This document shows, piece by piece, positions 1-64,000 of a DNA stretch of 64,000 bases. Source of the stretch: a candidate division Zixibacteria bacterium HGW-Zixibacteria-1 (GTDB lineage: Bacteria; Zixibacteria; MSB-5A5; GN15; PGXB01); the NCBI GenBank assembly GCA_002838945.1, contig PGXB01000002.1, positions 89,474 to 153,473 on the forward strand, read 5' to 3'. The position numbers and the translations under genes are program-made. Position 1 is the first letter of the stretch. The number at the start of each line of letters is the position of its first letter. The notes beneath the pieces were generated by a model that had not been told where the DNA came from, did no database searches, and saw nothing but the letters and a program-made list of their open reading frames with translations.

Positions 1-453
1 CTGTTGTTCCGGCTTCATCTGCTCCTTAAGCATTTTTCGCGCCAATTCGAGATTATACTTCGCATCGATATCATCAGGATTGATTTCCAGCGACCGCTGA
101 AATGACATGATCGCGTTTTGATAATCTCCCATTTTATAATAAACGTTACCCAGATTATAATGCGCCAGCGCCTCATTTTCAACATTATCCGTCACAAGCG
201 ATTTCTGCAGTTTATCGACCGCTTCCTCGTACTTTTGCTCATTACAAAGGGCCGTGCCGATATTGTAATCGAGCCCAGGTGTTTCGGGGCGTTCCACTTC
301 GGCCTGATGATAATAATCCAGCGCCGACTGGTAGTTTCCCTCCTTATAGGCCTTATTTCCTCTCGTCACCATATCGGAAAAATCATCGGCCCGGAGTGCG
401 CCGGCAATCAGCACCAGCAGGCCCGCCATAAAAATGCATTTATTCAGTCTCAT
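1..453 (-). CDS. batC: BatC-like TPR protein (3' end beyond window)
   Basis: I translated the 151 codons visible on the minus strand. They open with a signal peptide (MRLNKCIFMAGLLVLIAGA) followed by TPR units, for example around residues 30-65 (GNKAYKEGNYQSALDYY) and 95-130 (YNLGNVYYKMGDYQNAI). The gene runs off the left window edge, so its C-terminus is unseen. The start ATG overlaps the stop of the upstream batB in an ATGA junction, which implies translational coupling. A periplasmic TPR protein directly after two von Willebrand A (VWA) genes is the classical BatA-BatB-BatC order, so a scaffold for the Bat membrane complex is the likely role. The exact cellular function of Bat complexes is unsettled. 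Confidence 0.8.
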   Translation of the reverse strand, partial: MRLNKCIFMAGLLVLIAGALRADDFSDMVTRGNKAYKEGNYQSALDYYHQAEVERPETPGLDYNIGTALCNEQKYEEAVDKLQKSLVTDNVENEALAHYNLGNVYYKMGDYQNAIMSFQRSLEINPDDIDAKYNLELARKMLKEQMKPEQQ

Positions 454-1469
454 CGTTCTTCGATTCTCCCCGGCTTTCTCTTCTCGGAAACGAAAAACTC
501 CAGCACAATCAGCAGAATGGCGAGAATCAGGGGATACTGGAACCGGTCCTCATATTGCATCATCATTTTGCCTTCCAGCTCCTTTTTTTCCATCTTGCTG
601 ATTTCATCGTAGACTTTGTCCAGTTCCATCTCGCCGGCCGTGGCGTGATAATATTTTCCGCCCGTCGCCATGGCCACTTTCTGAAGGGTTATTTCATCAA
701 GTTTGGTAACGATAACTTCACCCTTTTGATCCTTCTTATAACCGACCCTGTTCCCCTGACGGTCGGTGACCGGGATCGGTTCGCCAACTGTGGAACCGAT
801 GCCGATCGGGAAAATTTTTATCCCCTGCTTCCGGGCCTCATCAGCCGCCGGAATCGCCTTCTGCGTCTGATCCTCGCCGTCGGTTAGAAGGATCAGTACT
901 TTATGTTTACGTTCCTGGGTTTCAAAAGCTTCCGTCGCTTTATCGATCGCATCGCCGATGGCCGTCCCTTGTTGCGGGATAAGCCCGACATCCACCACAT
1001 CGAGAAAAATCTGGGCCGCGGTGTAATCAAGGGTCAGCGGACACTGAATAAAAGCCTCACCGGCAAAAGCCACCAGCCCGATCCGGTCGCCCTGAAGACG
1101 GTCAATGATTCCCCGGACCTCCTGGCGGGCCTTGTCGATTCGGCTCGGCTTCATGTCCTCAGCCAGCATGGAATTGGAAACGTCGATGGCGATAACAATA
1201 TCGATCCCCTCGCGCTTCATCATTTCCATATGCGTGCCGCACTGAAGCTGCGAAAGAGTCACCACCAGAAACAGAACCCCGGCCAGCAGCATGGCCGCCT
1301 TGCCGCCCTGTCGGGCGAATGATATATACGGTGAGGTTTTCAGCAGCAAGAACAGATCTCCGAAACGCTCCAGAATCTTTTTCTTGCGGCTTATACTCCA
1401 TATATAGAATATGGCCAGAACAACAATCAATCCCATAAGGGCCAGATAATGTGGTGCTGCAAATCTCAT
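450..1469 (-). CDS. batB: BatB-like VWA-domain membrane protein
   Basis: The 339-residue protein has an N-terminal membrane helix (about 8-28) and a second at about 55-75. A VWA domain (about 88-290) and a C-terminal helix (about 310-330) follow. The MIDAS metal site is intact: DVSNSM, then GTAIGDA, then LLTDGED. This is the BatA/BatB architecture, a membrane-anchored VWA domain thought to work with a MoxR ATPase. It lies 25 bp after batA and overlaps the next gene by 4 bp. Assigning B rather than A rests only on gene order, because the two VWA proteins are paralogues. Confidence 0.85.
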   Translation of the reverse strand: MRFAAPHYLALMGLIVVLAIFYIWSISRKKKILERFGDLFLLLKTSPYISFARQGGKAAMLLAGVLFLVVTLSQLQCGTHMEMMKREGIDIVIAIDVSNSMLAEDMKPSRIDKARQEVRGIIDRLQGDRIGLVAFAGEAFIQCPLTLDYTAAQIFLDVVDVGLIPQQGTAIGDAIDKATEAFETQERKHKVLILLTDGEDQTQKAIPAADEARKQGIKIFPIGIGSTVGEPIPVTDRQGNRVGYKKDQKGEVIVTKLDEITLQKVAMATGGKYYHATAGEMELDKVYDEISKMEKKELEGKMMMQYEDRFQYPLILAILLIVLEFFVSEKRKPGRIEER

Positions 1470-1494
1470 AACATAGTATACAATCTTACTATTA

Positions 1495-2532
1495 TTACGG
1501 TATTTTCCTGAATACTGTCTGGCTCAGGAACATTTCCAGAACCAGCAAACCGAAGCCAAACATGACAAACATGGAAAACAGCTCTCGATACTGAACATAC
1601 TCGCTGACTTTGATCTCGGTTTTTTCCATACTGTCAATCTCAGAATAAATATCTTCAAGTTCTTTTTCCGAGCGGGCGCGAAAATATTTGCCGCCCGTCT
1701 TCTGTGCTATCTGCTGAAGGGTCTCTTCATCAATCTCATTCGGCATATATATATAACGTTTACCGAAAATCGGATCATCGACCGGATACATGGCATTACC
1801 CGGCTTGCCGGCGCCGATCGTATAAATTTTAACATTCATCGTCTTGGCAATGGTGGCCGCGGTAAGCGGATCGATCTGGCCGGCATTATTGACGCCATCA
1901 GTAAGCAAAATTATCACTTTTGACTTGGACGGCGATTCCCGCAGGCGGTTAACGCAGTTGGCCAGCGCCATGCCGATGGCGGTGCCGTCCTTGATCATGC
2001 CGAATTTAACCTGATCGAGGAAATTCAGCAGGATACCGTAATCAAGAGTCAGCGGGCACTGCGTAAATGACGACTGGGAGAATATTACCAAACCGATCCG
2101 GTCACTGGTTCGTTTCTGCACGAATTTCTTGATCTCTTCCTTGGCCACATACAGCCGATTATGCGGCTTGAAATCTTCCGCCTTCATCGAGCCGGAGACA
2201 TCAAGCGCCAGCATGATATCGATTCCCTCGGATGAAACCTCACGATTCTCGGTCCCGGCCTGCGGACGGGCGAAAGCGACGACGAACAAAACCAGCGCCA
2301 ATATCCTCAGAATAGGCAGAATAAAGCGAAGTTTCTGGCGGCCGGTTCTGACTGATCTTTTGACTATTTTCAAATCGGAATATTTTATCGATGCCGAATG
2401 ATACCGCCGCTTCTTTAGATTGAAATAAATCATCAAGGCGATTATGGTCGCGCAGACTGCAAAAATAACCAGAGCCGGGATATAAATATCCTGCTCGAAT
2501 AATGTTATATGGAAGCCGGCAAATCTAAACAT
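1495..2532 (-). CDS. batA: BatA-like VWA-domain membrane protein
   Basis: I place the start at the ATG at 2532 (MFRFAGFHITLFEQD). The frame is open further upstream, but that part lies inside the previous gene, and a GGGAGG motif sits just before this ATG. The protein has a membrane helix near residues 17-37, a second near 65-85 and a VWA domain with a complete MIDAS (DVSGSM, DGTAIGMAL, LLTDGVNNAG). A final helix lies near 325-340. It is paralogous to the following batB gene and overlaps the preceding gene by 8 bp. The expected role is a metal-binding platform of the Bat complex, regulated by MoxR. Confidence 0.87.
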   Translation of the reverse strand: MFRFAGFHITLFEQDIYIPALVIFAVCATIIALMIYFNLKKRRYHSASIKYSDLKIVKRSVRTGRQKLRFILPILRILALVLFVVAFARPQAGTENREVSSEGIDIMLALDVSGSMKAEDFKPHNRLYVAKEEIKKFVQKRTSDRIGLVIFSQSSFTQCPLTLDYGILLNFLDQVKFGMIKDGTAIGMALANCVNRLRESPSKSKVIILLTDGVNNAGQIDPLTAATIAKTMNVKIYTIGAGKPGNAMYPVDDPIFGKRYIYMPNEIDEETLQQIAQKTGGKYFRARSEKELEDIYSEIDSMEKTEIKVSEYVQYRELFSMFVMFGFGLLVLEMFLSQTVFRKIP

Positions 2533-3538
2533 TACCGCCTCCCGGCCCCTCCGCCGTTGCAATAGCCACCGCCGGCACGACTTTGGTACGCTCATAATTT
2601 CTAACGACATCAATTATGGCGCAGGCCTCATCAAAATCGACATTCGCCTTGGCCGTTTCCGGAATATATTTGGCAAATTTGACCAGGTCGGCAAATTCCA
2701 GAAAACTCTTTACTCTTGCGGCCGTGGGCGGCTCGATATCTATATCATTCATCATTGATGTGAACTCATAAGTGGTCATATCAAGGACCGGGACATTATA
2801 GACACGCTGCAAAAATTCCCGGACAATATCGGACAACTCAACATAAAAAAGCTTGAATTCACCGGCGGCAGGATAATTCTTCTCTTTAAGAAAGGCCAAT
2901 TGTTCAAAGGCAATTTCCCACGGTTTTCGGGTATCGACCGGCGCTTTCTCCTCCTCTTTATGCCGGAAAATGCGCCATAATATGAGACCGACTATGAGGA
3001 TAAAAATCGCACCCGCCGCGGCATAGTACCACCATGGCCATTTCGACTTAAAATCGATCGGAGCCTTAAGATCGCGGATATCGGTGGTGTCGGCGCCTTC
3101 GGCCAGAAGTGACCTGACTTTTATCGGGACCGGCTCGGAAATAAGAACCTTTCGCGTGCTGTCGGAAAGCATGAATTCAACCGGTATCGGAGGAATAAGA
3201 TAATCCCCTGTTGTGAAAGTTGTCAGCATGAACCGGCTTTCGGTTCGGATACTGCCATCCTCCAGACGTTTTTCGGGAAGATCCTCATAGTTTTTCACAT
3301 CGAAAGAGCCCAGGTTGGCGCCGATCGGCGGCGGTGTCAGGATGACATCGGAATCATGGATGATGGCCAGACTATAGGTAATCAGGTCGCCGATATAAAT
3401 TTCGGCGCGATCGACCGAGGTCTCGATGGTAATCCCCGGCGCCGAAGTTACCGTATCGACCGCTTCAATATCCTGCGCCCTGACCGTTAGAGGCGACAAT
3501 ACCGCCAGAATAGCCATTATGTAAATCAATCGTTTCAT
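2525..3538 (-). CDS. BatD-like/DUF4381-type single-pass protein
   Basis: The 337-residue protein has a signal peptide (1-21, ending VRAQ), an extracytoplasmic beta-rich region (about 30-150) and one transmembrane helix (about 169-188, WWYYAAAGAIFILIVGLILW). A charged helical cytoplasmic part carries a VREFLQR motif. This layout resembles the DUF4381/BatD-type proteins found with BatA. The ATG overlaps the upstream glycosyltransferase stop by 4 bp. A second protein of the same plan begins the operon at 10235, so the locus carries two of them. The family assignment comes from architecture and context rather than a diagnostic motif. Confidence 0.65.
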   Translation of the reverse strand: MKRLIYIMAILAVLSPLTVRAQDIEAVDTVTSAPGITIETSVDRAEIYIGDLITYSLAIIHDSDVILTPPPIGANLGSFDVKNYEDLPEKRLEDGSIRTESRFMLTTFTTGDYLIPPIPVEFMLSDSTRKVLISEPVPIKVRSLLAEGADTTDIRDLKAPIDFKSKWPWWYYAAAGAIFILIVGLILWRIFRHKEEEKAPVDTRKPWEIAFEQLAFLKEKNYPAAGEFKLFYVELSDIVREFLQRVYNVPVLDMTTYEFTSMMNDIDIEPPTAARVKSFLEFADLVKFAKYIPETAKANVDFDEACAIIDVVRNYERTKVVPAVAIATAEGPGGGNV

Positions 3539-5037
3539 TTTCTTTTATACACCGCGGCTACGTCGGATTTATACGTTCTGTCATAATTTTCCGCCATTAA
3601 ATCGGCATAATATGGCTGCTCACTGTTTTGCAAAACAACTAAATTCGGAATTTTTTGCGCAACCTGGTCTTTCAAATAAATCCCGTCGCACAAGTTGCAC
3701 TTCAAATACTCTTCATGCGATAACGGTATGCCCAGGTCATAGCCGACAATTTCCGTATATCTGAGCGGTGTCTGCCCGGTAATGAATGTATATCCCGCCC
3801 ATCCTGAGAAAACCGTATCCGTCTCTGAGGCAACCGCCAGCATATGATCGGTAACCTCCCTGACATTCGTTATCCGGAATATCTGATCATGACCCCTCAT
3901 GCCGAAAAGAAAGATGGCAAAATATGGCACCAGCGAAACAACATAAAGCGCCGTCGCTCCGCCAATCATTATTTTAACTGTCGCCGGCTTGACCTTCTCT
4001 TTGAACCATTCCGACAAGAATTGAATACTGAACGCCCCGACAATAATGGCAAACATCAGATAATTATCGACATATCTTCTGGCCATCGGATGCGGTATTG
4101 TAAAGACAATGGCTATCAGGGCAAGATTTAGTACTGCCATACCTTCAGCTTTGATAAACAGGTCTTTGAGCCTGACAATTTTCTTCTTTCTAAAAAGAAA
4201 TATTACAGATACAACAGCCAGTGTAAAAATAATCAGCAAATGCGGGTCAATCAGAACCCGATAGAGAGTGACGAGACGATTCATTACTATATCGCCCAGC
4301 GAGCGGTTAATGTCACGGGTCATTTGAAATATAACATTTCCGTAATAAAACTTCTCAAACGAATTGGCAATAACCAGGGCGTTTGGAAGTGATAACGGTA
4401 TCATCGACAAAATCATAATCCAAAAGTTGCGCCGTCGGTGTTCCTGCGACAGATAATAAACCGAAAGGACATAAGCCGGCAATAGTACCATGAAAAGGGA
4501 TCGAAAACTGATAAGCAAGGATAGGAATAATCCCGAAATGATCAGATATAACAGCCGCTGGCTGTCTCTGAACAACAGCCAGAAATAAAATGTCGCCAGC
4601 GAAAAGAAACCGGTAAAGGGTATTACTTTGAAAGTCGAATGCCAGGCCAATGACATCCCGGAAAAGGCGTACATGAACAGGGCAATGGCCGCAATCCTGA
4701 GGTCTCCGGTTACTTTATAGACTATCAATGTCAAAAACCCCGCCGAGAGAAAGCCGGCCAATACGGCGAAAGCGCACATAGTATAAAATGAGTCCCAGCC
4801 GCCCGAGGCCACCGATGAGAACACCAGCGGAAGGCCCGCGAATTGCGTGTAGAAAAAGTCGGCATACGGCGCCATGCCATCGGCAATCATTCGTGATGCA
4901 TTGAGGTAAAAGCCCTCATCGGCGTCGATTATCCGATAAGCGGCGAATATCCCCAGCAATATCAAATGGACTGACAATATCGCCGGAATTATGTATTTAT
5001 ATTTTTTTGTCTGATCACTATACATTATTATATTCAA
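3535..5037 (-). CDS. GT-C type membrane glycosyltransferase (copy 2)
   Basis: This polytopic protein of about 500 residues (roughly ten hydrophobic segments) has an acidic motif in the first external loop (DADEGFY). That is where GT39/ArnT-like lipid-linked sugar transferases carry their catalytic acidic residue. A C-terminal soluble part ends DVAAVYKRK. It is clearly paralogous to the next upstream gene: both have FLSAG/LLSA helices after a GGW(D/E)SFY motif, an AWHSTFK motif, HPM(A/T)R and TPLRYTE. The frame opens at TTG (5037), overlapping the previous stop by 4 bp; an ATG four codons later is an alternative. Donor and acceptor cannot be told. Its position inside a Bat operon is unusual. 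Confidence 0.7.
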   Translation of the reverse strand: MNIIMYSDQTKKYKYIIPAILSVHLILLGIFAAYRIIDADEGFYLNASRMIADGMAPYADFFYTQFAGLPLVFSSVASGGWDSFYTMCAFAVLAGFLSAGFLTLIVYKVTGDLRIAAIALFMYAFSGMSLAWHSTFKVIPFTGFFSLATFYFWLLFRDSQRLLYLIISGLFLSLLISFRSLFMVLLPAYVLSVYYLSQEHRRRNFWIMILSMIPLSLPNALVIANSFEKFYYGNVIFQMTRDINRSLGDIVMNRLVTLYRVLIDPHLLIIFTLAVVSVIFLFRKKKIVRLKDLFIKAEGMAVLNLALIAIVFTIPHPMARRYVDNYLMFAIIVGAFSIQFLSEWFKEKVKPATVKIMIGGATALYVVSLVPYFAIFLFGMRGHDQIFRITNVREVTDHMLAVASETDTVFSGWAGYTFITGQTPLRYTEIVGYDLGIPLSHEEYLKCNLCDGIYLKDQVAQKIPNLVVLQNSEQPYYADLMAENYDRTYKSDVAAVYKRK

Positions 5038-6506
5038 CGTCTCTTATAAATACTGACCACATCGGATTGGTACGCCTTTTCATAATTCAACTCCAGGATA
5101 TCGGCATAGTACTCCGGCGTATCATAAACATTCACGACCAGTGACGGCGATTTCTCACCAAGTTTTTCGCGCAAATATGTCCTGTCGCATAACTTATGTT
5201 TGAGAAACTCTTTATGCTCCAAGGGTAGATTATATTCATGCGCCACCAGTTCGGTATATCGAAGAGGTGTCTGCCGCGTAAAAAACAGGTATCCCGGCCA
5301 TTCCGACAGAACGGTATCGGCTTCGCCGCCCAGCGCCAGCATTTCAGAGGTCACCTTTTTTATTTCCGAAATGCGATACCGATTGTCATGCGCACGAACC
5401 CCGAATATGAAAATGACAAAATATGGTATAAGGCCGAGAACATACACTGCAGCCACCGCCGTCACCAGACTTTTTCCATAAACCGGCCGAATTCGTTCTT
5501 CGAGCCTTCTTAACAGGACCGGCAAAGCCAGGACTATTATTATAATGGCAAATCCAAGATATTGTTCGATGTACTGGCGGGTCATGGGGTGCGGCAAAAC
5601 ATAAACCCCAAAGATCAGGGCAAAATTCATCAGCGCCATTCCCTTCGGTGTTTTAACCAAATCCCCCGGCAGCTTCATTCCTGAACGTAAGAGATATCCA
5701 ATCGAGAATACTGCCAGTATCATCAAAATTAGCAGTTGAGGATCAATCACCGCCTTCGCCAGTACTTCCAGTTTACTTCCAATTATTGATACAAAACTCC
5801 TGTCGACATCTTTGTAAAGATGGAACATGAGGTTGCCATAAAAGAAATTGGCCGATGAATCATATATTCTAATTAGAGTCGGTCCGGTAAACGGCATCAA
5901 AGAAACCAGGAAAATTAAAACGTTCCGGACTCTGATACCCTGCGATAAAGCGAGAATTGAAATTATGTAAAGCGGTAGAAGTACGATGAATACTGATCTG
6001 AAATTAATCAGAGCTGAAAGCAGAAGCCCGGTTAGAATTAAATCTGTCACTTTTCTATTTTCATAATATCTCAGCCAGAAGAAAAAGGTCGCCAGAGAAA
6101 AGAAATGCGTAAACGGCAGGGTCTTGAATGTCGAATGCCAGGCGATAAACAGCCCGCTGAAAACGTACAGGAATAGAGCCGCTAATGTCGCCTTCGAATC
6201 ACCGGTCATCTTATGTACTGTGATCGTTAAAATTATAGCGGAGAGAAGCCCGGCCAGCACGGCGAACCCGCGAAGGAGGTAAAACGACTCCCAGCCACCG
6301 GCTCCGAAGGGTGCAAAGAGCGACGGCATCATCGACATCTGCATATAAAAGAAATCCGAATACGGCTGCATCCCAAGATGCACCATGCGGGTAGCAATGG
6401 CATACAGGCCCTCATCATGGTCGGTCAGCCGGACAGCGGCAAAAACCGCCAGCAAAACGACATGAATCGCAAGCAACAAAAAAATGGTTCGAAGATGCTT
6501 TCTCAC
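5034..6506 (-). CDS. GT-C type membrane glycosyltransferase (copy 1)
   Basis: The 490-residue polytopic protein has an N-terminal signal-anchor helix, the DHDEGLY acidic loop motif typical of GT-C enzymes and about ten membrane spans. The soluble C-terminus ends DVVSIYKRR. It starts with GTG, two bases after the preceding TPR gene, and overlaps its tandem paralogue by 4 bp. Shared motifs across the whole length show a tandem duplication that has since diverged. The reaction is probably transfer of a sugar from a polyprenyl-phosphate donor to an acceptor outside the cytoplasm. This follows from the fold class, not from any direct evidence. Confidence 0.7.
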   Translation of the reverse strand: MRKHLRTIFLLLAIHVVLLAVFAAVRLTDHDEGLYAIATRMVHLGMQPYSDFFYMQMSMMPSLFAPFGAGGWESFYLLRGFAVLAGLLSAIILTITVHKMTGDSKATLAALFLYVFSGLFIAWHSTFKTLPFTHFFSLATFFFWLRYYENRKVTDLILTGLLLSALINFRSVFIVLLPLYIISILALSQGIRVRNVLIFLVSLMPFTGPTLIRIYDSSANFFYGNLMFHLYKDVDRSFVSIIGSKLEVLAKAVIDPQLLILMILAVFSIGYLLRSGMKLPGDLVKTPKGMALMNFALIFGVYVLPHPMTRQYIEQYLGFAIIIIVLALPVLLRRLEERIRPVYGKSLVTAVAAVYVLGLIPYFVIFIFGVRAHDNRYRISEIKKVTSEMLALGGEADTVLSEWPGYLFFTRQTPLRYTELVAHEYNLPLEHKEFLKHKLCDRTYLREKLGEKSPSLVVNVYDTPEYYADILELNYEKAYQSDVVSIYKRR

Positions 6507-6508
6507 CG

Positions 6509-7435
6509 CTATTTTACATTCTCCTCAAATATCTTCACATTTTCGGCTGCCGAGAGTTTGGCGACATATTCTCCGAAAGCCTGCTGAGCCTTTTCCTGCT
6601 GATAGCTCATAAGCACCTGCGCCTTCACTTCATCGTACGGTTTACCCTCGAATTTGCCGTCTTTATTGGCCTTATAATAATTTTTCATGTCGGTGGTATC
6701 TATATTGATCTGCGGCATAACCTTTTCGACCGCATATTTCTCGATCAAAAGCTGCTTTTCGAGCATTTCTTTTTTCTTTGCAATATCAGGGTCGTTTTCC
6801 ATCCCTTCGCGTATCGCCGCGCGATACATCAACTCCATCCCGATGTACTGGTTAAGAAACAGCCTCTTGCCTTCTTTGCCGACAAATTGCTTCTGCGCCT
6901 CGGTCGGAAGCGTCTGTATCTCTTCATTCAACTGCGACAGAAAAATCGGCACATCGCCTATCTTGGCCACCATCTTATCGCCCTCATGCCCGGCATAGAC
7001 AGAGTCGATATTGGTGCTTTTATCGAGTTCTCGTTTGGCATCGACAATCCGTCCCATCTTTTCCAGCGAAGCAACCAGGTTTTTACCGGCTTCGGCATAA
7101 AAACTCCCGTCCTGATTGAGCGAACGTGCCTTGACATAATGCGCCGCCGCGTTTTCATAATCCCGAAGATTGTCAAAATAAATTTTGGCGATCAGATAAT
7201 TGATATTGGCACGGGTTTCCGGGTCGAGGGCGCGGTCGGTCAGGATTGTATTGTACTCATCTATTGCCGCCTGGTATAGGTTGTTGTCGGCCAGCTCGCC
7301 GGCCAGGTTCTTTTCGGTCCGATAATCACTCCCGGAGCCGTTACTTGATGAAATGAATACCATGTACGCCACCAGGCACAGCGTAATCACGCTCACAAGC
7401 AGTATAATTATTGCTGATGATTTTCCGTTAGCCAT
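6509..7435 (-). CDS. Membrane-anchored TPR protein with SurA_N-like C-terminal region
   Basis: The 308-residue protein has an N-terminal anchor helix (about 8-28), then TPR-like repeats (about 45-150: NLYQAAIDEYNTIL, YENAAAHYVKARSL). The C-terminal part resembles the chaperone region of SurA/PrsA: a VAKIGDVPI segment, a QYIGMELMYRAA helix and a KKEMLEKQLLIEKY helix. No parvulin (PPIase) domain is present. The SD AGAGGC precedes the ATG. Lying between the DUF58 gene and the glycosyltransferases, it probably acts in the periplasm as a scaffold or chaperone for the Bat complex. The function is inferred. Confidence 0.6.
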   Translation of the reverse strand: MANGKSSAIIILLVSVITLCLVAYMVFISSSNGSGSDYRTEKNLAGELADNNLYQAAIDEYNTILTDRALDPETRANINYLIAKIYFDNLRDYENAAAHYVKARSLNQDGSFYAEAGKNLVASLEKMGRIVDAKRELDKSTNIDSVYAGHEGDKMVAKIGDVPIFLSQLNEEIQTLPTEAQKQFVGKEGKRLFLNQYIGMELMYRAAIREGMENDPDIAKKKEMLEKQLLIEKYAVEKVMPQINIDTTDMKNYYKANKDGKFEGKPYDEVKAQVLMSYQQEKAQQAFGEYVAKLSAAENVKIFEENVK

Positions 7436-7448
7436 ATCTTTGCCTCTA

Positions 7449-8324
7449 TTAATGCCTTTTCTCCCTCATTTTGAAAAAGTTGATCAGCGGCAGTATGTAC
7501 GACTGATTGGTGATAATTTGGATAAAATCCAGGTTTATCAGTCGCAATGATCGCTTCAAACCGAAATTATCCGCCTCGGCCTGAGCCGCAAAATCGCTTC
7601 GGAAGGCGTCCGAAGCCGTATCAATCAGAAGTGTCTCCCCCGTTTCGGCATCCTCAAGTTCAATCAACCCGACATTTTCGAACTGCAATTCGCGCGGGTC
7701 GGATATCTTAAGGGCAATCACATCATGTTTGCGGTTGGCGATCCGAAGCGGCGTCATGTAATCCTCCGACAGGAAATCCGAAATCAGGAACACCACCGAC
7801 TTTTTCTTGATGACCCGATTGAAATATTCCAGCGCACCGGATATGTCGGTCCGCGTCCCCTCAGGCTTGAAATGAAGGACCTCTCTGACCAGGCGAAGAA
7901 CATGCGACTTCCCTTTTTTGGGCGGGATGAATTTCTCGATCTTGTCGGTAAAAATTATCATCCCGACCTTATCGTTGTTCTTGACCGCCGAGAATGAAAG
8001 CACGGCACAAAGTTCGGCGGCGGCGTCGGCTTTGTACCGCTCGCGGGTACCGAAAGCGCCCGATGATGAAGCATCGACCAGAAAGATAACCGAAAGTTCA
8101 CGCTCCTCGCGAAATTTCTTCACGTGGGGGTAGCCCGTTCGGGCGGTGACGTTCCAGTCAATCAGGCGAATATCATCGCCCGGCTGGTATTGCCGGACCT
8201 CCTCGAATTCCATTCCCTGCCCTTTGAAGGTGGAATGGTACTCACCCGAGAAAAGATCATTTACCAGCCGTTTGGTACGGATTTCGATCCGCCTGATTTT
8301 CTTGAAAAGCTCTTTCTGATCCAT
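7449..8324 (-). CDS. DUF58-domain protein
   Basis: The 291-residue soluble protein carries the DUF58 signature (YQPGDDIRLIDWNVTART), followed by a VWA-like region with a DASSS metal motif and an FLISDFL segment. DUF58 proteins are regular partners of MoxR ATPases and Bat VWA proteins. Here the gene follows moxR by 18 bp, the standard order. It probably links the cytoplasmic ATPase to the membrane VWA proteins. Confidence 0.9.
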   Translation of the reverse strand: MDQKELFKKIRRIEIRTKRLVNDLFSGEYHSTFKGQGMEFEEVRQYQPGDDIRLIDWNVTARTGYPHVKKFREERELSVIFLVDASSSGAFGTRERYKADAAAELCAVLSFSAVKNNDKVGMIIFTDKIEKFIPPKKGKSHVLRLVREVLHFKPEGTRTDISGALEYFNRVIKKKSVVFLISDFLSEDYMTPLRIANRKHDVIALKISDPRELQFENVGLIELEDAETGETLLIDTASDAFRSDFAAQAEADNFGLKRSLRLINLDFIQIITNQSYILPLINFFKMREKRH

Positions 8325-8342
8325 GGCGCGCTCTCCGGCCGA

Positions 8343-9332
8343 TCATGGCACTTCAATAGTGTCAAACAACTGCTGTACGATATCATCCGAGGTCTTTTCC
8401 TCGGCTTCGGCCTCATAGGTGATAATTATCCGGTGTCGCAGGACATCGGGACCGATAGCTTTGATATCCTCGGGCGTGATGTATCCCCGGCCCCTGAGGA
8501 AAGCATGCGCCTTGGCCGCCAGGTTCAGATATATGGTGGCGCGGGGTGATGCGCCGTAACTGATAAAGTCCTTTATTGATGCCAGACCGTATTTTTCCGG
8601 TTCGCGAGTGGCAAAGACGATATTCAGGATATATTTCTTGACCTTGTCATCGACATAAATTTCCGAAATGACTTTTCTGGCGTTGACAATATCCTGGGGT
8701 GTAATCACTTTATCGACCTTGATCGGTTTGCCGGTGGTCATCCGGTCCATTATTTCACGCTCCTCGGATGGGGTCGGGTAGGTAACTTTCAGCTTGAGCA
8801 TAAAACGGTCGACCTGCGCTTCCGGAAGCGGATAAGTGCCTTCCTGCTCAATCGGGTTCTGGGTAGCCAGGACCAGAAACGGCTCATCCAGCTTATATGT
8901 ATTATCCCCGATTGTCACCTGGCGCTCCTGCATTGCTTCCAGCAAGGCCGACTGCACCTTGGCGGGAGCACGGTTGATTTCATCGGCCAGGATGATATTC
9001 GAAAATATCGGACCCTTCTTGACCGAAAATTCCCCCTTCTGGGGATTATATATCATGGTGCCGATAAGATCGGCCGGGAGAAGATCGGGCGTAAATTGTA
9101 TGCGCCGGAATTTCGTATCAATGGCATCCGACAAGGTCTTAACCGAAAGGGTCTTGGCCAGACCGGGGACACCTTCCAGCAGCACATGGCCGTCGGCCAG
9201 AATGCCCATCAGCAGTCGCTCCACCATATATTTCTGGCCGACAATTACGTTACTGATTTGTGAAAGCAATTTTTCGACAAATACCGATTCCTTCTCGACA
9301 ACCGCCTGAATCTGTTCAATGTCCTTGTTCAT
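8343..9332 (-). CDS. moxR: MoxR-family AAA+ ATPase
   Basis: The 329-residue AAA+ ATPase has Walker A in GVPGLAKT, Walker B in LADEINRAPAKVQSALLEAM, a sensor in LATQNPIEQEGTYPLPEAQ and a C-terminal lid with GASPRATIYL. These are hallmarks of the MoxR group, which acts as a chaperone-like ATPase on VWA-domain partners. A GGAGG SD sits four bases before the ATG. The context (batD-like upstream, DUF58 and batA/batB downstream) fits the canonical moxR-bat arrangement. Confidence 0.95.
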   Translation of the reverse strand: MNKDIEQIQAVVEKESVFVEKLLSQISNVIVGQKYMVERLLMGILADGHVLLEGVPGLAKTLSVKTLSDAIDTKFRRIQFTPDLLPADLIGTMIYNPQKGEFSVKKGPIFSNIILADEINRAPAKVQSALLEAMQERQVTIGDNTYKLDEPFLVLATQNPIEQEGTYPLPEAQVDRFMLKLKVTYPTPSEEREIMDRMTTGKPIKVDKVITPQDIVNARKVISEIYVDDKVKKYILNIVFATREPEKYGLASIKDFISYGASPRATIYLNLAAKAHAFLRGRGYITPEDIKAIGPDVLRHRIIITYEAEAEEKTSDDIVQQLFDTIEVP

Positions 9333-9356
9333 TTTGCCTCCAATTTATGACAACAT

Positions 9357-10235
9357 TTATTTTCTGAATATATCATCAATCTCTGTCGCCAGCCGAACCA
9401 CATCGCCCGGCGAACCGGTTCCGGGTGCAAATTTCTCCTTGTCGGCCTGCATCAGCCACTGCCCGATCTTCTCCTTCAAAACGACCGGCATTTCAAGCGG
9501 CTCCATTTCAGCCAGCATCAACTGCGTGGTCTTTCCTGACAAGTTAAGATTGTGGCTGTTTTCCAGATAAATCACAAGAATTCGATGCAAACGAGTGAAA
9601 AACTGTTTGCGATCGTTGGAAAAATCTCGCTTGACATTTTCCAGCTCTTCCAAAAATTTCTGACCGGGCGTAATCTCCGGTTCTACCCGGACCGACTTTT
9701 TCCTCACAATGATGATGATAACTACAACAACCACCACCAGTGCCGCCAGCAAAATCAAAATTTTGGCAAACCAAGGCAGGTTGGTTTCGTTGCCCCTCAG
9801 CAACGGAGCCGCGATAAGAACCTTAAATTGCTGGGTGGCAAGCTGGCCGGTCGTGGAGTCGGGCACATGTACATAGTCAAGTGTTACCGGCTCGATTGTT
9901 CCTACTCCGGCTTGGGTCGGCCGCAAAACATATTTAAATGTCCTGATAGTGATGCCCTGCCCTTCACTTGTCTTGCTGGAAATCGATGAACTGGTACCGG
10001 CAACCTTCAGATTTTCACAAGTGGGAAGTGGCAGAACCTGAAAATTGTAGGCGGTGATATCACCGAGCCATTTGATCTCGACCGTCAACGTCACACTGTC
10101 TTCGAAAGCGATATCGGTTTTATTGACGCTTCCGGTCAGGCTGATCTCTGAAGCAGCGGCTGATGTAACAGAGAGCGCCGTCGCCAGAATCAGGATAATA
10201 ATTATTCGTCTATATTTATGTTTATCTTCATTCAT
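9357..10235 (-). CDS. batD: BatD-like protein
   Basis: The 292-residue protein has an N-terminal signal segment (about 9-28, ending AAAS). An immunoglobulin-like domain follows (SVNKTDIAFEDSVTLTVEI), typical of the N-terminus of BatD. One strong transmembrane helix (about 152-176) and a charged helical cytoplasmic tail (about 180-292) complete it. It is much shorter than classical BatD proteins and lacks repeated Ig modules. It is the first gene of the Bat run, 119 bp after the UbiA gene. I saw no convincing promoter hexamers or terminator in that gap. Confidence 0.72.
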   Translation of the reverse strand: MNEDKHKYRRIIIILILATALSVTSAAASEISLTGSVNKTDIAFEDSVTLTVEIKWLGDITAYNFQVLPLPTCENLKVAGTSSSISSKTSEGQGITIRTFKYVLRPTQAGVGTIEPVTLDYVHVPDSTTGQLATQQFKVLIAAPLLRGNETNLPWFAKILILLAALVVVVVVIIIIVRKKSVRVEPEITPGQKFLEELENVKRDFSNDRKQFFTRLHRILVIYLENSHNLNLSGKTTQLMLAEMEPLEMPVVLKEKIGQWLMQADKEKFAPGTGSPGDVVRLATEIDDIFRK

Positions 10236-10354
10236 TTAAAGCAAGCCCAATACTAATCTCCGGTTAGACAGCAACAAAGTCGTTTTCGTTACGGCTTACC
10301 CATCGTTATAATGTATCTTATACCACAACAGTTTTTGTCGGTTTCAAAATTTTC

Positions 10355-11206
10355 CTAACTTTTTCCCGCCACGAATGCAATTAACCCGACAAGCATCAAC
10401 AACTTAAACAGGGTCGCGGCCCGTCCAAAACGATTCTGCCTCTTCGAAACCCACAAAAACGCAATTATCAGGACCAGCGGAATATCGACCAAAAATATGG
10501 CGATATATCCATAAGTTTGATTATACCAATTAAATAGTAATGGCACAATTGTTAAGATTATCAACACAAATATTACGAAAGTCATGATTCCCAGTGCCGC
10601 GCATGTGGATAATATTGCCGGAAGCGACCTTATGTTTTCCTTCATATCGCCTTCCAGATCGGCAACATCCTTTACCATTTCCCGGCCGAAATGAAAAATC
10701 AGCGCAAAAAGGGCCGGGATCCAGACACCGGGAAACATCGTCAAAGCTGCCTTTCCTGCCGGGATTCCCCCGACGACAAAAGAAGTGGCCCCTGCAACGG
10801 CCACCGTCAGATTTCCCCAAAACGGCATTTTCTTAATTTTAAGGCTATATAGAAATAATAATAAAATAAGCGCGATGATAACTGACAGCAGAACCGGGCC
10901 GACCAAAGCAGAAATTATTATTGAAAAAACGGCCAGCACGCCTGCAGTCAACAACGCCTCGGACGGCAACAGCTTGCCTGACGGCAGGGGCCGCCCGGGA
11001 TGATTGATGCGGTCGGATTCGATATCCCGGTAATCATTGAAAGCGTTTCCCGCCCCACATACCAGAGCAACCGCCAGCGAAGCCAGGTAAAGACTGATCT
11101 CGCGATCCGGAAGGATTGTCAGGTATCCGCCGACCCATACGCCGGCGCCCGCCAGAAGGCAATTGTGAAACCTGACCAATTGCAGAACGGAAAAAAGTTT
11201 ATACAC
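10355..11206 (-). CDS. UbiA-family prenyltransferase, DGGGP synthase-like
   Basis: The 283-residue polytopic protein has both aspartate-rich motifs of the UbiA superfamily: NDYRDIESDRINHPGRPLPS (first) and DVADLEGDMKENIRSLP (second). The wording of the first motif, with GRPLPSG, is what I associate with geranylgeranylglyceryl-phosphate geranylgeranyltransferases rather than with 4-hydroxybenzoate or heme O enzymes. The likely reaction is transfer of a C20 prenyl group in the membrane. The start codon is GTG with a weak SD. The gene lies 38 bp after the Omp85 gene, at the end of the porU-led run. A menaquinone or chlorophyll-type UbiA role cannot be excluded. Confidence 0.8.
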   Translation of the reverse strand: MYKLFSVLQLVRFHNCLLAGAGVWVGGYLTILPDREISLYLASLAVALVCGAGNAFNDYRDIESDRINHPGRPLPSGKLLPSEALLTAGVLAVFSIIISALVGPVLLSVIIALILLLFLYSLKIKKMPFWGNLTVAVAGATSFVVGGIPAGKAALTMFPGVWIPALFALIFHFGREMVKDVADLEGDMKENIRSLPAILSTCAALGIMTFVIFVLIILTIVPLLFNWYNQTYGYIAIFLVDIPLVLIIAFLWVSKRQNRFGRAATLFKLLMLVGLIAFVAGKS

Positions 11207-11244
11207 CTGCCCACGATAAGATCGAAGGCATCATTAGTCAATAA

Positions 11245-12888
11245 TTAAAACTGTCCCGAAAACGAGACTATCAGACGCGGTTCGGCGAATTTTGCGCCTT
11301 CCGCCCATGAAAATTCAAGCTTGAGGTCGCGACTGCCTGATGTCAGTTTGATGCCGATACCGTAACCGAATTTAATATCATCCTCTTTGACATATATATT
11401 TTCCTGATCAAGAACATATCTCTCATAATATGCGCCGTCGACAAAAGGATAAACGTAATCGCTTCGGGCGAAAAACAGTCTAATTTCTGACGTGGACAGT
11501 ATCAGCCGCTGGGCCGAGAATTGATCGTTACGATAGCCCCGAAGCGTTCCCGGTCCGCCGAAAAGAACCAGCTCCGATACCGGCAGCGGCTTTTCGGAAC
11601 TCTCAATATCATAAACCGCGCCGGCCTGATAGCCGCCGAAAACACCAAGCGCGGTGGCAGCCGCTTCGGCCTTAAGAAAGGCCCGGGAATCATTATAAAT
11701 GGCCCTTTCCAGCGAGACCGAGTCGGCCTTCTGGCGGTACCTTCGTCCGGAGTACTTAACCTGCCACTCAAGTGCAAATGAAACCGGGGCGCCGCAGCTG
11801 TTATCGATTCGGCCGGCTTTTGCGCCCACTCCGACTTCGTACACGCGAAATGATCGAAGCAGGGCCGATGATGGCTCTACATTTTTCCAACCCAACTCGG
11901 TATTGAGCATCAGCCCGATCCCGGCTGACAACTCATATCTGGCGCCGAGTGCGAATTCATAAAATTGGTCGCGATAATCACGCGTCTGAATATTCAACTG
12001 GATATTCCCCGGTCCAAGCAGGAAGAGCGGCTGTCCGTAGTACACCCGGAAAATAGATTTATATTTTTCCCGGGAATCACCCAGCAACCCGGCCCTCTGC
12101 CCTCGCCCAAAGAGATTTCTGCCTTTTATATCTAGATACCAGACATAGTAGCCGTCATCTTCAGGAATATACCCGGCCGCCCCTTCAAAATAAAATTGCT
12201 GCTTTTCACTCAGGCTATACCGGATGCGAGCCGTCTCATAGCCCGCATCAGGAATAACTTCAGGCGGGCCGGTCAGTCCTGCAAAGTCAAGTTGTCCCAG
12301 AATACTCTGTGACCGGTCGATATTATCCATGGAGATGATATCGCCCCGGTTAATGCCGACAAGCTTTCTCATAAAATCAACATCGGTTCTCTTCAGTCCG
12401 ACAAATTCGATATTCGAGACATGGACCAGCGGTCCCTCGGCCGCTTTCATATAAACATCAATTTTGTCATTATATTTCTCGAATCGTGCCGGAATCATCG
12501 ACACATAATATCGCCCGCTTTCCTGATAGGGTCTAAGAAATTCATCAAGCGTACTGCTGATAATTCCGTAGGAAAGCGGCGACTCAATCGTAATTGTATC
12601 ACTTATTTCGCCTTCAATAATAATTTTCCCGATATAGTACCGGGGGCCGAATCGAACATTTAATAACATCCCGGTATCGCCATCGGAAAACTGTATTTCA
12701 TTATCAAGAAAACCCTGCTCGGTGAGGAACAGCGACAGAGAATCTTCCGGATTTTTCATACCGCGGGCATTACTTTCGACCTTTCGTTTCCATCCCGCTT
12801 CACCGTCCATGAAGACAACGCGAACATCTCCGGCAAGGGCAGCACAAGCGATCAGGCTGATCAATATTATGTATTTAAAAGCTCGCAA
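11245..12888 (-). CDS. Omp85/BamA-TamA family outer-membrane protein
   Basis: The 547-residue protein has a signal peptide (1-19) and POTRA-like modules (about 60-215, including GPRYYIGKIIIEGEI and GPLVHVSNIEFVGLKRTD). A beta-barrel (about 225-547) carries the surface-antigen hallmark GGPGTLRGYRND and ends in phenylalanine, the usual outer-membrane targeting residue. It is much shorter than BamA and has only about two POTRA units, so it is more like TamA or a dedicated secretion or insertion factor. It starts at TTG with a GGAG motif six bases upstream and overlaps the upstream barrel gene by 14 bp, suggesting a joint function. Confidence 0.85.
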   Translation of the reverse strand: MRAFKYIILISLIACAALAGDVRVVFMDGEAGWKRKVESNARGMKNPEDSLSLFLTEQGFLDNEIQFSDGDTGMLLNVRFGPRYYIGKIIIEGEISDTITIESPLSYGIISSTLDEFLRPYQESGRYYVSMIPARFEKYNDKIDVYMKAAEGPLVHVSNIEFVGLKRTDVDFMRKLVGINRGDIISMDNIDRSQSILGQLDFAGLTGPPEVIPDAGYETARIRYSLSEKQQFYFEGAAGYIPEDDGYYVWYLDIKGRNLFGRGQRAGLLGDSREKYKSIFRVYYGQPLFLLGPGNIQLNIQTRDYRDQFYEFALGARYELSAGIGLMLNTELGWKNVEPSSALLRSFRVYEVGVGAKAGRIDNSCGAPVSFALEWQVKYSGRRYRQKADSVSLERAIYNDSRAFLKAEAAATALGVFGGYQAGAVYDIESSEKPLPVSELVLFGGPGTLRGYRNDQFSAQRLILSTSEIRLFFARSDYVYPFVDGAYYERYVLDQENIYVKEDDIKFGYGIGIKLTSGSRDLKLEFSWAEGAKFAEPRLIVSFSGQF

Positions 12889-15800
12889 TGATCTCTCCCC
12901 GTCCGGTGATTCTTGGTTTTCTGTCGTCGGAATGCCGCCCGCTGAAGGAGATGTTTATTCGCAGGTCTTTTTTGACTCTGTAATCGGAGCGAATCGACCA
13001 GATGAACCCCCGGCCGCCATATCTGTTATCAATCAGGCGGTATGAGACAAATCCCGCTGCTTTGATATCCTGCCGGTATCCCTCCAGTTTGATCGATGTT
13101 TCCCCGCCCGCAACCAATCGCAACCGGGGATTAACGGTGACAATGTACTGCTTGCTTCTGGCGCCGTTCTCATCTTCGGCAAAGCGATATGCCGCCGATC
13201 CGTTAAGCTGTCCGCCCGAAAAAATCCTGATGACATTCATCTGAACCTTATAGCCATCGATGTTGTCCGGTGAAGAATAATAACTGTCGTGCTTATACCT
13301 GAAATAATTCCCCTCCTCAATAAAACGCCATTCACCGGAAGCCTCATTCAAGGCGCCCTTAATTGCTGATTCGGATTTATTAAAGTCGGAACCGCCGATT
13401 CGCCGGCTCTCAAAATTATATGACGACGTCAGATTGAAAAAGTAGTAGTCGGCATAATGCAGCAGCTTGGTTTCTCCCTGGTACGATAATCGGCGCAGTA
13501 AATATGGCTGATCTCCGTCGGAATAAAAAGGCAGCATCCAGAGCAGTGTCCGGTTCCCCGATTCGAGCAAATCCTCGGTACTGTTGGTCGTCAATTTCAA
13601 ATACACATCGGTCGGATTATAGAAAAACTGAAACGATTTCTCGCCCTTGCTCACTTGCGCCTGCGAAGAATGAATTTCCTCGATTTCGATGTAATTGCCG
13701 TCGGCGTCCGGTATGTACTGACCATCGACAAGAATGAACTGCCCCTGCCCCGATTCGACCTCGATATAACGAACCCCCCGTTCAAACCGGTTTTCGTCGG
13801 ATAGGGCATATGAAGCGCCAACCACCAGATTTTGTCTGACCGGTGAATAGGTTCCCCTCACTCGAGCCATCAACTGCTCCTCGATCAGATCACCGTAATT
13901 GACTTGCCGCGCCGTAAGATAAACTTCACCGCCCACATCCCCGATCTTGCCCAGGATGGTCAGTCTCCCCTGGTGGCGTGCGACAATATTTTTCCAGTCC
14001 GCAAGCAGCGTATCTTCATCATATTTTTCCAGCTCGATCCGGGCCGGCCCGTATCGATATGCAATATTGTACTTCTTTTCGGTAGTTCCTCTTAACGTGC
14101 CATAATACTGATTCTGCCGCCGGTCATGACCAAATCCGGCTGTGACGCCGGATTTATCGGTGATATCATAGTTCAAGCCCACATTATAGGTCTCATTCAC
14201 TCCCTCAAGCGCGACATCGGCCGTGTCATACCGCGCCGTCAGCCTCCGATATCTCAACATGGGAAGCAGCGAACTGATATTATCCGGCGACAGCATTACG
14301 GCGCCATAGTAGGAATTGAATTGATTATCATAATCAAGCAGGGCCGAATTAAAATGGAAATTGTATGGCCCTGGAATTATAATCGAGGATGCCAGATCAT
14401 ATTCCCTTTCATCACCCAGCGGCCTCAAATTATCCGGAATAAGAAATTCCCTATCCCTGTCCGGCCGGTTGCGACGGGTTCGGGCTTTGAAATTTTTATT
14501 AATTATATTGGCGGAAAAATCAAGGCCGGATTTATCGGGATAGAGGGTCGGCCTGCCGCCGACACCGGCCAGGAAAAGATACTGCCCGCCGATATTATTA
14601 TTATCATTTAAAGCAGAATACAGATTCCGATCATAACTGCTATGTCGCATTATAATATTGAAACGACTGCTCTCCCACGGCTTTAAACCCAGTTCCGTTT
14701 CAAAATAATCTTCACGCTCGGGGACCGGTATTTTGATCACCGGCAGATAGTCGCCATTGTTCCTCCCCACATAACGGTAGATGTCATTACCGTCAAAAAG
14801 ATAATCGCCGCTGCCGACCGGACTGAAAGCCACCCGGTACTCTCCGGCACTGTCCCCGACATATTCAAAATAGCGGTCTCCGGTTGTATCGAACCTTTCC
14901 ATGTAGGAACCGTTGGTGTCAAAAACGGCGCCGTCTCTGGTGTTGAATGAAACCGAATCGCCGATATTTTCAAGCAAAGCAATATCTTCGGCGCCAAGCT
15001 CGCCCACCTTCAGACGGTCACGGCTGTCGCCCTCGCGAATAAAGCCCGTTTTGAAAAATACGGTCGAATCTGCGGACATTACGCCGCCAGAAGCCTGATA
15101 TATTTCCCGTTGATAATCCGAGGTCAGCGGTTCGAAATCGATTTCGATTCGCGATCGCGAATCAACCAGAATGCGGGGGGTGAAAGTTATGGTCGCGGCA
15201 GGATAATCCATAATGTAGTCTTTATCCGCGCCGCGCTCAAGTAGCTGTCCATCGACCCAGGCCTTTTCGGAACCGGGTACAATGGCCTCGGACCGATTTT
15301 CAGCGGCGACTCGATATGGTCCCTGGATTCGATCCTGCCCTTGAAACCTGACTGTCTTAAATCTGCCCCTGGGACGGCCGAACATGGTCGAAACATCATA
15401 GTGACCGGTCTTAACCGCGGCCTTGATACCGCTGACCTGTTTTGGCGGCGAACCGCCATATGCGGATGATTGATTGAATTCCAAATTTCCGATTTCGGAA
15501 TAAAAAGTCTTGGAGTAAATTTTCAGATTCAGTTTATCCAATTCGCTTATGCGGCTGTTTATGGCGCCATAAGCCGGGTCATATCCGCGATCGGCGACCG
15601 ACCCGGCTATCTCCAGGCCGGGCGAGATTTCACCCCGAATCGTCATTTCCAATGATTGATTAAATTGCGAGGTCCCCCCGGTCTGGGAAATAATGGAAAA
15701 CTTCTTGGCCCCGCTAATAGATACCAAGGCCTCATCGCGGGCCTTTCCCGGAACCGTAAGCGAAGTTACGGGCGGTTCAACGCTCGGGAGCGGTCTGTCG

Positions 15801-16135
15801 GCCTGACCCGGCATTATGCCGTATTGTTTCTTGAGCCACGCCGGAAGCGGGGTATAGTAAATTGTTAGTTGCTGATATTCATTATGAGGCGATGATAATG
15901 TCAGGACTCCCTCGATGTAGTCGATCTTATAATCGGCATCCCGCACAAGCAGAAGACCATCGGCGATCAGGCTGTCGGAGTCACTAACAATCGGACCGTT
16001 ATGCAATCTGATCCGCGATTTGACCTCATCCGCCTTTAAAATCCTGACAGCCCCGTTTATGTTTTGAAAGAATATAAGAATAATCAGAAATATCAGGGCG
16101 GCAGGCTGATAAGGAATTTTGTTATCTCTGGACAT
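12875..16135 (-). CDS. Very large outer-membrane beta-barrel protein, unknown family (SprA-like motifs)
   Basis: The 1086-residue protein has a signal anchor at 11-29 and two units with the pattern DYxIDYxxGxxxx near residues 68-80 and 305-320. It also has a QSLEMTIRGEI..ELDKLNLKI segment (about 160-207). The remaining 650 residues alternate aromatic and polar residues like a large barrel and end in IIASF. The repeated DYxIDY and ELDK wording recalls SprA, the T9SS translocon, but SprA is usually over 2000 residues, so this is only a resemblance. It sits between an NHL lipoprotein (1-base overlap) and an Omp85 protein (14-base overlap). I do not claim a function beyond outer-membrane barrel. 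Confidence 0.7.
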   Translation of the reverse strand: MSRDNKIPYQPAALIFLIILIFFQNINGAVRILKADEVKSRIRLHNGPIVSDSDSLIADGLLLVRDADYKIDYIEGVLTLSSPHNEYQQLTIYYTPLPAWLKKQYGIMPGQADRPLPSVEPPVTSLTVPGKARDEALVSISGAKKFSIISQTGGTSQFNQSLEMTIRGEISPGLEIAGSVADRGYDPAYGAINSRISELDKLNLKIYSKTFYSEIGNLEFNQSSAYGGSPPKQVSGIKAAVKTGHYDVSTMFGRPRGRFKTVRFQGQDRIQGPYRVAAENRSEAIVPGSEKAWVDGQLLERGADKDYIMDYPAATITFTPRILVDSRSRIEIDFEPLTSDYQREIYQASGGVMSADSTVFFKTGFIREGDSRDRLKVGELGAEDIALLENIGDSVSFNTRDGAVFDTNGSYMERFDTTGDRYFEYVGDSAGEYRVAFSPVGSGDYLFDGNDIYRYVGRNNGDYLPVIKIPVPEREDYFETELGLKPWESSRFNIIMRHSSYDRNLYSALNDNNNIGGQYLFLAGVGGRPTLYPDKSGLDFSANIINKNFKARTRRNRPDRDREFLIPDNLRPLGDEREYDLASSIIIPGPYNFHFNSALLDYDNQFNSYYGAVMLSPDNISSLLPMLRYRRLTARYDTADVALEGVNETYNVGLNYDITDKSGVTAGFGHDRRQNQYYGTLRGTTEKKYNIAYRYGPARIELEKYDEDTLLADWKNIVARHQGRLTILGKIGDVGGEVYLTARQVNYGDLIEEQLMARVRGTYSPVRQNLVVGASYALSDENRFERGVRYIEVESGQGQFILVDGQYIPDADGNYIEIEEIHSSQAQVSKGEKSFQFFYNPTDVYLKLTTNSTEDLLESGNRTLLWMLPFYSDGDQPYLLRRLSYQGETKLLHYADYYFFNLTSSYNFESRRIGGSDFNKSESAIKGALNEASGEWRFIEEGNYFRYKHDSYYSSPDNIDGYKVQMNVIRIFSGGQLNGSAAYRFAEDENGARSKQYIVTVNPRLRLVAGGETSIKLEGYRQDIKAAGFVSYRLIDNRYGGRGFIWSIRSDYRVKKDLRINISFSGRHSDDRKPRITGRGEIIASF

Positions 16136-17106
16136 TACTCCGGATAGATAATCTTATAAATCATGATTCGATCATTACCGGTATCACTTACCGCAATACG
16201 ATCACCCGGGAGAAGCGCCACATCGCCCGGCTGGTTCAATTCATATTCGCCGCTGGTGCCATACTCCCCGACAGAATAAAGCAATATTCCATCGCGGTCA
16301 AAACAAAAAACCGAAGACAGTTTGGAATCGACCACCCAAATATTACCATATTTATCGACCTTCAACCCCGCCGGACGCTTGAAAACATCATAGCCAAAAT
16401 CGAAAAGATAAATTCCAAAACTGTCGAAGGCATAGACTCTTCCCTTGCCTTCATCGCTGACCAGGATCCGCCCCTTAAGGCCGCGGGCAACCGCCCCCGG
16501 CGTCAGCAGAAGGCCGGAATATGTCCGGACATCGCCGACAAACCGGTCAAACTCGGTATTGCTGTCGAAAACAGCCACCCGCGAGTTGTCGGGATCGGAT
16601 ATCCAAAGTTCGCCGTATTCATTGATGGCCAGACCTCCCGGACGGCCGAACCTGGCGGGATCATCGGCATCGAAAAAATCAATCATGTTTACATAATTCA
16701 GGCGGGTATCATAGATTGAGATTCGCCTGTTGCCGGCATCCGCAACATAGAGATTCAAATTATTGTCGATTGAAATATAGTTGGGGGAGTTGAACAAAGT
16801 CTCCGAAATCCCGTATCCGCCGGTTTCTCTCATCGGTTTCAATTCGCGATCGAATTTTACCAAGCGATTATTTCCGGCATCCACGACATACAGGTTTCCG
16901 GCATCATCGGAAGCCAGCCCGATTGGATCGGAAAGTTTCTGGCCGATGACATCAGTCGTAATTCGATTTTCATAGATGATCGCATATGGTTTACCGGCGA
17001 ATGGCGCTTCCTCACCGGGACCCGACTTTGGCCGGCATCCGGCAGATATTAATCCCTGAAGCGCCAGCAGGAGAAGAAAAATATGCGTCAATGACCTTTT
17101 TGTCAT
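16135..17106 (-). CDS. NHL-repeat lipoprotein
   Basis: The 323-residue protein has a signal peptide and a lipobox-like SAGC near residue 23. About six NHL beta-propeller blades follow, recognisable by D..GN(L/I)YVVD.GN.R(L/I).(K/V)(F/Y)D motifs at intervals of about 45 residues. NHL propellers usually mediate protein or ligand binding. The start overlaps the previous stop by one base (TAATG). Anchored at the membrane and encoded beside two outer-membrane barrels, it may be an accessory lipoprotein of a barrel complex, as PorW- or SprE-like lipoproteins are in T9SS. That last step is inference. Confidence 0.8.
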   Translation of the reverse strand: MTKRSLTHIFLLLLALQGLISAGCRPKSGPGEEAPFAGKPYAIIYENRITTDVIGQKLSDPIGLASDDAGNLYVVDAGNNRLVKFDRELKPMRETGGYGISETLFNSPNYISIDNNLNLYVADAGNRRISIYDTRLNYVNMIDFFDADDPARFGRPGGLAINEYGELWISDPDNSRVAVFDSNTEFDRFVGDVRTYSGLLLTPGAVARGLKGRILVSDEGKGRVYAFDSFGIYLFDFGYDVFKRPAGLKVDKYGNIWVVDSKLSSVFCFDRDGILLYSVGEYGTSGEYELNQPGDVALLPGDRIAVSDTGNDRIMIYKIIYPE

Positions 17107-17909
17107 TAAAATCGTCTGGTCAATTTTATTGAAACTTTGGGGTTGCTTCCAAAAGGATTAGCTTTAAAACTCAGTTTGACATCATTGCCAAGATCACCTC
17201 GGAATTTATCGACCCGAGAATTAAGTTTTTTCCGCGCCAGGCGGAAGGCATCGATACCGGCAATAATCCGGTTCAATACCGCCATTCCGATCATGAAATC
17301 ACGGTTGCGATAGGCGGTTTCGCTGTCGTTGCGCATCCCGCGGTACGAATTCCGGCTGTTATCGGTGTCCCAGTCCCAATAAAAAGAGGCGGTGTTGTAA
17401 TAGTAGGGATCGCCTGGATCAATAACACGTCCGGCCGTATTATAATCTTCGCGTGAATCATAGAAAGTCAGATTTTTGTAAAAATCTTCATTCTTCCCGG
17501 CCGGATCAATTCCGGCATGTTTCTCGGCGTAATTGATATAGTCGTTTTCTTTCCATTTGCCGTAAATCTGAAAAGCCGCTACCCCAGCCCATGAAACAAC
17601 TTCGGCACCCACAAACACCTCACCCCGCCCCTTTTCCTCGAGATAAAAGTGACCCGCGCCGGGCATAAGCAATGACAGGAAGACGGCCTTGCTTTTCGAA
17701 ATGGATTTTGACCCGGCCGGAGCCGCCGCCGGCTCATCCCCAGGAACATCAAATTTCTTCATCTGAAAATTATCATTGACGGCCATTTCGACCGGCCCAT
17801 AAAGTGGAGAGATCGGCAGGTCGATTTTGGCCCGGCAATTACGGCCGGCTATGGCGACCGTGAGAATAGAGAAAACCGTTATGACTGCTATTCTGCAAAA
17901 TATCTTCAT
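17106..17909 (-). CDS. DUF5683-like membrane-associated protein (paralogue B)
   Basis: The 267-residue protein has a signal segment and a hydrophobic stretch SKAVFLSLLMPGAGHFYLEE at about 75-95. This PG.G..Y motif is the mark of DUF5683-type proteins. A second hydrophobic region (VFVGAEVVSWAGVAAF) and a helical region with the sequence IGMAVLNRIIAGIDAFRLARK follow. It shares this layout with the preceding gene (SLLVPGLGERY; MVNHLLSAFDSALAAKR), so the two are paralogues. No enzymatic motif is visible. Its neighbours suggest an envelope role connected to the secretion cluster. Confidence 0.6.
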   Translation of the reverse strand: MKIFCRIAVITVFSILTVAIAGRNCRAKIDLPISPLYGPVEMAVNDNFQMKKFDVPGDEPAAAPAGSKSISKSKAVFLSLLMPGAGHFYLEEKGRGEVFVGAEVVSWAGVAAFQIYGKWKENDYINYAEKHAGIDPAGKNEDFYKNLTFYDSREDYNTAGRVIDPGDPYYYNTASFYWDWDTDNSRNSYRGMRNDSETAYRNRDFMIGMAVLNRIIAGIDAFRLARKKLNSRVDKFRGDLGNDVKLSFKANPFGSNPKVSIKLTRRF

Positions 17910-17910
17910 A

Positions 17911-18729
17911 TCAGAACCTGCATGAAATCTTTAAGATTGGTATAGATTCTGTGGCTGAATATTTTTGCATATCGGCCCTGACCGAAAGCCACATCTCGGC
18001 GGATTTACTCTTGTTATGACGTTTGGCCGCAAGAGCGGAATCAAAGGCCGAAAGCAGATGATTCACCATCGACAGAATAATAAAATTATTGGCCTGGTCA
18101 AGCTTGTCGTTGGCCTTCTGCCGATCAAGATTGTAAGTGAGCCGCACCGGCGATTCGGTCGAGTCATATAAATCCGGATCAAAATCACTCCACCCCGCCC
18201 TGAATTGATCGTATTTACCGATCATTTCATAGTATTGCTGATCTCTTGTTTCCGGGAGTTGATGCGTCAGGTCTTCCTCATTGAAATTATTTGCAGCCAG
18301 CCAGTCACGATAAGCCTGCTCATTCCAATTGCCATCAGCATAATTCTCGAAATCATCCGACAATTTCTGGCCGTCATTATGATAATTAAAATAACCCATC
18401 CACATTCCGGCCTCGACACCAAGGAAGAACAGTGATTTCAAAACATTGGACTTGGTGTACCGTTCTCCCAGTCCCGGAACCAGAAGCGAATATATAAAGG
18501 CCTTCTTGGGCGATTTGAAATCATATTCATAAATAGTCTCGGCCTCATCGAAACCAAAAGTGAAATCATCTCCCTGCTGTCCCTCGCCGGTAAAGGTATT
18601 GACATACTCGGCTCCCCCGCTGCGCAAATCCTGTATTTGCAGCTCCAGCTGACTGTTTTCCAAATCATAGGCCAGGACCGGTACTTGCAGCAGGGCCAGC
18701 ATCATAACGGTTAAAAGTACCTTTTTCAT
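17911..18729 (-). CDS. DUF5683-like membrane-associated protein (paralogue A)
   Basis: The 272-residue protein has a cleavable signal (1-20, ending VLAYD), then AFIYSLLVPGLGERY (about 75-90) followed by a short hydrophobic segment (SLFFLGVEAGMWMGYF). A long tyrosine- and asparagine-rich middle and a helical C-terminal segment (NNFIILSMVNHLLSAFDSAL) follow. An AGGAGA SD is placed six bases before the ATG. It ends one base before the next gene, its paralogue. The function is unknown. The conserved PGLG.RY turn and the flanking hydrophobic patch suggest a protein embedded in or lying on the inner membrane. Confidence 0.6.
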   Translation of the reverse strand: MKKVLLTVMMLALLQVPVLAYDLENSQLELQIQDLRSGGAEYVNTFTGEGQQGDDFTFGFDEAETIYEYDFKSPKKAFIYSLLVPGLGERYTKSNVLKSLFFLGVEAGMWMGYFNYHNDGQKLSDDFENYADGNWNEQAYRDWLAANNFNEEDLTHQLPETRDQQYYEMIGKYDQFRAGWSDFDPDLYDSTESPVRLTYNLDRQKANDKLDQANNFIILSMVNHLLSAFDSALAAKRHNKSKSAEMWLSVRADMQKYSATESIPILKISCRF

Positions 18730-18739
18730 TTTATCTCTC

Positions 18740-21700
18740 CTACTTAATGATTGCTATATCGGTAAATGAGGTCAACGTTTCCCCGGCAAAATCGGCTTCG
18801 ATGACACAGCGATAAACGCCGGATGGAAGCGACGAACCATCCCACATCATTTCTTCATATGAACCGGCCCGGCCGGTCAAATTATATTCGTCGGAAACTT
18901 TTTTGCCCGACATATCATAAATGTTCATGGTGACATCAGCATCGTCCCCGACAAAGAAGCGGATAGTGGTCCGGCCGTCATAAGTCGGGTTGGGATAACA
19001 GAAAAATTTGTCATCGGGCAGCTTATCGGCATAGGTCGCCACCGGTTTGAGCCTGCTGTCAGGAAGATAGTACTGGTGTGTCGGCCCGCCGCCGGCCATC
19101 GGCCAGTCAGCTTTAGCCGAATCAAAACTCACATCATATGAGTAAAACCAGCCGTCGATTCCCAGAAAACCCAGGCCGCCGCCGTTGGTTTTCTTGAACA
19201 GTACGGGCGAACCGATCTCCAACCCCCCCGCTGCCAGCGGGAAACCGAATAACAACGCTTCATCGAATGAATATTTGCTGCTGAAGGCATAACAGCGCCC
19301 GCCGGAAGTAGAGACCACGATATCCTTGACGCCGTCCCTGTTGATATCGCCAACAACCGGCGATGAAATCACATAAGAATTGGGAAAGCTCCGGTCAATT
19401 ACCAGCGGGAAATTCATGAGATTTACCAGATTTCTGTCAAGCGCAAGTATCTTATTTCTGCCACCGAAAATAATATCGGGATAACCGTCTTCATCGAGAT
19501 CGGACACGATTGGATTTACAAAAATGGAATCACCGAGGCTGATCGAATTATAAAGACTCAAAGAATTGTTTGCCGCGTCTATCGTCACTATTTTGACGTC
19601 GCCTTCAGGAGTGGCCATAATAACCTCTGGAAGATCGTCGCGATTCAGATCCGCCGCCACCGGGCCGAGAGTGTACTGTCCCTCGAGATCGTAACTGATA
19701 AAATCGGTATCACTGTAAATATAGTACATCCTGACAACCAAAGAATCCCCAGCCAGCAGGGCATACTTATAGTCAATATTGGACGCCCCATAGAATTCAG
19801 GCTCGTCAATAATAGGCGATGCCGGCATGGTCAGGCCTCCGCTTTCGGGAATATTAATCAGGCGAACATTGGATAATGCTGTATCTACTGCGGCAAACGT
19901 CAGTGAATCCCCGAATGAAATCCAGACAATCGGCCGGTTTCCATAGCTCAGTGAATCGAATTTACGCTCCGCCATGCCGTCCAGGTTGGCATCATTTGTG
20001 GAATAAACATAGAGCCATCTCCCGGCCGCCACCGCCACAAACAGCGAATCGGTATCAAGTCCGAAATTACCGACGGCCGGTCCGGCCGTGATATTTTCCG
20101 GCGTCCGGGCGAATATCGGCACCGGATAAACCGGATTATTGCCGCCGAAATCCTGAACCGGCGGTGATGCCGATATCGGGTCCGAGTAGAGGTAATAATT
20201 TGCGATATTCAGGACATATGATGTATCGAGAAACGGCGGGCCGTACGACGGTGTAATATCGGTGCTGTCTTCATTCACCACGATTACGTTCCTTCCCGAT
20301 GCCGCTATTAACTCGGTCGTTCCGTCTTTATCAAGATCGGCCGCAATCGGCGACAAACTGTAAACGGGCGATCCGGCCCGCTGCGGGAAACCATCCGACA
20401 CAAAATCACGCTCCAGATCAAAGGTCATGGTCGTTCCCGACTCCGAAATATTGCTGACATAAATATGTGAATTGGTTCGGCCATATCCTTCAGCCGGCGG
20501 GTTCGTATTGGGCGTAAATGATGTATTGTTGCCGGCATAGTACATATCTTTTGCGGTGCCGTAACCGGAATAGTAAATACCGCCGAAATTGACCAGTCCG
20601 TCGGCCTCCATAAGCTTGACAAACGGGCGGTCGGGATCCAGTTGAAGCTGATTGTCAAAGAAATTATTATATCCGTTGCGATTATAATCCAAATATGCCA
20701 CAATCTCATCGACTTTCCAGATCAGCATCCCCGAACCCGGCAACAGGAAATCATATTCACCGGTAAGGTTACGCTGGATGTCACTCGGCCCCAGTATGAC
20801 CGAAGTCGTCGAATCGGCCAGAATAACGGTGGTCTTGCCGTCAATATCTTCCTGACGGTTTTCAATCAGGAAATATTCAAATTCCGAAATCGGCAGTTTG
20901 CCGATTCTGGTACCGGCCGAGGCCATTTCCGCGGCCGCAACTTCGATGGATGTCCCCTGCCTGAAAACCACCGGATCATCGAACCCAAGAAAGGCCCGAG
21001 ACCAGGCCATCGGGTATATCGGCGATGTCCCGAAGGCGCGGCCGACCTCGAAACCAAAATCGACCCCGGTTCCGAATCCGTTATTATCCATTAGACCGAA
21101 ATCGCCGATCATGGTGAAAAAATTGTCGGTTCGATAAAGATCAATCAGCCCCAGCTGGTGTCCGAACTCGTGGGCTATGACCGCATTAAGAGCGGTGGCC
21201 CGGTTATCCTGGCTGGCCGTCTCCGGCATAATCAGGGCATCGACGACCGCCGTTGAGTCGATCCCGTTATTGTCGAGATAGAGGGCCGAGTCAATCAGGA
21301 AAATATAACCGGTGTAAAAATCGGAAGGAGTCGAGGGAAAACCGATATCATTCTGCCGGTCGGAACCGGCATGAAACAGGAAGTATGAATCATAATCGGC
21401 AAATCGAACATTAGCATCGATAGTATCGACTAACCTGAAACAGTCTATAAAATATTCGGTCAGGCCCAAGTATGGGTTCTGCGAGCCATAATATCCCATG
21501 GTATTGTTAAGATGATAAGCCTCCGAGTCGGCCTGCGGATAAATGTCCCAGACCAATTCTATCCTGCCGTCTGAAACGAAGAAATAATAATTACGCAGGG
21601 CCTCGAAATGTTTGTCAAAATATTTTTTATCGTGCGGCGACGGATCGATCATATGCCCGAATTCCTGCTGGAAAGCAAGAGTGTCGCGCAGATCGAACTT

Positions 21701-22018
21701 TCCGCGGCCGGTCGTCAGAGGATTATCCGGACTCTCATTCAGAAAATCGAACCTCAGGCCCAGAAGTCTGATCGTATCCACGGCCGCGGCGGCGGCATTC
21801 ATCTTGGGAAGCGACCAGGGGTGCTCACGTTCAAGATTCAGGATATTGCGCGGCGACGGCTTCGAATGGAAACCGTTTAAGACGACGCGCGGATCATTTG
21901 GATCGATCGCCTTTTGTTCTATTGAGAGAGGCTCCAGTACCTTTGTCCCGTCGCCGAAAACAGACGATGACAGGGCCATCACTGCCAGTAGTACTGTATA
22001 TAATCCTGTTTTTTTCAT
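18740..22018 (-). CDS. Secreted M6 metalloprotease with FG-GAP-like repeats and T9SS sorting domain
   Basis: The 1092-residue protein has a signal peptide (1-22). An immune-inhibitor-A (M6) zinc protease domain follows, with HEFGHQLGLID at 283-293: H283 and H287 as zinc ligands, E284 as catalytic base, D293 as probable third ligand, and a later GLMD turn. A set of FG-GAP/VCBS-like repeats comes next (ADLDKDG, ADLNRDD, SDLDEDG, GDINRDG), likely a calcium-binding propeller. The C-terminal 80 residues (CYPNPTYDGRTTIRF to the end) match the type-A T9SS sorting-domain pattern: YPNP, IYDMSGK, GVY. It is the obvious cargo of the sortase-like protein encoded two genes upstream. Confidence 0.9.
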   Translation of the reverse strand: MKKTGLYTVLLAVMALSSSVFGDGTKVLEPLSIEQKAIDPNDPRVVLNGFHSKPSPRNILNLEREHPWSLPKMNAAAAAVDTIRLLGLRFDFLNESPDNPLTTGRGKFDLRDTLAFQQEFGHMIDPSPHDKKYFDKHFEALRNYYFFVSDGRIELVWDIYPQADSEAYHLNNTMGYYGSQNPYLGLTEYFIDCFRLVDTIDANVRFADYDSYFLFHAGSDRQNDIGFPSTPSDFYTGYIFLIDSALYLDNNGIDSTAVVDALIMPETASQDNRATALNAVIAHEFGHQLGLIDLYRTDNFFTMIGDFGLMDNNGFGTGVDFGFEVGRAFGTSPIYPMAWSRAFLGFDDPVVFRQGTSIEVAAAEMASAGTRIGKLPISEFEYFLIENRQEDIDGKTTVILADSTTSVILGPSDIQRNLTGEYDFLLPGSGMLIWKVDEIVAYLDYNRNGYNNFFDNQLQLDPDRPFVKLMEADGLVNFGGIYYSGYGTAKDMYYAGNNTSFTPNTNPPAEGYGRTNSHIYVSNISESGTTMTFDLERDFVSDGFPQRAGSPVYSLSPIAADLDKDGTTELIAASGRNVIVVNEDSTDITPSYGPPFLDTSYVLNIANYYLYSDPISASPPVQDFGGNNPVYPVPIFARTPENITAGPAVGNFGLDTDSLFVAVAAGRWLYVYSTNDANLDGMAERKFDSLSYGNRPIVWISFGDSLTFAAVDTALSNVRLINIPESGGLTMPASPIIDEPEFYGASNIDYKYALLAGDSLVVRMYYIYSDTDFISYDLEGQYTLGPVAADLNRDDLPEVIMATPEGDVKIVTIDAANNSLSLYNSISLGDSIFVNPIVSDLDEDGYPDIIFGGRNKILALDRNLVNLMNFPLVIDRSFPNSYVISSPVVGDINRDGVKDIVVSTSGGRCYAFSSKYSFDEALLFGFPLAAGGLEIGSPVLFKKTNGGGLGFLGIDGWFYSYDVSFDSAKADWPMAGGGPTHQYYLPDSRLKPVATYADKLPDDKFFCYPNPTYDGRTTIRFFVGDDADVTMNIYDMSGKKVSDEYNLTGRAGSYEEMMWDGSSLPSGVYRCVIEADFAGETLTSFTDIAIIK

Positions 22019-22045
22019 GGTCTTATTCGCTCCGTTTCATGATGA

Positions 22046-24889
22046 TTACCACCTCACCGAGAGCGAATACCTCATGGTATTGGCCAGCGGAACATCTTCA
22101 CTGGAGGGAATATATGCGAAATCAAACTTGAACATGTTATATGCCAGTCCGAAGCCGAGGGTCGGCGTGTTGACCTCGCCTTCTTCATCATGAATATACC
22201 CTGCCCTGAAAGCGATAAAGGAACTGTACTTGTACTCAATACCGCCGTTGATAATTACGCCTTTGAATTCCTTGCTGAGGCCGCCGATGGTAAAAGGATT
22301 GGCTATAAATCCTTTAAGCTCATCCTGCGGATTGGCGACAACATCACGGAAATCCTGGAGAATTGATTTGTCGCGATCGGCCAGCGATTTATTGGCTTCG
22401 ATGGTGAAAAGCACTTCATTGTACTGCGATTGTATCATTTTCCATGCCAGACCGACGGCCAGATTTCGCGGAAGCGGGTCGGCCTGCGAAACATCGATAT
22501 AGGAAATATCCGGCCCCAGATTGGTCAGCGCCAGGCCAAGCGTCATGCGCGGATCGATTCGATATAGCAGGCCCAGGTCAAGTGCCAGACCGGTCGAGGT
22601 GCCACTCCCCTTCTCGGCGGCGGCGCCGAGTTCCGACAAATGCGAATAAATCACCTTGGCCGAAATCCCTCCCGAAAGCGATGATGTCAGCGGAATACCA
22701 TAGGATAGGGTAAGAGCCACATCATAGGCCGTAAAGTCACCTTCCTCAACGCCGGTTTCTGTAGTCCGAATTATTTTGCCATAGGTTAAATAGGTAATAT
22801 TGCCACCTATCGTCCCCCACCCCTCGACATTTTGGACAAAACCAAAAAATTCATAATAGATATCATTGGCCAATTCCGGCAGCCAGTTGACATGCATCAG
22901 TGTTATTTCACTGGTGGCATCGGCATTAATATCGATTTTATCCCGGCCCAGGAACCACAGGTTATCGCTTTCTTCATTGATTGAATAAACGATCCTGTCG
23001 CCGAGACCGTGAGCATCATAAAATCCCCATATGCCGTCGAAATAAATGGTTCCATTACCGGTGGCAAAGACGACCTTACTTCCGGAGGAATGAATATCGT
23101 ATATGCGGGCGCCGGCCGGATTGGCATATATATCGATTGTCGTCCCCGCCTTAAGTGTATCCGATTGAAGATCATTGACGCTATAAATATTCTCCGCCAA
23201 ACGCTGGGCGCGGGTGGAATCTCCCTTTACTTTGCTGAGAGCCAGATCAAAAACAGTGATATCATTTTCGATCGGATACTTGCGGTAACCATAACGCTTC
23301 CAACTCTTGCCGGTAAATTTCAGAACGCCGTATTCAGTACCGACCCAGAGACTGCCGAAATGATCGACTTCCATCGAATATACTTTAAATTTCAGGCCGG
23401 CCGTAAGCGGGATTTTGACTTTTTGTTCCGATTTTACTTCCGCCTTGGCGGCCTCTTTCAACCTTGCGACCGTCGCCTGCATCGAGGAATCCGCCGGCAC
23501 TTTTGCCCCGGCTGAATCACTCACCATTGCCAGACTATCTGTGACCATGACAGAGCTGTCGGTGATCATAGCCGAACTGTCAGTGACCATAATCGAATCA
23601 CTCATGTTGTCGGCAGTCTGCTCGAAAAGATCCGGCAGTTCGGGGTTGAAGTCTTTGTATTTCCCCAGATATCGCTCCCGTTCGGCCGGGGTATCAAAAA
23701 TCTTCATAAGATCGTAAACCTTATCCGTTCCGGGCATTGAAGACATGGGGGCTTCGATATAATTCCTCCACACGGCTCCGTCGTATTGGTACAAATCGTC
23801 GCCGATTACCGCCCAGACGCGCTTTTCATTGTCAACCGCTACTCCCGATACCGGAAGATGCGGCAGGCCATGCTCAGCGCCGAAGTAGGTGACGGCGCCG
23901 GCATCATACAGAACCAGCCCGGTATCTGTCCCCAGGAAGGCCAGCTTTTTATACAGGGTGATGTTTTTTATGCTGTTCGTGGGGAAACCATAATCAATGC
24001 CGAGCTTTTGCCAGCCGTCTCGATATCGGAACAATCCTGAATCGGTTGCCACCCAGAGATATTTGCCGTCGGAGGCAACATCATTTAACTTGCCGGTGAA
24101 ATTTATATTGTAGGGAATCGTCAGGTCCCTCGGGATATATTTCCAGATCGCTTTTTCCAGAGCAAACAGGATTTTGTCGGCTTCCGTTTCGCGAATCACG
24201 GAATCCTTGACCGCCTTTTTTATCATAATCGAGGCCTCGTCAAGCTTTTCGCCGTCGACCCGGCACATATTATAGAGTGTCTTGAGAGAATCAAACGCAT
24301 TGTATATTCCGGAAGTGTCCGGGTAATCCTTGGCCAGAAAAGTGCTCACAATGCTTTCCAGCGTGTCTATCTGCTCTCTCGGAAATTCATTGTTTAATTC
24401 CCCGACCCGGTTCATCATGACGGCCAGGTTCTCATCGTTGATATCGCCGATCAGGCCGGTATATTTTCGTATTATCGATTCCACTGTTTGGTCGGATTTG
24501 GTCTCGACGACATCATATCGCACCCACTCGCCGTCGGCATAGCGTACCAGCCCCTTGGAAGAAATCGCCCAGATATCGAATTTGCGATAATCCGACTCGG
24601 GGCCTTCGCCCTTATAAAGAGTGATGGCGGTCAATGGGCGAAGGCTGTCGGGTAATTCCACCTCATCCCATTTGTCCGACAGAGGATATTGACCGAGACC
24701 GGCCGGGTTCCAGTGGGTGGCGGTGGCGTCATCGGCGATGGCGACAAACGCCTCTCCCATTCCGGCGGCTCTCGCTCCGGCTGCAATGCGCAGAAACAAA
24801 ACCGCAGCACTTGATATTTGAGCATAGGCATTAGCGCCAAAAGATACAATTGCCAGAGCAATTATGATTATGCCTGTAAGTCTTCGCAT
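22046..24889 (-). CDS. PorV/PorQ-type outer-membrane barrel with a propeller of about 600 residues inserted
   Basis: The signal peptide is followed by the PorV-family opening RIAAGARAAGMGEAFVAIAD and HWNPAGLG (about 35-67). The PorV barrel then resumes near residue 670 (WLPELANDIYYEFFGF, GTIGGNITYL) and runs to the end, RYSLSVRW. Between these, roughly residues 70-665 form an inserted region: a helical block (about 105-215) and at least six propeller-blade motifs (YLWVATDSGLFRYRDG, FLGTDTGLVLYD, RVWAVIGDDLYQYDG, SLWVGTEYGVLKF, VVFATGNGTIYFDG, NLWFLGRDKI). A serine/aspartate-rich linker with 7-residue repeats is also present. I chose ATG 24889 because AGGAGG lies eight bases upstream; a TTG sits one codon earlier. 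Normal PorV proteins are about 380 residues. PorV shuttles T9SS cargo to PorU. Confidence 0.82.
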   Translation of the reverse strand: MRRLTGIIIIALAIVSFGANAYAQISSAAVLFLRIAAGARAAGMGEAFVAIADDATATHWNPAGLGQYPLSDKWDEVELPDSLRPLTAITLYKGEGPESDYRKFDIWAISSKGLVRYADGEWVRYDVVETKSDQTVESIIRKYTGLIGDINDENLAVMMNRVGELNNEFPREQIDTLESIVSTFLAKDYPDTSGIYNAFDSLKTLYNMCRVDGEKLDEASIMIKKAVKDSVIRETEADKILFALEKAIWKYIPRDLTIPYNINFTGKLNDVASDGKYLWVATDSGLFRYRDGWQKLGIDYGFPTNSIKNITLYKKLAFLGTDTGLVLYDAGAVTYFGAEHGLPHLPVSGVAVDNEKRVWAVIGDDLYQYDGAVWRNYIEAPMSSMPGTDKVYDLMKIFDTPAERERYLGKYKDFNPELPDLFEQTADNMSDSIMVTDSSAMITDSSVMVTDSLAMVSDSAGAKVPADSSMQATVARLKEAAKAEVKSEQKVKIPLTAGLKFKVYSMEVDHFGSLWVGTEYGVLKFTGKSWKRYGYRKYPIENDITVFDLALSKVKGDSTRAQRLAENIYSVNDLQSDTLKAGTTIDIYANPAGARIYDIHSSGSKVVFATGNGTIYFDGIWGFYDAHGLGDRIVYSINEESDNLWFLGRDKIDINADATSEITLMHVNWLPELANDIYYEFFGFVQNVEGWGTIGGNITYLTYGKIIRTTETGVEEGDFTAYDVALTLSYGIPLTSSLSGGISAKVIYSHLSELGAAAEKGSGTSTGLALDLGLLYRIDPRMTLGLALTNLGPDISYIDVSQADPLPRNLAVGLAWKMIQSQYNEVLFTIEANKSLADRDKSILQDFRDVVANPQDELKGFIANPFTIGGLSKEFKGVIINGGIEYKYSSFIAFRAGYIHDEEGEVNTPTLGFGLAYNMFKFDFAYIPSSEDVPLANTMRYSLSVRW
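23525..23608 (-). repeat. 21-bp tandem repeat coding 7-residue units
   Basis: Methionine codons recur exactly every 21 bases at 23525, 23546, 23567 and 23588, giving units of the type MVTDSSA / MITDSSV / MVTDSLA. The array lies in the flexible linker of the PorV-propeller protein and is probably an unstructured spacer. The units differ by a few bases, so the array is not very recent. Confidence 0.8.
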
Positions 24890-24910
24890 CAAAACTTCCT
24901 CCGAACAGCG

Positions 24911-27900
24911 TTAATTGACAACAACAACTTTCCCAAATGACTCTATTACATCATCAGTATTCATCGAAAAAGCTGTAACCTTATAAATATATACTCCGGT
25001 CGCAACACGATCACCGTCGGCATCATGACCGTTCCAGGTATAGAACTCATGATAGTCGGCCGAAACCATGTTTTCCTCATAATTCATAATTTTCCTGCCC
25101 GACAAAGTAAACACTTCCAAGCTGACTCTTCGGGCCGGGAATGAAAGCGAAAATGAAAATGTCGTCCGTTCCTCCATCGGGTTGGGATAATTCAGCACAT
25201 CCATCAAGGCAAAGTCGCCGGGTTCGGCGACGGCCGCCTCGAATTCGGCCGTGGCCGAGTTATTGGCGTTATCCCATGCCTTCACCTTGAACAAATGTCT
25301 CCCCGGGTTCAAACCCGTAATTTCATATCTAATTTCGCCGGAAATATAGCTCCCGGCATCATACTGAAAAAGATCGGTCAAATTTATTATATTTTCAACG
25401 GCATTGTCAATGCAAAGCGTAATTCCGTGACCCGCGCCCCCGGTCAGGTTTATGCCGATAGAATCGGCCAGCCGGAGAACCAGCGGCTCGTCGGCCGAGA
25501 TATTATCCCCGGAAATGAAATTTTCTCGGTTCCCGAAACTGTAGGAAATAACCGGCCCCAGGCTGTCCTGCGGAACCACGACTTCCGAAGAAACCGGAAT
25601 CGAATCCACCAGCCCGAAACCATCGAATAGGTCGGAAACGGCATAGGCAAAAATGGCCGCCCCGGCGCCGCCATAACCAATGTCCAGCGGCACGATAAAA
25701 GAGAAATCAAAATAGCCGTCGACAATTTCCACCGATCCCTTGTATACAAGCGGGCCGCTTTTTGCGTAGGTGAGGCTGTCGACCACATCGCCGTTGTCAT
25801 TGACACCCAGATGTGTTTTCTTGAGTTCCGAGTCATGTATAAATATTTCGGCGCGGCCGTTCATATTGACATGATTCCCCGAGGCCGCCTCAATAATCTC
25901 CCCCGCCACATACGGCGTATCCAGCGCCCTGAGCATCTCGGGATATTCCCTGAATGACAATTTATATCGGGGTGTTCCCAGATAAAGCATCGGGTCTCCG
26001 AGATAAGCGAATTTCCGGTCATTCAGTCTCTGCTGCAGAAAACCGCTGCTGTACTGCCGATATGTTTTGGCGGCATATAGCGCCTGGCAAATTGAAAGGT
26101 CATCGACATAAAAAAGGATGTCGAAAACCTGGCGGTTAAGAGCTCCGTTATCGCCCGAATAAACCAGCCTGGTCGCGGCCATAACGCCGATAGCTCCCCC
26201 GCCGGGCATGCGGAGCAGTTCCTCGGCCATTCCCTCCCGCCGGGGATCGTCAAAAAGCCCGATCGAACATGAGGCCGCATAGAACAATGACAGCCGCCCG
26301 TTGTTGGAAAGCCGGGGCAGGTCGGTTCCCTTCAGGAAAATGCGCTCATGCGCCCAGGTGTCGGGATTACCGTGGCCGACATAGTTGATCAGCAGGGTTC
26401 CCTGATTGACGCTTTTAACGATGGCTTCATTTATATCCGGTTTGGCGCGCTCGGAATTGAAGGGGTACTCCCAGCTGTATATTTTGTTGCGCCTGAAGGC
26501 GGCGGGAAGATGCCCGTTTTCAAGCGTTTCGGTTTGCCTGGTATGTGTCAACCCTTCATAGTGGCCGCCCGAACCATATTCATCATCGGCTACGAGAGTT
26601 ATGGTGGTTCGCCAGGTATCGTAATTGGTCGATGATTCATACGAACGGACTTTATCATAAATCGTATTGAGATCGGCGGAATTACGAACCGGCCAGCGCG
26701 CCACCATCATGTCATAGCCGCGATCATCATTGCCGTCGAGATAAGTACTGTCGCCGTCAAGAAAACCGAATTCGCCGAAGTATACATAATTGTCATCGGA
26801 CGCGGTATGGTCAAGCTCGTGAATGAAAGGCGGAATATAATTAGACGTCCCCGTCAATAAATTATCCTCGAAATCGTAGCTGGCATCGCCGACCAATAAT
26901 ACCGCCGACGGCGCGGGCTCCGGGAAATTCAGGTAGGCGAATCGAAGAAAATCACGAATCGCGGTCGGATCATACAAACCATATGAAAATTGATTGATAA
27001 TATTTTCCAGTGCCACGATCGATACTCTTATATCTGAACGATTCTCGCGGTATTGTTTATAATCGTCCAGCATTGGGACAAACTGGCGCGGAGCAATAAT
27101 AATCATATCGGTCTGGACCAGGTTTTCCGTCAAAAGCGGCGCCGTGACTTTTTCTATAACGGCCCCGGTATAAAATTTTGAGGGAGGACACAAATAAAAT
27201 CTTGCCGGATCAATCCCCCCGGCAGGCGATTGAAAAACGATTTCACCCGAATTTTCATTATAATTAATGATGTTCACCGGGCTGGACATCTCGCTGATGT
27301 CGAATATCATTGGTGCACCGGAGAAACCATCGGTAATAATAAACTCCCCGAGCCCGGACAAACCGGAAACGGCCGCATCCAGAATATCGCCGGATGGTTT
27401 AAGACTCCCGGCACAGGCGACTTCGCAGTAATCGAAATAGGGCGGGGCCTGATAATTATCACCGACCGTATAAACGAATTTATTCAGGACGCCTGCGGCA
27501 AGTCGATTGGTCTCGAAGGTGAACACCGGTGACTGGGATGAAATCTTGGAGGCGGCAATACCGTTAACCGTCAGAGTGACCGCACCGTAGGTGTCAAGGG
27601 CAATGGCCCGTAATTTAACGCTGGCCGGTTCAAGCGGCGTGGCATTCGGCAGACTGACATAAAAAGAGTCTTTATTCTGGTCGGACCAGTACCATTCATA
27701 ATAGTCGGTTACCTGGCCGTCATTCTCGGTAAAGAGCATTTTATTTTTTTCGGACCGGCTGTAAAATATCGTGGACTGAACGACCGTGTCCGGCGAATCT
27801 GTCGGCGAGCCGTCCCGATCGACTATCCGTAACCCGGCGGTGCCGAAACCGCCCGATATGCCCAGCCAGTAACAATTGATATCGGTGTATGGATTCTGAA

Positions 27901-28846
27901 TATACTCCGGCGTCCCCCCTGTCCGGTAATCCCAGCGGTCGGCCGCTTCGGCAAAAAAGATAAAGTAGTCGTTTGCATCAAAAATATTGTCGCCGCCGTC
28001 ATAAATTTTTATGGCCACTTCTTCAAGCTGCGGTCGCGGATCGATGTTTCTTATTGGAAGAGGTTTCCCCTGCCCGTAGAACAAATGCAGCGAATCACTC
28101 CGGATGGAATTCAAAGTGAGCCCGGCGGTGCGAAGCTGCGTGCCGGTGATCTTAACGATATGGCCACCTGAGGTGCTGATTTTGTACCATTCATCGGCCA
28201 GAACAAAAACATCCTGAGACATCTTGGCCGCGGGCCGCGACTTATATACCGGCCAGCTGCCCGCCTGCTCAAAGTTGAGGATGGTGTAATCGAATATGCG
28301 ATTAAAAACCTTGCCTTCGATGGCAGCATAAACGTCATTGGCGGGGACGGCGGCAGCCTGACGCCGGAATTCCACCTCGACATCAACCCGCCCGTAAAAG
28401 GCCCCCTGATAAAACGGAAAAATTTCGATCGTGGCAATACTGCGCCCGCGGATTTCCGTGGTACCTGAAATGTGCGCAAGAATTGTGCTGCCGGAGTACG
28501 ACGATATGTTTGAGCCCGGCGTGATGGCCTTTGATGCCGTGGCATTAGTCACAAAGGGAACAGTGCCGGGAGGTAAAGCGATCAAAACCGGAATTGAGAA
28601 TATATCACCTTTCGCTTCCGCAGCCAGTGATATATATTTGTCCGGGTTAACAATATTGAGACGGAAGGCAATCCCATTATCATCCGAGTTAATTATTTCA
28701 ATATCTTTATAAAGAGGCGAGGCGAGAAGAGAACCGGACAAAATTATTATCAGGAAAATTAAAAAATGGATATACTTGAGAGGATTAGCGGATAATTTTC
28801 GAGAAGATCCCGATCTGTACACAAAAAAAGGAATACCAGAACTCAC
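24911..28846 (-). CDS. porU: C25 gingipain/PorU-like sortase with C-terminal sorting-type domain
   Basis: The 1311-residue protein has an N-terminal signal-anchor (about 26-42) and a prodomain-like beta region. The C25 peptidase domain (about 600-960) has the catalytic pair in NYVGHGNPDTW (H825) and FYAASCSIG (C860). Their spacing of 35 is close to that in gingipains. After Ig-like domains it ends with a FlgD/CTD-type module (LNYPNPMEERTTFSFSL, LSGRKI, ATGVYIYKV). In T9SS, PorU is the C25-fold sortase that cleaves cargo domains at the cell surface with PorV. It is followed after 18 bp by the PorV-type gene, which supports PorU over a plain gingipain. The start is GTG without a clear SD, so the N-terminus is uncertain. 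Confidence 0.82.
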   Translation of the reverse strand: MSSGIPFFVYRSGSSRKLSANPLKYIHFLIFLIIILSGSLLASPLYKDIEIINSDDNGIAFRLNIVNPDKYISLAAEAKGDIFSIPVLIALPPGTVPFVTNATASKAITPGSNISSYSGSTILAHISGTTEIRGRSIATIEIFPFYQGAFYGRVDVEVEFRRQAAAVPANDVYAAIEGKVFNRIFDYTILNFEQAGSWPVYKSRPAAKMSQDVFVLADEWYKISTSGGHIVKITGTQLRTAGLTLNSIRSDSLHLFYGQGKPLPIRNIDPRPQLEEVAIKIYDGGDNIFDANDYFIFFAEAADRWDYRTGGTPEYIQNPYTDINCYWLGISGGFGTAGLRIVDRDGSPTDSPDTVVQSTIFYSRSEKNKMLFTENDGQVTDYYEWYWSDQNKDSFYVSLPNATPLEPASVKLRAIALDTYGAVTLTVNGIAASKISSQSPVFTFETNRLAAGVLNKFVYTVGDNYQAPPYFDYCEVACAGSLKPSGDILDAAVSGLSGLGEFIITDGFSGAPMIFDISEMSSPVNIINYNENSGEIVFQSPAGGIDPARFYLCPPSKFYTGAVIEKVTAPLLTENLVQTDMIIIAPRQFVPMLDDYKQYRENRSDIRVSIVALENIINQFSYGLYDPTAIRDFLRFAYLNFPEPAPSAVLLVGDASYDFEDNLLTGTSNYIPPFIHELDHTASDDNYVYFGEFGFLDGDSTYLDGNDDRGYDMMVARWPVRNSADLNTIYDKVRSYESSTNYDTWRTTITLVADDEYGSGGHYEGLTHTRQTETLENGHLPAAFRRNKIYSWEYPFNSERAKPDINEAIVKSVNQGTLLINYVGHGNPDTWAHERIFLKGTDLPRLSNNGRLSLFYAASCSIGLFDDPRREGMAEELLRMPGGGAIGVMAATRLVYSGDNGALNRQVFDILFYVDDLSICQALYAAKTYRQYSSGFLQQRLNDRKFAYLGDPMLYLGTPRYKLSFREYPEMLRALDTPYVAGEIIEAASGNHVNMNGRAEIFIHDSELKKTHLGVNDNGDVVDSLTYAKSGPLVYKGSVEIVDGYFDFSFIVPLDIGYGGAGAAIFAYAVSDLFDGFGLVDSIPVSSEVVVPQDSLGPVISYSFGNRENFISGDNISADEPLVLRLADSIGINLTGGAGHGITLCIDNAVENIINLTDLFQYDAGSYISGEIRYEITGLNPGRHLFKVKAWDNANNSATAEFEAAVAEPGDFALMDVLNYPNPMEERTTFSFSLSFPARRVSLEVFTLSGRKIMNYEENMVSADYHEFYTWNGHDADGDRVATGVYIYKVTAFSMNTDDVIESFGKVVVVN

Positions 28847-29185
28847 AGTTACAAGGCCGTTTCTAAAGTTATAAATTTCGCATCAAACCTAAACTAATTA
28901 TACGTCCTTTAACCGTTTATTCTATACCATTCCTCCTCTTGTTATAAGCTTTTAGAATATATAAAGTTCCCGCAAAAAAGTCAACTTTTCCAGCTAAAAT
29001 AACCGCAAAAATCCGGCCAATCCCGCTTTTAACATATAAAATCAACGAATCTATTGATTAGCAGGAAGTTACAACCTTTGATTATTTATTGCATCTTTGT
29101 TCATCATGCCATTGGCGAAACGTTTTTCACAATTTGCTTACAATTTTTCGCACTTTGACTTCGACAAATCAGCGAAAACGACCGA
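28847..29185. other. Intergenic region between tryptophanase and porU
   Basis: This stretch of 339 bases is AT-rich and non-coding on both strands. It holds the porU promoter and an untranslated leader of about 100 bases. I found no clear hairpin terminator for the upstream tryptophanase gene. Confidence 0.6.
28956..28984 (-). promoter_or_regulatory. Sigma70-like promoter for the porU-led operon
   Basis: On the minus strand TTGACT (28984-28979) and TATATT (28961-28956) are separated by exactly 17 bases, about 110 bp before the porU start. It is the only good promoter seen ahead of the co-directional genes from 28.8 to 10.4 kb. Confidence 0.7.
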
Positions 29186-30595
29186 TTACTCCTTTCCAAT
29201 GCCGACCTTCTTTTCGGTCAATTCTTCCAGCTCCACCGTGAAATGACGCAGAAACTTGGCTTCGCGCGCAACCTTGAATCCCTTGAGTGAGTTCTTCACC
29301 TTGCTGATCTGGGCGATTATATCGGCCACATAGTCCAGATGGCTGCCGGTATAAACACGCCGCGGCACCGCCAGGCGGACTAGCTCACGCGGGGCATTAT
29401 ATATTTTGCCGGTTTCCGGATCTTTGCCGCCGAACATCAGGGTCCCGATTTCGACCGCACGGATGCCGCCGGCACGATACAACTCCACCGTCAGCGACTG
29501 ACCCGGAAATTGCTCCGGCGGAATCTGCGGAAGAAATTTTCCGGCATCGATAAAAATGGCATGGCCGCCGGTCGGCTTGACAATCGGCGCCCCGGCCTGC
29601 TCGATGATTTTTCCGAAATATTCCATCTGTCCGATACGATAAGCCAAATAATCTTCATTCAAGACTTCACGCAATCCGGCCGCAACCGTTTCAATATCGC
29701 GTCCCGACATCCCGCCATAGGTGATAAAGCCCTCGATAACTATCAGCAGTTCGGTGATTTTTCGATACAAATCTTCATCGTTCACCGCCACAAAACCGCC
29801 CATATTGGCCAAACCGTCTTTCTTGGCCGACATCAGGGCGCCATCGGCATATGAGAACATTTCCTGCGCGATTTCTTTGACACTTTTGCTTTCATATCCG
29901 GGCTCATCGCGCTTGATAAAATAGGCATTTTCGGCAAACCGGGCGCAGTCGAAGAAAAACATTATGCCGTGCTTCCGGCAAATTGCTGAAGTCTCTTTTA
30001 TATTGGACATTGACACCGGCAGACCGCCGCTGGAATTATTGGTGACCGTCATGAATACCACCGGAATCTTGTCCACCCCTTTTTCATTGATAAAATTCTC
30101 GAGGCGATGGGTATCGATATTTCCCTTAAAGGGCAGTTCTTCGTCGGTCTCCGCTTCCGGGCAGGGCATATCAACGGCGATGCCGCCTTTGTGCATCACA
30201 TTGGCTCTGGTGGTGTCGAAATGAGTATTGTTGGGGACGTAATCCCCTTTTTTCAGCACCGATGAAAAGAAAACATTCTCGGCCACCCGTCCCTGGTGGG
30301 TCGGGATTATAAATTCCTTGCCGGTTATTTCCTTGATGGTCTCTTCGAACCGGTAATATGATCTGGCTCCGGCATATGATTCATCGCCGCGCATCAGTGC
30401 CGCCCATTGTTCGGTGGACATGGCGCCGGTGCCGGAATCGGTCAAAAGGTCGATATAAATTTCCTCGGCTTTTATCTTGAAAATATTGTATCGGGCTCTT
30501 CTCAGGACCTGTTCGCGGACCGCCTGCGGAAGCAGCGTAATCGGCTCGACTGATTTGATTCTGAATGGTTCGGCAGGATGTTTATATTTATTCAC
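29186..30595 (-). CDS. tnaA: Tryptophanase (L-tryptophan indole-lyase)
   Basis: The 469-residue PLP enzyme has the binding lysine in MSAKKDG (K259). Two positions favour tryptophanase over tyrosine phenol-lyase. The segment AVEIGTLMFGGKDPETGK lacks the MERG arginine that binds the tyrosine hydroxyl, and the C-terminal LRHFTVEL has the tryptophanase histidine where tyrosine phenol-lyases have phenylalanine. It converts tryptophan to indole, pyruvate and ammonia. The GTG start is preceded by GGAGG. It follows the asparaginase gene by 54 bp on the same strand. There is no room for a TnaC-type leader peptide and no tnaB permease is seen. Confidence 0.92.
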   Translation of the reverse strand: MNKYKHPAEPFRIKSVEPITLLPQAVREQVLRRARYNIFKIKAEEIYIDLLTDSGTGAMSTEQWAALMRGDESYAGARSYYRFEETIKEITGKEFIIPTHQGRVAENVFFSSVLKKGDYVPNNTHFDTTRANVMHKGGIAVDMPCPEAETDEELPFKGNIDTHRLENFINEKGVDKIPVVFMTVTNNSSGGLPVSMSNIKETSAICRKHGIMFFFDCARFAENAYFIKRDEPGYESKSVKEIAQEMFSYADGALMSAKKDGLANMGGFVAVNDEDLYRKITELLIVIEGFITYGGMSGRDIETVAAGLREVLNEDYLAYRIGQMEYFGKIIEQAGAPIVKPTGGHAIFIDAGKFLPQIPPEQFPGQSLTVELYRAGGIRAVEIGTLMFGGKDPETGKIYNAPRELVRLAVPRRVYTGSHLDYVADIIAQISKVKNSLKGFKVAREAKFLRHFTVELEELTEKKVGIGKE

Positions 30596-30649
30596 AGTTC
30601 CTCCGCAATATTAGTTCCCATTGACAAATTAATCCAATGTAACAATTAC

Positions 30650-31660
30650 TCAGGCCTTTTTCAAGTCGAATTCAGCCTTTATATGGCCGGTCAGCAGATT
30701 GGCATTGTTACGAAGTTCGGATTTATGAAACGGCAACAGGTGCTTATATTTATTGACATCATCGATAATTCCAAGCTGGCGGAGCGTCTCTATACACACC
30801 GGGTAAAGCGCCCGCGCATTGCCGTCCTCGACCTTGATAGCAATACCCATTTGCGGATTGGAAAAACCGATCCCCTGAATAGCTTCCGCTCCCCCTTTGG
30901 TGATAATATTGCCGGGGAACGAACGCATCAGGGCCAGGTCAAAGCGGCCCTCCCCGGAAAACATTTCCGGAAATTCGGTCATGGCTTCTCTGATCCGATT
31001 CAGCACCGATGATTCCTCGTCATCCCACCCCTGACCATTGGCCAGCTTCATGAAAGCCACAGCACTATGGATTAACGGCATGCCGAAATTGGGCGCCGAA
31101 CAACCATCGGTTCCCATAGCAATCTTATCTTTCGGATATTCATAAAGGCGCGATACGGCATCAAGAACCAACTGCTGTGCCTTTGATTCCGGGTTGAGAT
31201 ATTCGCCGATATCATCCCCCAGAAATCTGGCCAGCGCCAGGAAACCGGAGTGTTTCCCGGAACAATTATGCCGCAAAACATCTTTATGCTCATCGTGCTG
31301 AGGATATTCGCCCGATTGCGTCATGGAAATCGGCAGATGGGTGCCGCATTTGAGATTTTCCGGCTTGTTGCCGGCCGCTTCGAGATTGGCCCGGACAACA
31401 TCGCGGTGATGATCGGTGCCGGTATGCGAGCCGCACATTATAGCCAGTTGCTTATTGGAAAAGCCGTATTTATCGGCGGCGCCGGTTATGACCAGCGGCA
31501 TCAGTTGAAACGGCTTGGCCGATGACCGGATAAAGGTAAAAAATTCCGGATCACCGGCGTAATGGGTCAGCCTCCCTTTATTATCGACGACCGCGATCGA
31601 GCCGTAATGGACCGACTCTTCCCTCTTCCCGCGGTAAACTTTGGCCACTAATGTTGACAT
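30650..31660 (-). CDS. L-asparaginase II, Rhizobium/AnsA-like (class 3)
   Basis: The start is set at the ATG at 31660 (MSTLVAKVYRG). The frame is open for 99 more codons upstream, but that part reads as non-protein sequence and crosses the region after a terminator. In the 336-residue protein all key residues of the Rhizobium-type asparaginase appear with correct spacing: S46-x-x-K49, S78 in CGSH, C133-x-x-K136 in NCSGKH and C187 in GTDGCS. The enzyme hydrolyses asparagine to aspartate and ammonia in the cytoplasm and binds zinc through the cysteines and lysine. The tryptophanase gene follows, suggesting an amino-acid catabolic unit. Confidence 0.9.
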   Translation of the reverse strand: MSTLVAKVYRGKREESVHYGSIAVVDNKGRLTHYAGDPEFFTFIRSSAKPFQLMPLVITGAADKYGFSNKQLAIMCGSHTGTDHHRDVVRANLEAAGNKPENLKCGTHLPISMTQSGEYPQHDEHKDVLRHNCSGKHSGFLALARFLGDDIGEYLNPESKAQQLVLDAVSRLYEYPKDKIAMGTDGCSAPNFGMPLIHSAVAFMKLANGQGWDDEESSVLNRIREAMTEFPEMFSGEGRFDLALMRSFPGNIITKGGAEAIQGIGFSNPQMGIAIKVEDGNARALYPVCIETLRQLGIIDDVNKYKHLLPFHKSELRNNANLLTGHIKAEFDLKKA

Positions 31661-31881
31661 ATCATGCTCTTTCGTAATAGTTCCAACTTCAAAAAAATCC
31701 GGGACAAAATCGCCCCGATTAATCGACCGCTTCCGCATTGGAGCGGGCGGCCCTGCTTGGAATATATATAAATCAGCCGGGTAAAGCCAGAGAAGTAAGT
31801 CTATTGCTATGAAATTATTTATTATCCCGAATCCCGTATAATCCTGTTTTGCGTAATCGTATGGCCGATTTCCACATATGA

Positions 31882-31910
31882 AAAGGCGGGAGCCGCATGC
31901 TCCCGCCTTT
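31882..31910 (-). terminator. Rho-independent terminator after the lipoprotein gene
   Basis: A perfect 12-bp stem (AAAGGCGGGAGC with its complement) encloses a 5-base loop and is followed by TTTT on the minus strand. It lies 48 bases after the stop of the lipoprotein gene. Confidence 0.85.
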
Positions 31911-31957
31911 GGGTTTGGTGTAAATAGACAAAATTGACCTGTCCGCAAAACGGTCAA

Positions 31958-32737
31958 CTAATACAGCACTCCATAATCCTCCACTGGTATTTCGAAAATT
32001 TCATAATTGACGCCGTCAACACATTCACGTTTGGCCGCCAGGGTCGGATCCCACTCGCCGCGCGGGCGGAGAAGAATCTTCGACCAATCATATGGCGGTA
32101 TCATGACATGATAACAGAGGCGCAGTTCCCAATCTATATCAAGAAATGTGTAATGCATCACAACCAGAATACCGGGATATGTCCCATAAACACTCCACTG
32201 ACGGTCGGAAAAAGTTCCCAGTTCCGGATAGTTGCCTTCGAGCCAGACAACGAATTCATCCAGTTTTTCCCGGGCATATCCCATGCTCCCGGTTCCATCC
32301 CAGTTAACAACCTCGACCTCGAGCGTGATGGTTTCGGAATGCTCCATGTTACTTGCCGTCACTTCGATATAGTGATAACCGATGGGAATGGAATTGCTTG
32401 GGCCGACAGAAACCTCGGTGATCGGTGTCCCGGCATTGACAACTGTTCGATACAGTTCGGCATTCAGCCTTGTGTTCGCATTAAGCGTCAAGGAGACATC
32501 ACCGACCATATCCTCACCCGGAACTACTTTCAAAATAAAAATACCGCCGCCTTTTGGATAACTGTCAATATGCGAGAATTTGGCCTCGAGCGTGAAACTG
32601 CCATGGCCGGGATTCCCCCCCAGCAGCTCCCCGGAAACCTTTTCCTCATCCACCATCTGTGGCTGTGCCGGATTATCTCCGGAACAGCCCGCCATCAGGA
32701 AGATTGCAATGACCATTAAAAGAAGAGAGGTACGCAT
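31958..32737 (-). CDS. Lipoprotein of unknown function
   Basis: The 259-residue protein has a clear lipoprotein signal (LMAGC, cysteine at about 18). The middle part (about 45-150) is beta-rich and Ig-like, and includes a YHYIEVTASN segment. The C-terminal part contains two cysteines (LCYHVM and RECVDG). No catalytic motif is recognised. It is a single-gene unit with its own promoter (32846-32874) and terminator (31882-31910). Confidence 0.7.
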   Translation of the reverse strand: MRTSLLLMVIAIFLMAGCSGDNPAQPQMVDEEKVSGELLGGNPGHGSFTLEAKFSHIDSYPKGGGIFILKVVPGEDMVGDVSLTLNANTRLNAELYRTVVNAGTPITEVSVGPSNSIPIGYHYIEVTASNMEHSETITLEVEVVNWDGTGSMGYAREKLDEFVVWLEGNYPELGTFSDRQWSVYGTYPGILVVMHYTFLDIDWELRLCYHVMIPPYDWSKILLRPRGEWDPTLAAKRECVDGVNYEIFEIPVEDYGVLY

Positions 32738-32779
32738 TCTTCAGACTCCCTTTAGTATATGGTTATGTGTTGCAGCAGC

Positions 32780-32798
32780 GGATGTCGGATTGACATCC
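32780..32798 (-). other. Hairpin in the 5' leader of the lipoprotein mRNA
   Basis: GGATGTC and GACATCC pair as a 7-bp stem with a 5-base loop inside the untranslated leader, about 45 bases before the start codon. There is no U-run, so it is not a terminator. A role in mRNA stability is possible but unproven. Confidence 0.4.
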
Positions 32799-32845
32799 AT
32801 CAGCCGATACCAGTAAGACCTCTCTATATGGCGGATTGCGACTCT

Positions 32846-32874
32846 AATATAATATTTAAAGACTGGAATGTTAA
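32846..32874 (-). promoter_or_regulatory. Sigma70-like promoter for the lipoprotein gene
   Basis: TTAACA (32874-32869) and TATATT (32851-32846) lie 17 bases apart on the minus strand, giving a leader of about 100 bases. The rest of the 303-base gap to the methyltransferase gene shows nothing further. Confidence 0.7.
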
Positions 32875-33040
32875 CAAAAAAGTAAAGTATTTATAATTTT
32901 TCACAGTCAGGATTGAAACAAATGAACGACCGCAGTTCAATCGAATATACTTTGAGTAAAAGCAGAACTGTAAAATGCCTTAACCGCTAATAATGGATTC
33001 TACCGTCGACGCTTGGTTCTATATTTTTCTATGCCTTTTT

Positions 33041-33808
33041 TTATTTTCTCTTGATTAATATTATCGGTCGTGAGATCCTATCCACAAAATCAAGCGACTG
33101 TTCCAGGTTCCAGTTGTTCCACCAGCCGACAAATTCAAAATCCGGGGAACTCTCCATCATGCGCAAAAATTCCTGCGGATATATGGCCCGATGCACATTG
33201 GTCCCTTTAATCTCGAACTTGCGCCCGTTTTCCTCGACATCCAGAATTATGGTCTCCCGGAAAGTCTGTCGGGCCAGTTTGATCGGGACCCATTCCACCG
33301 TTGTTTTCACCCTGATACCGTCACGTTCCATATCCCAACTGCTGGCGCCTTTCGTTTGCCAGGGAGGCTCGAATTGCACGCACCAGTCAAGGAGATACAA
33401 CCCTCCTTTCTTCAGCGTCCGGGCGACCGATTTAAAGTGCGAATATACTTCAACCGTGCTGGTTGCAAAAAATGAACCCAGCATGATAAAGGCAAAGTCA
33501 TATTTTATAGAAATCTCAAAATCCACCATATTCGCATGAATAAATTTCGCCTCAATCCCATTTCGCGTGGCTCGTTCGGTGCTGTAGTCAAGCATTGCCC
33601 GGCTTAAATCGAGCCCGGTATACCGGTAGCCGCGCCGAACCAGTTCTTCCATATGGGGACTGTTCCCGCAGCATATCTCCAAAACCGAATTGACCGGGAT
33701 ATCCGAATATTTCTCGATACACTTTTCGAACAGATCGGTCTCGGAAATAATATCTCTCCAGGCAAAAGCTATTTCATAATATTTAGGATTTTCATACAAC
33801 TCAGTCAT
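33041..33808 (-). CDS. Class I SAM-dependent methyltransferase
   Basis: The protein of about 255 residues has motif I in VLEICCGNSPHMEEL, an acidic end of strand 2 in GLDLS and FAFIMLGSFF as motif IV. The substrate is unknown. I place the start at 33808 because GGAG lies six bases upstream; an ATG four codons earlier overlaps that SD. It follows another methyltransferase gene by about 15 bp, so the two probably form one unit and might act on related substrates. Confidence 0.85.
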   Translation of the reverse strand: MTELYENPKYYEIAFAWRDIISETDLFEKCIEKYSDIPVNSVLEICCGNSPHMEELVRRGYRYTGLDLSRAMLDYSTERATRNGIEAKFIHANMVDFEISIKYDFAFIMLGSFFATSTVEVYSHFKSVARTLKKGGLYLLDWCVQFEPPWQTKGASSWDMERDGIRVKTTVEWVPIKLARQTFRETIILDVEENGRKFEIKGTNVHRAIYPQEFLRMMESSPDFEFVGWWNNWNLEQSLDFVDRISRPIILIKRK

Positions 33809-33823
33809 TTCAGTCTCCATATT

Positions 33824-34573
33824 TCATTTCCGGGCAACAACTACCATTCGCTTGGCGTTCTGGTCATAGGGAATGCCCTCCAGCGAGCCGTAAACATCAA
33901 CCTTCCCGAAACCGCACCCAATCAGCAAATCGCGCATCTCGCTCGCTGAAAAAAGGCGGACTGTCATTTTTACTTCTTTTATCTGCCCGGCTTTTATGAT
34001 TATCCAGCGCATGAACATGCTGCTCCAGTTATCCTCGACTTTTCGCTCCTGTAACAAGATCATATCATCATACTCATCCCAATCCCTCTCACGAAACATT
34101 CCCGCAATAATTTCTTTACTCGACATTTCGATCAGAAATTGTCCACCGCCCTTAAGTGAATCATATATATTTCTGACGACAACCTTATCATCCTCCGGAT
34201 CCTCAAAATATCCAAAAGATGTATTTATGTTGATAACAACATCGAATTTATCCGGTCGGCGGAATCTTCGCATATCCTCCCGAATAAATTCAATATTCAG
34301 ATTTTCTTTCACGGCCTTGTCTTTCGCCTTTTGCAGAAATATTTCGTTCCTGTCCACGGCGACCACGTTAAATCCACGCCGGGCCAGTTCCATCGTATGC
34401 CGCCCGACCCCGCAGCAAAGATCAAGAATTTGCATATCCTGATTCAGATTGAACAATTTGACAATGTTGTCGATATGTTCGGCCGCCCTGCTGATGCTTA
34501 TGCTCGAAAATATTGCCGGCTCGATATCGGCCCAGACATCATCACGATCATACCAGAGTCTACTTTCATTCAT
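33824..34573 (-). CDS. Class I SAM-dependent methyltransferase
   Basis: The 249-residue protein has the SAM-binding glycine motif ILDLCCGVGRHTMELARRG and VVAVDRN at the end of strand 2. Motif IV is in FDVVININTSFGYF. The layout is that of small-molecule methyltransferases. The SD AGGGAG precedes the ATG by eight bases. It is the first gene of a two-gene unit with the methyltransferase that follows. The two are only distantly similar. The substrate is not predictable. Confidence 0.87.
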   Translation of the reverse strand: MNESRLWYDRDDVWADIEPAIFSSISISRAAEHIDNIVKLFNLNQDMQILDLCCGVGRHTMELARRGFNVVAVDRNEIFLQKAKDKAVKENLNIEFIREDMRRFRRPDKFDVVININTSFGYFEDPEDDKVVVRNIYDSLKGGGQFLIEMSSKEIIAGMFRERDWDEYDDMILLQERKVEDNWSSMFMRWIIIKAGQIKEVKMTVRLFSASEMRDLLIGCGFGKVDVYGSLEGIPYDQNAKRMVVVARK

Positions 34574-34667
34574 TTTAAAATCTCCCTAAATTATCCGAAT
34601 CAAATAAATAAGCGAACCGCTCTCTTTAATCTATCGAAACAGGACTTATTAAATCAAGCAAAATAAA

Positions 34668-34690
34668 AAGCCGGGCAATCAACCCGGCTT
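34668..34690 (-). terminator. Rho-independent terminator after the serpin gene
   Basis: The 8-bp stem AAGCCGGG/CCCGGCTT with a 7-base loop is followed on the minus strand by TTTTTATTTT. It lies 22 bases after the serpin stop codon. Confidence 0.87.
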
Positions 34691-34711
34691 GGAATAACGA
34701 AAAATTTGCGC

Positions 34712-35950
34712 TTATTCGTCCCAGACCGGGTTAGCGATTTTGCCTATGAACAAAATGGCGCCCGTCTGATGTTCCTGAATTACAAAGAAGAAAGGCCGGT
34801 TGAGAACAAATCCGGGGCCGATACTATCGATCATTATGACAATCGTTACCGCCGCCGCCTCGGTTCCCTGCTCATCCACCTGAACAAATGTCTTCTGCTT
34901 CACCACATCGATCCAGCCGACACCGTCCGCAAACATTTTGCTGAAATCGGCCGAGGGCGTGAAGGCGATCGACATCCCCATGGCCTTCAAAATATCGGTC
35001 AGTTCCACCTGATATTCAAACTTGAATCTGGGAACACCAATTGACATTTCCGACCGCTGAAAACTGCCCATCCATGTTGCCCAGTTTTCCCCTGACATCT
35101 GCTGCAATACATCATCGACTGTCTTATTATAATTGGGCAGAAATAACGTCATGCTGAAGGAACCATCGCCATAGGGAAGATCAATCGCCTGAAAAATATC
35201 ATTACTGAAAAAGGAAATTGTGTCTTCAAGCGTCATCATTCGGCATGCGATGGTCGAGCCGTCTTCAAGATGAAACTCGGCATCGTACGTATCGGCCGTA
35301 TCGAACAGATGGGTCCAGGTCCCTTTGAAGTATATGGCATTCAGAAGCATCATGGCCACCGCATCCGAAATCGGCGGATCGATTATCTTGGTGATCTTGC
35401 CATTGGTGTTTTCATCCACCCAGTTATTAATCCTGGTGGGCGTAGCCGGATCCTGGAAATTGACTTCTTCGACCAGCGCGTCGAAATAGGTCCGGCAAAT
35501 GTTTATATAATCCTGCCTGACCGCTTTCCCGGTTCTGTACCATATAGAGTTGGCGATTTTGAATAAAACCTCCGGATCGGCCGCCGGAAGTACCGACATC
35601 AGGCTCTGATACGCCTGATTGGCTTGTTCGTCTGTTAGATTCGACATTTCAAGCGTTTGTGCCATTGCGTCCTTGGTCTCTCCAGCCGCACCGTCCCAGA
35701 CCATGCCCAGTGCAAATGATGCCGACAATGGCGATATAAAAATATTTTCGCCGGGCCCGGTCTCGTCGGCAATACTCTTGAAAAGCTTGAACCCGAACAG
35801 ATTCGATGATTGAAGAATTTCTTTTTCAACCTGGGTGATATCGATCGGTGTCGGCTCGGGATTCGGCTTTGGATCAGGCTCGGTTGATCCGGAACATTGC
35901 AGAAACAGCAATGCCCCGAGAATAATCAATAAACTCATTTTTTTCGGCAT
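34712..35950 (-). CDS. Serpin (serine protease inhibitor), probable lipoprotein
   Basis: The 412-residue protein is a complete serpin: SPLSASFALGMVWDGAAGET near the start of the fold, the breach/shutter segments, and a C-terminal RPFFFVIQEHQTGAILFIGK. The reactive-loop hinge at about 360-369 (EQGTEAAAVT) has the small residues needed for loop insertion, so it should be inhibitory. The loop continues IVIMIDSIGP, putting the scissile bond near a serine or isoleucine at about 375-377. The N-terminus is a hydrophobic signal ending LFLQC with a proline-rich linker. This suggests lipidation, although Q before the cysteine is atypical. The gene is monocistronic, with GAGGAGGG as SD. Confidence 0.92.
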   Translation of the reverse strand: MPKKMSLLIILGALLFLQCSGSTEPDPKPNPEPTPIDITQVEKEILQSSNLFGFKLFKSIADETGPGENIFISPLSASFALGMVWDGAAGETKDAMAQTLEMSNLTDEQANQAYQSLMSVLPAADPEVLFKIANSIWYRTGKAVRQDYINICRTYFDALVEEVNFQDPATPTRINNWVDENTNGKITKIIDPPISDAVAMMLLNAIYFKGTWTHLFDTADTYDAEFHLEDGSTIACRMMTLEDTISFFSNDIFQAIDLPYGDGSFSMTLFLPNYNKTVDDVLQQMSGENWATWMGSFQRSEMSIGVPRFKFEYQVELTDILKAMGMSIAFTPSADFSKMFADGVGWIDVVKQKTFVQVDEQGTEAAAVTIVIMIDSIGPGFVLNRPFFFVIQEHQTGAILFIGKIANPVWDE

Positions 35951-36117
35951 CTTTTCCCTCCTCGGACATTAGCCTTTATTTTTATAATGATATATTAAAC
36001 ATACAGCCCGATCACAGGGTTGCAACCATTTTTTCGCGAACCTATATCAAGGCGACGCCCGAATACATAAAATGTTCAATCCAAAATAAATACGCCAAAA
36101 TTCTCCGATTTAAACAC

Positions 36118-36627
36118 TCACCAGCGATTAAACTTTATACGGTCCTCTTTATAACGATCTTCCGGGGCAATATTTTCATTCGGATAACCTATTGGCACCA
36201 GCGCAAAGGGAATAATCCCATCCGGCAGGCCAAACATCTTTCCGATATCGGCCACCTTTTGCTCCCTGGGATAGACCCCTGTCCAAACCGCCCCCAGCCC
36301 AAGCTCATGTGCCGCCAGCAGAAGATTCATCGTCGCCGCCGCACAATCCTGGATCCAATAGCCGGGGCAGGTTTCCAGACTCGGGTCGGCACAGACTAAT
36401 ATCGCCACCGCGGCCTCGCGGCACATCGGGGCATCCTTATGAATCTCCGGTATCCGATCCAGAATTTCCCGCTTATCGATAACGATAAACCTCCACGGCT
36501 GCTGATTGCAGGCCGATGGCGCGCTCATCGCCGCCCGGAGTAATTTGTCAACCGTTTCCTTATCAACCGGTTGACCGGTATATTTACGGATACTCCGGCG
36601 CGTCCTGATGGCTTCAAAAGTATTCAT
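36118..36627 (-). CDS. Nitroreductase-family FMN oxidoreductase
   Basis: The start is set at ATG 36627 (MNTFEAIRTRRSIRKY); the frame extends 12 codons further, into the upstream gene. The protein of about 169 residues has the N-terminal RRSIRKY signature, PSACNQQPWRFIVI, an AATMNLLLAAHELGLGAVWTG segment and a final VPIGYP. All are typical of NfsB/NOX-type FMN-binding nitroreductases that use NAD(P)H. The physiological substrate is unknown. It follows the GNAT gene by 7 bp, so they share a transcript. Confidence 0.9.
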   Translation of the reverse strand: MNTFEAIRTRRSIRKYTGQPVDKETVDKLLRAAMSAPSACNQQPWRFIVIDKREILDRIPEIHKDAPMCREAAVAILVCADPSLETCPGYWIQDCAAATMNLLLAAHELGLGAVWTGVYPREQKVADIGKMFGLPDGIIPFALVPIGYPNENIAPEDRYKEDRIKFNRW

Positions 36628-36634
36628 ATTTCGA

Positions 36635-37063
36635 CTACTCCTTCTTTCCCGATTGTGATTCAAAAATACGCATAATCATCGCTTCGACGCCAAATTTCGT
36701 CGCGCTGCTTAATCCGAATTTCTCATAAAAAGAAACTTTATCTTTGTCGCAAATCAGATCAATCATATATAAGCCCTTAAGCTTTTGCATCATCCGTCGC
36801 ATCAGCTCGGTTCCGATCCCTTTCCCCTTATACTCCGGCAGCACTTCCAGCAACGGCATATAAGCGCTGATAATATCATCGCTGATGGCAGTAATAAATC
36901 CTATTACCTTTTCGGTGACCGTGTCGATTGCCAGGACTATATGGCTGCTCTTAATAAGAATCTCGAGATGAACTTCGGGCGACGGCGGATTCGGCCAGCC
37001 GACAAAAAAACCTTTCAGCATATCGGCAGTTATACCGTTAATACTGTCCTTATATTGAATCAT
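36635..37063 (-). CDS. GNAT-family N-acetyltransferase
   Basis: The 142-residue protein has the acetyl-CoA binding segment LEVLPEYKGKGIGTELMRRM, with the Q/RxxGxG/A pattern here as KGKGIG. The terminal YEKFGL motif is also typical of GNAT enzymes. The acceptor is unknown. It is the first gene of a pair with the nitroreductase, with its own promoter that diverges from that of the small plus-strand gene. Confidence 0.88.
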   Translation of the reverse strand: MIQYKDSINGITADMLKGFFVGWPNPPSPEVHLEILIKSSHIVLAIDTVTEKVIGFITAISDDIISAYMPLLEVLPEYKGKGIGTELMRRMMQKLKGLYMIDLICDKDKVSFYEKFGLSSATKFGVEAMIMRIFESQSGKKE

Positions 37064-37094
37064 AATTTCCTCTCATGAAATACAGACGACATAT

Positions 37095-37122
37095 AATATA
37101 TTACAAATTATTACAAAATCAA
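37095..37122 (-). promoter_or_regulatory. Promoter for the GNAT-nitroreductase pair
   Basis: TTGATT (37122-37117) and TATATT (37100-37095) are 16 bases apart, about 30 bp before the GNAT start. The -35 box lies only five bases from that of the divergent promoter, so the two may compete. Confidence 0.5.
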
Positions 37123-37127
37123 AAACA

Positions 37128-37156
37128 TTGACAAAACAGGACTGAAATCGCATTAT
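37128..37156 (+). promoter_or_regulatory. Promoter for the small gene at 37217
   Basis: A consensus TTGACA (37128-37133) and CATTAT (37151-37156) have the ideal 17-base spacer. Confidence 0.65.
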
Positions 37157-37216
37157 TTAAATGGGCTCCGCAGTATAATCGTCAACAGCCAATCTTTAAT
37201 AATTATGGAGGCAAAG

Positions 37217-37423
37217 ATGTCATATCCCAAAACGGAATTTATTGATATCTCCGGCACGACGCTCTGGCAGGAAAAGGAATTACTTTCTATTCCGCTTTAT
37301 ACCGGGATGAAGGTTGATATTCGTGATAAGGGAACTTATGAAGTTATGGTGTGGCATTACCATGCCGGTTATGATGATGTCTCATCTCTCCGGATTGAAT
37401 TAAGACTGATTCAGGCGCCATAA
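37217..37423 (+). CDS. Small protein of unknown function (68 aa)
   Basis: The protein runs from MSYPKTEFIDISGTTLWQEK to LRIELRLIQAP and looks like a small soluble beta-rich protein (MKVDIRDKGTYEVMVWHYH). I chose ATG 37217 because GGAGG sits five bases upstream; an in-frame ATG four codons earlier overlaps the SD. A near-consensus promoter precedes it, which supports a real gene despite its size. It is one of the few plus-strand genes and converges on the dehydrogenase gene, whose end is 9 bp away. I recognise no family. Confidence 0.65.
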   Translation: MSYPKTEFIDISGTTLWQEKELLSIPLYTGMKVDIRDKGTYEVMVWHYHAGYDDVSSLRIELRLIQAP

Positions 37424-37432
37424 GCGATAGTT

Positions 37433-38389
37433 TTATTCTATTTTCAGGACGGCGGCGCCCTCGATCTTGCCGGCACGCAGAAGCTGCAGCGCTTCGTTGG
37501 CATTCTCAAGTGTGAATATTTGCACCGAAGTCTTAACCGGCACTTTTGGCGCGATCGCCATCAATTCTTCACCGTCGCGGCGGGTCAGACTGGCTACCGA
37601 TACAACTTTCCGCTCTTCCCAGAGGATGGTGTACGGGAATTGCGGGATATCGCTCATATGTATCCCGCCGCAGACCACAATACCGCCCTTTGCCACCACC
37701 CGTAACGCTGCCGGCACCAGCGCGCCGACCGGCGCGAAAATGATAGCGGCGTCAAGTAACTCCGGCGGCTTTTGATCCGAATCGCCCGCCCAGACCGCTC
37801 CCAGCCGAAGCGAAAACTGTTGCGCCGCTTTATCACCGGGGCGCGTGAACGCATATACTTTCTTGCCCTGATATACCGCTATTTGCGCGATAATATGCGC
37901 CGCCCCGCCAAAACCATAGATACCGAGTTTCTCGAAATTATCGCCGCACATCCGATACGACCGATACCCGATCAACCCGGCGCACAGAAGCGGCGCCGCT
38001 TTATAGTCATCATATCCGGCCGGTATTCGAAAACAGTAACGCCTGTCGGCAACAGTGTATTCGGCATAACCGCCGTCGAGCGTGTAGCCGGTAAAACCCG
38101 GATTGTCGCAGAGATTCTCTTTTCCCTTAAGACAGTATGAGCACTCGCCGCATGAGTACCCCAGCCATGGCACCCCCACCTTATCACCAATCTTGAAATC
38201 AGCCACATGATCGCCAATTTGCACCACTGTCCCGACAATTTCATGACCGGGAATCAGCATCTCTTTCGGCGCGGTCAATTCGCCGTTCACAATATTATTC
38301 GGCTTCGGCACCGTAAGATGCATCAACTCAAGCGGCTCCCCCGCCTTCCGCAACACCATCGCCCCCATTTTATCCGGAATAGTCACCAC
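37433..38389 (-). CDS. Zinc alcohol dehydrogenase lacking the catalytic-cysteine segment
   Basis: The 318-residue medium-chain dehydrogenase has the structural-zinc motif CGECSYCLKGKENLC, the IPGHE histidine and a GFGGAAHI nucleotide-binding turn. Family members normally have a segment with GVCRTDLH between the first beta strands and VxGEL. Here PKPN joins directly to NIVNGEL, an in-frame loss of about 19 residues that removes a catalytic zinc ligand. The second broken copy at 40308-40535 still carries part of the missing stretch. The gene is therefore a full-length frame but probably catalytically dead, or affected by an assembly error. GTG codons at 38389 and 38386 are the possible starts, after GGAGG. 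Confidence 0.75.
   Translation of the reverse strand: MVTIPDKMGAMVLRKAGEPLELMHLTVPKPNNIVNGELTAPKEMLIPGHEIVGTVVQIGDHVADFKIGDKVGVPWLGYSCGECSYCLKGKENLCDNPGFTGYTLDGGYAEYTVADRRYCFRIPAGYDDYKAAPLLCAGLIGYRSYRMCGDNFEKLGIYGFGGAAHIIAQIAVYQGKKVYAFTRPGDKAAQQFSLRLGAVWAGDSDQKPPELLDAAIIFAPVGALVPAALRVVAKGGIVVCGGIHMSDIPQFPYTILWEERKVVSVASLTRRDGEELMAIAPKVPVKTSVQIFTLENANEALQLLRAGKIEGAAVLKIE
38197..38295. repeat. 99-bp perfect repeat, copy 1 (inside the dehydrogenase gene)
   Basis: These 99 bases are identical to 40308-40406. Beyond the right end, similarity drops to about 91 percent over the next 105 bases, after a 35-base gap in this copy. The left end diverges at once. The repeat ends exactly at the deletion junction of the dehydrogenase. 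Confidence 0.9.
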
Positions 38390-38478
38390 TCCTCCGATTA
38401 TTTATAGTAACAGTATTTATATAAATTATTATAAGAAAATCAAACAGGGTTTTTTCCGAAATTATCAGAGAAGCTTTT

Positions 38479-38506
38479 GTGGGCGGCAGATGTCCACATC
38501 TGCCCC
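38479..38506. repeat. Left 28-bp inverted repeat of the RAYT element (REP-like hairpin)
   Basis: It is the exact reverse complement of 39069-39096. It contains an internal palindrome, GGCAGATGT and ACATCTGCC around CC, so each copy can fold by itself as REP sequences do. Confidence 0.9.
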
Positions 38507-38511
38507 GTACA

Positions 38512-39036
38512 TCAGTCTGTCCAGGCAAAATCCTTGTCTATCGGCAATAATCCCGGAATTCCAGATATCCAATCACAAGCGCTTGAATATCTCCAATCCT
38601 CGGGCTTTTCAACTAAACCGGACTTAACTGGATTATAATGTATATAATTGAGTTTGATGCGGAGTTGTTCTTCGGAGGTGATTATTAAATCATCAAAACG
38701 CGGCCTCCATAGCCGAAATCGATTTTTGTTCGAAAGTTGCCTTGAAATCACAGCAGGTGCTGTTTCTTTTATCAATTTAGAACTTAGAATTTTGAAGCTC
38801 TGCATGAACTTGGATAATAATTCCACTCTTTTGAATCCCAACAACATGTGCAAATGAGACGGCATTAGAACATATCCGACAAGAGAAACATCAAAATAAT
38901 CAAGTGTTTCTTTTAATTGGCGGATAATCAGTAACGCTGGCTCTTCTTTCCTGAATATAGGTGTCCATTCATGAACAGTTGTCGTAACGAATACCAAGAC
39001 ATTTCCATACAATTTTAATCTTTTACGAACGACCAT
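38512..39036 (-). CDS. REP-associated tyrosine transposase (RAYT), Y1/IS200-like
   Basis: The 174-residue protein has the Y1 transposase plan. An N-terminal strand FVTTTVHEW is followed by the metal-binding HxH motif as PSHLHMLLGF and the catalytic tyrosine region LNYIHYNPVKSGLV, then the usual WRYSS segment. It lies exactly between perfect 28-bp inverted repeats that themselves form hairpins, the standard arrangement of a RAYT with its cognate REP pair. A related fragment lies at 40761-40775. The frame is intact, so the protein may be active. Confidence 0.92.
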   Translation of the reverse strand: MVVRKRLKLYGNVLVFVTTTVHEWTPIFRKEEPALLIIRQLKETLDYFDVSLVGYVLMPSHLHMLLGFKRVELLSKFMQSFKILSSKLIKETAPAVISRQLSNKNRFRLWRPRFDDLIITSEEQLRIKLNYIHYNPVKSGLVEKPEDWRYSSACDWISGIPGLLPIDKDFAWTD

Positions 39037-39068
39037 GTCTTATTTTATCAGATAGCATGCTTCTTTCA

Positions 39069-39096
39069 GGGGCAGATGTGGACATCTGCCGCCCAC
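39069..39096. repeat. Right 28-bp inverted repeat of the RAYT element
   Basis: It is the perfect reverse complement of 38479-38506. It starts 32 bases upstream of the RAYT start codon. Confidence 0.9.
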
Positions 39097-39131
39097 GGTA
39101 CAGTAATATGAAAAGTGTGTCGAAGTAAATA

Positions 39132-39761
39132 TTACTTTTTCCCCAAATTATCTATAGACTTACTTATATTTGTTAATTCCCCTTTTAAAGTATCACCAAT
39201 TTTACATAAATCGCCAATATTATTTTCTTTGGAATAAATAACATTTTTATAGGGGCTTAAGTCTAATACAATGGTTTGACTCAGGTTGAGATCATTATAA
39301 TTATCTCTATATGAAATATTTGCAGTATAAGTGAGAGCTAAATCCTTTTCAAACCTACCTATAGTAGAGTCAAATATAGTTCTAAATTCACTTCCCGGGG
39401 GCAGTGTTCCTATCCCGTCAGTAAGCCAGATTGCTTCATTCATATTTTTTATAAGTGAACTTTCCAATTGTGGATTGAATTTTACTCTAACCATTTCCGC
39501 AAGGCCTAATCCCATATTCTTTATAACAATCTCAATAAAATTCTTTGAATAATTAAAGTCAAAAAACACGACAACAAATGGTGTAGATTGCTGTTGCCGC
39601 TGTGCTCTCATTTCATTTACTGATTCGCGTGTCGATGTGGCTATATGCCATGTCTTATAAACATAAACACCCAGAAAGATCAAAGTCAATAAGCCTATTA
39701 GCGGTTCAAATTCCTTAATATAATAAATATAATCTATAAAAGTCATGCATAATACTTGCAT
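39132..39761 (-). CDS. AT-rich hypothetical membrane-anchored protein
   Basis: The 209-residue protein has one N-terminal transmembrane helix (about 20-36, PLIGLLTLIFLGVYVY), then a polar, beta-rich domain (STPFVVVFFDFNYSKNFIEIVIKN, TYTANISYRDNYNDL) and a helical tail. It has a good SD (AGGTGA). Base composition is far more AT-rich than the surrounding genes, suggesting transfer. I recognise no family. N-terminal helix plus small beta domain proteins of this style occur in accessory regions of many genomes. Confidence 0.6.
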   Translation of the reverse strand: MQVLCMTFIDYIYYIKEFEPLIGLLTLIFLGVYVYKTWHIATSTRESVNEMRAQRQQQSTPFVVVFFDFNYSKNFIEIVIKNMGLGLAEMVRVKFNPQLESSLIKNMNEAIWLTDGIGTLPPGSEFRTIFDSTIGRFEKDLALTYTANISYRDNYNDLNLSQTIVLDLSPYKNVIYSKENNIGDLCKIGDTLKGELTNISKSIDNLGKK

Positions 39762-39808
39762 TCTTCACCTCGACTAAAAACAATTAGCTTTTTTTCAAAT
39801 TATTATTG

Positions 39809-40307
39809 TTATTTATTTAATTCTTTAATACTCTTGTCAACTGTTTGGATTATGTAGCCGATTTTTATGCCTATTCCTATTCCCATGTTTTCCTCCAACA
39901 TTGGAAATCGCTTAATGGCAATTGTGCGTTGCTCGGCGACCACACCGATTAACCTCTGCGACATCACATTATTTTCCAAATCCGGATTTAAGAATATTGG
40001 GCTGCCACTGCTACCACCAAAAAAATTCCCATCCAATATTATTTCATGCATTCGATCACCAGCAATCAAGCCTTGTCTGACTAATGGTATATTCGCGTCA
40101 TAGCCAGTCATACCTTTTGGATATCCTAAAAAGAACACTTCCCTTCCTGCAACTATCATCGAATCATCTCCTATCACTGATTCTGGTATTACGACGACAT
40201 CAAGTAATTGCGAAAGAGCGCCCAATCGAACTACGGCAATATCATAATTATCGTCCAAGTAGTAAGAACTTGCAGGGGGCATAATATACTTAATACTACT
40301 GGCACTT
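39809..40307 (-). pseudogene. 5'-truncated trypsin-like serine protease
   Basis: The frame reads MPPASSYYLDDNYDIAVVRL and includes the catalytic aspartate (DIAVV) and serine (GSSGSPIF) of S1/chymotrypsin-fold proteases. The N-terminal half with the histidine is missing. The open frame continues without a start codon for ten codons upstream to 40307, exactly where the 99-bp repeat begins. So the gene was cut at that junction. It is AT-rich like its neighbour. An ATG at 40282 exists but has no SD. It is probably non-functional. Confidence 0.75.
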
Positions 40308-40406
40308 AATCAGCCACATGATCGCCAATTTGCACCACTGTCCCGACAATTTCATGACCGGGAATCAGCATCTCTTTCGGCGCGGTCAATTCGCCGTTCA
40401 CAATAT
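40308..40406. repeat. 99-bp perfect repeat, copy 2
   Basis: Identical to 38197-38295. Both ends coincide with broken genes: the truncated protease on the left and the deleted dehydrogenase sequence on the right. Confidence 0.9.
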
Positions 40407-40535
40407 ACCGCAGGCATGCACGTTAATCAGCAATTGATCTTTATTCGGCTTCGGCACCGGAAGATTCATCAATTCGAGCGATTCTCCCGCCTTCCGAAAC
40501 ACCATCGCCCTCATTTTATCCGGAATAGTCACCAC
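40308..40535 (-). pseudogene. Alcohol dehydrogenase 5' fragment (second copy)
   Basis: Reading from GTG 40535, the frame gives VTIPDKMRAMVFRKAGESLE to INVHACG and then hits TGA. After a shift of frame it continues IVNGELTAPKEMLIPGHEIVG. It keeps the KDQLLINVHACG stretch missing from the intact-length copy at 37433-38389 but lacks the following residues (about 22 bases). The fragment stops at the junction with the truncated protease. Its C-terminal 99 bases match the first copy perfectly, while its first 105 bases match at about 91 percent, so it is a mosaic. Confidence 0.85.
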
Positions 40536-40624
40536 TCCTCCGATTATTATACGGCCACTATATTAATATGAATTTTTATATAAAAATTAAATAAGGTTTT
40601 TGCTGAAATTTTCAATGGAAACGG

Positions 40625-40647
40625 TAGGGGCGTATTGAAATACGCCC
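40625..40647. repeat. REP-like palindrome, family 2, left copy
   Basis: Contains GGGCGTATT..AATACGCCC. It pairs as an inverted repeat with 40674-40696, with one mismatch in 23. Confidence 0.75.
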
Positions 40648-40673
40648 GGGCTTCGAACTGTCGATCGGAAGAA

Positions 40674-40696
40674 GGGCGTATATCAATACGCCCCTA
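40674..40696. repeat. REP-like palindrome, family 2, right copy
   Basis: Inverted partner of 40625-40647; each copy is also a palindrome on its own. Confidence 0.75.
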
Positions 40697-40797
40697 CGAT
40701 TGCGGGCGACAGATCCTTCCTATCGAAGCTCAGGGCCCGCAGGATTCAGGAGGCCTGTCCACATCTGCCGCCCACGAATAAATTAAAATAAAAAAAA

Positions 40798-40817
40798 GGG
40801 GCGTGTGTCCACGCCCC
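40798..40817 (-). terminator. Rho-independent terminator of sucCD
   Basis: On the minus strand, the stem GGGGCGTG/CACGCCCC with a 4-base loop is followed by TTTTTTTTATTTTAATTT. Confidence 0.9.
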
Positions 40818-40871
40818 GCCCTAACGAAAGGAGCCGAAACCTGGCAGATTGATTCCGGCCTTATTTGAAGA

Positions 40872-40895
40872 CTGCCGGGTACAGAGACCCGGCAG
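40872..40895 (-). terminator. Hairpin just after sucD
   Basis: The stem CTGCCGGGT/ACCCGGCAG with a 6-base loop lies 8 bases after the sucD stop. There is no U-run, so it is more likely a 3' mRNA-stabilising hairpin; the strong terminator is 55 bases on. Confidence 0.5.
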
Positions 40896-40903
40896 CACGT
40901 TTT

Positions 40904-41770
40904 CTACACTCCCAGCTTCTTCAATATCTCCGGGATGTCCTTGAATGTCTTCGCCGGATGCGCCCCCGCCGCCGTCAGCTTATCCAGCTTCTCTTTGGCC
41001 GTGCCCATCCTGCCTTCGACAATCGCCCCGGCATGACCCATCCGCTTACCCGGAGGTGCAAAGATCCCACCGATCATCGCGATCACCGGCGTCTTCATCT
41101 TCGTGATCGTATCGCACGCCCGTTCTTCATACACCCCGCCGATCTCACCGGTCATCACCACCGCTTTGGTCTTCTCATCCTTCTCGAACATCCACAGTAT
41201 CTCATCGAATGTCGAACCCAGAATCGGATCGCCGCCCAGCCCGACACAGGTCGTCTCACCGTAATTTGACCGCGTCAGCGTATCGGCGATATAGTACGTG
41301 ATCGAGCCCGACCGGCTGACCGTCCCGACCCGCCCCGGCATGAAAGCGATATCCGGCATAATACCCAGATTGGCCTCACCCGGCGTGATGATACCGGCGG
41401 TGTTGCCGCCAAGCACCGTGGCGCCGTGCGCCATCGCTTCCTTGCGGACACGAAGCATGTCATGAATCGGAATATGCTCCGGGATGACCACGACAAATTT
41501 GACACCGGCACGGATAGCTTCAATCGCCGCTTCCATCACGAACCTGGCCGGGAGAAAAATCACCGAGGTATCGGCGCCGGTCGCCGCAACACACTCCGCG
41601 ACCAGATCGAACACTGGCTTGCCCTCGACCATCTGGCCGCCCTTACCCGGCGATGTCCCGCCGACAATATTGGTTCCGTATGCGATCATTCGCTTGGTAT
41701 GAAAGGCGCCGGCTCCGCCGGTTATCCCCTGCACCATCACTTTCGAATTTTTGTCAACCAGAATAGCCAT
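40904..41770 (-). CDS. sucD: Succinate-CoA ligase (ADP-forming) subunit alpha
   Basis: The 288-residue protein has the CoA-binding TGGAGAFHT motif and, near the C-terminus, the phosphorylated histidine in GHAGAIVEG. It forms succinyl-CoA or succinate plus ATP in the TCA cycle, in either direction, with SucC. The start is placed at ATG 41770, with AAGGGGG six bases upstream; a GTG one codon earlier is possible. The start overlaps the sucC stop. Confidence 0.97.
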   Translation of the reverse strand: MAILVDKNSKVMVQGITGGAGAFHTKRMIAYGTNIVGGTSPGKGGQMVEGKPVFDLVAECVAATGADTSVIFLPARFVMEAAIEAIRAGVKFVVVIPEHIPIHDMLRVRKEAMAHGATVLGGNTAGIITPGEANLGIMPDIAFMPGRVGTVSRSGSITYYIADTLTRSNYGETTCVGLGGDPILGSTFDEILWMFEKDEKTKAVVMTGEIGGVYEERACDTITKMKTPVIAMIGGIFAPPGKRMGHAGAIVEGRMGTAKEKLDKLTAAGAHPAKTFKDIPEILKKLGV

Positions 41771-42969
41771 CACTTGCCCCCTTCCGCTTCATTCGCCAGT
41801 TCCACGGCCCGCTTGGAAATAACCTCGATCGGCGTCTCGATACCATGAAATTCGAAATGCTCAAACAACTTTGAATTTTCCTTTTTGGCCTCTTCGAACA
41901 ACCGGACCCCCTCCTGCCACATGTTGCCGGTCATCCGGCAAACCATCGGCTTGGACAGGCCATGTTCCTTGAGAAACATGATAACACCCTTGGCAAAATC
42001 ATCACAGCGCGATATCCCGCCGAACCGGGCGCCGAAAATCGCCTTGACATTCGGGTTCTCGTCCAGAAGCACCAGCATCTTGGCCAGCCGCTCCGGGGTC
42101 GGGCCGCCGCCCGAATCCATAAAATTGGCCGGTTTGCCGCCGTAATAATGAATAAAATCATTGCCCATGATACCGAACCCGGCCCCGCCCGGAAACATCC
42201 CGATATTGCCGTCAAGATCGAGATATGGAATTCCCCATTCGGTCGCCTGCTGCTCGCGAGGCGTCATCTCACCTTCTTCATGCCGTTTCTCGATACCCAT
42301 CTCGGCCAGTTCCGGATGCCGGAAAACCGCATCATCATCAAGCGATATCCGGCTGTCGGCGGCAATCAGTTTCCCCTCGGCCGTAAGAACCAGCGGATTG
42401 ATTTCGGCCAGCTTGGCATCATATTTTTTGAAAAGATCATACAAATTCAGGATAATGCCGGCCGCAACTTTTGCGTGATCGGCATCCAGTCCAAGCGACT
42501 TGGCGATTTCAACACCATCGAAATTGTAAAGCTTCTGATCGATATCGAAAGACTTGCGGAAAATTTTCTCGGGATGCTTCTCGGCCGTTTCTTCAATGTC
42601 GACCCCGCCCTCTCCTGAGGCAATCACCACCAGCTTGTAATTGAGCCGGTCGATCGTAACCCCCACATAAAATTCCCTGGCGATATTGAGTTTCGGCTCG
42701 ATCAGGATTTTTTCCACGGGGAAACCTTTGATTTTCAATTGAAACAATTTTTCGGCGGTCGCTTTGGCATCAGCCACGGTCTCGGCAATTTTGATACCGC
42801 CCGCCTTGCCCCGCCCTCCGGTGAGCACCTGGGATTTCAGCACCACCGGCTTATTCCATTCGGCGGCAATGGCTTCCGCCTCGGCCGGGGTTGCCGCCAG
42901 GCGGCCCTCAGGGATCGGAATCCGGGACTTGGCGAAGAGCCCTTTGCCCTCATATTCATAAAGACGCAT
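41770..42969 (-). CDS. sucC: Succinate-CoA ligase subunit beta
   Basis: The 399-residue ATP-grasp subunit has the nucleotide-binding segment KSQVLTGGRGKAGGIKIA, an EINPLVL metal-binding segment and GNIGMFPGGAGFGIMGND. Length and motifs are normal for SucC. AGAGG precedes the ATG. With sucD it forms a two-gene operon, divergent from the HdrCB-FrdBA operon and close to sdhCDAB, so three steps around succinate are encoded within 10 kb. Confidence 0.97.
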   Translation of the reverse strand: MRLYEYEGKGLFAKSRIPIPEGRLAATPAEAEAIAAEWNKPVVLKSQVLTGGRGKAGGIKIAETVADAKATAEKLFQLKIKGFPVEKILIEPKLNIAREFYVGVTIDRLNYKLVVIASGEGGVDIEETAEKHPEKIFRKSFDIDQKLYNFDGVEIAKSLGLDADHAKVAAGIILNLYDLFKKYDAKLAEINPLVLTAEGKLIAADSRISLDDDAVFRHPELAEMGIEKRHEEGEMTPREQQATEWGIPYLDLDGNIGMFPGGAGFGIMGNDFIHYYGGKPANFMDSGGGPTPERLAKMLVLLDENPNVKAIFGARFGGISRCDDFAKGVIMFLKEHGLSKPMVCRMTGNMWQEGVRLFEEAKKENSKLFEHFEFHGIETPIEVISKRAVELANEAEGGK

Positions 42970-43467
42970 GATAAAAAACCTCTATTCTCAATAAATTTAT
43001 TGTCAAAAAACGGTCTGTAAGAATGGCAATTTATTATATCATCGGCAAAAGTCAATATCATTCGATATTCCCCCATAAAACTAATCAAAAAAACGGCAAG
43101 AACTTATGGCCACGGCCCGAAACATCCCTTTTTTTGACTGAAAGTCAAATTTATGATTAATAAAGATGCGAAATGTTTTGATTTTATATTTTTTCTGAAT
43201 AATCTGTAAAAATATGAATAATTGAGCGTTACGAAGCAGGGTCAATAAATATTTTGTGAAATTTTTCGCCAAGTCCTTGTTTTCTTGACTCAAACTGTGT
43301 ATATTAAATGGTGACCGTGAATGGTGAATTGTGAAAATATTCACGAAAATGAGGTTCGACTTCGCAACAGTCTGAAGTCATTTATTGGTGTGGAAAAAGT
43401 CCATTTTTATGAAAATAGACGTCGGTTCGAAACTTGGAAAGAATAACCAGTCAGATATGAGGTCCTG
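42970..43467. other. Divergent intergenic region between sucC and the redox operon
   Basis: This stretch of 498 bases is AT-rich, with no credible gene. On the minus strand, TTGACT with TAAATT 16 bases on (around 43025-43055) could serve sucCD. On the plus strand, TTGTTT with TATATT 17 bases on (around 43275-43305) could serve the redox operon. Both are only moderate matches. A long stretch would then be leader for the plus-strand operon; I see no recognised riboswitch in it. Confidence 0.5.
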
Positions 43468-43875
43468 ATGCCAATATTCATATCAACGCGCGAATCAGAC
43501 GATCAGCTTCGCAAAAAAGTAATGGAAATCAGCGGACAGAATTTCCAGCAGTGCTACCAGTGCGGAACATGCTCCGGCTCATGCCCCATGGTCGACCATA
43601 TTACCGTCTTCCCCCGCCGGATCATGGCCCTTCTGCAACTGGGCAACCGCAAGGCGCTGGAAGAGGCCAACACCCCGTGGGTTTGTGCTTCATGCCACAC
43701 CTGCATGGTTCGCTGCCCTCGTGGTATCGACATTACCAAGGTCATGGAAGCGCTGCGCCTGATCAAACTACGCCAGAACATCGACCACATCGAGCCAAAA
43801 AAACTCAAACCGGATCAAGTGGCCGAGATGCCGCAAATTGCGATGGTGTCCGGGTTCCGCAAGATGACATCATGA
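43468..43875 (+). CDS. HdrC-like 4Fe-4S dicluster subunit
   Basis: The 135-residue soluble protein has two CxxCxxCxxxC(P) sites: C29, C32, C35, C39 and C73, C76, C79, C83. This is the plan of heterodisulfide reductase subunit C, which passes electrons to the HdrB subunit. GAGG lies about five bases before the ATG, and the next gene (HdrB-like) follows after 8 bp. As no coenzyme M/B chemistry is expected in a bacterium, the partner is probably the fumarate reductase-like subunits coded downstream. Confidence 0.88.
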   Translation: MPIFISTRESDDQLRKKVMEISGQNFQQCYQCGTCSGSCPMVDHITVFPRRIMALLQLGNRKALEEANTPWVCASCHTCMVRCPRGIDITKVMEALRLIKLRQNIDHIEPKKLKPDQVAEMPQIAMVSGFRKMTS

Positions 43876-43883
43876 GGTGAGCT

Positions 43884-44765
43884 ATGAAGATTGCTTATTA
43901 TCCCGGATGTACGCTTAAGACCAAGGCCAAAAATCTCGAGATGTCGGCTCTGGCCTGTCTTGATGCCCTTGGCATCGAATACGAAGAACTCCCCCGTTGG
44001 AACTGCTGCGGTGCGGTTTTCTCGCTCGCCGATGATGATCTGATTCACATGGTTGCACCGGTGCGCGATTTGATCCGCGTCCAGGAACGCGGCGAGGATA
44101 CGGTCCTGACGCTCTGCTCGATGTGCTATAACACCCTGGCCCGCGCCAACGACCTGATGAAAAACGACGAGGAAAAGCGCAAGACGATCAATGATTTCAT
44201 GGATGAGGAGCCCGATTACGAAGGTAATGTCAAAGTCGTGCATTTCCTTGACTTCATCCGCGACAATTACGGCTTCGATAAATTAAAAGATAAAATCACG
44301 AAACCTTTGACCGGCATGAAGGTGGCCCCGTACTACGGATGCACTCTTCTGCGCCCCAAAGAGGTTGCGCTCGACCGCCCGGATAACCCGCAGGTCCTTC
44401 ATCAATTCATCGAGGCGCTGGGCGCCGAGGTGATCGATTTTCCGTCGGCGACCAAATGCTGCGGCGCTTATCAGGTGCTGGGTGCACCCGACGCCGCCCT
44501 GCAGGTATCATACGAGATTATCAGCGATGCCGTCAAAAACGGCGCTGAAGCGCTCGCCCTGACCTGCCCGCTGTGCGATTACAATATGGGCAAACGGCAG
44601 GATCAGATGTTAGAAAAATACGAAGGCGCGCAGGACCTGCCGGTGTACTATTTCACGCAGCTTCTGGCGCTTGCATTGGGAATTGCGCCCGAAGTATCGC
44701 ATCTGGAGCTCAACCGCGAGAGCGCCCGGGAGCTTCTTAAGACAAAGAATATGATTAAGGCATAA
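43884..44765 (+). CDS. HdrB-like CCG-domain subunit
   Basis: The 293-residue protein has two complete cysteine-rich CCG domains: C9, C41-C42, C78/C81 (PGCTLK, NCCG, LCSMC), then GCTLLRP, KCCG and CPLCDY. HdrB proteins hold non-cubane 4Fe-4S clusters that act on disulfides; related CCG subunits occur in MfrE/SdhE of type E fumarate/succinate enzymes. GAGGTGA precedes the ATG. Its neighbours (HdrC-like, 2Fe-2S/4Fe-4S and FAD subunits) make a role in a fumarate reductase or succinate dehydrogenase complex likely. Confidence 0.9.
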   Translation: MKIAYYPGCTLKTKAKNLEMSALACLDALGIEYEELPRWNCCGAVFSLADDDLIHMVAPVRDLIRVQERGEDTVLTLCSMCYNTLARANDLMKNDEEKRKTINDFMDEEPDYEGNVKVVHFLDFIRDNYGFDKLKDKITKPLTGMKVAPYYGCTLLRPKEVALDRPDNPQVLHQFIEALGAEVIDFPSATKCCGAYQVLGAPDAALQVSYEIISDAVKNGAEALALTCPLCDYNMGKRQDQMLEKYEGAQDLPVYYFTQLLALALGIAPEVSHLELNRESARELLKTKNMIKA

Positions 44766-44806
44766 ACAGGAAAAAATAACAATATTGTGAGATAAATGAG
44801 GTGACC

Positions 44807-45571
44807 ATGAGCACTACGACCGAGGACAAAGAAAGCAAATCGGCTGCGATTCAAGCCAGGCTCATTCCCATTTATATCATGGGTAAGAAATACGAAGTGC
44901 CCGAGACACTCACCATCATGAAAGCGATGGAGTATGCCGGGTATAAGTATATTCGAGGCTGCGGCTGCCGGGGGGGAGTCTGCGGCGCCTGCAGCACCGT
45001 TTATCGCAAACCGAATGACTACAAAATCTATACCGGCCTCGCCTGCCAGACGGTGGTCGAGCCGGACATGTATCTAACCCAGCTTCCCTTCTACCCCGCC
45101 ATGCGGGCGACATACAACTTCTATGAGCTGGAAGGCAAGCCCGAAGAGATTTTCCAGCTGTACCAGGAGCTGTTCCGCTGTGTCGCATGCAACGCCTGTT
45201 CCAAAGTCTGTCCGATGGATGTCGAGGTGATGGACTATATCGCGGCGCTCAAACGCGGCGATATCAAAGCAGCCGCGCAAATCTCGTTCGACTGCATCCA
45301 GTGCGGGCTGTGCGCCAGCCGCTGCATGGGAGAACTGCCGCAGTACCATATCGCTCAACTGGCCCGGCGTATCAACGGCGCCTATCTGACTCCGAAGGCC
45401 GAACATCTCAAAACGATGGTGGCCAATATCCAGGCCGGACGGTTCGATGATGCGCTGAATAAGTTGAAAGCATCGGATGAGAACACGCTCAAGAAAGTCT
45501 ATACCGAGCGCGAGATGGAACCCGCCACCGCGGGCGAGGACTGGACCCCCAAAGACCCCATATATTTGTGA
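44807..45571 (+). CDS. Fumarate reductase/succinate dehydrogenase-like iron-sulfur subunit
   Basis: The protein of about 254 residues has an N-terminal 2Fe-2S ferredoxin fold (C54, C59, C62 in GCRGGVCGACS, and C80). Two sets of CxxCxxCxxxC follow at 125-135 (CVACNACSKVCP) and 163-173 (CIQCGLCASRC). Classical SdhB has a 3Fe-4S site with fewer ligands as the last cluster; here four cysteines are present. The C-terminal 80 residues carry no further motif. The true start is ATG 44807; the GTG at 44801 lies in the SD. It is the electron wire between the HdrB-like and FAD subunits. Confidence 0.85.
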   Translation: MSTTTEDKESKSAAIQARLIPIYIMGKKYEVPETLTIMKAMEYAGYKYIRGCGCRGGVCGACSTVYRKPNDYKIYTGLACQTVVEPDMYLTQLPFYPAMRATYNFYELEGKPEEIFQLYQELFRCVACNACSKVCPMDVEVMDYIAALKRGDIKAAAQISFDCIQCGLCASRCMGELPQYHIAQLARRINGAYLTPKAEHLKTMVANIQAGRFDDALNKLKASDENTLKKVYTEREMEPATAGEDWTPKDPIYL

Positions 45572-45611
45572 TATGCGGCGTCGATGAAACGAATATGAAA
45601 AGAGGTTAGAT

Positions 45612-47282
45612 ATGCCGTATCCAGAGGAATTAATAAATCTTATAAAGGTTGTCGAGAGCACCCGCGCCGAGCGTGTCGAACGCAAGAAGCACAACGAGGA
45701 GGTTCCCTTCCTGTCGCTGGATGATCGCCACGAGATGCTCAACTATCATCCCGATTTCAAAGAGGAAGGCCGCCGCGCGTTATTGGTCGGACCCTCCAAA
45801 GGTTATCGTATCGCGCACGAGATGTGCGAAATGCTCGAGGCCCGCAGCCGGGTCAATCCGGAGGCCATCGACCTTTCCAAAATCGACTATGAAACCGATG
45901 TGCTTATCATCGGCGGCGGCGGCGCCGGCACTTCGGCCGCACTGCTGGCCCAGGAACAGGGGGCGAAAGTCATTATCGCCACCAAACTGCGCCACGGCGA
46001 CGCCAACACCATGATGGCCGAAGGCGGCATCCAGGCCGCTACCAAAGGCCACAAAGATTCGCCGTACTACCATTATCTCGATGTCATGGGCGGCGGTCAT
46101 TTCAAGAATACGCCCGAACTGGTCGAGAAACTTGTCACCGAAGCGCCCGATGTCATCAAGTGGCTGGAATCGCTCGGATGCAACTTCTCCAAGTTCCCCG
46201 ATGGCACCCTGCATACTATCCACGGCGGCGGGACCTGCCGCAAGCGGATGCATTATGCCGCCGATATCACCGGGGCCGAGATGATGCGCACAATCCGCGA
46301 TGAGGCGCGCAACCGCATCAACGATATCAAAGTTATCGAGTTCTCGCCGGCGGTGGAACTCATTCTGAATGACCAGGGGCATTGCGCCGGCGCGGTACTG
46401 TACAACATGGAAACCGAAGAATACCTGATCGTTAAGGCCAAAGCGGTTGTTATGGCGACCGGCGGTTCGGGACGCCTTCATATACAGGGCTTCATGACCA
46501 CGAACCATTACGGCGCGACCGCCGACGGCATTGTTATGGGTTACAGAGCGGGCGTTCCGGTCTGTTTCCTGCATACCGTGCAGTACCACCCCACCGGAAT
46601 CGTTTTCCCTGAACAGGCCGAGGGGATCCTGATCACGGAAAAGTTCCGGGGGTCCGGCGCCAACCTGGTTAACATCGAAGGCAACCAGTTTGTCAACGAG
46701 CGCGAGCCGCGTGATGTCGAGGCGGCCTCTATTATCAAGGAATGTGTCGTCAAGGGCAAGGGCATCCCGACCCCGACCGGCAAGCTCGGCATCTGGCTCG
46801 ATTCGCCGATGATCGATACGCTTTCGGGCGAAGGCACCGTCGAGCGCGAGTTCCCCGGCAAATACATTCTGTATAAACGGTTCGGCATCGACATATCCAA
46901 AGAGCCGATGCTCATCTACCCCACTCTGCACTACCAGAACGGCGGACTGGAATTCAAGAACACCGGCGACACCGCTGTTCCCGGCCTGTTTGTGGCCGGC
47001 GAAGTGGGCGGCGGCATTCACGGCGAAAACCGCCTGATGGGCAACTCGCTTCTGGATATCATGGTCTTCGGACGCATCGCCGGCAAGAACGCCGCGATCT
47101 ATGCCAAAACCAGTGCCAAAGAGGGCAAGCTGTCGCTGGAGCATGTGGTAAAATACAATAAGGAAGTGGCCGACGCCGGCATTTCCGCTGAAAAAGTGGC
47201 ACCGATGCTTCTCCCCGACTACACCGACCCGCGCATCCGCGCTCGCCAGTTGACCTCGCATTATGTCGGCACGATGAGATAA
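45612..47282 (+). CDS. Fumarate reductase-like flavoprotein subunit (non-covalent FAD)
   Basis: The 556-residue protein has the FAD-binding GGGGAGTSAA at 101-110 and active-site segments YHPTGIVFP, REPRDVEAASI, LHYQNGG and HGENRLMGNSLLD. These match the fumarate reductase/SDH/aspartate oxidase family. At the position of the covalent FAD histidine (RSH in SDH) it has DANTMMAEGG, with N132 instead, so FAD is probably not covalently bound. An N-terminal extension of about 95 residues precedes the nucleotide fold. GAGGT lies five bases before the ATG. As last gene of the hdrC-hdrB-frdB-like operon it resembles thiol:fumarate reductase TfrA or a type E enzyme. The direction of catalysis is not known. 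Confidence 0.87.
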   Translation: MPYPEELINLIKVVESTRAERVERKKHNEEVPFLSLDDRHEMLNYHPDFKEEGRRALLVGPSKGYRIAHEMCEMLEARSRVNPEAIDLSKIDYETDVLIIGGGGAGTSAALLAQEQGAKVIIATKLRHGDANTMMAEGGIQAATKGHKDSPYYHYLDVMGGGHFKNTPELVEKLVTEAPDVIKWLESLGCNFSKFPDGTLHTIHGGGTCRKRMHYAADITGAEMMRTIRDEARNRINDIKVIEFSPAVELILNDQGHCAGAVLYNMETEEYLIVKAKAVVMATGGSGRLHIQGFMTTNHYGATADGIVMGYRAGVPVCFLHTVQYHPTGIVFPEQAEGILITEKFRGSGANLVNIEGNQFVNEREPRDVEAASIIKECVVKGKGIPTPTGKLGIWLDSPMIDTLSGEGTVEREFPGKYILYKRFGIDISKEPMLIYPTLHYQNGGLEFKNTGDTAVPGLFVAGEVGGGIHGENRLMGNSLLDIMVFGRIAGKNAAIYAKTSAKEGKLSLEHVVKYNKEVADAGISAEKVAPMLLPDYTDPRIRARQLTSHYVGTMR

Positions 47283-47312
47283 CGATTATAATCCTTAGTC
47301 CTCCCGGACTAT

Positions 47313-47349
47313 AAAAAGCCGCCGGGCGCTGCTGAGCCCGGCGGCTTTT
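47313..47349 (+). terminator. Rho-independent terminator of the HdrCB-FrdBA operon
   Basis: The stem of AAAAGCCGCCGGGC and its complement, with an 8-base loop and a final TTTT, lies 30 bases after the stop of the flavoprotein gene. Because the stem ends in A/T runs on both sides it could work in both directions. Confidence 0.9.
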
Positions 47350-47698
47350 ACTATAATTGAATTCCCTGATGAGTCGCTTTCTAATATTATTGAGTAAGCA
47401 AACCTGGGGTCGAATGATATTTTATGTGACTTGCGTACTTGTCAATAAATTTGAACTCTTCGAATTTATTACTTAATGATCTTTTATTATTTGACTGCTT
47501 CCTCTTGCATTAGCAAAAAGGTCTCTTTCCATATGTACCGATTTCTTTCTATGAGGCTCCGAACCATAGACGGTCTGTTTTTTGAGCATCGTCCAATAAA
47601 AAATGCAAAAAATGTTAAAGTAAGTACTGAGGAACAGAGTGTGGTCAGCAGTTTTATCAAATTAGAGTCGTAAGTAATAATATTAATGGCAGTCGTAG

Positions 47699-47721
47699 GT
47701 CAGGAGTCTTGCACTCCTGAC
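47699..47721. repeat. REP-like hairpin, family 3
   Basis: The palindrome GTCAGGAG/CTCCTGAC has a 7-base loop. It resembles the adjacent terminator hairpin (GTCAGGACC), so they may be members of one dispersed repeat family. Confidence 0.6.
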
Positions 47722-47747
47722 ATTATTTATAGCAACCATATAAAAAA

Positions 47748-47770
47748 GTCAGGACCGCAAGGGTCCTGAC
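47748..47770 (-). terminator. Rho-independent terminator of sdhCDAB
   Basis: The 9-bp stem GTCAGGACC/GGTCCTGAC with a 5-base loop is followed by TTTTTTAT on the minus strand, 42 bases after sdhB. Confidence 0.87.
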
Positions 47771-47812
47771 CCGCAAAAATGCCTGATTGCATGTCTATTC
47801 GCAAATTATAAC

Positions 47813-48535
47813 TTATGACCCCGTCTTTTTCAGTTTACCCAGCAGTTTCGCCTTGACCGCCTTCATTTTCAACTTGCCGATGGCGCCGGTCGGATCAAGA
47901 TCCTTCGGGCAGACCTGCTGGCAGTTGAATATGGTATGGCAGCGGAAAACGCCGTAATCGGTGGCCAGGTAGGCCAGCCGCTCATACGTGGCGTTATCGC
48001 GCGAGTCATCGACAAACCGCAGCGCCTTCAGCAGCGCATGCGGCCCCAGGTAATCCGGGTCGGTCGAAATAACCGGACATGAACCATAACAGGCGCCGCA
48101 GAGAATGCAATCGACATGAAAATCGATTTTTTTGCGATCCCTGGGCGACTGCCTGAATTCCTTTGTCGGAATTTCGCCGTTATGAATCAGATACGGTTTG
48201 ATCTTTTCGTAATTATCGAAGAACGGTGTCAGGTCAACCACCAGGTCGCGGATGATTGTCATATGCGCCAGCGGCCGCACCGTCACCGTGCCGCCCATCT
48301 CCGAAACCTGTGTCTCGCAGGCCAGGCGGTACTCTCCGTTGATATGCATCGCACATGAGCCGCAGACTCCCATCCGGCAGGATGACCTGAAAGCCAGCGT
48401 CGGATCGAGGTTTTCAAGAATATAGTACAGCCCTTCAAGAACCGTCATCGACTTCGTATCCGGCAGATTATATTCTTGAAAACGGGCCATCGAATCTGAT
48501 TCGGGAGTGTATCTAAAAACCTTGAATATCGCCAT
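47813..48535 (-). CDS. sdhB: Succinate dehydrogenase iron-sulfur subunit
   Basis: The 240-residue protein has the 2Fe-2S site in SCRMGVCGSCAMHING with a later LACE cysteine, the 4Fe-4S site CILCGACYGSCP, and the site CHTIFNCQQVCPKD typical of the 3Fe-4S/4Fe-4S end. This is a standard SdhB and differs clearly from the paralogous subunit at 44807. It is the last gene of sdhCDAB. The SD AAGGAAG is eight bases before the ATG. Confidence 0.95.
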   Translation of the reverse strand: MAIFKVFRYTPESDSMARFQEYNLPDTKSMTVLEGLYYILENLDPTLAFRSSCRMGVCGSCAMHINGEYRLACETQVSEMGGTVTVRPLAHMTIIRDLVVDLTPFFDNYEKIKPYLIHNGEIPTKEFRQSPRDRKKIDFHVDCILCGACYGSCPVISTDPDYLGPHALLKALRFVDDSRDNATYERLAYLATDYGVFRCHTIFNCQQVCPKDLDPTGAIGKLKMKAVKAKLLGKLKKTGS

Positions 48536-48537
48536 TT

Positions 48538-50241
48538 TTAATACTTCCTTTCTTCAGGTTCGTACTTACCGAGTGTTACAGGTTTATACGAAATCTCGGG
48601 CGCCCCGTCTTTGAAATTATAGATGGTATGTTTCAACCATTGCTCGTCCAGACGCTTTGGAAAATCTCTCCGGAAATGCGAACCGCGCGATTCGGTTCGG
48701 TTGACCGCCCCCATGGCAATGGCAAGGGCGGTATCGATATTCCCGGCAATTTCGGTCACCCAGAGAAAATCATAATTAAATTTACCCGTATCCGGTATGG
48801 CCCTGATCTTCTCGAACCTTTCGCGCAGTTGCTTGACGGTGTCGACAGCGCTTTCCATGTCGTCCTTCGTGCGGAAGATACCGATCTTATCCATCATGGC
48901 CCGGGCGAGTTCGTTCTTGATATCGTACGGATTTTCCTTGCCGCTCGATGTCCGCAGCTTCTGGTACCGCTCCTTCTCCTCTTTAAGCGCCTTGTTCAAT
49001 GTCTCATCGTCAGCCGATCCGGACATATCTTTCAGGCGCGCGGCGGCATGCCGGCCCGCCCGGGCGCCGAAGACGATCGTGTCAAGAAGCGAATTACCGC
49101 CCAATCGATTGGCCCCGTGAACCGAAACACAGGCGCATTCGCCGACCGCATAAAAACCGTCAACCGCCGTCAAACCATCCTTGTCGCAGTCTATCCCGCC
49201 CATGGTGTAATGCATGGCCGGATGCACCGGAATCGGTTCCTTGATGGGATCGATATTGCGGAAGTCCATGGCGATTTCCCGAATACCCGGAAGGCGCTCC
49301 ATAATTTTCTCGGCGCCCAGATGCCTCAGGTCGAGCTGAAGATAACGGTCCTCAAAACCTCTCCCCTCATTAATCTCGGTCTGCATCGAACGGGCGACAA
49401 TATCCCGCGGCGCCAGTTCCATGATTTTCTCGGAAACATAGTTCTTCATGAAACGCTCGCCCTTGTTGTTGAGCAGATAACCGCCCTCGCCGCGGCAGCC
49501 TTCGGTCATAAGAATCGATGATCCGTCAAGTCCCGTTGGATGGAACTGAATAAATTCCATGTCCTTTAACGGAATACCGGCCCAGTACGGCATGGCCACG
49601 CCAAGCCCGGTCGAAGCATGAGCATTGGTTGTATTGACCGAGTACACCCGGCCCGAACCGCCGGTCGCAAAAATGACGATTTTCGCGCCGATCGTTTGCA
49701 GCTCGCCGGTATGCAGATTCATTATCACAACACCGGCGCAATGCCCGTCGCGAATCGCCAGCTTTGTCACGAACCGCTCGTAAAGAACCTCTATATTTCT
49801 CTTGACCACCTGTTCATAAAGCGCATGCAGGAGATACAGGCCGGTCCGGTCGGCACCGTAACAGGTGCGGGGAAATCCCCCGCCGCCGAACGGCCGCTGG
49901 GCGATAGAACCGTCTTCGAAGCGCGAAAACGGACAACCCCAGTGATCCATTTCATAAATGATACCCGGAGCATCGGCGGTCATGATTTCGACCGCATTCT
50001 GGTCGGCCAGAAAATCGGATCCTTTGATAGTATCATAAGCATGTCTATCGGGACTGTCGTCGCGCCCCTCCGGGTGGTTGCCCAGCGCCGCGTTTATTCC
50101 GCCCTGGGCCGCACCCGAATGCGACCGCACCGGATGAATCTTGGAAATGAGGGCCACCGATTTCACTCCGGCATCATGAGCGGCTATAGCCGCGCGTAAT
50201 CCGGATAATCCACCGCCGACAATGACAATATCATAAAACAT
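48538..50241 (-). CDS. sdhA: Succinate dehydrogenase flavoprotein subunit
   Basis: The 567-residue protein has the dinucleotide fold [13 protein letters not shown] and the covalent-FAD motif [12 protein letters not shown] (H41). The active-site segments are [22 protein letters not shown] and [13 protein letters not shown]. It oxidises succinate to fumarate on the cytoplasmic face of the membrane and passes electrons through SdhB to the quinone. It starts 2 bp after sdhD. It differs from the second family member at 45612, which lacks the histidine. Confidence 0.96.
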
Positions 50242-50243
50242 GA

Positions 50244-50660
50244 TCAGTGCCCTCCCACGCCGTAATTGTTAATGAAAAATTTCGGCCATTGGAGTTCGAT
50301 GGCAATAATCATCAGTATCACGAACAGGATTGCGGCGATCCAGAAAAGAATCTTATGGCCGCGGGACCAGTTGAAAAAGTCGGTTATCGTGATACGCAGC
50401 CCGTTCAGCATATGCATGAATACCCCGGCGATCAAAAGAACTTCCAGAATCGCGAAAAACGGATTCTGAACCGTCCCCATTCGATCGTCGAATGCCTGCG
50501 GTCCACTGATGGCCGAGGAAAGAACAAACGTATGCATTATCAGATATACCGACAGGCCGATACCGGTAATCCGATGAATCCAGTAGGAATAATTGCCGAT
50601 GTTCTTGTTCAGCCCGGCATCTTTGACCATCCCCTGAAGTTTCGATTCCTTCGCCATCAT
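50244..50660 (-). CDS. sdhD: Succinate dehydrogenase membrane anchor subunit
   Basis: The frame is open much further upstream, but the SD AGGAGGAGGGG sits just before the ATG at 50660, which overlaps the sdhC stop. The 138-residue protein has three membrane helices with a possible heme histidine in YLIMHTF and another in FMHMLNGLR. It anchors SdhAB and helps form the quinone site. Confidence 0.88.
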
Positions 50661-51031
50661 GCCCCTCCTCCTAAAAGATTGTTGAGAGTCATGACCGCCG
50701 TAACGATCAATATGATTCCCAGAATCCAGAATACGGTCTTCATAAAAACAGCGGCTCCCGCTTTGAGACGGAAATCGGCAATAATCTGCCAGAAACCGTT
50801 GAGCGCATGAAAAACGACAAAAGGCACAAAGGCGATATAGTAAATTTTCCACCAGACCGAGGATTGAAGATTTTCCCTGACCCCGGCAAAATTGATTATG
50901 CCCGATACCGTTATATCATGAAACAAATGATGGACATTAAGGTGCGTTATCAGAAAAAATGCCAGCAGGATTCCCGAGATTCGCTGCAGGAACCATGTCA
51001 GCACACTTTGATTTGACACTCTTTCGGCCAT
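50657..51031 (-). CDS. sdhC: Succinate dehydrogenase cytochrome b subunit
   Basis: The 124-residue protein has three transmembrane helices. The segment LQRISGILLAFFLITHL carries the conserved S/R residues of the quinone site, and histidines in HLNVHHLFHD and VVFHALNGFWQI are possible heme b ligands. A strong SD (AAGGAGG, five bases from ATG) and a good promoter precede it, so it is the first gene of sdhCDAB. Confidence 0.9.
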   Translation of the reverse strand: MAERVSNQSVLTWFLQRISGILLAFFLITHLNVHHLFHDITVSGIINFAGVRENLQSSVWWKIYYIAFVPFVVFHALNGFWQIIADFRLKAGAAVFMKTVFWILGIILIVTAVMTLNNLLGGGA

Positions 51032-51081
51032 CCGAACCTCCTTGGCACTAAAATATGGTTCTAATTAATCTAGTTTGCAAA

Positions 51082-51109
51082 ATTATGAGATTTTGCCCCC
51101 TGATGTCAA
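51082..51109 (-). promoter_or_regulatory. Sigma70-like promoter of sdhCDAB
   Basis: Consensus TTGACA (51109-51104) and CATAAT (51087-51082) with a 16-base spacer lie about 50 bp before the sdhC start. Confidence 0.75.
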
Positions 51110-51258
51110 GGGTTATCTGCATTTTTCGGCAATATATCGATTTCTCAGGTCTATATTGTGTGATATTGGAAATATAAGTACAGATTTATCCGATTTCCCG
51201 CGGATACCGCCCCGGTCGGCGGCGCCGGATATTGGACTTAACAATGAACACAACCTTA

Positions 51259-52029
51259 TTATATCTTAATTGTCAGGTTATCTTTTCCGACAATTATTTT
51301 CCCGCCGGCGGCTTGGGCCCCGGCAAATTTCAGCATTTCGGATATTTTATCATCGCCGATATGCGACAGTACCACTTTGGCTATCTGCTTTTTTTCTATC
51401 AGTGACGGTAGTTGGTCGGTATCGACGTGAGTCGTCTCGGTAATCAAAAGATCGAGTTTTTCCAGATAATTTTCCATTTCATCGATCGAAACGATGTCGG
51501 CCGTATACAGTAATTTTTTGCCGCCGATCTTCACCAGATACGAATAACACTCCATTTTATTGGGATATTCGGTCGCTTCGATTATTTCCGAATTGGTCAT
51601 AAGATGCAAGTTGACTATCGGCTTAACCTCAACCTCGCGGCCCAAAACGGTGACAGGTGCATCGATCGCCTTCAGTTCCAGCTTGAAGGGCAGCTTCTCA
51701 TCGAAAAGATAACACGCGTTGAGATATTTTTTGACCGGCTTAACCGCTTCCGCCGGAAGATACACGGTCAGCGGTTCCAGGCGATCGGCCAGATACAGCA
51801 ATTGGATAAACACCGGTAAATCCGATACATGATCGGGATGCATATGCGAGATAAAAATAGCATCGACTTTTGCCGGCTCGAAAGCCGACCGGACGAATGA
51901 TGATGACACCCCGCTGCCGCAGTCGAACAACAGCAGCCTGCCGTTATATTCCAGAACATAACCGGAACTGCTTCGCTCTGCCGAAGGGTTGCCCGATCCG
52001 GATCCGAGGATGGTAATTGATAAATTCAT
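51259..52029 (-). CDS. Metallo-beta-lactamase-fold hydrolase (RNase Z-like)
   Basis: The 256-residue protein has the metal-binding HMHPDH motif (H62, H64, D66, H67), further metal-ligand candidates in the LITETTHVD region and a final VVLSHIGDD histidine. The order resembles RNase Z/ElaC-type proteins, but it lacks the long flexible arm typical of true tRNase Z. It could equally be another phosphodiesterase. An AGGA motif precedes the ATG. It lies alone between sdhC and an AT-rich gene. Confidence 0.8.
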   Translation of the reverse strand: MNLSITILGSGSGNPSAERSSSGYVLEYNGRLLLFDCGSGVSSSFVRSAFEPAKVDAIFISHMHPDHVSDLPVFIQLLYLADRLEPLTVYLPAEAVKPVKKYLNACYLFDEKLPFKLELKAIDAPVTVLGREVEVKPIVNLHLMTNSEIIEATEYPNKMECYSYLVKIGGKKLLYTADIVSIDEMENYLEKLDLLITETTHVDTDQLPSLIEKKQIAKVVLSHIGDDKISEMLKFAGAQAAGGKIIVGKDNLTIKI

Positions 52030-52050
52030 AATATTCCTATAAACTGCAGT

Positions 52051-52818
52051 TCATTTCTCGTTAACGTATTTTTGCCAATTATCTATCAGGATTTCTTTGC
52101 TATTGCCTTCTTCAGGTATTATACCACTAATCAAATGGTATTTCTCCTCATTGAGATACTTCTTGTCAATTTTCTCAATAAAACTTAATAAAGAATCTCT
52201 TACCCAGCAGATATTGTCTCGCGCAATTTTTGCTGCTATATAATTAAATGCTGAGTAATCTCTAAATATGTGGGAGACTGGCCAGAAATTTTCGGGGAAG
52301 TCATCATGAAGTTCATGTCTTTTATTTGTCTTTAATTTTATTAGAACTATCCATGTTTGCGGGGTAATATGCAACATTCCATTCCTAATTTCTACCAGTT
52401 CCCTAAAAGTCTTATAAGCTATAGAATCCATATTAAAATAAAATGCTGGAGGTTCAAGCAAAGGATTGCATAAAGTGGGCAGGAAATAAATCTTGCTAGC
52501 AAGTGGCCAACGATCGATTTTTTGTGAGATTTGAGCCTTATTTAATAGCTCTTTTGGTAAATCCTTCTTATCCCTGACCGAATAATCCTTTAGGATAAAA
52601 TTTGCAAATGCCTCAATAGCAGTCATTCCCATTAAAAAGCTTGCTTTGGCAATTATTTTTTCGGAGTAAAATATCCTTGGGTTGAAGGCCTCCGGCTTAG
52701 TGGGGTCCTGTGCATGAATCTCTTCATATAATTTTTCGGATTCCGATAAAAAGTGATCCATTCCATAAAATAATTGCTGAAAGGAACGACCAGCATATTT
52801 TGCAAATTGCCAAGGCAT
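52051..52818 (-). CDS. HEPN-like domain protein, AT-rich
   Basis: The 255-residue, mostly helical protein has MTAIEAFANFIL (about 65-76) followed by EIRNGMLHITP, in which R145-N146..H150 forms the RxxxxH motif of HEPN nucleases. Sequences of this kind (an AIEAF helix, later RN..xH) are typical of HEPN domains found in toxin, abortive infection and RNA-degrading proteins. The gene is AT-rich relative to its surroundings and has no clear SD, which suggests recent acquisition. No nucleotidyltransferase partner is coded next to it. The cleavage target is unknown. Confidence 0.6.
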   Translation of the reverse strand: MPWQFAKYAGRSFQQLFYGMDHFLSESEKLYEEIHAQDPTKPEAFNPRIFYSEKIIAKASFLMGMTAIEAFANFILKDYSVRDKKDLPKELLNKAQISQKIDRWPLASKIYFLPTLCNPLLEPPAFYFNMDSIAYKTFRELVEIRNGMLHITPQTWIVLIKLKTNKRHELHDDFPENFWPVSHIFRDYSAFNYIAAKIARDNICWVRDSLLSFIEKIDKKYLNEEKYHLISGIIPEEGNSKEILIDNWQKYVNEK

Positions 52819-52896
52819 ATTTTTTTATAAATATATATTGTTTGAATTAATATATCTTAATTCAAATAGAAAACAATAGCCTATTATTCATTAGAT

Positions 52897-54204
52897 TCAT
52901 ACTCTCATCGGTTGTCTCTTTCGGTAAGTCAGCGTCCGCCATAGCCATTCGGCCGGGCCGAAGCGGAAATGTCTCAGCCAGAGCGGACTTACTGTCAAAT
53001 TAATGATCCACATCACGACTACAAACCACATCAAATAAAACCGCTCAATCCGACCGAACAGCCCCAGGCCATAACCATAAAATATTGTAGTAAATACGAT
53101 TGAATGGAGCAAGTAATTGGATAACGCCGTCCGCCCGACTGCCGCCAGACATCGTGTCAACCATCTCAAAATACCGAATTTATAAATCAACATTATCAGG
53201 CCGACATGCCCCAGCGCCGTCAGGATGCTGCCGATATAGTTATAATGCAATCCTTCGCGGAACTGATAAATAAAATCAAAATTATGAGCCATGAGCCCCT
53301 TGATCCCGTAAATAACCACAGGCAGACCGATTCCAAAACCGATAACAGTCATAAATATATAGAACCTGATGGAGCGGAGAGCCGAAAAAACACCGAGTTT
53401 CATCAAAGCCATTCCCAGCAGCATTAATCCCAGTGCCCTCCAGATTATTATGAAGAATAGCGCCTGCGTCTGCATCATCAGGGTAACCGGCATTCTGAAT
53501 TTCAGAACATCGAGATATTTGCCGCGATAGGCATCGATCTCCGTTCGTATTGCCTCGTCGGGGGGACTGAAGACATTATTTATTTCTTCCCAAACGATGA
53601 TCATTTTTTCCTGCGATGGGCTGATTTCCTTCCCTGCCCGTCTCGATTGCTCTGCCGCCGCGGCGCTTTCCTTCATAACGGCGAAATTGAAACTGGCGCC
53701 GAGTTGCATCAGGATACCGAATATGAATACGATAAGGCTCAATATGATAAGCGTTCGGGGCGAACGCCGACGGAAAAGAAAAAGAATCATTCCGCAGACG
53801 GCATAAGTCACCAGGACATCGCCATGCCAGATCAGGTAAGCATGCGCAAGACCTAAAACCAGAAGCCACAGCATACGGCGATAATGAATTCCGCCAAACT
53901 TGCGCCCCGCTTTTTCGGCTTTATCATACATCATGATAATACCGGCTCCGAAAAGCATCGAAAAAATCCCCATCATCTTTTGAAGAAAAAGCAGTGACGT
54001 AAACTGCCACGTCAGCAGATTCAATCCCAGAAAGCCGCCGGCAACAGAGGGATTGAACATGACGGCGCCCGGCAGGGCAAAGAAATAAATATTGATCCCA
54101 AGAATGCCGAGCACGGCGACACCGCGAAGAATATCGACGGAAGCAATACGCTCCGCCCCGCGAACCGGAGCAACCCCGGAATTCATCCCCGGAGATTCCT
54201 GCAT
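52897..54204 (-). CDS. DUF418-domain (YeiB-like) membrane protein
   Basis: The 435-residue polytopic protein starts with the family hallmark RIASVDILRGVAVLGILGIN. It continues with FSMLFGAGI, WHGDVLVTYAVCGMI and the C-terminal DUF418 segments TALSNYLLHSIVFT and GPAEWLWRTLTYRKRQPMR. The family consists of inner-membrane proteins of about ten helices, some proposed as transporters; no substrate is known. It lies 60 bp after threonine aldolase on the same strand. Confidence 0.88.
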   Translation of the reverse strand: MQESPGMNSGVAPVRGAERIASVDILRGVAVLGILGINIYFFALPGAVMFNPSVAGGFLGLNLLTWQFTSLLFLQKMMGIFSMLFGAGIIMMYDKAEKAGRKFGGIHYRRMLWLLVLGLAHAYLIWHGDVLVTYAVCGMILFLFRRRSPRTLIILSLIVFIFGILMQLGASFNFAVMKESAAAAEQSRRAGKEISPSQEKMIIVWEEINNVFSPPDEAIRTEIDAYRGKYLDVLKFRMPVTLMMQTQALFFIIIWRALGLMLLGMALMKLGVFSALRSIRFYIFMTVIGFGIGLPVVIYGIKGLMAHNFDFIYQFREGLHYNYIGSILTALGHVGLIMLIYKFGILRWLTRCLAAVGRTALSNYLLHSIVFTTIFYGYGLGLFGRIERFYLMWFVVVMWIINLTVSPLWLRHFRFGPAEWLWRTLTYRKRQPMRV

Positions 54205-54264
54205 AATGCGTCCTCCCGTGATTTGAAATGCAAGAACCGGCAGGCGGCAATTGCGGTCGCCGCC

Positions 54265-55296
54265 CTATAATTTTATATCAGAGATTATCTTAATTGCCTT
54301 TTCGCAGTCTTCGCGGCTCACATCGAGATGTGTCACAAAACGCAATCTGGTCCGCCCGAACGGCACCGCCAGAACGCCTTTTTCTTTCATGGCCGACAGG
54401 ATTTCGACCGGCTTCTTCCCTGTTCCGGCGATATCGACCAGGATGATATTGGTCTGCACCCGTTTCATATCGACCGCAAAGCCGTCAATGCGCCCTAACC
54501 CCTCGGCCAAGACTCCGGCATTGGCATGATCCTCGGCCAGACGCGGGATGTTGTTTTCGACGGCATATAGCCCCGCCGCGGCGACAATTCCCGCCTGCCG
54601 CATCCCGCCGCCGAAAAGTTTTCTTGTCCGCAATGCTTTGCCTATAAAATCCTTCGATCCGAGAATCATCGAACCAACCGGCGCCCCCAGTCCTTTCGAA
54701 AGACAGACCGAGACCGAATCAAAGGGCCTGACCCAGTCCGCCAGAGGGATTCCGGTGGCAACATGCGCATTCCAGATACGGGCGCCGTCAAGATGCATCA
54801 GCAGGTTATGCCGATCGGCCACTCCCCTGATTTTCTTTATCTCATCCAGCGGGCAGATCGTGCCGCCATGACGATTGTGCGTATTTTCAATCTCCACGAT
54901 TTTGGTAATGGGACTGTGAATATTCGGTTCGCGCACCGACTGCTCGATTTGCTCAGCCGTCATTACCCCGTACTCCGTGGTTATCATGTTGACCAGCAGC
55001 GAGGAGTGAATGGCCGGCCCGGCCGTTTCATAGTTGACTATATGGCAATCCCGCTCGCAGATAATTTCCCACCCCGGCTCGGAAATGGTCTTGAGAGCCA
55101 CCTGATTCCCCATCGTACCCGATGGAACATACAGCGCTGCTTCTTTGCCGAACATTTCGGCAACCAGGGCCTCCAGCCGCAAAACGGTCGGATCGTCGCG
55201 AAATACATCATCGCCCACTTCCGCTTCGGCAATGGCCTTCCGCATCGCCGGCGACGGCTTGGTTATTGTGTCTGATCTGAAGTCTATATATTTCAT
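54265..55296 (-). CDS. ltaE: Low-specificity L-threonine aldolase
   Basis: The start is at ATG 55296 (MKYIDFRSDTITKPSPAM), where the family begins; the frame is open nine codons further. The 343-residue PLP fold-type I enzyme has the lysine in CLSKGLGAPVGS, the HLDGARIWNA aspartate/arginine segment and GGGMRQAG. It cleaves threonine or allo-threonine to glycine and acetaldehyde in the cytoplasm. A DUF418 gene follows. Confidence 0.93.
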   Translation of the reverse strand: MKYIDFRSDTITKPSPAMRKAIAEAEVGDDVFRDDPTVLRLEALVAEMFGKEAALYVPSGTMGNQVALKTISEPGWEIICERDCHIVNYETAGPAIHSSLLVNMITTEYGVMTAEQIEQSVREPNIHSPITKIVEIENTHNRHGGTICPLDEIKKIRGVADRHNLLMHLDGARIWNAHVATGIPLADWVRPFDSVSVCLSKGLGAPVGSMILGSKDFIGKALRTRKLFGGGMRQAGIVAAAGLYAVENNIPRLAEDHANAGVLAEGLGRIDGFAVDMKRVQTNIILVDIAGTGKKPVEILSAMKEKGVLAVPFGRTRLRFVTHLDVSREDCEKAIKIISDIKL

Positions 55297-55357
55297 AATG
55301 CCAATATATATGGTCGGTACCAATCAATCCAGTCAAAAATAATCAAAATATTCCCCC

Positions 55358-55387
55358 TTGACATATCCTCAGGCGTTCCGCTATTAT
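55358..55387 (+). promoter_or_regulatory. Sigma70-like promoter of the small barrel gene
   Basis: TTGACA (55358-55363) and TATTAT (55382-55387) have an 18-base spacer, 45 bp before the start codon. Confidence 0.7.
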
Positions 55388-55431
55388 TGGGTGCCGATCA
55401 CATTCATTTAACATTAGGAAAGGGCGGCTTT

Positions 55432-56016
55432 ATGTGTAAAACAATATCTTCGACCTTCGTCTTTATAGTTATGACTCTCCTGCTCTGTGCCGGGACGGCA
55501 GGGGCCGTCGATAAAACATTTAAGAAGGCCGACAAGCAGATATATTTGGGTGCAAGTTTCGCCTATAATACAGTCGGCGGCGATTTTGACGCCGACCATG
55601 TTCTGGCCAACGGATCGGAAACCATTCTCCTCCCGGAAATCAAAGGCGGAGCCGGGTTCGGCCTTACGGCGGGAGTCTCGGGAAAATTCACCCCCGTTTT
55701 TCATTACAGCGCCGAAATGGTTTTTTCAAGGACAACCCATGAATATGAATTTCCGCTCCTCACAAAGGTTGATGACGCCACGGTCATGATTATCGACTTC
55801 AACTTCAAGGGCGTATATGGTGCCGAAAAAATTCAGCCCTACATGCTGCTCGGATTTTCGGTCCCGTATATCAATGTCAAAAATGCCGCGTCCGATGGCA
55901 CCTTTGTCGAGGATGCCAAATACAGCGGAATCGGAGTCAATCTTGGCGCCGGGGCGGATCTATATGTCAGTCCCAGAGTCTTTCTTAATTTTAACCTGAT
56001 GTACCGGCTGCAATAA
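55432..56016 (+). CDS. Small outer-membrane beta-barrel protein, interrupted by an in-frame TAA
   Basis: The start ATG 55432 is preceded by AGGAAAGG. The 194-residue product has a signal peptide ending AGAVD and eight-stranded-barrel character (alternating residues, IYLGASFAYNTVGG, KFTPVFHYSAEMVF, FNLMYRLQ). After TAA at 56014-56016 the same frame continues for 35 barrel-like codons (ISNVEGVGDKMEISGG to GLMYAIPLD) and ends at TGA 56122-56124. The original gene was therefore probably 230 codons, and the last strands are lost or expressed by readthrough. The protein may be a pseudogene product or the base may be a sequencing error. Confidence 0.7.
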   Translation: MCKTISSTFVFIVMTLLLCAGTAGAVDKTFKKADKQIYLGASFAYNTVGGDFDADHVLANGSETILLPEIKGGAGFGLTAGVSGKFTPVFHYSAEMVFSRTTHEYEFPLLTKVDDATVMIIDFNFKGVYGAEKIQPYMLLGFSVPYINVKNAASDGTFVEDAKYSGIGVNLGAGADLYVSPRVFLNFNLMYRLQ

Positions 56017-56132
56017 ATCAGCAACGTCGAGGGTGTCGGAGATAAGATGGAAATAAGCGGCGGCCTCGGGGCCAATACACTGAGCCTTTCGGCCGGATTG
56101 ATGTATGCGATCCCGCTTGATTGATCGATTTA

Positions 56133-56747
56133 TCAACTGAAGAATATTTTTAGCATCAGGGTCATAAAAAGCCCCGATATCAGCGGGACCGTCGTATTGT
56201 CGTCAACAGTGAAAGAGACCGCCTCGGTCACGGTGGCCACAACCGCTCCCAGCAAACCAACGGCCAGCGGCAGTTCCGGCGAAAATACGCCTACCATCAG
56301 GGCGGGAATTAGAAAAGCAGTCGATCCCTCGAGAGATTTGGTGCGGAACCGATGCTTTCCATAGCGGCGTCCAATCAACGCTGAAGCCGGGTCGCCGACT
56401 ACAATAAAAGCCAGGGCCGCAACTGCTACCGGTTTTGAAAAAAGCGCCACTGTCAGACAGGCGGTCGTCAGAATATAGGTGGCTCCCGTAAAATCGCCGC
56501 TGGTCTCGGAGGCACGCACCATCGGCGAGATCAATTTCCTGACAAGATACCACAGTTTCCAATCCCGCAGCCGGCTTATATCGATGATTATCATAATCAC
56601 CGCTATCGGGATCATAATCGCCAGAAACTCGCCTCGCGTCATTCCCAAAAAATAATATCCGCCGGGAATAACGATGGCACAGAGATGGGTCAGCTTGCGG
56701 AGAAGCTCACCTCTTAGGGGAAGATGTTTGGAATCCCTGTTATCCAC
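56133..56747 (-). CDS. Phosphatidate cytidylyltransferase/polyprenol kinase-type membrane protein
   Basis: The 204-residue polytopic protein has the motif VGDPASALIGRRYGKHRFRTKSLEGS, known from the SEC59/DGK1/VTE5 (CTP-dependent lipid alcohol kinase) and CdsA-like families. It transfers phosphate or cytidyl groups to lipid alcohols or acids, using CTP. The short form and motif suit a dolichol/phytol-kinase-like protein. It has a GTG start with weak SD. Because a DGGGP-synthase-like UbiA is encoded in the same window, a role in isoprenoid lipid metabolism is possible. Confidence 0.72.
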   Translation of the reverse strand: MDNRDSKHLPLRGELLRKLTHLCAIVIPGGYYFLGMTRGEFLAIMIPIAVIMIIIDISRLRDWKLWYLVRKLISPMVRASETSGDFTGATYILTTACLTVALFSKPVAVAALAFIVVGDPASALIGRRYGKHRFRTKSLEGSTAFLIPALMVGVFSPELPLAVGLLGAVVATVTEAVSFTVDDNTTVPLISGLFMTLMLKIFFS

Positions 56748-56761
56748 TCGTAATATTTCGG

Positions 56762-58516
56762 CTAACGTCGATTCTTGGACGCCAACTCCATTTTTTTGAC
56801 TTTTTCCAGATAATATTCAATTTTATGCCGCTTGAACATATCCTGCTTCCATTGTTTACGGAACTCTTCGGCATGCTGTTTCACCAATGCACTGATGATA
56901 GTCGGGCGCATTTGCTCGATGGAACGGTTATAGAGCTTATCGATAACTTTTATGATATGATAGCCATACTCGGTTTTGACAGGATGTGAAATCCCGTTTA
57001 CCGGCGTAGCGATGGCCCTGCTGTAAAACGCCTCCGGCATCTCGTTCGGACCAATATATCCCAAATCGGCCGCGGCTACCCTGATCTCCTCGGCTCCGGG
57101 ATAATTCTCCTTGGCCAGTTCAAGGAAATCTATTCCCGACAGCGCCTGATCCCGCAGAAACTCGCCATATAAGGAATCGTTGACAATTATATGCTGGACA
57201 TAAATCGGCTTCTCGACGACATATTTCTCCTTATGCGCATCATAATATCGTTCTATCAGGCTGTCGGGGGGTTGGTAATCAGGGTCCCGGCTCCCTTTCA
57301 TGACAAAAACCTTGGCATATTTGGAATATATATTATGTTTCTCTTTGACAACTTCGGGGTCATTTCCAAAACCCAGATTATCGCCCGCCTGCATCAGGAC
57401 ATATTCGATGGATCGATAAGTAAGCATATCATGAATCAGCGGCAAATCGACACTGTCGCGCCCAACCGAGGATTTGTATTGGTGAAGGTAATCAGGAAGC
57501 CGATAAAATGTAATCGTGTCGGTATTGTTAATTATCGCCGCCCACATCGAATCAGGAACCTCATGGAGATTTCCGCTTAATTCGGCATCATTATAAACGA
57601 TCTTTGCGGCCGCAAAAATTGAATCCATAAAATGCTCATATATACCGCGGGATTTTTCGGCCAGATAACCCTGGGTGGCCTGCTCATATATCTCCGGCGT
57701 CAAATCGGCCAGACCCGAATCAATATGATCAATGACCTCAACAATATGCCAGCCGTCCCGTGTCCTAAATGGATCCGAAATTGTCCCCTCCGGAAGCGTA
57801 AAGGCGACGCTGTCGAAGACATCATTATAAGTGTGCCGGAAGAAATACCCCAGCTCGCCCAGCTTTTTGCCCGACTCGCGATGCACCGAATGATCGTAGG
57901 CAAGATTTCCCAGATCGGCCCCGGAATCGATCTGGGCCCTGTAAGAATATACTTTTGCGCGCGCAACTGAATCAAGCTGCTCAAGAGAATAATCTTTATA
58001 TTGCAATGAATCCTTGCCGTATTTCAACCCTTCGGCAGAGACAACCAAATGCTTGGCGCGAACCTGCTCCCGGTAAAAGAAAACATCCGAGTGCGATTTG
58101 TAATATTCAATGATAAACGAGGAATCGGTGGGAATAGAATCCAAAACCAAACGTTCATAAAGATACTTCAAATAAAAATTCTTATATAGCATGAAGAAAT
58201 TTCGATAAAGTGCCGGATCTTCTTTGAGATCGACCTGGCCCGCCTCCAGTGATATCAGCGAGTCAAAGATTATTGCATTCAGCGTGTCAAAATAGTGCGT
58301 GGAATCGAGATCCCCGCCGTCTTCAAGAAGATCGCTGTTTGCCAGACGGTAGTATAGACTGGAAGCCAGGACCGGAGTGTCGGAATCAATGATTGCAATG
58401 GGGAAATCATTCGCCACAATTTCATCGCGGGTTAACGAGCTGACTTTACAGCCGCTGATAAAAAAGATGACAGTGATCAGGAATAACGGGGCAATTATCA
58501 AATTTCTTAAATGCAT
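56762..58516 (-). CDS. Lipoprotein peptidyl-prolyl isomerase with two parvulin domains (SurA-like)
   Basis: The start is placed at ATG 58516, nine bases after GGCAGG; the frame can be read seven codons further. The protein of about 584 residues has a lipobox FFISGC. A first parvulin-type domain follows (about 145-285, starting REQVRAKHLVVS, with GELGYFF and GWHIVEVID). A second lies at about 435-540 (IYVQHIIVN, ADLGYIGPNEMPEAF, GYHIIKVIDK). Parvulin lipoproteins of this kind help fold outer-membrane proteins, so the many barrel proteins of this window are plausible clients. Confidence 0.88.
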   Translation of the reverse strand: MHLRNLIIAPLFLITVIFFISGCKVSSLTRDEIVANDFPIAIIDSDTPVLASSLYYRLANSDLLEDGGDLDSTHYFDTLNAIIFDSLISLEAGQVDLKEDPALYRNFFMLYKNFYLKYLYERLVLDSIPTDSSFIIEYYKSHSDVFFYREQVRAKHLVVSAEGLKYGKDSLQYKDYSLEQLDSVARAKVYSYRAQIDSGADLGNLAYDHSVHRESGKKLGELGYFFRHTYNDVFDSVAFTLPEGTISDPFRTRDGWHIVEVIDHIDSGLADLTPEIYEQATQGYLAEKSRGIYEHFMDSIFAAAKIVYNDAELSGNLHEVPDSMWAAIINNTDTITFYRLPDYLHQYKSSVGRDSVDLPLIHDMLTYRSIEYVLMQAGDNLGFGNDPEVVKEKHNIYSKYAKVFVMKGSRDPDYQPPDSLIERYYDAHKEKYVVEKPIYVQHIIVNDSLYGEFLRDQALSGIDFLELAKENYPGAEEIRVAAADLGYIGPNEMPEAFYSRAIATPVNGISHPVKTEYGYHIIKVIDKLYNRSIEQMRPTIISALVKQHAEEFRKQWKQDMFKRHKIEYYLEKVKKMELASKNRR

Positions 58517-58616
58517 ATCAAAAAACCTGCCTTTCAAGTTTTAAGGATTTTCTAATTTATACAATGAAAATGGAAAATCAAGCCAAATTAGATTGAAATG
58601 GCTTAAAGGCTGGATT

Positions 58617-60329
58617 TCATGCGGTTACGGCTGAATAATCCGGATCAAATCGCTTCTTGTCGGGAACCTGATGGAATCTTAATATAAATGAGGTTCCCTT
58701 GCCCGGTTCCGACTCACAGGAAAGATCAATGTCGAGGTTTTTGGCCAGACGCTGCACAATGGACAGCCCCAGCCCGGTGCCGTATTTTTTTGTCGAATAG
58801 AATGGGTCAAATATTTTGGCTGCGGTATCCCTTTCGATACCGGGACCGTCATCGGCAATACAAACCGTCACCCCATTTTCACGGCTGGATTCCAGTGAAA
58901 TGGTCACCTCACCCGGAATATTTTCCAGAGCTTCAAAAGCATTGACGACCAGATTTATCAGGATCTGCTTAATCTGGTCATCATCTCCATATATATAAAT
59001 GACCGATTCGTTGGAAGTCATCCGCAGGGAAATATTTTCGGCGTGAGCCGGATGATGTTTCACGACATCGATAACTTCGCTGATAAGATGGCACAGTTCG
59101 ACTCTGGTGAAAACCGTCCTTTTGGTGCGGGCATACAGCAGGAAATCGGTCAGGATATTATTAAGCCGATTGGACTCGATCAGAATCAAATCAAGCAGTC
59201 GGCGATTCTCTCCGGTAACATCCATTTCGCTTTTCAGAACCTCCACCGATCCCGAAATCGCGGCCAGCGGATTCCTGATTTCATGCGCTATTGCCGCCGA
59301 GAGTTCCCCCACCGCCGCCAGCTTATCGGCCGCCCGGATTTTTTCCTCAAGTTTTTTCGTCTCGGTCAGGTCCTGGAAAATGGCAATTACGCCGCGAATG
59401 GTCCGGTTTGTATCCAGAAGAAGTGAGGTCGACAGGCCCAGTGGAATTCTCAAACCTTCCCGATTGGTTATTTCTATCTCGTTTCTGGGAGATTGTTTCT
59501 GGGAATTCAATACATCCAGAAGAATTTCAACAAGCTGGGGCATCCTGCTGATAAAAAGCTCCCTGATATCCTTTCCTTTAGCCTCCGATTCATAATAGCC
59601 AAGGATTTCCTCGGCGGTCCGGTTGAAATATATAATCCGGCCGTCGCGATTAATGGTAAACAGGCCGGAATTGAGGTGCTTCAGAATATCGTCGGTTTCC
59701 AGTTTGGCCTGCTTTAACGCCAGCGAGGTGTCCGCCAGCTCGCGATCCTTACGCTTCAGTCGCTCCACCAGAAATCCTGAAATAAAGGCAATCAGGTAGA
59801 AAGTCAGAATATGCAGAAAAATATTGTAAAAGGCCGCATCTTCAGTCGAAAATATTGTCTCCAGGGCCTTTATCGATGAGCCTTGCCCGCTCCCGGCCGC
59901 CAGACCGAACCAAACGATAAAGGCGTAGGCCAGTGAGACCAGTGAAGCGATCCCAAGGGTCCCGGCCAGATTGGTGACCAGCGCCGCGGAAATGATTGTC
60001 AGAACGAATATGCCGGAGAAGCCGGAACTGATATTCCCCGTTAAATATATTATCCCGATTTCGACAATAATTTCCGAAATAATCTGAACGATTGGAATTG
60101 CCTTTTGAAGAAATTTCAGGTCAAAATATCTCTTAAAAATGAACATCAGGGGCAGCATCAATGTCAGCAACGAATAGGCGAAAAACGGGAAACTCAGGAA
60201 ATTAGGGTAACGCAGCCAGTAAATAACCACGCCCGATATCAGGACATAGGTTGCCAGCCTCAGCGAAAGCAGCCACCCGGCTTTGATTGATATTGTTCTG
60301 CTGTCCATATCAAAATAAAAGGGCGCCAT
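58617..60329 (-). CDS. pilS: PilS-like membrane sensor histidine kinase
   Basis: The 570-residue protein has about six N-terminal membrane helices (to about 195), a short coiled segment and a PAS domain (about 215-325, GLFTINRDGRIIYFNRTAEEILG). HisKA follows with H in AAIAHEIRNPLAAISGSVEVL, and HATPase_c with VVNAFEAL, ADDGPGI and YGTGLGLSIVQR. This layout and the position next to pilC, pilT and pilB match PilS, the kinase of the PilS-PilR system that controls pilin expression. No response regulator is visible in the window. ATG 60329 lies in a hairpin loop; ATG 60308 is an alternative start. Confidence 0.8.
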   Translation of the reverse strand: MAPFYFDMDSRTISIKAGWLLSLRLATYVLISGVVIYWLRYPNFLSFPFFAYSLLTLMLPLMFIFKRYFDLKFLQKAIPIVQIISEIIVEIGIIYLTGNISSGFSGIFVLTIISAALVTNLAGTLGIASLVSLAYAFIVWFGLAAGSGQGSSIKALETIFSTEDAAFYNIFLHILTFYLIAFISGFLVERLKRKDRELADTSLALKQAKLETDDILKHLNSGLFTINRDGRIIYFNRTAEEILGYYESEAKGKDIRELFISRMPQLVEILLDVLNSQKQSPRNEIEITNREGLRIPLGLSTSLLLDTNRTIRGVIAIFQDLTETKKLEEKIRAADKLAAVGELSAAIAHEIRNPLAAISGSVEVLKSEMDVTGENRRLLDLILIESNRLNNILTDFLLYARTKRTVFTRVELCHLISEVIDVVKHHPAHAENISLRMTSNESVIYIYGDDDQIKQILINLVVNAFEALENIPGEVTISLESSRENGVTVCIADDGPGIERDTAAKIFDPFYSTKKYGTGLGLSIVQRLAKNLDIDLSCESEPGKGTSFILRFHQVPDKKRFDPDYSAVTA

Positions 60330-60341
60330 GCCGGCGCCCTT
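60319..60341 (-). terminator. Hairpin between pilC and pilS
   Basis: A 9-bp perfect stem (AAGGGCGCC/GGCGCCCTT) with a 5-base loop is followed by TTATTTTG on the minus strand, 17 bases after pilC. The first possible start codon of the kinase gene lies in its loop. Confidence 0.7.
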
Positions 60342-60358
60342 AATATTGTCGGTTCCTT

Positions 60359-61555
60359 TTATATCTTTCCAATAATATCGAACATCGGCAGATACATCGC
60401 CACCAGCATACCGCCGATTACGACACCCATAACGACAATGATCAGCGGCTCGATCAGCGAAGTCAGGGCGCTGACCGCCTCATCGACTTCCTCATCATAG
60501 AAATCGGCGATTTTCCGGAGCATGTCGTCAAGACCGCCGGTCTTTTCACCGACCGAAATCATTTGCGTCACCATCGGCGGAAATACGCCGGATTCCTTCA
60601 ATGGCGCCGTGATCGTATCGCCCTCGGCAATCGAAAGCACCGACTTTTTGATGGCATTGGAGATGACCGTGTTCCCGGCCGTCTTGGCCGTGATGTCGAG
60701 GGCGTCGAGAATGGATACGCCCGATGAAAGCAGCGTTCCCAGCGTCCGCGTAAATCTGGCCACCGCCGATTTTCGAACGAGGTTGCCAAAAACCGGGGAC
60801 TTAATCAGGAATGTGTCAAAAGTGGCTTTCCCGCCCGGCGTCTTCACCCAGTATACAAAGGCTATCGCGCCGCCAATAATACCCATGGCCAGGAAGAGAA
60901 AATTAGACCTCAGGAAATTACTGATGTCCAGAATTATCTGAGTCGGCTTCGGCAATTCGGCGCCCAGACTGCCGAACATATTGGCAAAAACCGGCACGAT
61001 AAAGGTCAACATGGCAATCGTTACGCCTGTGGCTACGACCACGATAACCGACGGATATACCATGGCCCCTTTGACCTTGCGGATCAGGGCATCCGATTTT
61101 TCACGATAGACGGCCAGACGGACCAGAATGGTGTCGAGGGCGCCGCCCATTTCACCGGATTCCACCATGTTTACATACAAATCGTCAAATACCTTTTTAT
61201 GCTTCCTCATCGCCTCGGACAGGGTCGACCCGCCTTCGACGGATTGCTTGACATCCGAAATAATGCGGCACAGCTCTTTGTTTTCCATCTGGTTCGCCAG
61301 AATGTCAAGGCACTGCACCATAGGCAAACCGGCGCCGATCATGGTTGCAAACTGGCGCGTAAATCTTGATATCTCGACTTTCTTTATCCCGGTGCCGATT
61401 TTAATTTTTAGCTCGGTCGGTTTTTTACGGATGCTCGTTACCAGGATTCGGTTACGGCGCAGAATTCTTTCAAGATCGGATCTATCCTTGGCAGTGAGAT
61501 CACCCTGTACCGGGGAACCTGCCAGGGTTTTTCCTTTGTATTCAAAGACGGGCAT
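60359..61555 (-). CDS. pilC: Type IV pilus inner-membrane platform protein
   Basis: The 398-residue protein begins MPVFEYKGKTLAG and has two T2SSF (GspF) domains, at about 65-190 (FTRQFATMIGAGLPMVQCLDIL) and 270-390 (FTRTLGTLLSSGVSILDALDI). Each is followed by membrane helices; the last one is IVVMGVVIGGMLVAMYLPMF. PilC forms the membrane rotor on which PilB and PilT act. The SD GGGAG is five bases before the ATG. It follows pilT by 24 bp. Confidence 0.96.
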   Translation of the reverse strand: MPVFEYKGKTLAGSPVQGDLTAKDRSDLERILRRNRILVTSIRKKPTELKIKIGTGIKKVEISRFTRQFATMIGAGLPMVQCLDILANQMENKELCRIISDVKQSVEGGSTLSEAMRKHKKVFDDLYVNMVESGEMGGALDTILVRLAVYREKSDALIRKVKGAMVYPSVIVVVATGVTIAMLTFIVPVFANMFGSLGAELPKPTQIILDISNFLRSNFLFLAMGIIGGAIAFVYWVKTPGGKATFDTFLIKSPVFGNLVRKSAVARFTRTLGTLLSSGVSILDALDITAKTAGNTVISNAIKKSVLSIAEGDTITAPLKESGVFPPMVTQMISVGEKTGGLDDMLRKIADFYDEEVDEAVSALTSLIEPLIIVVMGVVIGGMLVAMYLPMFDIIGKI

Positions 61556-61579
61556 AATTGCTCCCTTCGCAAACCGGGC

Positions 61580-62656
61580 CTAAGCCATCGCCGGTGATTT
61601 TGTCCTCGATAACATTTCATTCAGTTCCTGAATATTGGAACTGAAACTCATGGCATCACCGATGGTGATTTTGCCGGAATTATACAGATTGGCCAGTGAC
61701 TGATTCATTGTCGCCATGCCGTATTTCTGGCCCGACTGTATCATGCTGTATAACTGGTGTACTTTATCATCACGTACTAATGCTCTTATGGCGGGGGTGC
61801 AAACCATTATTTCCAGCGACATGACGCGGCCGCCGCCGATTTTCGGAATCAAACACTGCGAAATCACCGCCTGTAAACTGAATGACAGCGAAATACGAAC
61901 CTGCTCCTGCTGGTTGGTCGGAAAAACGTCAATGATGCGGTTAATGGATTCCGAAGTTGAGTTGGTGTGCAGTGTCGCAAAGGCCAGATGTCCCGTCTCG
62001 GCGATATTAAGCGCCGATTCGATGGTTTCGAGGTCGCGCATCTCACCGATCAGAACCACATCGGGATCCTCTCGCAGAGCATATTTCAGCGCCGATGAAA
62101 ACGACTGCGTGTCGCTGTATACCTCGCGTTGATTTACGATCGAATGCTGATGACGATGCAGATACTCGATCGGATCCTCGACCGTAATAATATGGACTTG
62201 TCGCTCCCTGTTAATCTTGTCGATAATGGCCGCCAGCGTTGTCGATTTACCCGAACCGGTCGGACCGGTTACCAGAACCAGACCTCGCGGAAGTTTGGCC
62301 ATCTCGGCGATGACCTTCGGCAACCCGAGGCTTTCGAAGGTACGTATTTTGTAAGGTATCTGGCGCAGGGCCACGGCGACGTTGCCGCGCTGCATAAAAA
62401 CATTGCACCGAAAACGACTCATCTGTTCTATACCGAAAGACAGATCAAGCTCGGAACTGGTTTCGAATTTCAGTCGTTGCTTCTCATTCATTATTGAATA
62501 GGCCAGCTTTTTCGTATCATCCGGGTTTAATATATCATAAGGCATTCTCACCAGCTTGCCATCCACTCTGCAGACAGGCGGAGAACCGACGGTAATATGC
62601 AAATCGGAAGCGTCCATTTTGACCATTTCTTCCAGAAGCTGACGTAGTCCAACCAT
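61580..62656 (-). CDS. pilT: Type IV pilus retraction ATPase
   Basis: The 358-residue hexameric ATPase has Walker A GPTGSGKSTTLAA, the Asp box TVEDPIEYLH, Walker B VVLIGEMRDLETI and the His box GHLAFATLHTNS. The AIRALVRDDK C-terminal segment is the one typical of PilT. It powers pilus depolymerisation for twitching motility and DNA uptake. GGGAG precedes the ATG by about five bases. It lies between pilB and pilC, 158 bp after pilB. Confidence 0.96.
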   Translation of the reverse strand: MVGLRQLLEEMVKMDASDLHITVGSPPVCRVDGKLVRMPYDILNPDDTKKLAYSIMNEKQRLKFETSSELDLSFGIEQMSRFRCNVFMQRGNVAVALRQIPYKIRTFESLGLPKVIAEMAKLPRGLVLVTGPTGSGKSTTLAAIIDKINRERQVHIITVEDPIEYLHRHQHSIVNQREVYSDTQSFSSALKYALREDPDVVLIGEMRDLETIESALNIAETGHLAFATLHTNSTSESINRIIDVFPTNQQEQVRISLSFSLQAVISQCLIPKIGGGRVMSLEIMVCTPAIRALVRDDKVHQLYSMIQSGQKYGMATMNQSLANLYNSGKITIGDAMSFSSNIQELNEMLSRTKSPAMA

Positions 62657-62814
62657 AATATCTCCCGATATCTAAAAGTGTTTCTTCAGATAAGTCATCA
62701 TATTCTATATCGGAAGAAATGGAATAATCTTGAAGACTAAATTTATATCTTTTTGGAGTTAACTCTATGAACTATAAGGAATTCAGGATATACAGCCGAA
62801 GCCGCCGGGGAATA

Positions 62815-64000
62815 TCAGGAAGTTACCGCAAAAACTTCCTCAATCGAAATACTACCCAACTTCATTTTAGCCACTGCGGCCATCCGCAAAGTCAGCATGC
62901 CCTCTTTTATGGCCTGATCGCGCAGTTCACTCTCGGGGGCATTGGCCAGAATCATCCGCTCAATTTCCCGTGTAATCGGCATAACCTCAAAAATACCGGC
63001 CCGCCCGGAAAGCCCGGAGCCGTTGCACTCACTGCATCCCTTACCCCGGAAGGCCTTGATATCCTTCAACAGTTCATCGGGAACATGGAGGGCCTCGATC
63101 TGCTCATCGGTCAGTTTATATTCTTCCCGGCAGCCGTTGCAGATTTTACGGGTCATTCGCTGGGCCATGATCAGTCTGGTGGCACCGGCCACGAGATAAT
63201 TGGGAATACCCATATCGACCAAACGATTAATCGATGACGGCGCATCGTTGGTATGCAGGGTGGAAAAAACAAGGTGACCGGTCAACGCCGAACGAATGGC
63301 GATCTCCGCCGTTTCCGAGTCTCGAATCTCACCGACCATGATAATATCAGGGTCCTGACGCAGAAAAGACCTCAGGGCGGCCGCGAAGGTCAACCCGATA
63401 TCTGTTTTCACCGCCACCTGGTTGATACCTTCGAAATTGAACTCGACCGGGTCCTCGGCTGTCATGATGTTGACATCGATCGTGTTAATCTGTTTCAGGG
63501 CCGAATACAGCGTCGTTGTTTTACCCGAACCGGTCGGCCCGGTTACCAGGATGATGCCGTAAGGAAGGTGAATGGCATCGTCAAAACGCTTCAACGAGTC
63601 CGCCACAAAGCCCAGTTTGGTCATATCCACCATTAGCGCCTTGGGATCGAGAATTCGCATAACCACCTTTTCGCCGAAAATGGTGGGCAGCACCGAGACA
63701 CGCAAATCGACTGTTCGATCCCCGATTTTAACTTTTATTCGACCATCCTGAGGCAGCCTTCTCTCCGAAATATCAAGATCCGCCATAACCTTCAGTCGCG
63801 AAACAATGGCCGCCCGATATTTAAACGGAAGCGGCGGCATCTCGCGCAAATCACCGTCTATGCGGTAACGAACCCGGATACGTTTCTCATAGGTTTCGAA
63901 GTGAATATCCGAGGCTCCGCTTCGAATCGCATCGGCAATAATCGAATCGACCAGCTTGACCAGCGGCTTATCCTGGATGGCCGACTGCAGATCGGCCTCG
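62815..64000 (-). CDS. pilB: Type IV pilus assembly ATPase PilB (5' end beyond window)
   Basis: The reading frame is open to the right window edge. The visible 394 residues start in the N-terminal nucleotide-binding arm (GASDIHFETYEKRIRVRYRI) and continue with Walker A GPTGSGKTTTLY, the Asp box AEDPVEF and Walker B IIMVGEIRDSETAE. The His box GHLVFSTLHTNDA and the four-cysteine zinc site CNGCREEYK..CSECNG follow. The zinc site and EVMPITREIERMI mark a PilB/GspE extension ATPase. It drives pilus assembly. The N-terminal domain lies outside the window. Confidence 0.95.
   Translation of the reverse strand, partial: EADLQSAIQDKPLVKLVDSIIADAIRSGASDIHFETYEKRIRVRYRIDGDLREMPPLPFKYRAAIVSRLKVMADLDISERRLPQDGRIKVKIGDRTVDLRVSVLPTIFGEKVVMRILDPKALMVDMTKLGFVADSLKRFDDAIHLPYGIILVTGPTGSGKTTTLYSALKQINTIDVNIMTAEDPVEFNFEGINQVAVKTDIGLTFAAALRSFLRQDPDIIMVGEIRDSETAEIAIRSALTGHLVFSTLHTNDAPSSINRLVDMGIPNYLVAGATRLIMAQRMTRKICNGCREEYKLTDEQIEALHVPDELLKDIKAFRGKGCSECNGSGLSGRAGIFEVMPITREIERMILANAPESELRDQAIKEGMLTLRMAAVAKMKLGSISIEEVFAVTS

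Follow-up and report, generated by a model that had tools for sequence, protein, structure and literature searches.

A SprA-related protein with a predicted giant barrel, encoded with type IX secretion genes in a Zixibacteria bacterium

The window analysed here, a stretch of 64,000 nucleotides from the candidate division Zixibacteria bacterium HGW-Zixibacteria-1, carries a series of genes linked to the type IX secretion system (T9SS). In the order of transcription these encode PorU, PorV, a secreted protein with a sorting tail, two DUF5683-like proteins, an NHL propeller protein, a barrel protein that we call P0001, an Omp85-family protein and UbiA, and they are followed by a BatD/MoxR/DUF58 cluster (Table 1). 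P0001 is encoded on the minus strand by a single open frame of 1086 codons. The first-pass annotation of this DNA had reported overlaps of the gene with its Omp85 and NHL neighbours and a terminal phenylalanine, and both are there: the overlaps span 14 bases and 1 base, respectively, and the C-terminus reads ...GRGEIIASF, with the last residue invariant across an alignment of 23 orthologs. Two DYxxDY units, DADYKIDYIEGVLTL and KDYIMDYPAATITF, and the segment QSLEMTIRGEI..ELDKLNLKI are also present as quoted there. In the AlphaFold model a disordered linker (residues 106-134, pLDDT <50) connects the first unit to the barrel.

Table 1. Genes and protein segments of the locus, with positions in the window (residue numbers are those of P0001)
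Feature	Position	Strand	Evidence
PorU, T9SS sortase, 1311 aa	24911..28846	-	NF033707, 662.9 bits (cut-off 420)
PorV-family protein with propeller insertion, 948 aa	22046..24892	-	NF033709, 253.7 bits (cut-off 90)
Secreted protein with T9SS sorting tail	18740..22018	-	TIGR04183, 26.1 bits (cut-off 23)
Second DUF5683-like protein	17911..18729	-	PF18935, E 2.5e-5, just under cut-off; position conserved
DUF5683-like protein	17106..17909	-	PF18935, E 9.4e-6, just under cut-off; position conserved
NHL beta-propeller, probable lipoprotein, 323 aa	16135..17106	-	PF01436, E 5.7e-32
SprA-related giant barrel protein P0001 (predicted)	12875..16135	-	Open frame; orthologs in 47/60 relatives; 38 strands in AlphaFold model
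Signal-peptide-like N-terminal stretch, residues 1-29	16049..16135	-	Sequence; helix 10-24 in model
First DYxxDY unit, small beta domain, residues 38-94	15854..16024	-	hhalign to SprA unit, 78%, E 1.8e-5
QSLEM..ELDKLN..VSG..RPRG segment, predicted barrel strands 2-7, residues 155-266	15338..15673	-	Homologous to SprA 184-292
Second DYxxDY unit, predicted extracellular insert between strands 7 and 8, residues 283-337	15125..15289	-	hhalign to SprA, E 4e-16
Barrel hairpin, residues 341-375	15011..15115	-	Homologous to SprA 654-681 (hhalign)
SxxDxN/LDDxDN strand, residues 482-504	14624..14692	-	Homologous to SprA 723-745 (hhalign)
Predicted transmembrane barrel, 38 strands, residues 137-1086	12878..15727	-	DSSP on AlphaFold model; loop phase
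Omp85-family partner, POTRA + barrel, 547 aa	11245..12888	-	PF01103, E 3.7e-7; PF07244, E 2.2e-6

Among the neighbours, the sorting-tail protein resembles a cargo type annotated as 'inactivated M6 metalloprotease' (NF052323, 327.7 bits, under the cut-off of 600). The Omp85 neighbour scores above the cut-offs of both the POTRA (PF07244) and the Omp85 barrel (PF01103) models and far under that of the BamA equivalog (55.6 vs 297). It is a POTRA-bearing member of the family of BamA, TamA and TamL, to which P0001 itself does not belong. In the PorV homolog the PorV fold appears to be split, with residues 17-68 and 657-947 matching PorV models on either side of an insertion of roughly 590 residues that carries a two-component-regulator-type propeller repeat. 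This long form is kept in Zixibacteria (about 870-950 aa), and the PorV of genome L080 has the usual 328 aa. The Bat-type cluster after the T9SS genes (MoxR, DUF58, BatA/VWA and BatD; window positions 1-10235) includes two PMT-like glycosyltransferase genes (3535-6506) and is mostly syntenic across Zixibacteria.

P0001 matched no Pfam family, and its sole NCBIfam match, to SprA, was sub-threshold (24.6 bits, cut-off 200). The members that we tested from Fibrobacter and Bacteroidota likewise matched no Pfam family and no NCBIfam family over threshold. Relatives, mostly full length and 28-64% identical, were found in 47 of the 60 related genomes, and with a family range of about 950-1270 aa a length of 1086 aa is normal. 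Scanning the contigs of named genomes returned relatives mainly from Candidatus Zixiibacteriota, and also from L080, L081, one Bacteroidota bacterium (L082) and Fibrobacter. By profile search, relatives were found in 147 of 247 Bacteroidota genomes, mostly a single one in each and about 1050-1270 aa long; in the phylum of L080, 19 of 20 genomes have one. The alignment of the Fibrobacter profile with the Zixibacterial one extends over 834 columns (E 3e-34), and therefore the 950-aa and 1086-aa proteins make up one family. Its members tend to occur as one copy per genome, are conserved from end to end and come from several phyla. Our search of the open literature returned no description of this family and no paper naming a SprA paralog or a SprA-like barrel; a paper on tandem genes of Flavobacterium collinsii concerns other proteins. 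As far as sequence can tell, the family is separate from SprA and has no Pfam or NCBIfam model, in line with the earlier suggestion that P0001 might belong to an undescribed family. In the single-contig genome G005 the barrel protein was matched over its second half only (G005:C1:1114269-1116978) and the Omp85 gene consists of two distant pieces (G005:C1:182238-183233), which suggests that the module is in decay or rearrangement there.

The nearest relative of the family is SprA/Sov, the outer-membrane translocon of the T9SS (TIGR04189, PF14349; PDB 6h3i, 8gl6). TIGR04189 matches 27 of 32 members of the barrel family, below cut-off and with a best E of 2.7e-9; in P0001 the match covers residues 284-335, the second DYxxDY unit. 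The N-terminal SprA model PF14349 (SprA_N) had no match in P0001, its 31 relatives or the Bacteroidota members, and searching PDB sequences directly, with P0001 alone or with the family profile, gave nothing meaningful. In a comparison of narrow Zixibacterial alignments, the match to SprA was confined to the two DYxxDY units and the hairpin that follows unit 2, and the similarity of the QSLEM segment became significant once both profiles were broadened. For the broadened comparison by hhalign we used 88 barrel family and 42 SprA sequences, with 100 column permutations as the control. Four segments were then found in the same order in the barrel family and in SprA, each beating all 100 permutations: residues 155-266 against SprA 184-292 (E 5.6e-6, score 39 vs a permutation maximum of 19), 285-337 against 599-647 (E 4e-16), 342-370 against 654-681 (score 18.0 vs 12.2) and 482-504 against 723-745 (E 1.7e-4, score 21.2 vs 12.3). 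The crops were picked after viewing a rough alignment and the small segments need caution; the first two are strong on their own. The C-terminal half of the barrel gave no significant match to SprA with the same profiles. By profile comparison, then, P0001 is colinearly homologous to SprA, only over residues of about 155-504, and both the proposed kinship to SprA and the resemblance of the QSLEM segment to it are borne out.

hhalign shows the two DYxxDY units of P0001 to be related (96%, E 2e-9), and both match one and the same SprA unit. Because they are related in this way to each other and to the SprA unit, for which the broad profiles gave the low E value listed above, their common wording is not due to chance. 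Weak similarity to the SprA unit was seen at two further places in the window's genome, in an 843-aa frame (G000:C12:81707-81802, E 0.19) and in a 270-aa frame (G000:C18:10203-10304, E 0.53), so further surface proteins may contain this unit.

P0001 had been described as less than half the usual length of SprA, and this is about right against the 1981 aa of SprA in the same genome or the 2403 aa of the SprA whose structure was solved. The local similarity could in principle reflect a reduced or degenerate SprA that has replaced SprA in this lineage, but we regard this as most improbable. A normal SprA (620 bits, about 1981-1997 aa) is encoded on another contig of the window's genome, which refutes the idea as stated, 58 of the 60 Zixibacterial relatives have SprA as well, and the copy number, end-to-end conservation and spread of the barrel family noted above also speak against it. 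The proposed 'reduced translocon pore' therefore fails on the full-length SprA kept in the genome and on a predicted strand number that is not reduced. P0001 lacks most of the inserted domains of SprA; the extra N-terminal region and the large inserts of the middle part are missing.

The AlphaFold2 model of P0001 (32 sequences, mean pLDDT 83.7, pTM 0.71) has 38 long strands by DSSP, from residue 137 to 1085/1086. A model of a Fibrobacter relative, made from Fibrobacter sequences only and of moderate confidence (pLDDT 69.7, pTM 0.59), also has 38, strand for strand. In P0001 the loops that follow odd strands total 353 residues, single loops reaching 98, and those that follow even strands total 70 and are never longer than 10; the corresponding sums in the Fibrobacter model are 314 and 80. 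This phase, kept along the whole chain, is what marks an outer-membrane barrel whose turns are short on the inner side, where the two ends of the chain also lie. Given the phase, the inserts at residues 256-340 and 376-473 would be extracellular, and we infer the same location for the second DYxxDY unit. Loop length was more telling than a strandwise test of inside and outside hydrophobicity, which was weak (15 of 40 strands at p <0.1, poorest for the N-terminal strands). Barrel closure and the precise strand count (36 or 38) are predictions; SprA itself is a 36-strand barrel that is capped on the outside and has a lateral opening (PMC10994853).

The first-pass annotation had named structure prediction as a check, with a barrel of more than 30 strands in favour of its idea and a small barrel, or a match to TonB-dependent receptors or LptD, against it. 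With 38 strands predicted in two models, the barrel is not small. Matches to LptD and TonB-dependent receptors do occur in Foldseek, beside SprA and with low TM-scores, and on the sequence side Pfam found no plug, TonB or LptD/OstA domain in P0001, its relatives or the Bacteroidota members. LptD has 26 strands and TonB-dependent receptors have 22, against about 38 predicted here, and their Foldseek similarity is what any large antiparallel barrel would give. The best PDB matches of P0001 in Foldseek were SprA chains (8gl6, E 1.9e-8; 8gl8, E 8.1e-8), with TM-scores of about 0.2, and for the Fibrobacter model LptD came first, ahead of SprA. VIA-align returned porins and AlgE at Z of about 16, a generic barrel match, and SprA was not among the 50 matches listed. 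We took the Foldseek matches to indicate a large barrel only, with SprA not singled out. The S-layer deinoxanthin-binding barrel SlpA of Deinococcus (7zgx, 8ae1), which is also large and has an extended N-terminal part, was a Foldseek match too; a point of difference is that it forms trimers in an S-layer-bearing envelope, and the PDB sequence searches gave no match between the two.

In the window the barrel gene lies downstream of porU and porV. This neighbourhood is conserved in Zixibacteria, and the order porU-porV-cargo-barrel-Omp85 is found again in L080, L081, L191 and L192, all from the phylum of L080. Most Bacteroidota copies are found among housekeeping genes, not T9SS genes. Across the 247 Bacteroidota genomes the barrel and SprA occur together in 147, SprA without the barrel in 43, neither in 57 and the barrel without SprA in none (Fisher 7e-29, a statistic that ignores shared ancestry), and no barrel without SprA was seen in the surveyed genomes of Bacteroidota and Zixibacteria. 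Because many T9SS genomes do not have the barrel, it is an accessory of the T9SS rather than a core part. A pore that passes something other than T9SS proteins, such as a polysaccharide, lipid or glycan, and that makes use of the T9SS solely for the delivery of surface components, would suit the usual location of the Bacteroidota gene away from T9SS genes and the high Foldseek ranks of LptD and of the alginate exporter AlgE. We consider it improbable, since the structural matches are explained by generic barrel similarity, no LptD or TonB family is matched by sequence, and the barrel gene stands next to porU-porV in two phyla.

The barrel gene is also closely linked to the Omp85 gene. In the 60 Zixibacterial genomes both were present in 44 and both absent in 12, the latter including the single-contig genome G008; the four discordant genomes are all drafts of 240-580 contigs. 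The concordance (56/60) is significant (Fisher 4e-9), again by a statistic that ignores shared ancestry. PorU (59/60) and SprA (58/60) stay whether the pair is present or absent. The two genes are adjacent in three separate groups, Zixibacteria, Fibrobacter and the phylum of L080, and in Fibrobacter they stand side by side despite different surroundings. The NHL gene follows the presence pattern of the pair in Zixibacteria only in part; it lies directly upstream of the barrel gene also in L191 and in five of about 50 Bacteroidota loci. Upstream of the Fibrobacter pair, at L089:8059-9448, two genes encode a small Ras-like GTPase and a Roadblock protein with a match to an MglB model, a hint from sequence of an MglA/MglB-type switch near the module; loci L083, L087, L099 and L103 have similar gene sizes, with families assigned in L089 only. 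About 4.5 kb upstream of the Bacteroidota relative, L082 encodes a fusion of a patatin-like phospholipase with an Omp85 barrel (L082:2627-5359).

We conclude that P0001 is very probably a T9SS-associated, SprA-related giant barrel of the outer membrane. Of the first reading of this locus, the undescribed SprA-related family stands and the reduced translocon does not. P0001 and SprA have in common the colinear N-terminal segments with the DYxxDY unit, the terminal phenylalanine, a very large barrel with big outer inserts (both predicted here), and the link to PorU/PorV and to T9SS genomes. They differ in that P0001 has about half the length of SprA (about 2000-2400 aa) and co-exists with it, shows no detectable homology in its C-terminal half, falls short of the TIGR04189 cut-off, and has no PF14349 match.

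As to function, we give about an even chance to the whole chain in which P0001 serves as an accessory of the T9SS, a second large gated pore or a docking barrel that works with PorV and PorU and is inserted or assisted by the Omp85 protein. P0001 would be exported by Sec and then form an outer-membrane barrel of about 38 strands, and its two big outer inserts (256-340 and 376-473) would cover the outer mouth like the SprA cap. Acting with PorV and PorU, the barrel may then receive or let through some of the T9SS substrates; transport by the barrel is something that we infer. In Zixibacteria, Fibrobacter and the phylum of L080, the adjoining Omp85 protein would be dedicated to the barrel, as its insertase or partner. 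A giant barrel that organises the surface, holding or displaying T9SS-delivered proteins as a docking platform like PorP-type anchors and with no passage through it, is rather unlikely in our judgement. The strict dependence of the barrel on T9SS genomes, combined with its being dispensable for the T9SS, its long and conserved outer loops and the NHL propeller partner gene would all fit such a platform, but the homology is to the translocon SprA and not to PorP-like anchors, and a 38-strand barrel far exceeds what a platform needs. The broadest form of the accessory-pore reading, in which many T9SS bacteria have a second, so far overlooked giant outer-membrane pore of ~38 strands, more than SprA has, with a separate substrate set and in several groups an Omp85 insertase of its own, is one that we put forward tentatively and hold to be less than even in probability.

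SprA, with its 36 strands, has been described as an exceptionally large barrel. More than three in four of the sampled Bacteroidota that have SprA (147/190) carry the family reported here, which has no name in Pfam or NCBIfam. If the interpretation is true, descriptions of the type IX system have so far missed a component, a second family of giant barrels related to SprA. Comparing this family with SprA would also be a natural way to ask which elements of SprA form the pore and which the gate, and whether giant barrels depend on Omp85 insertases of their own.
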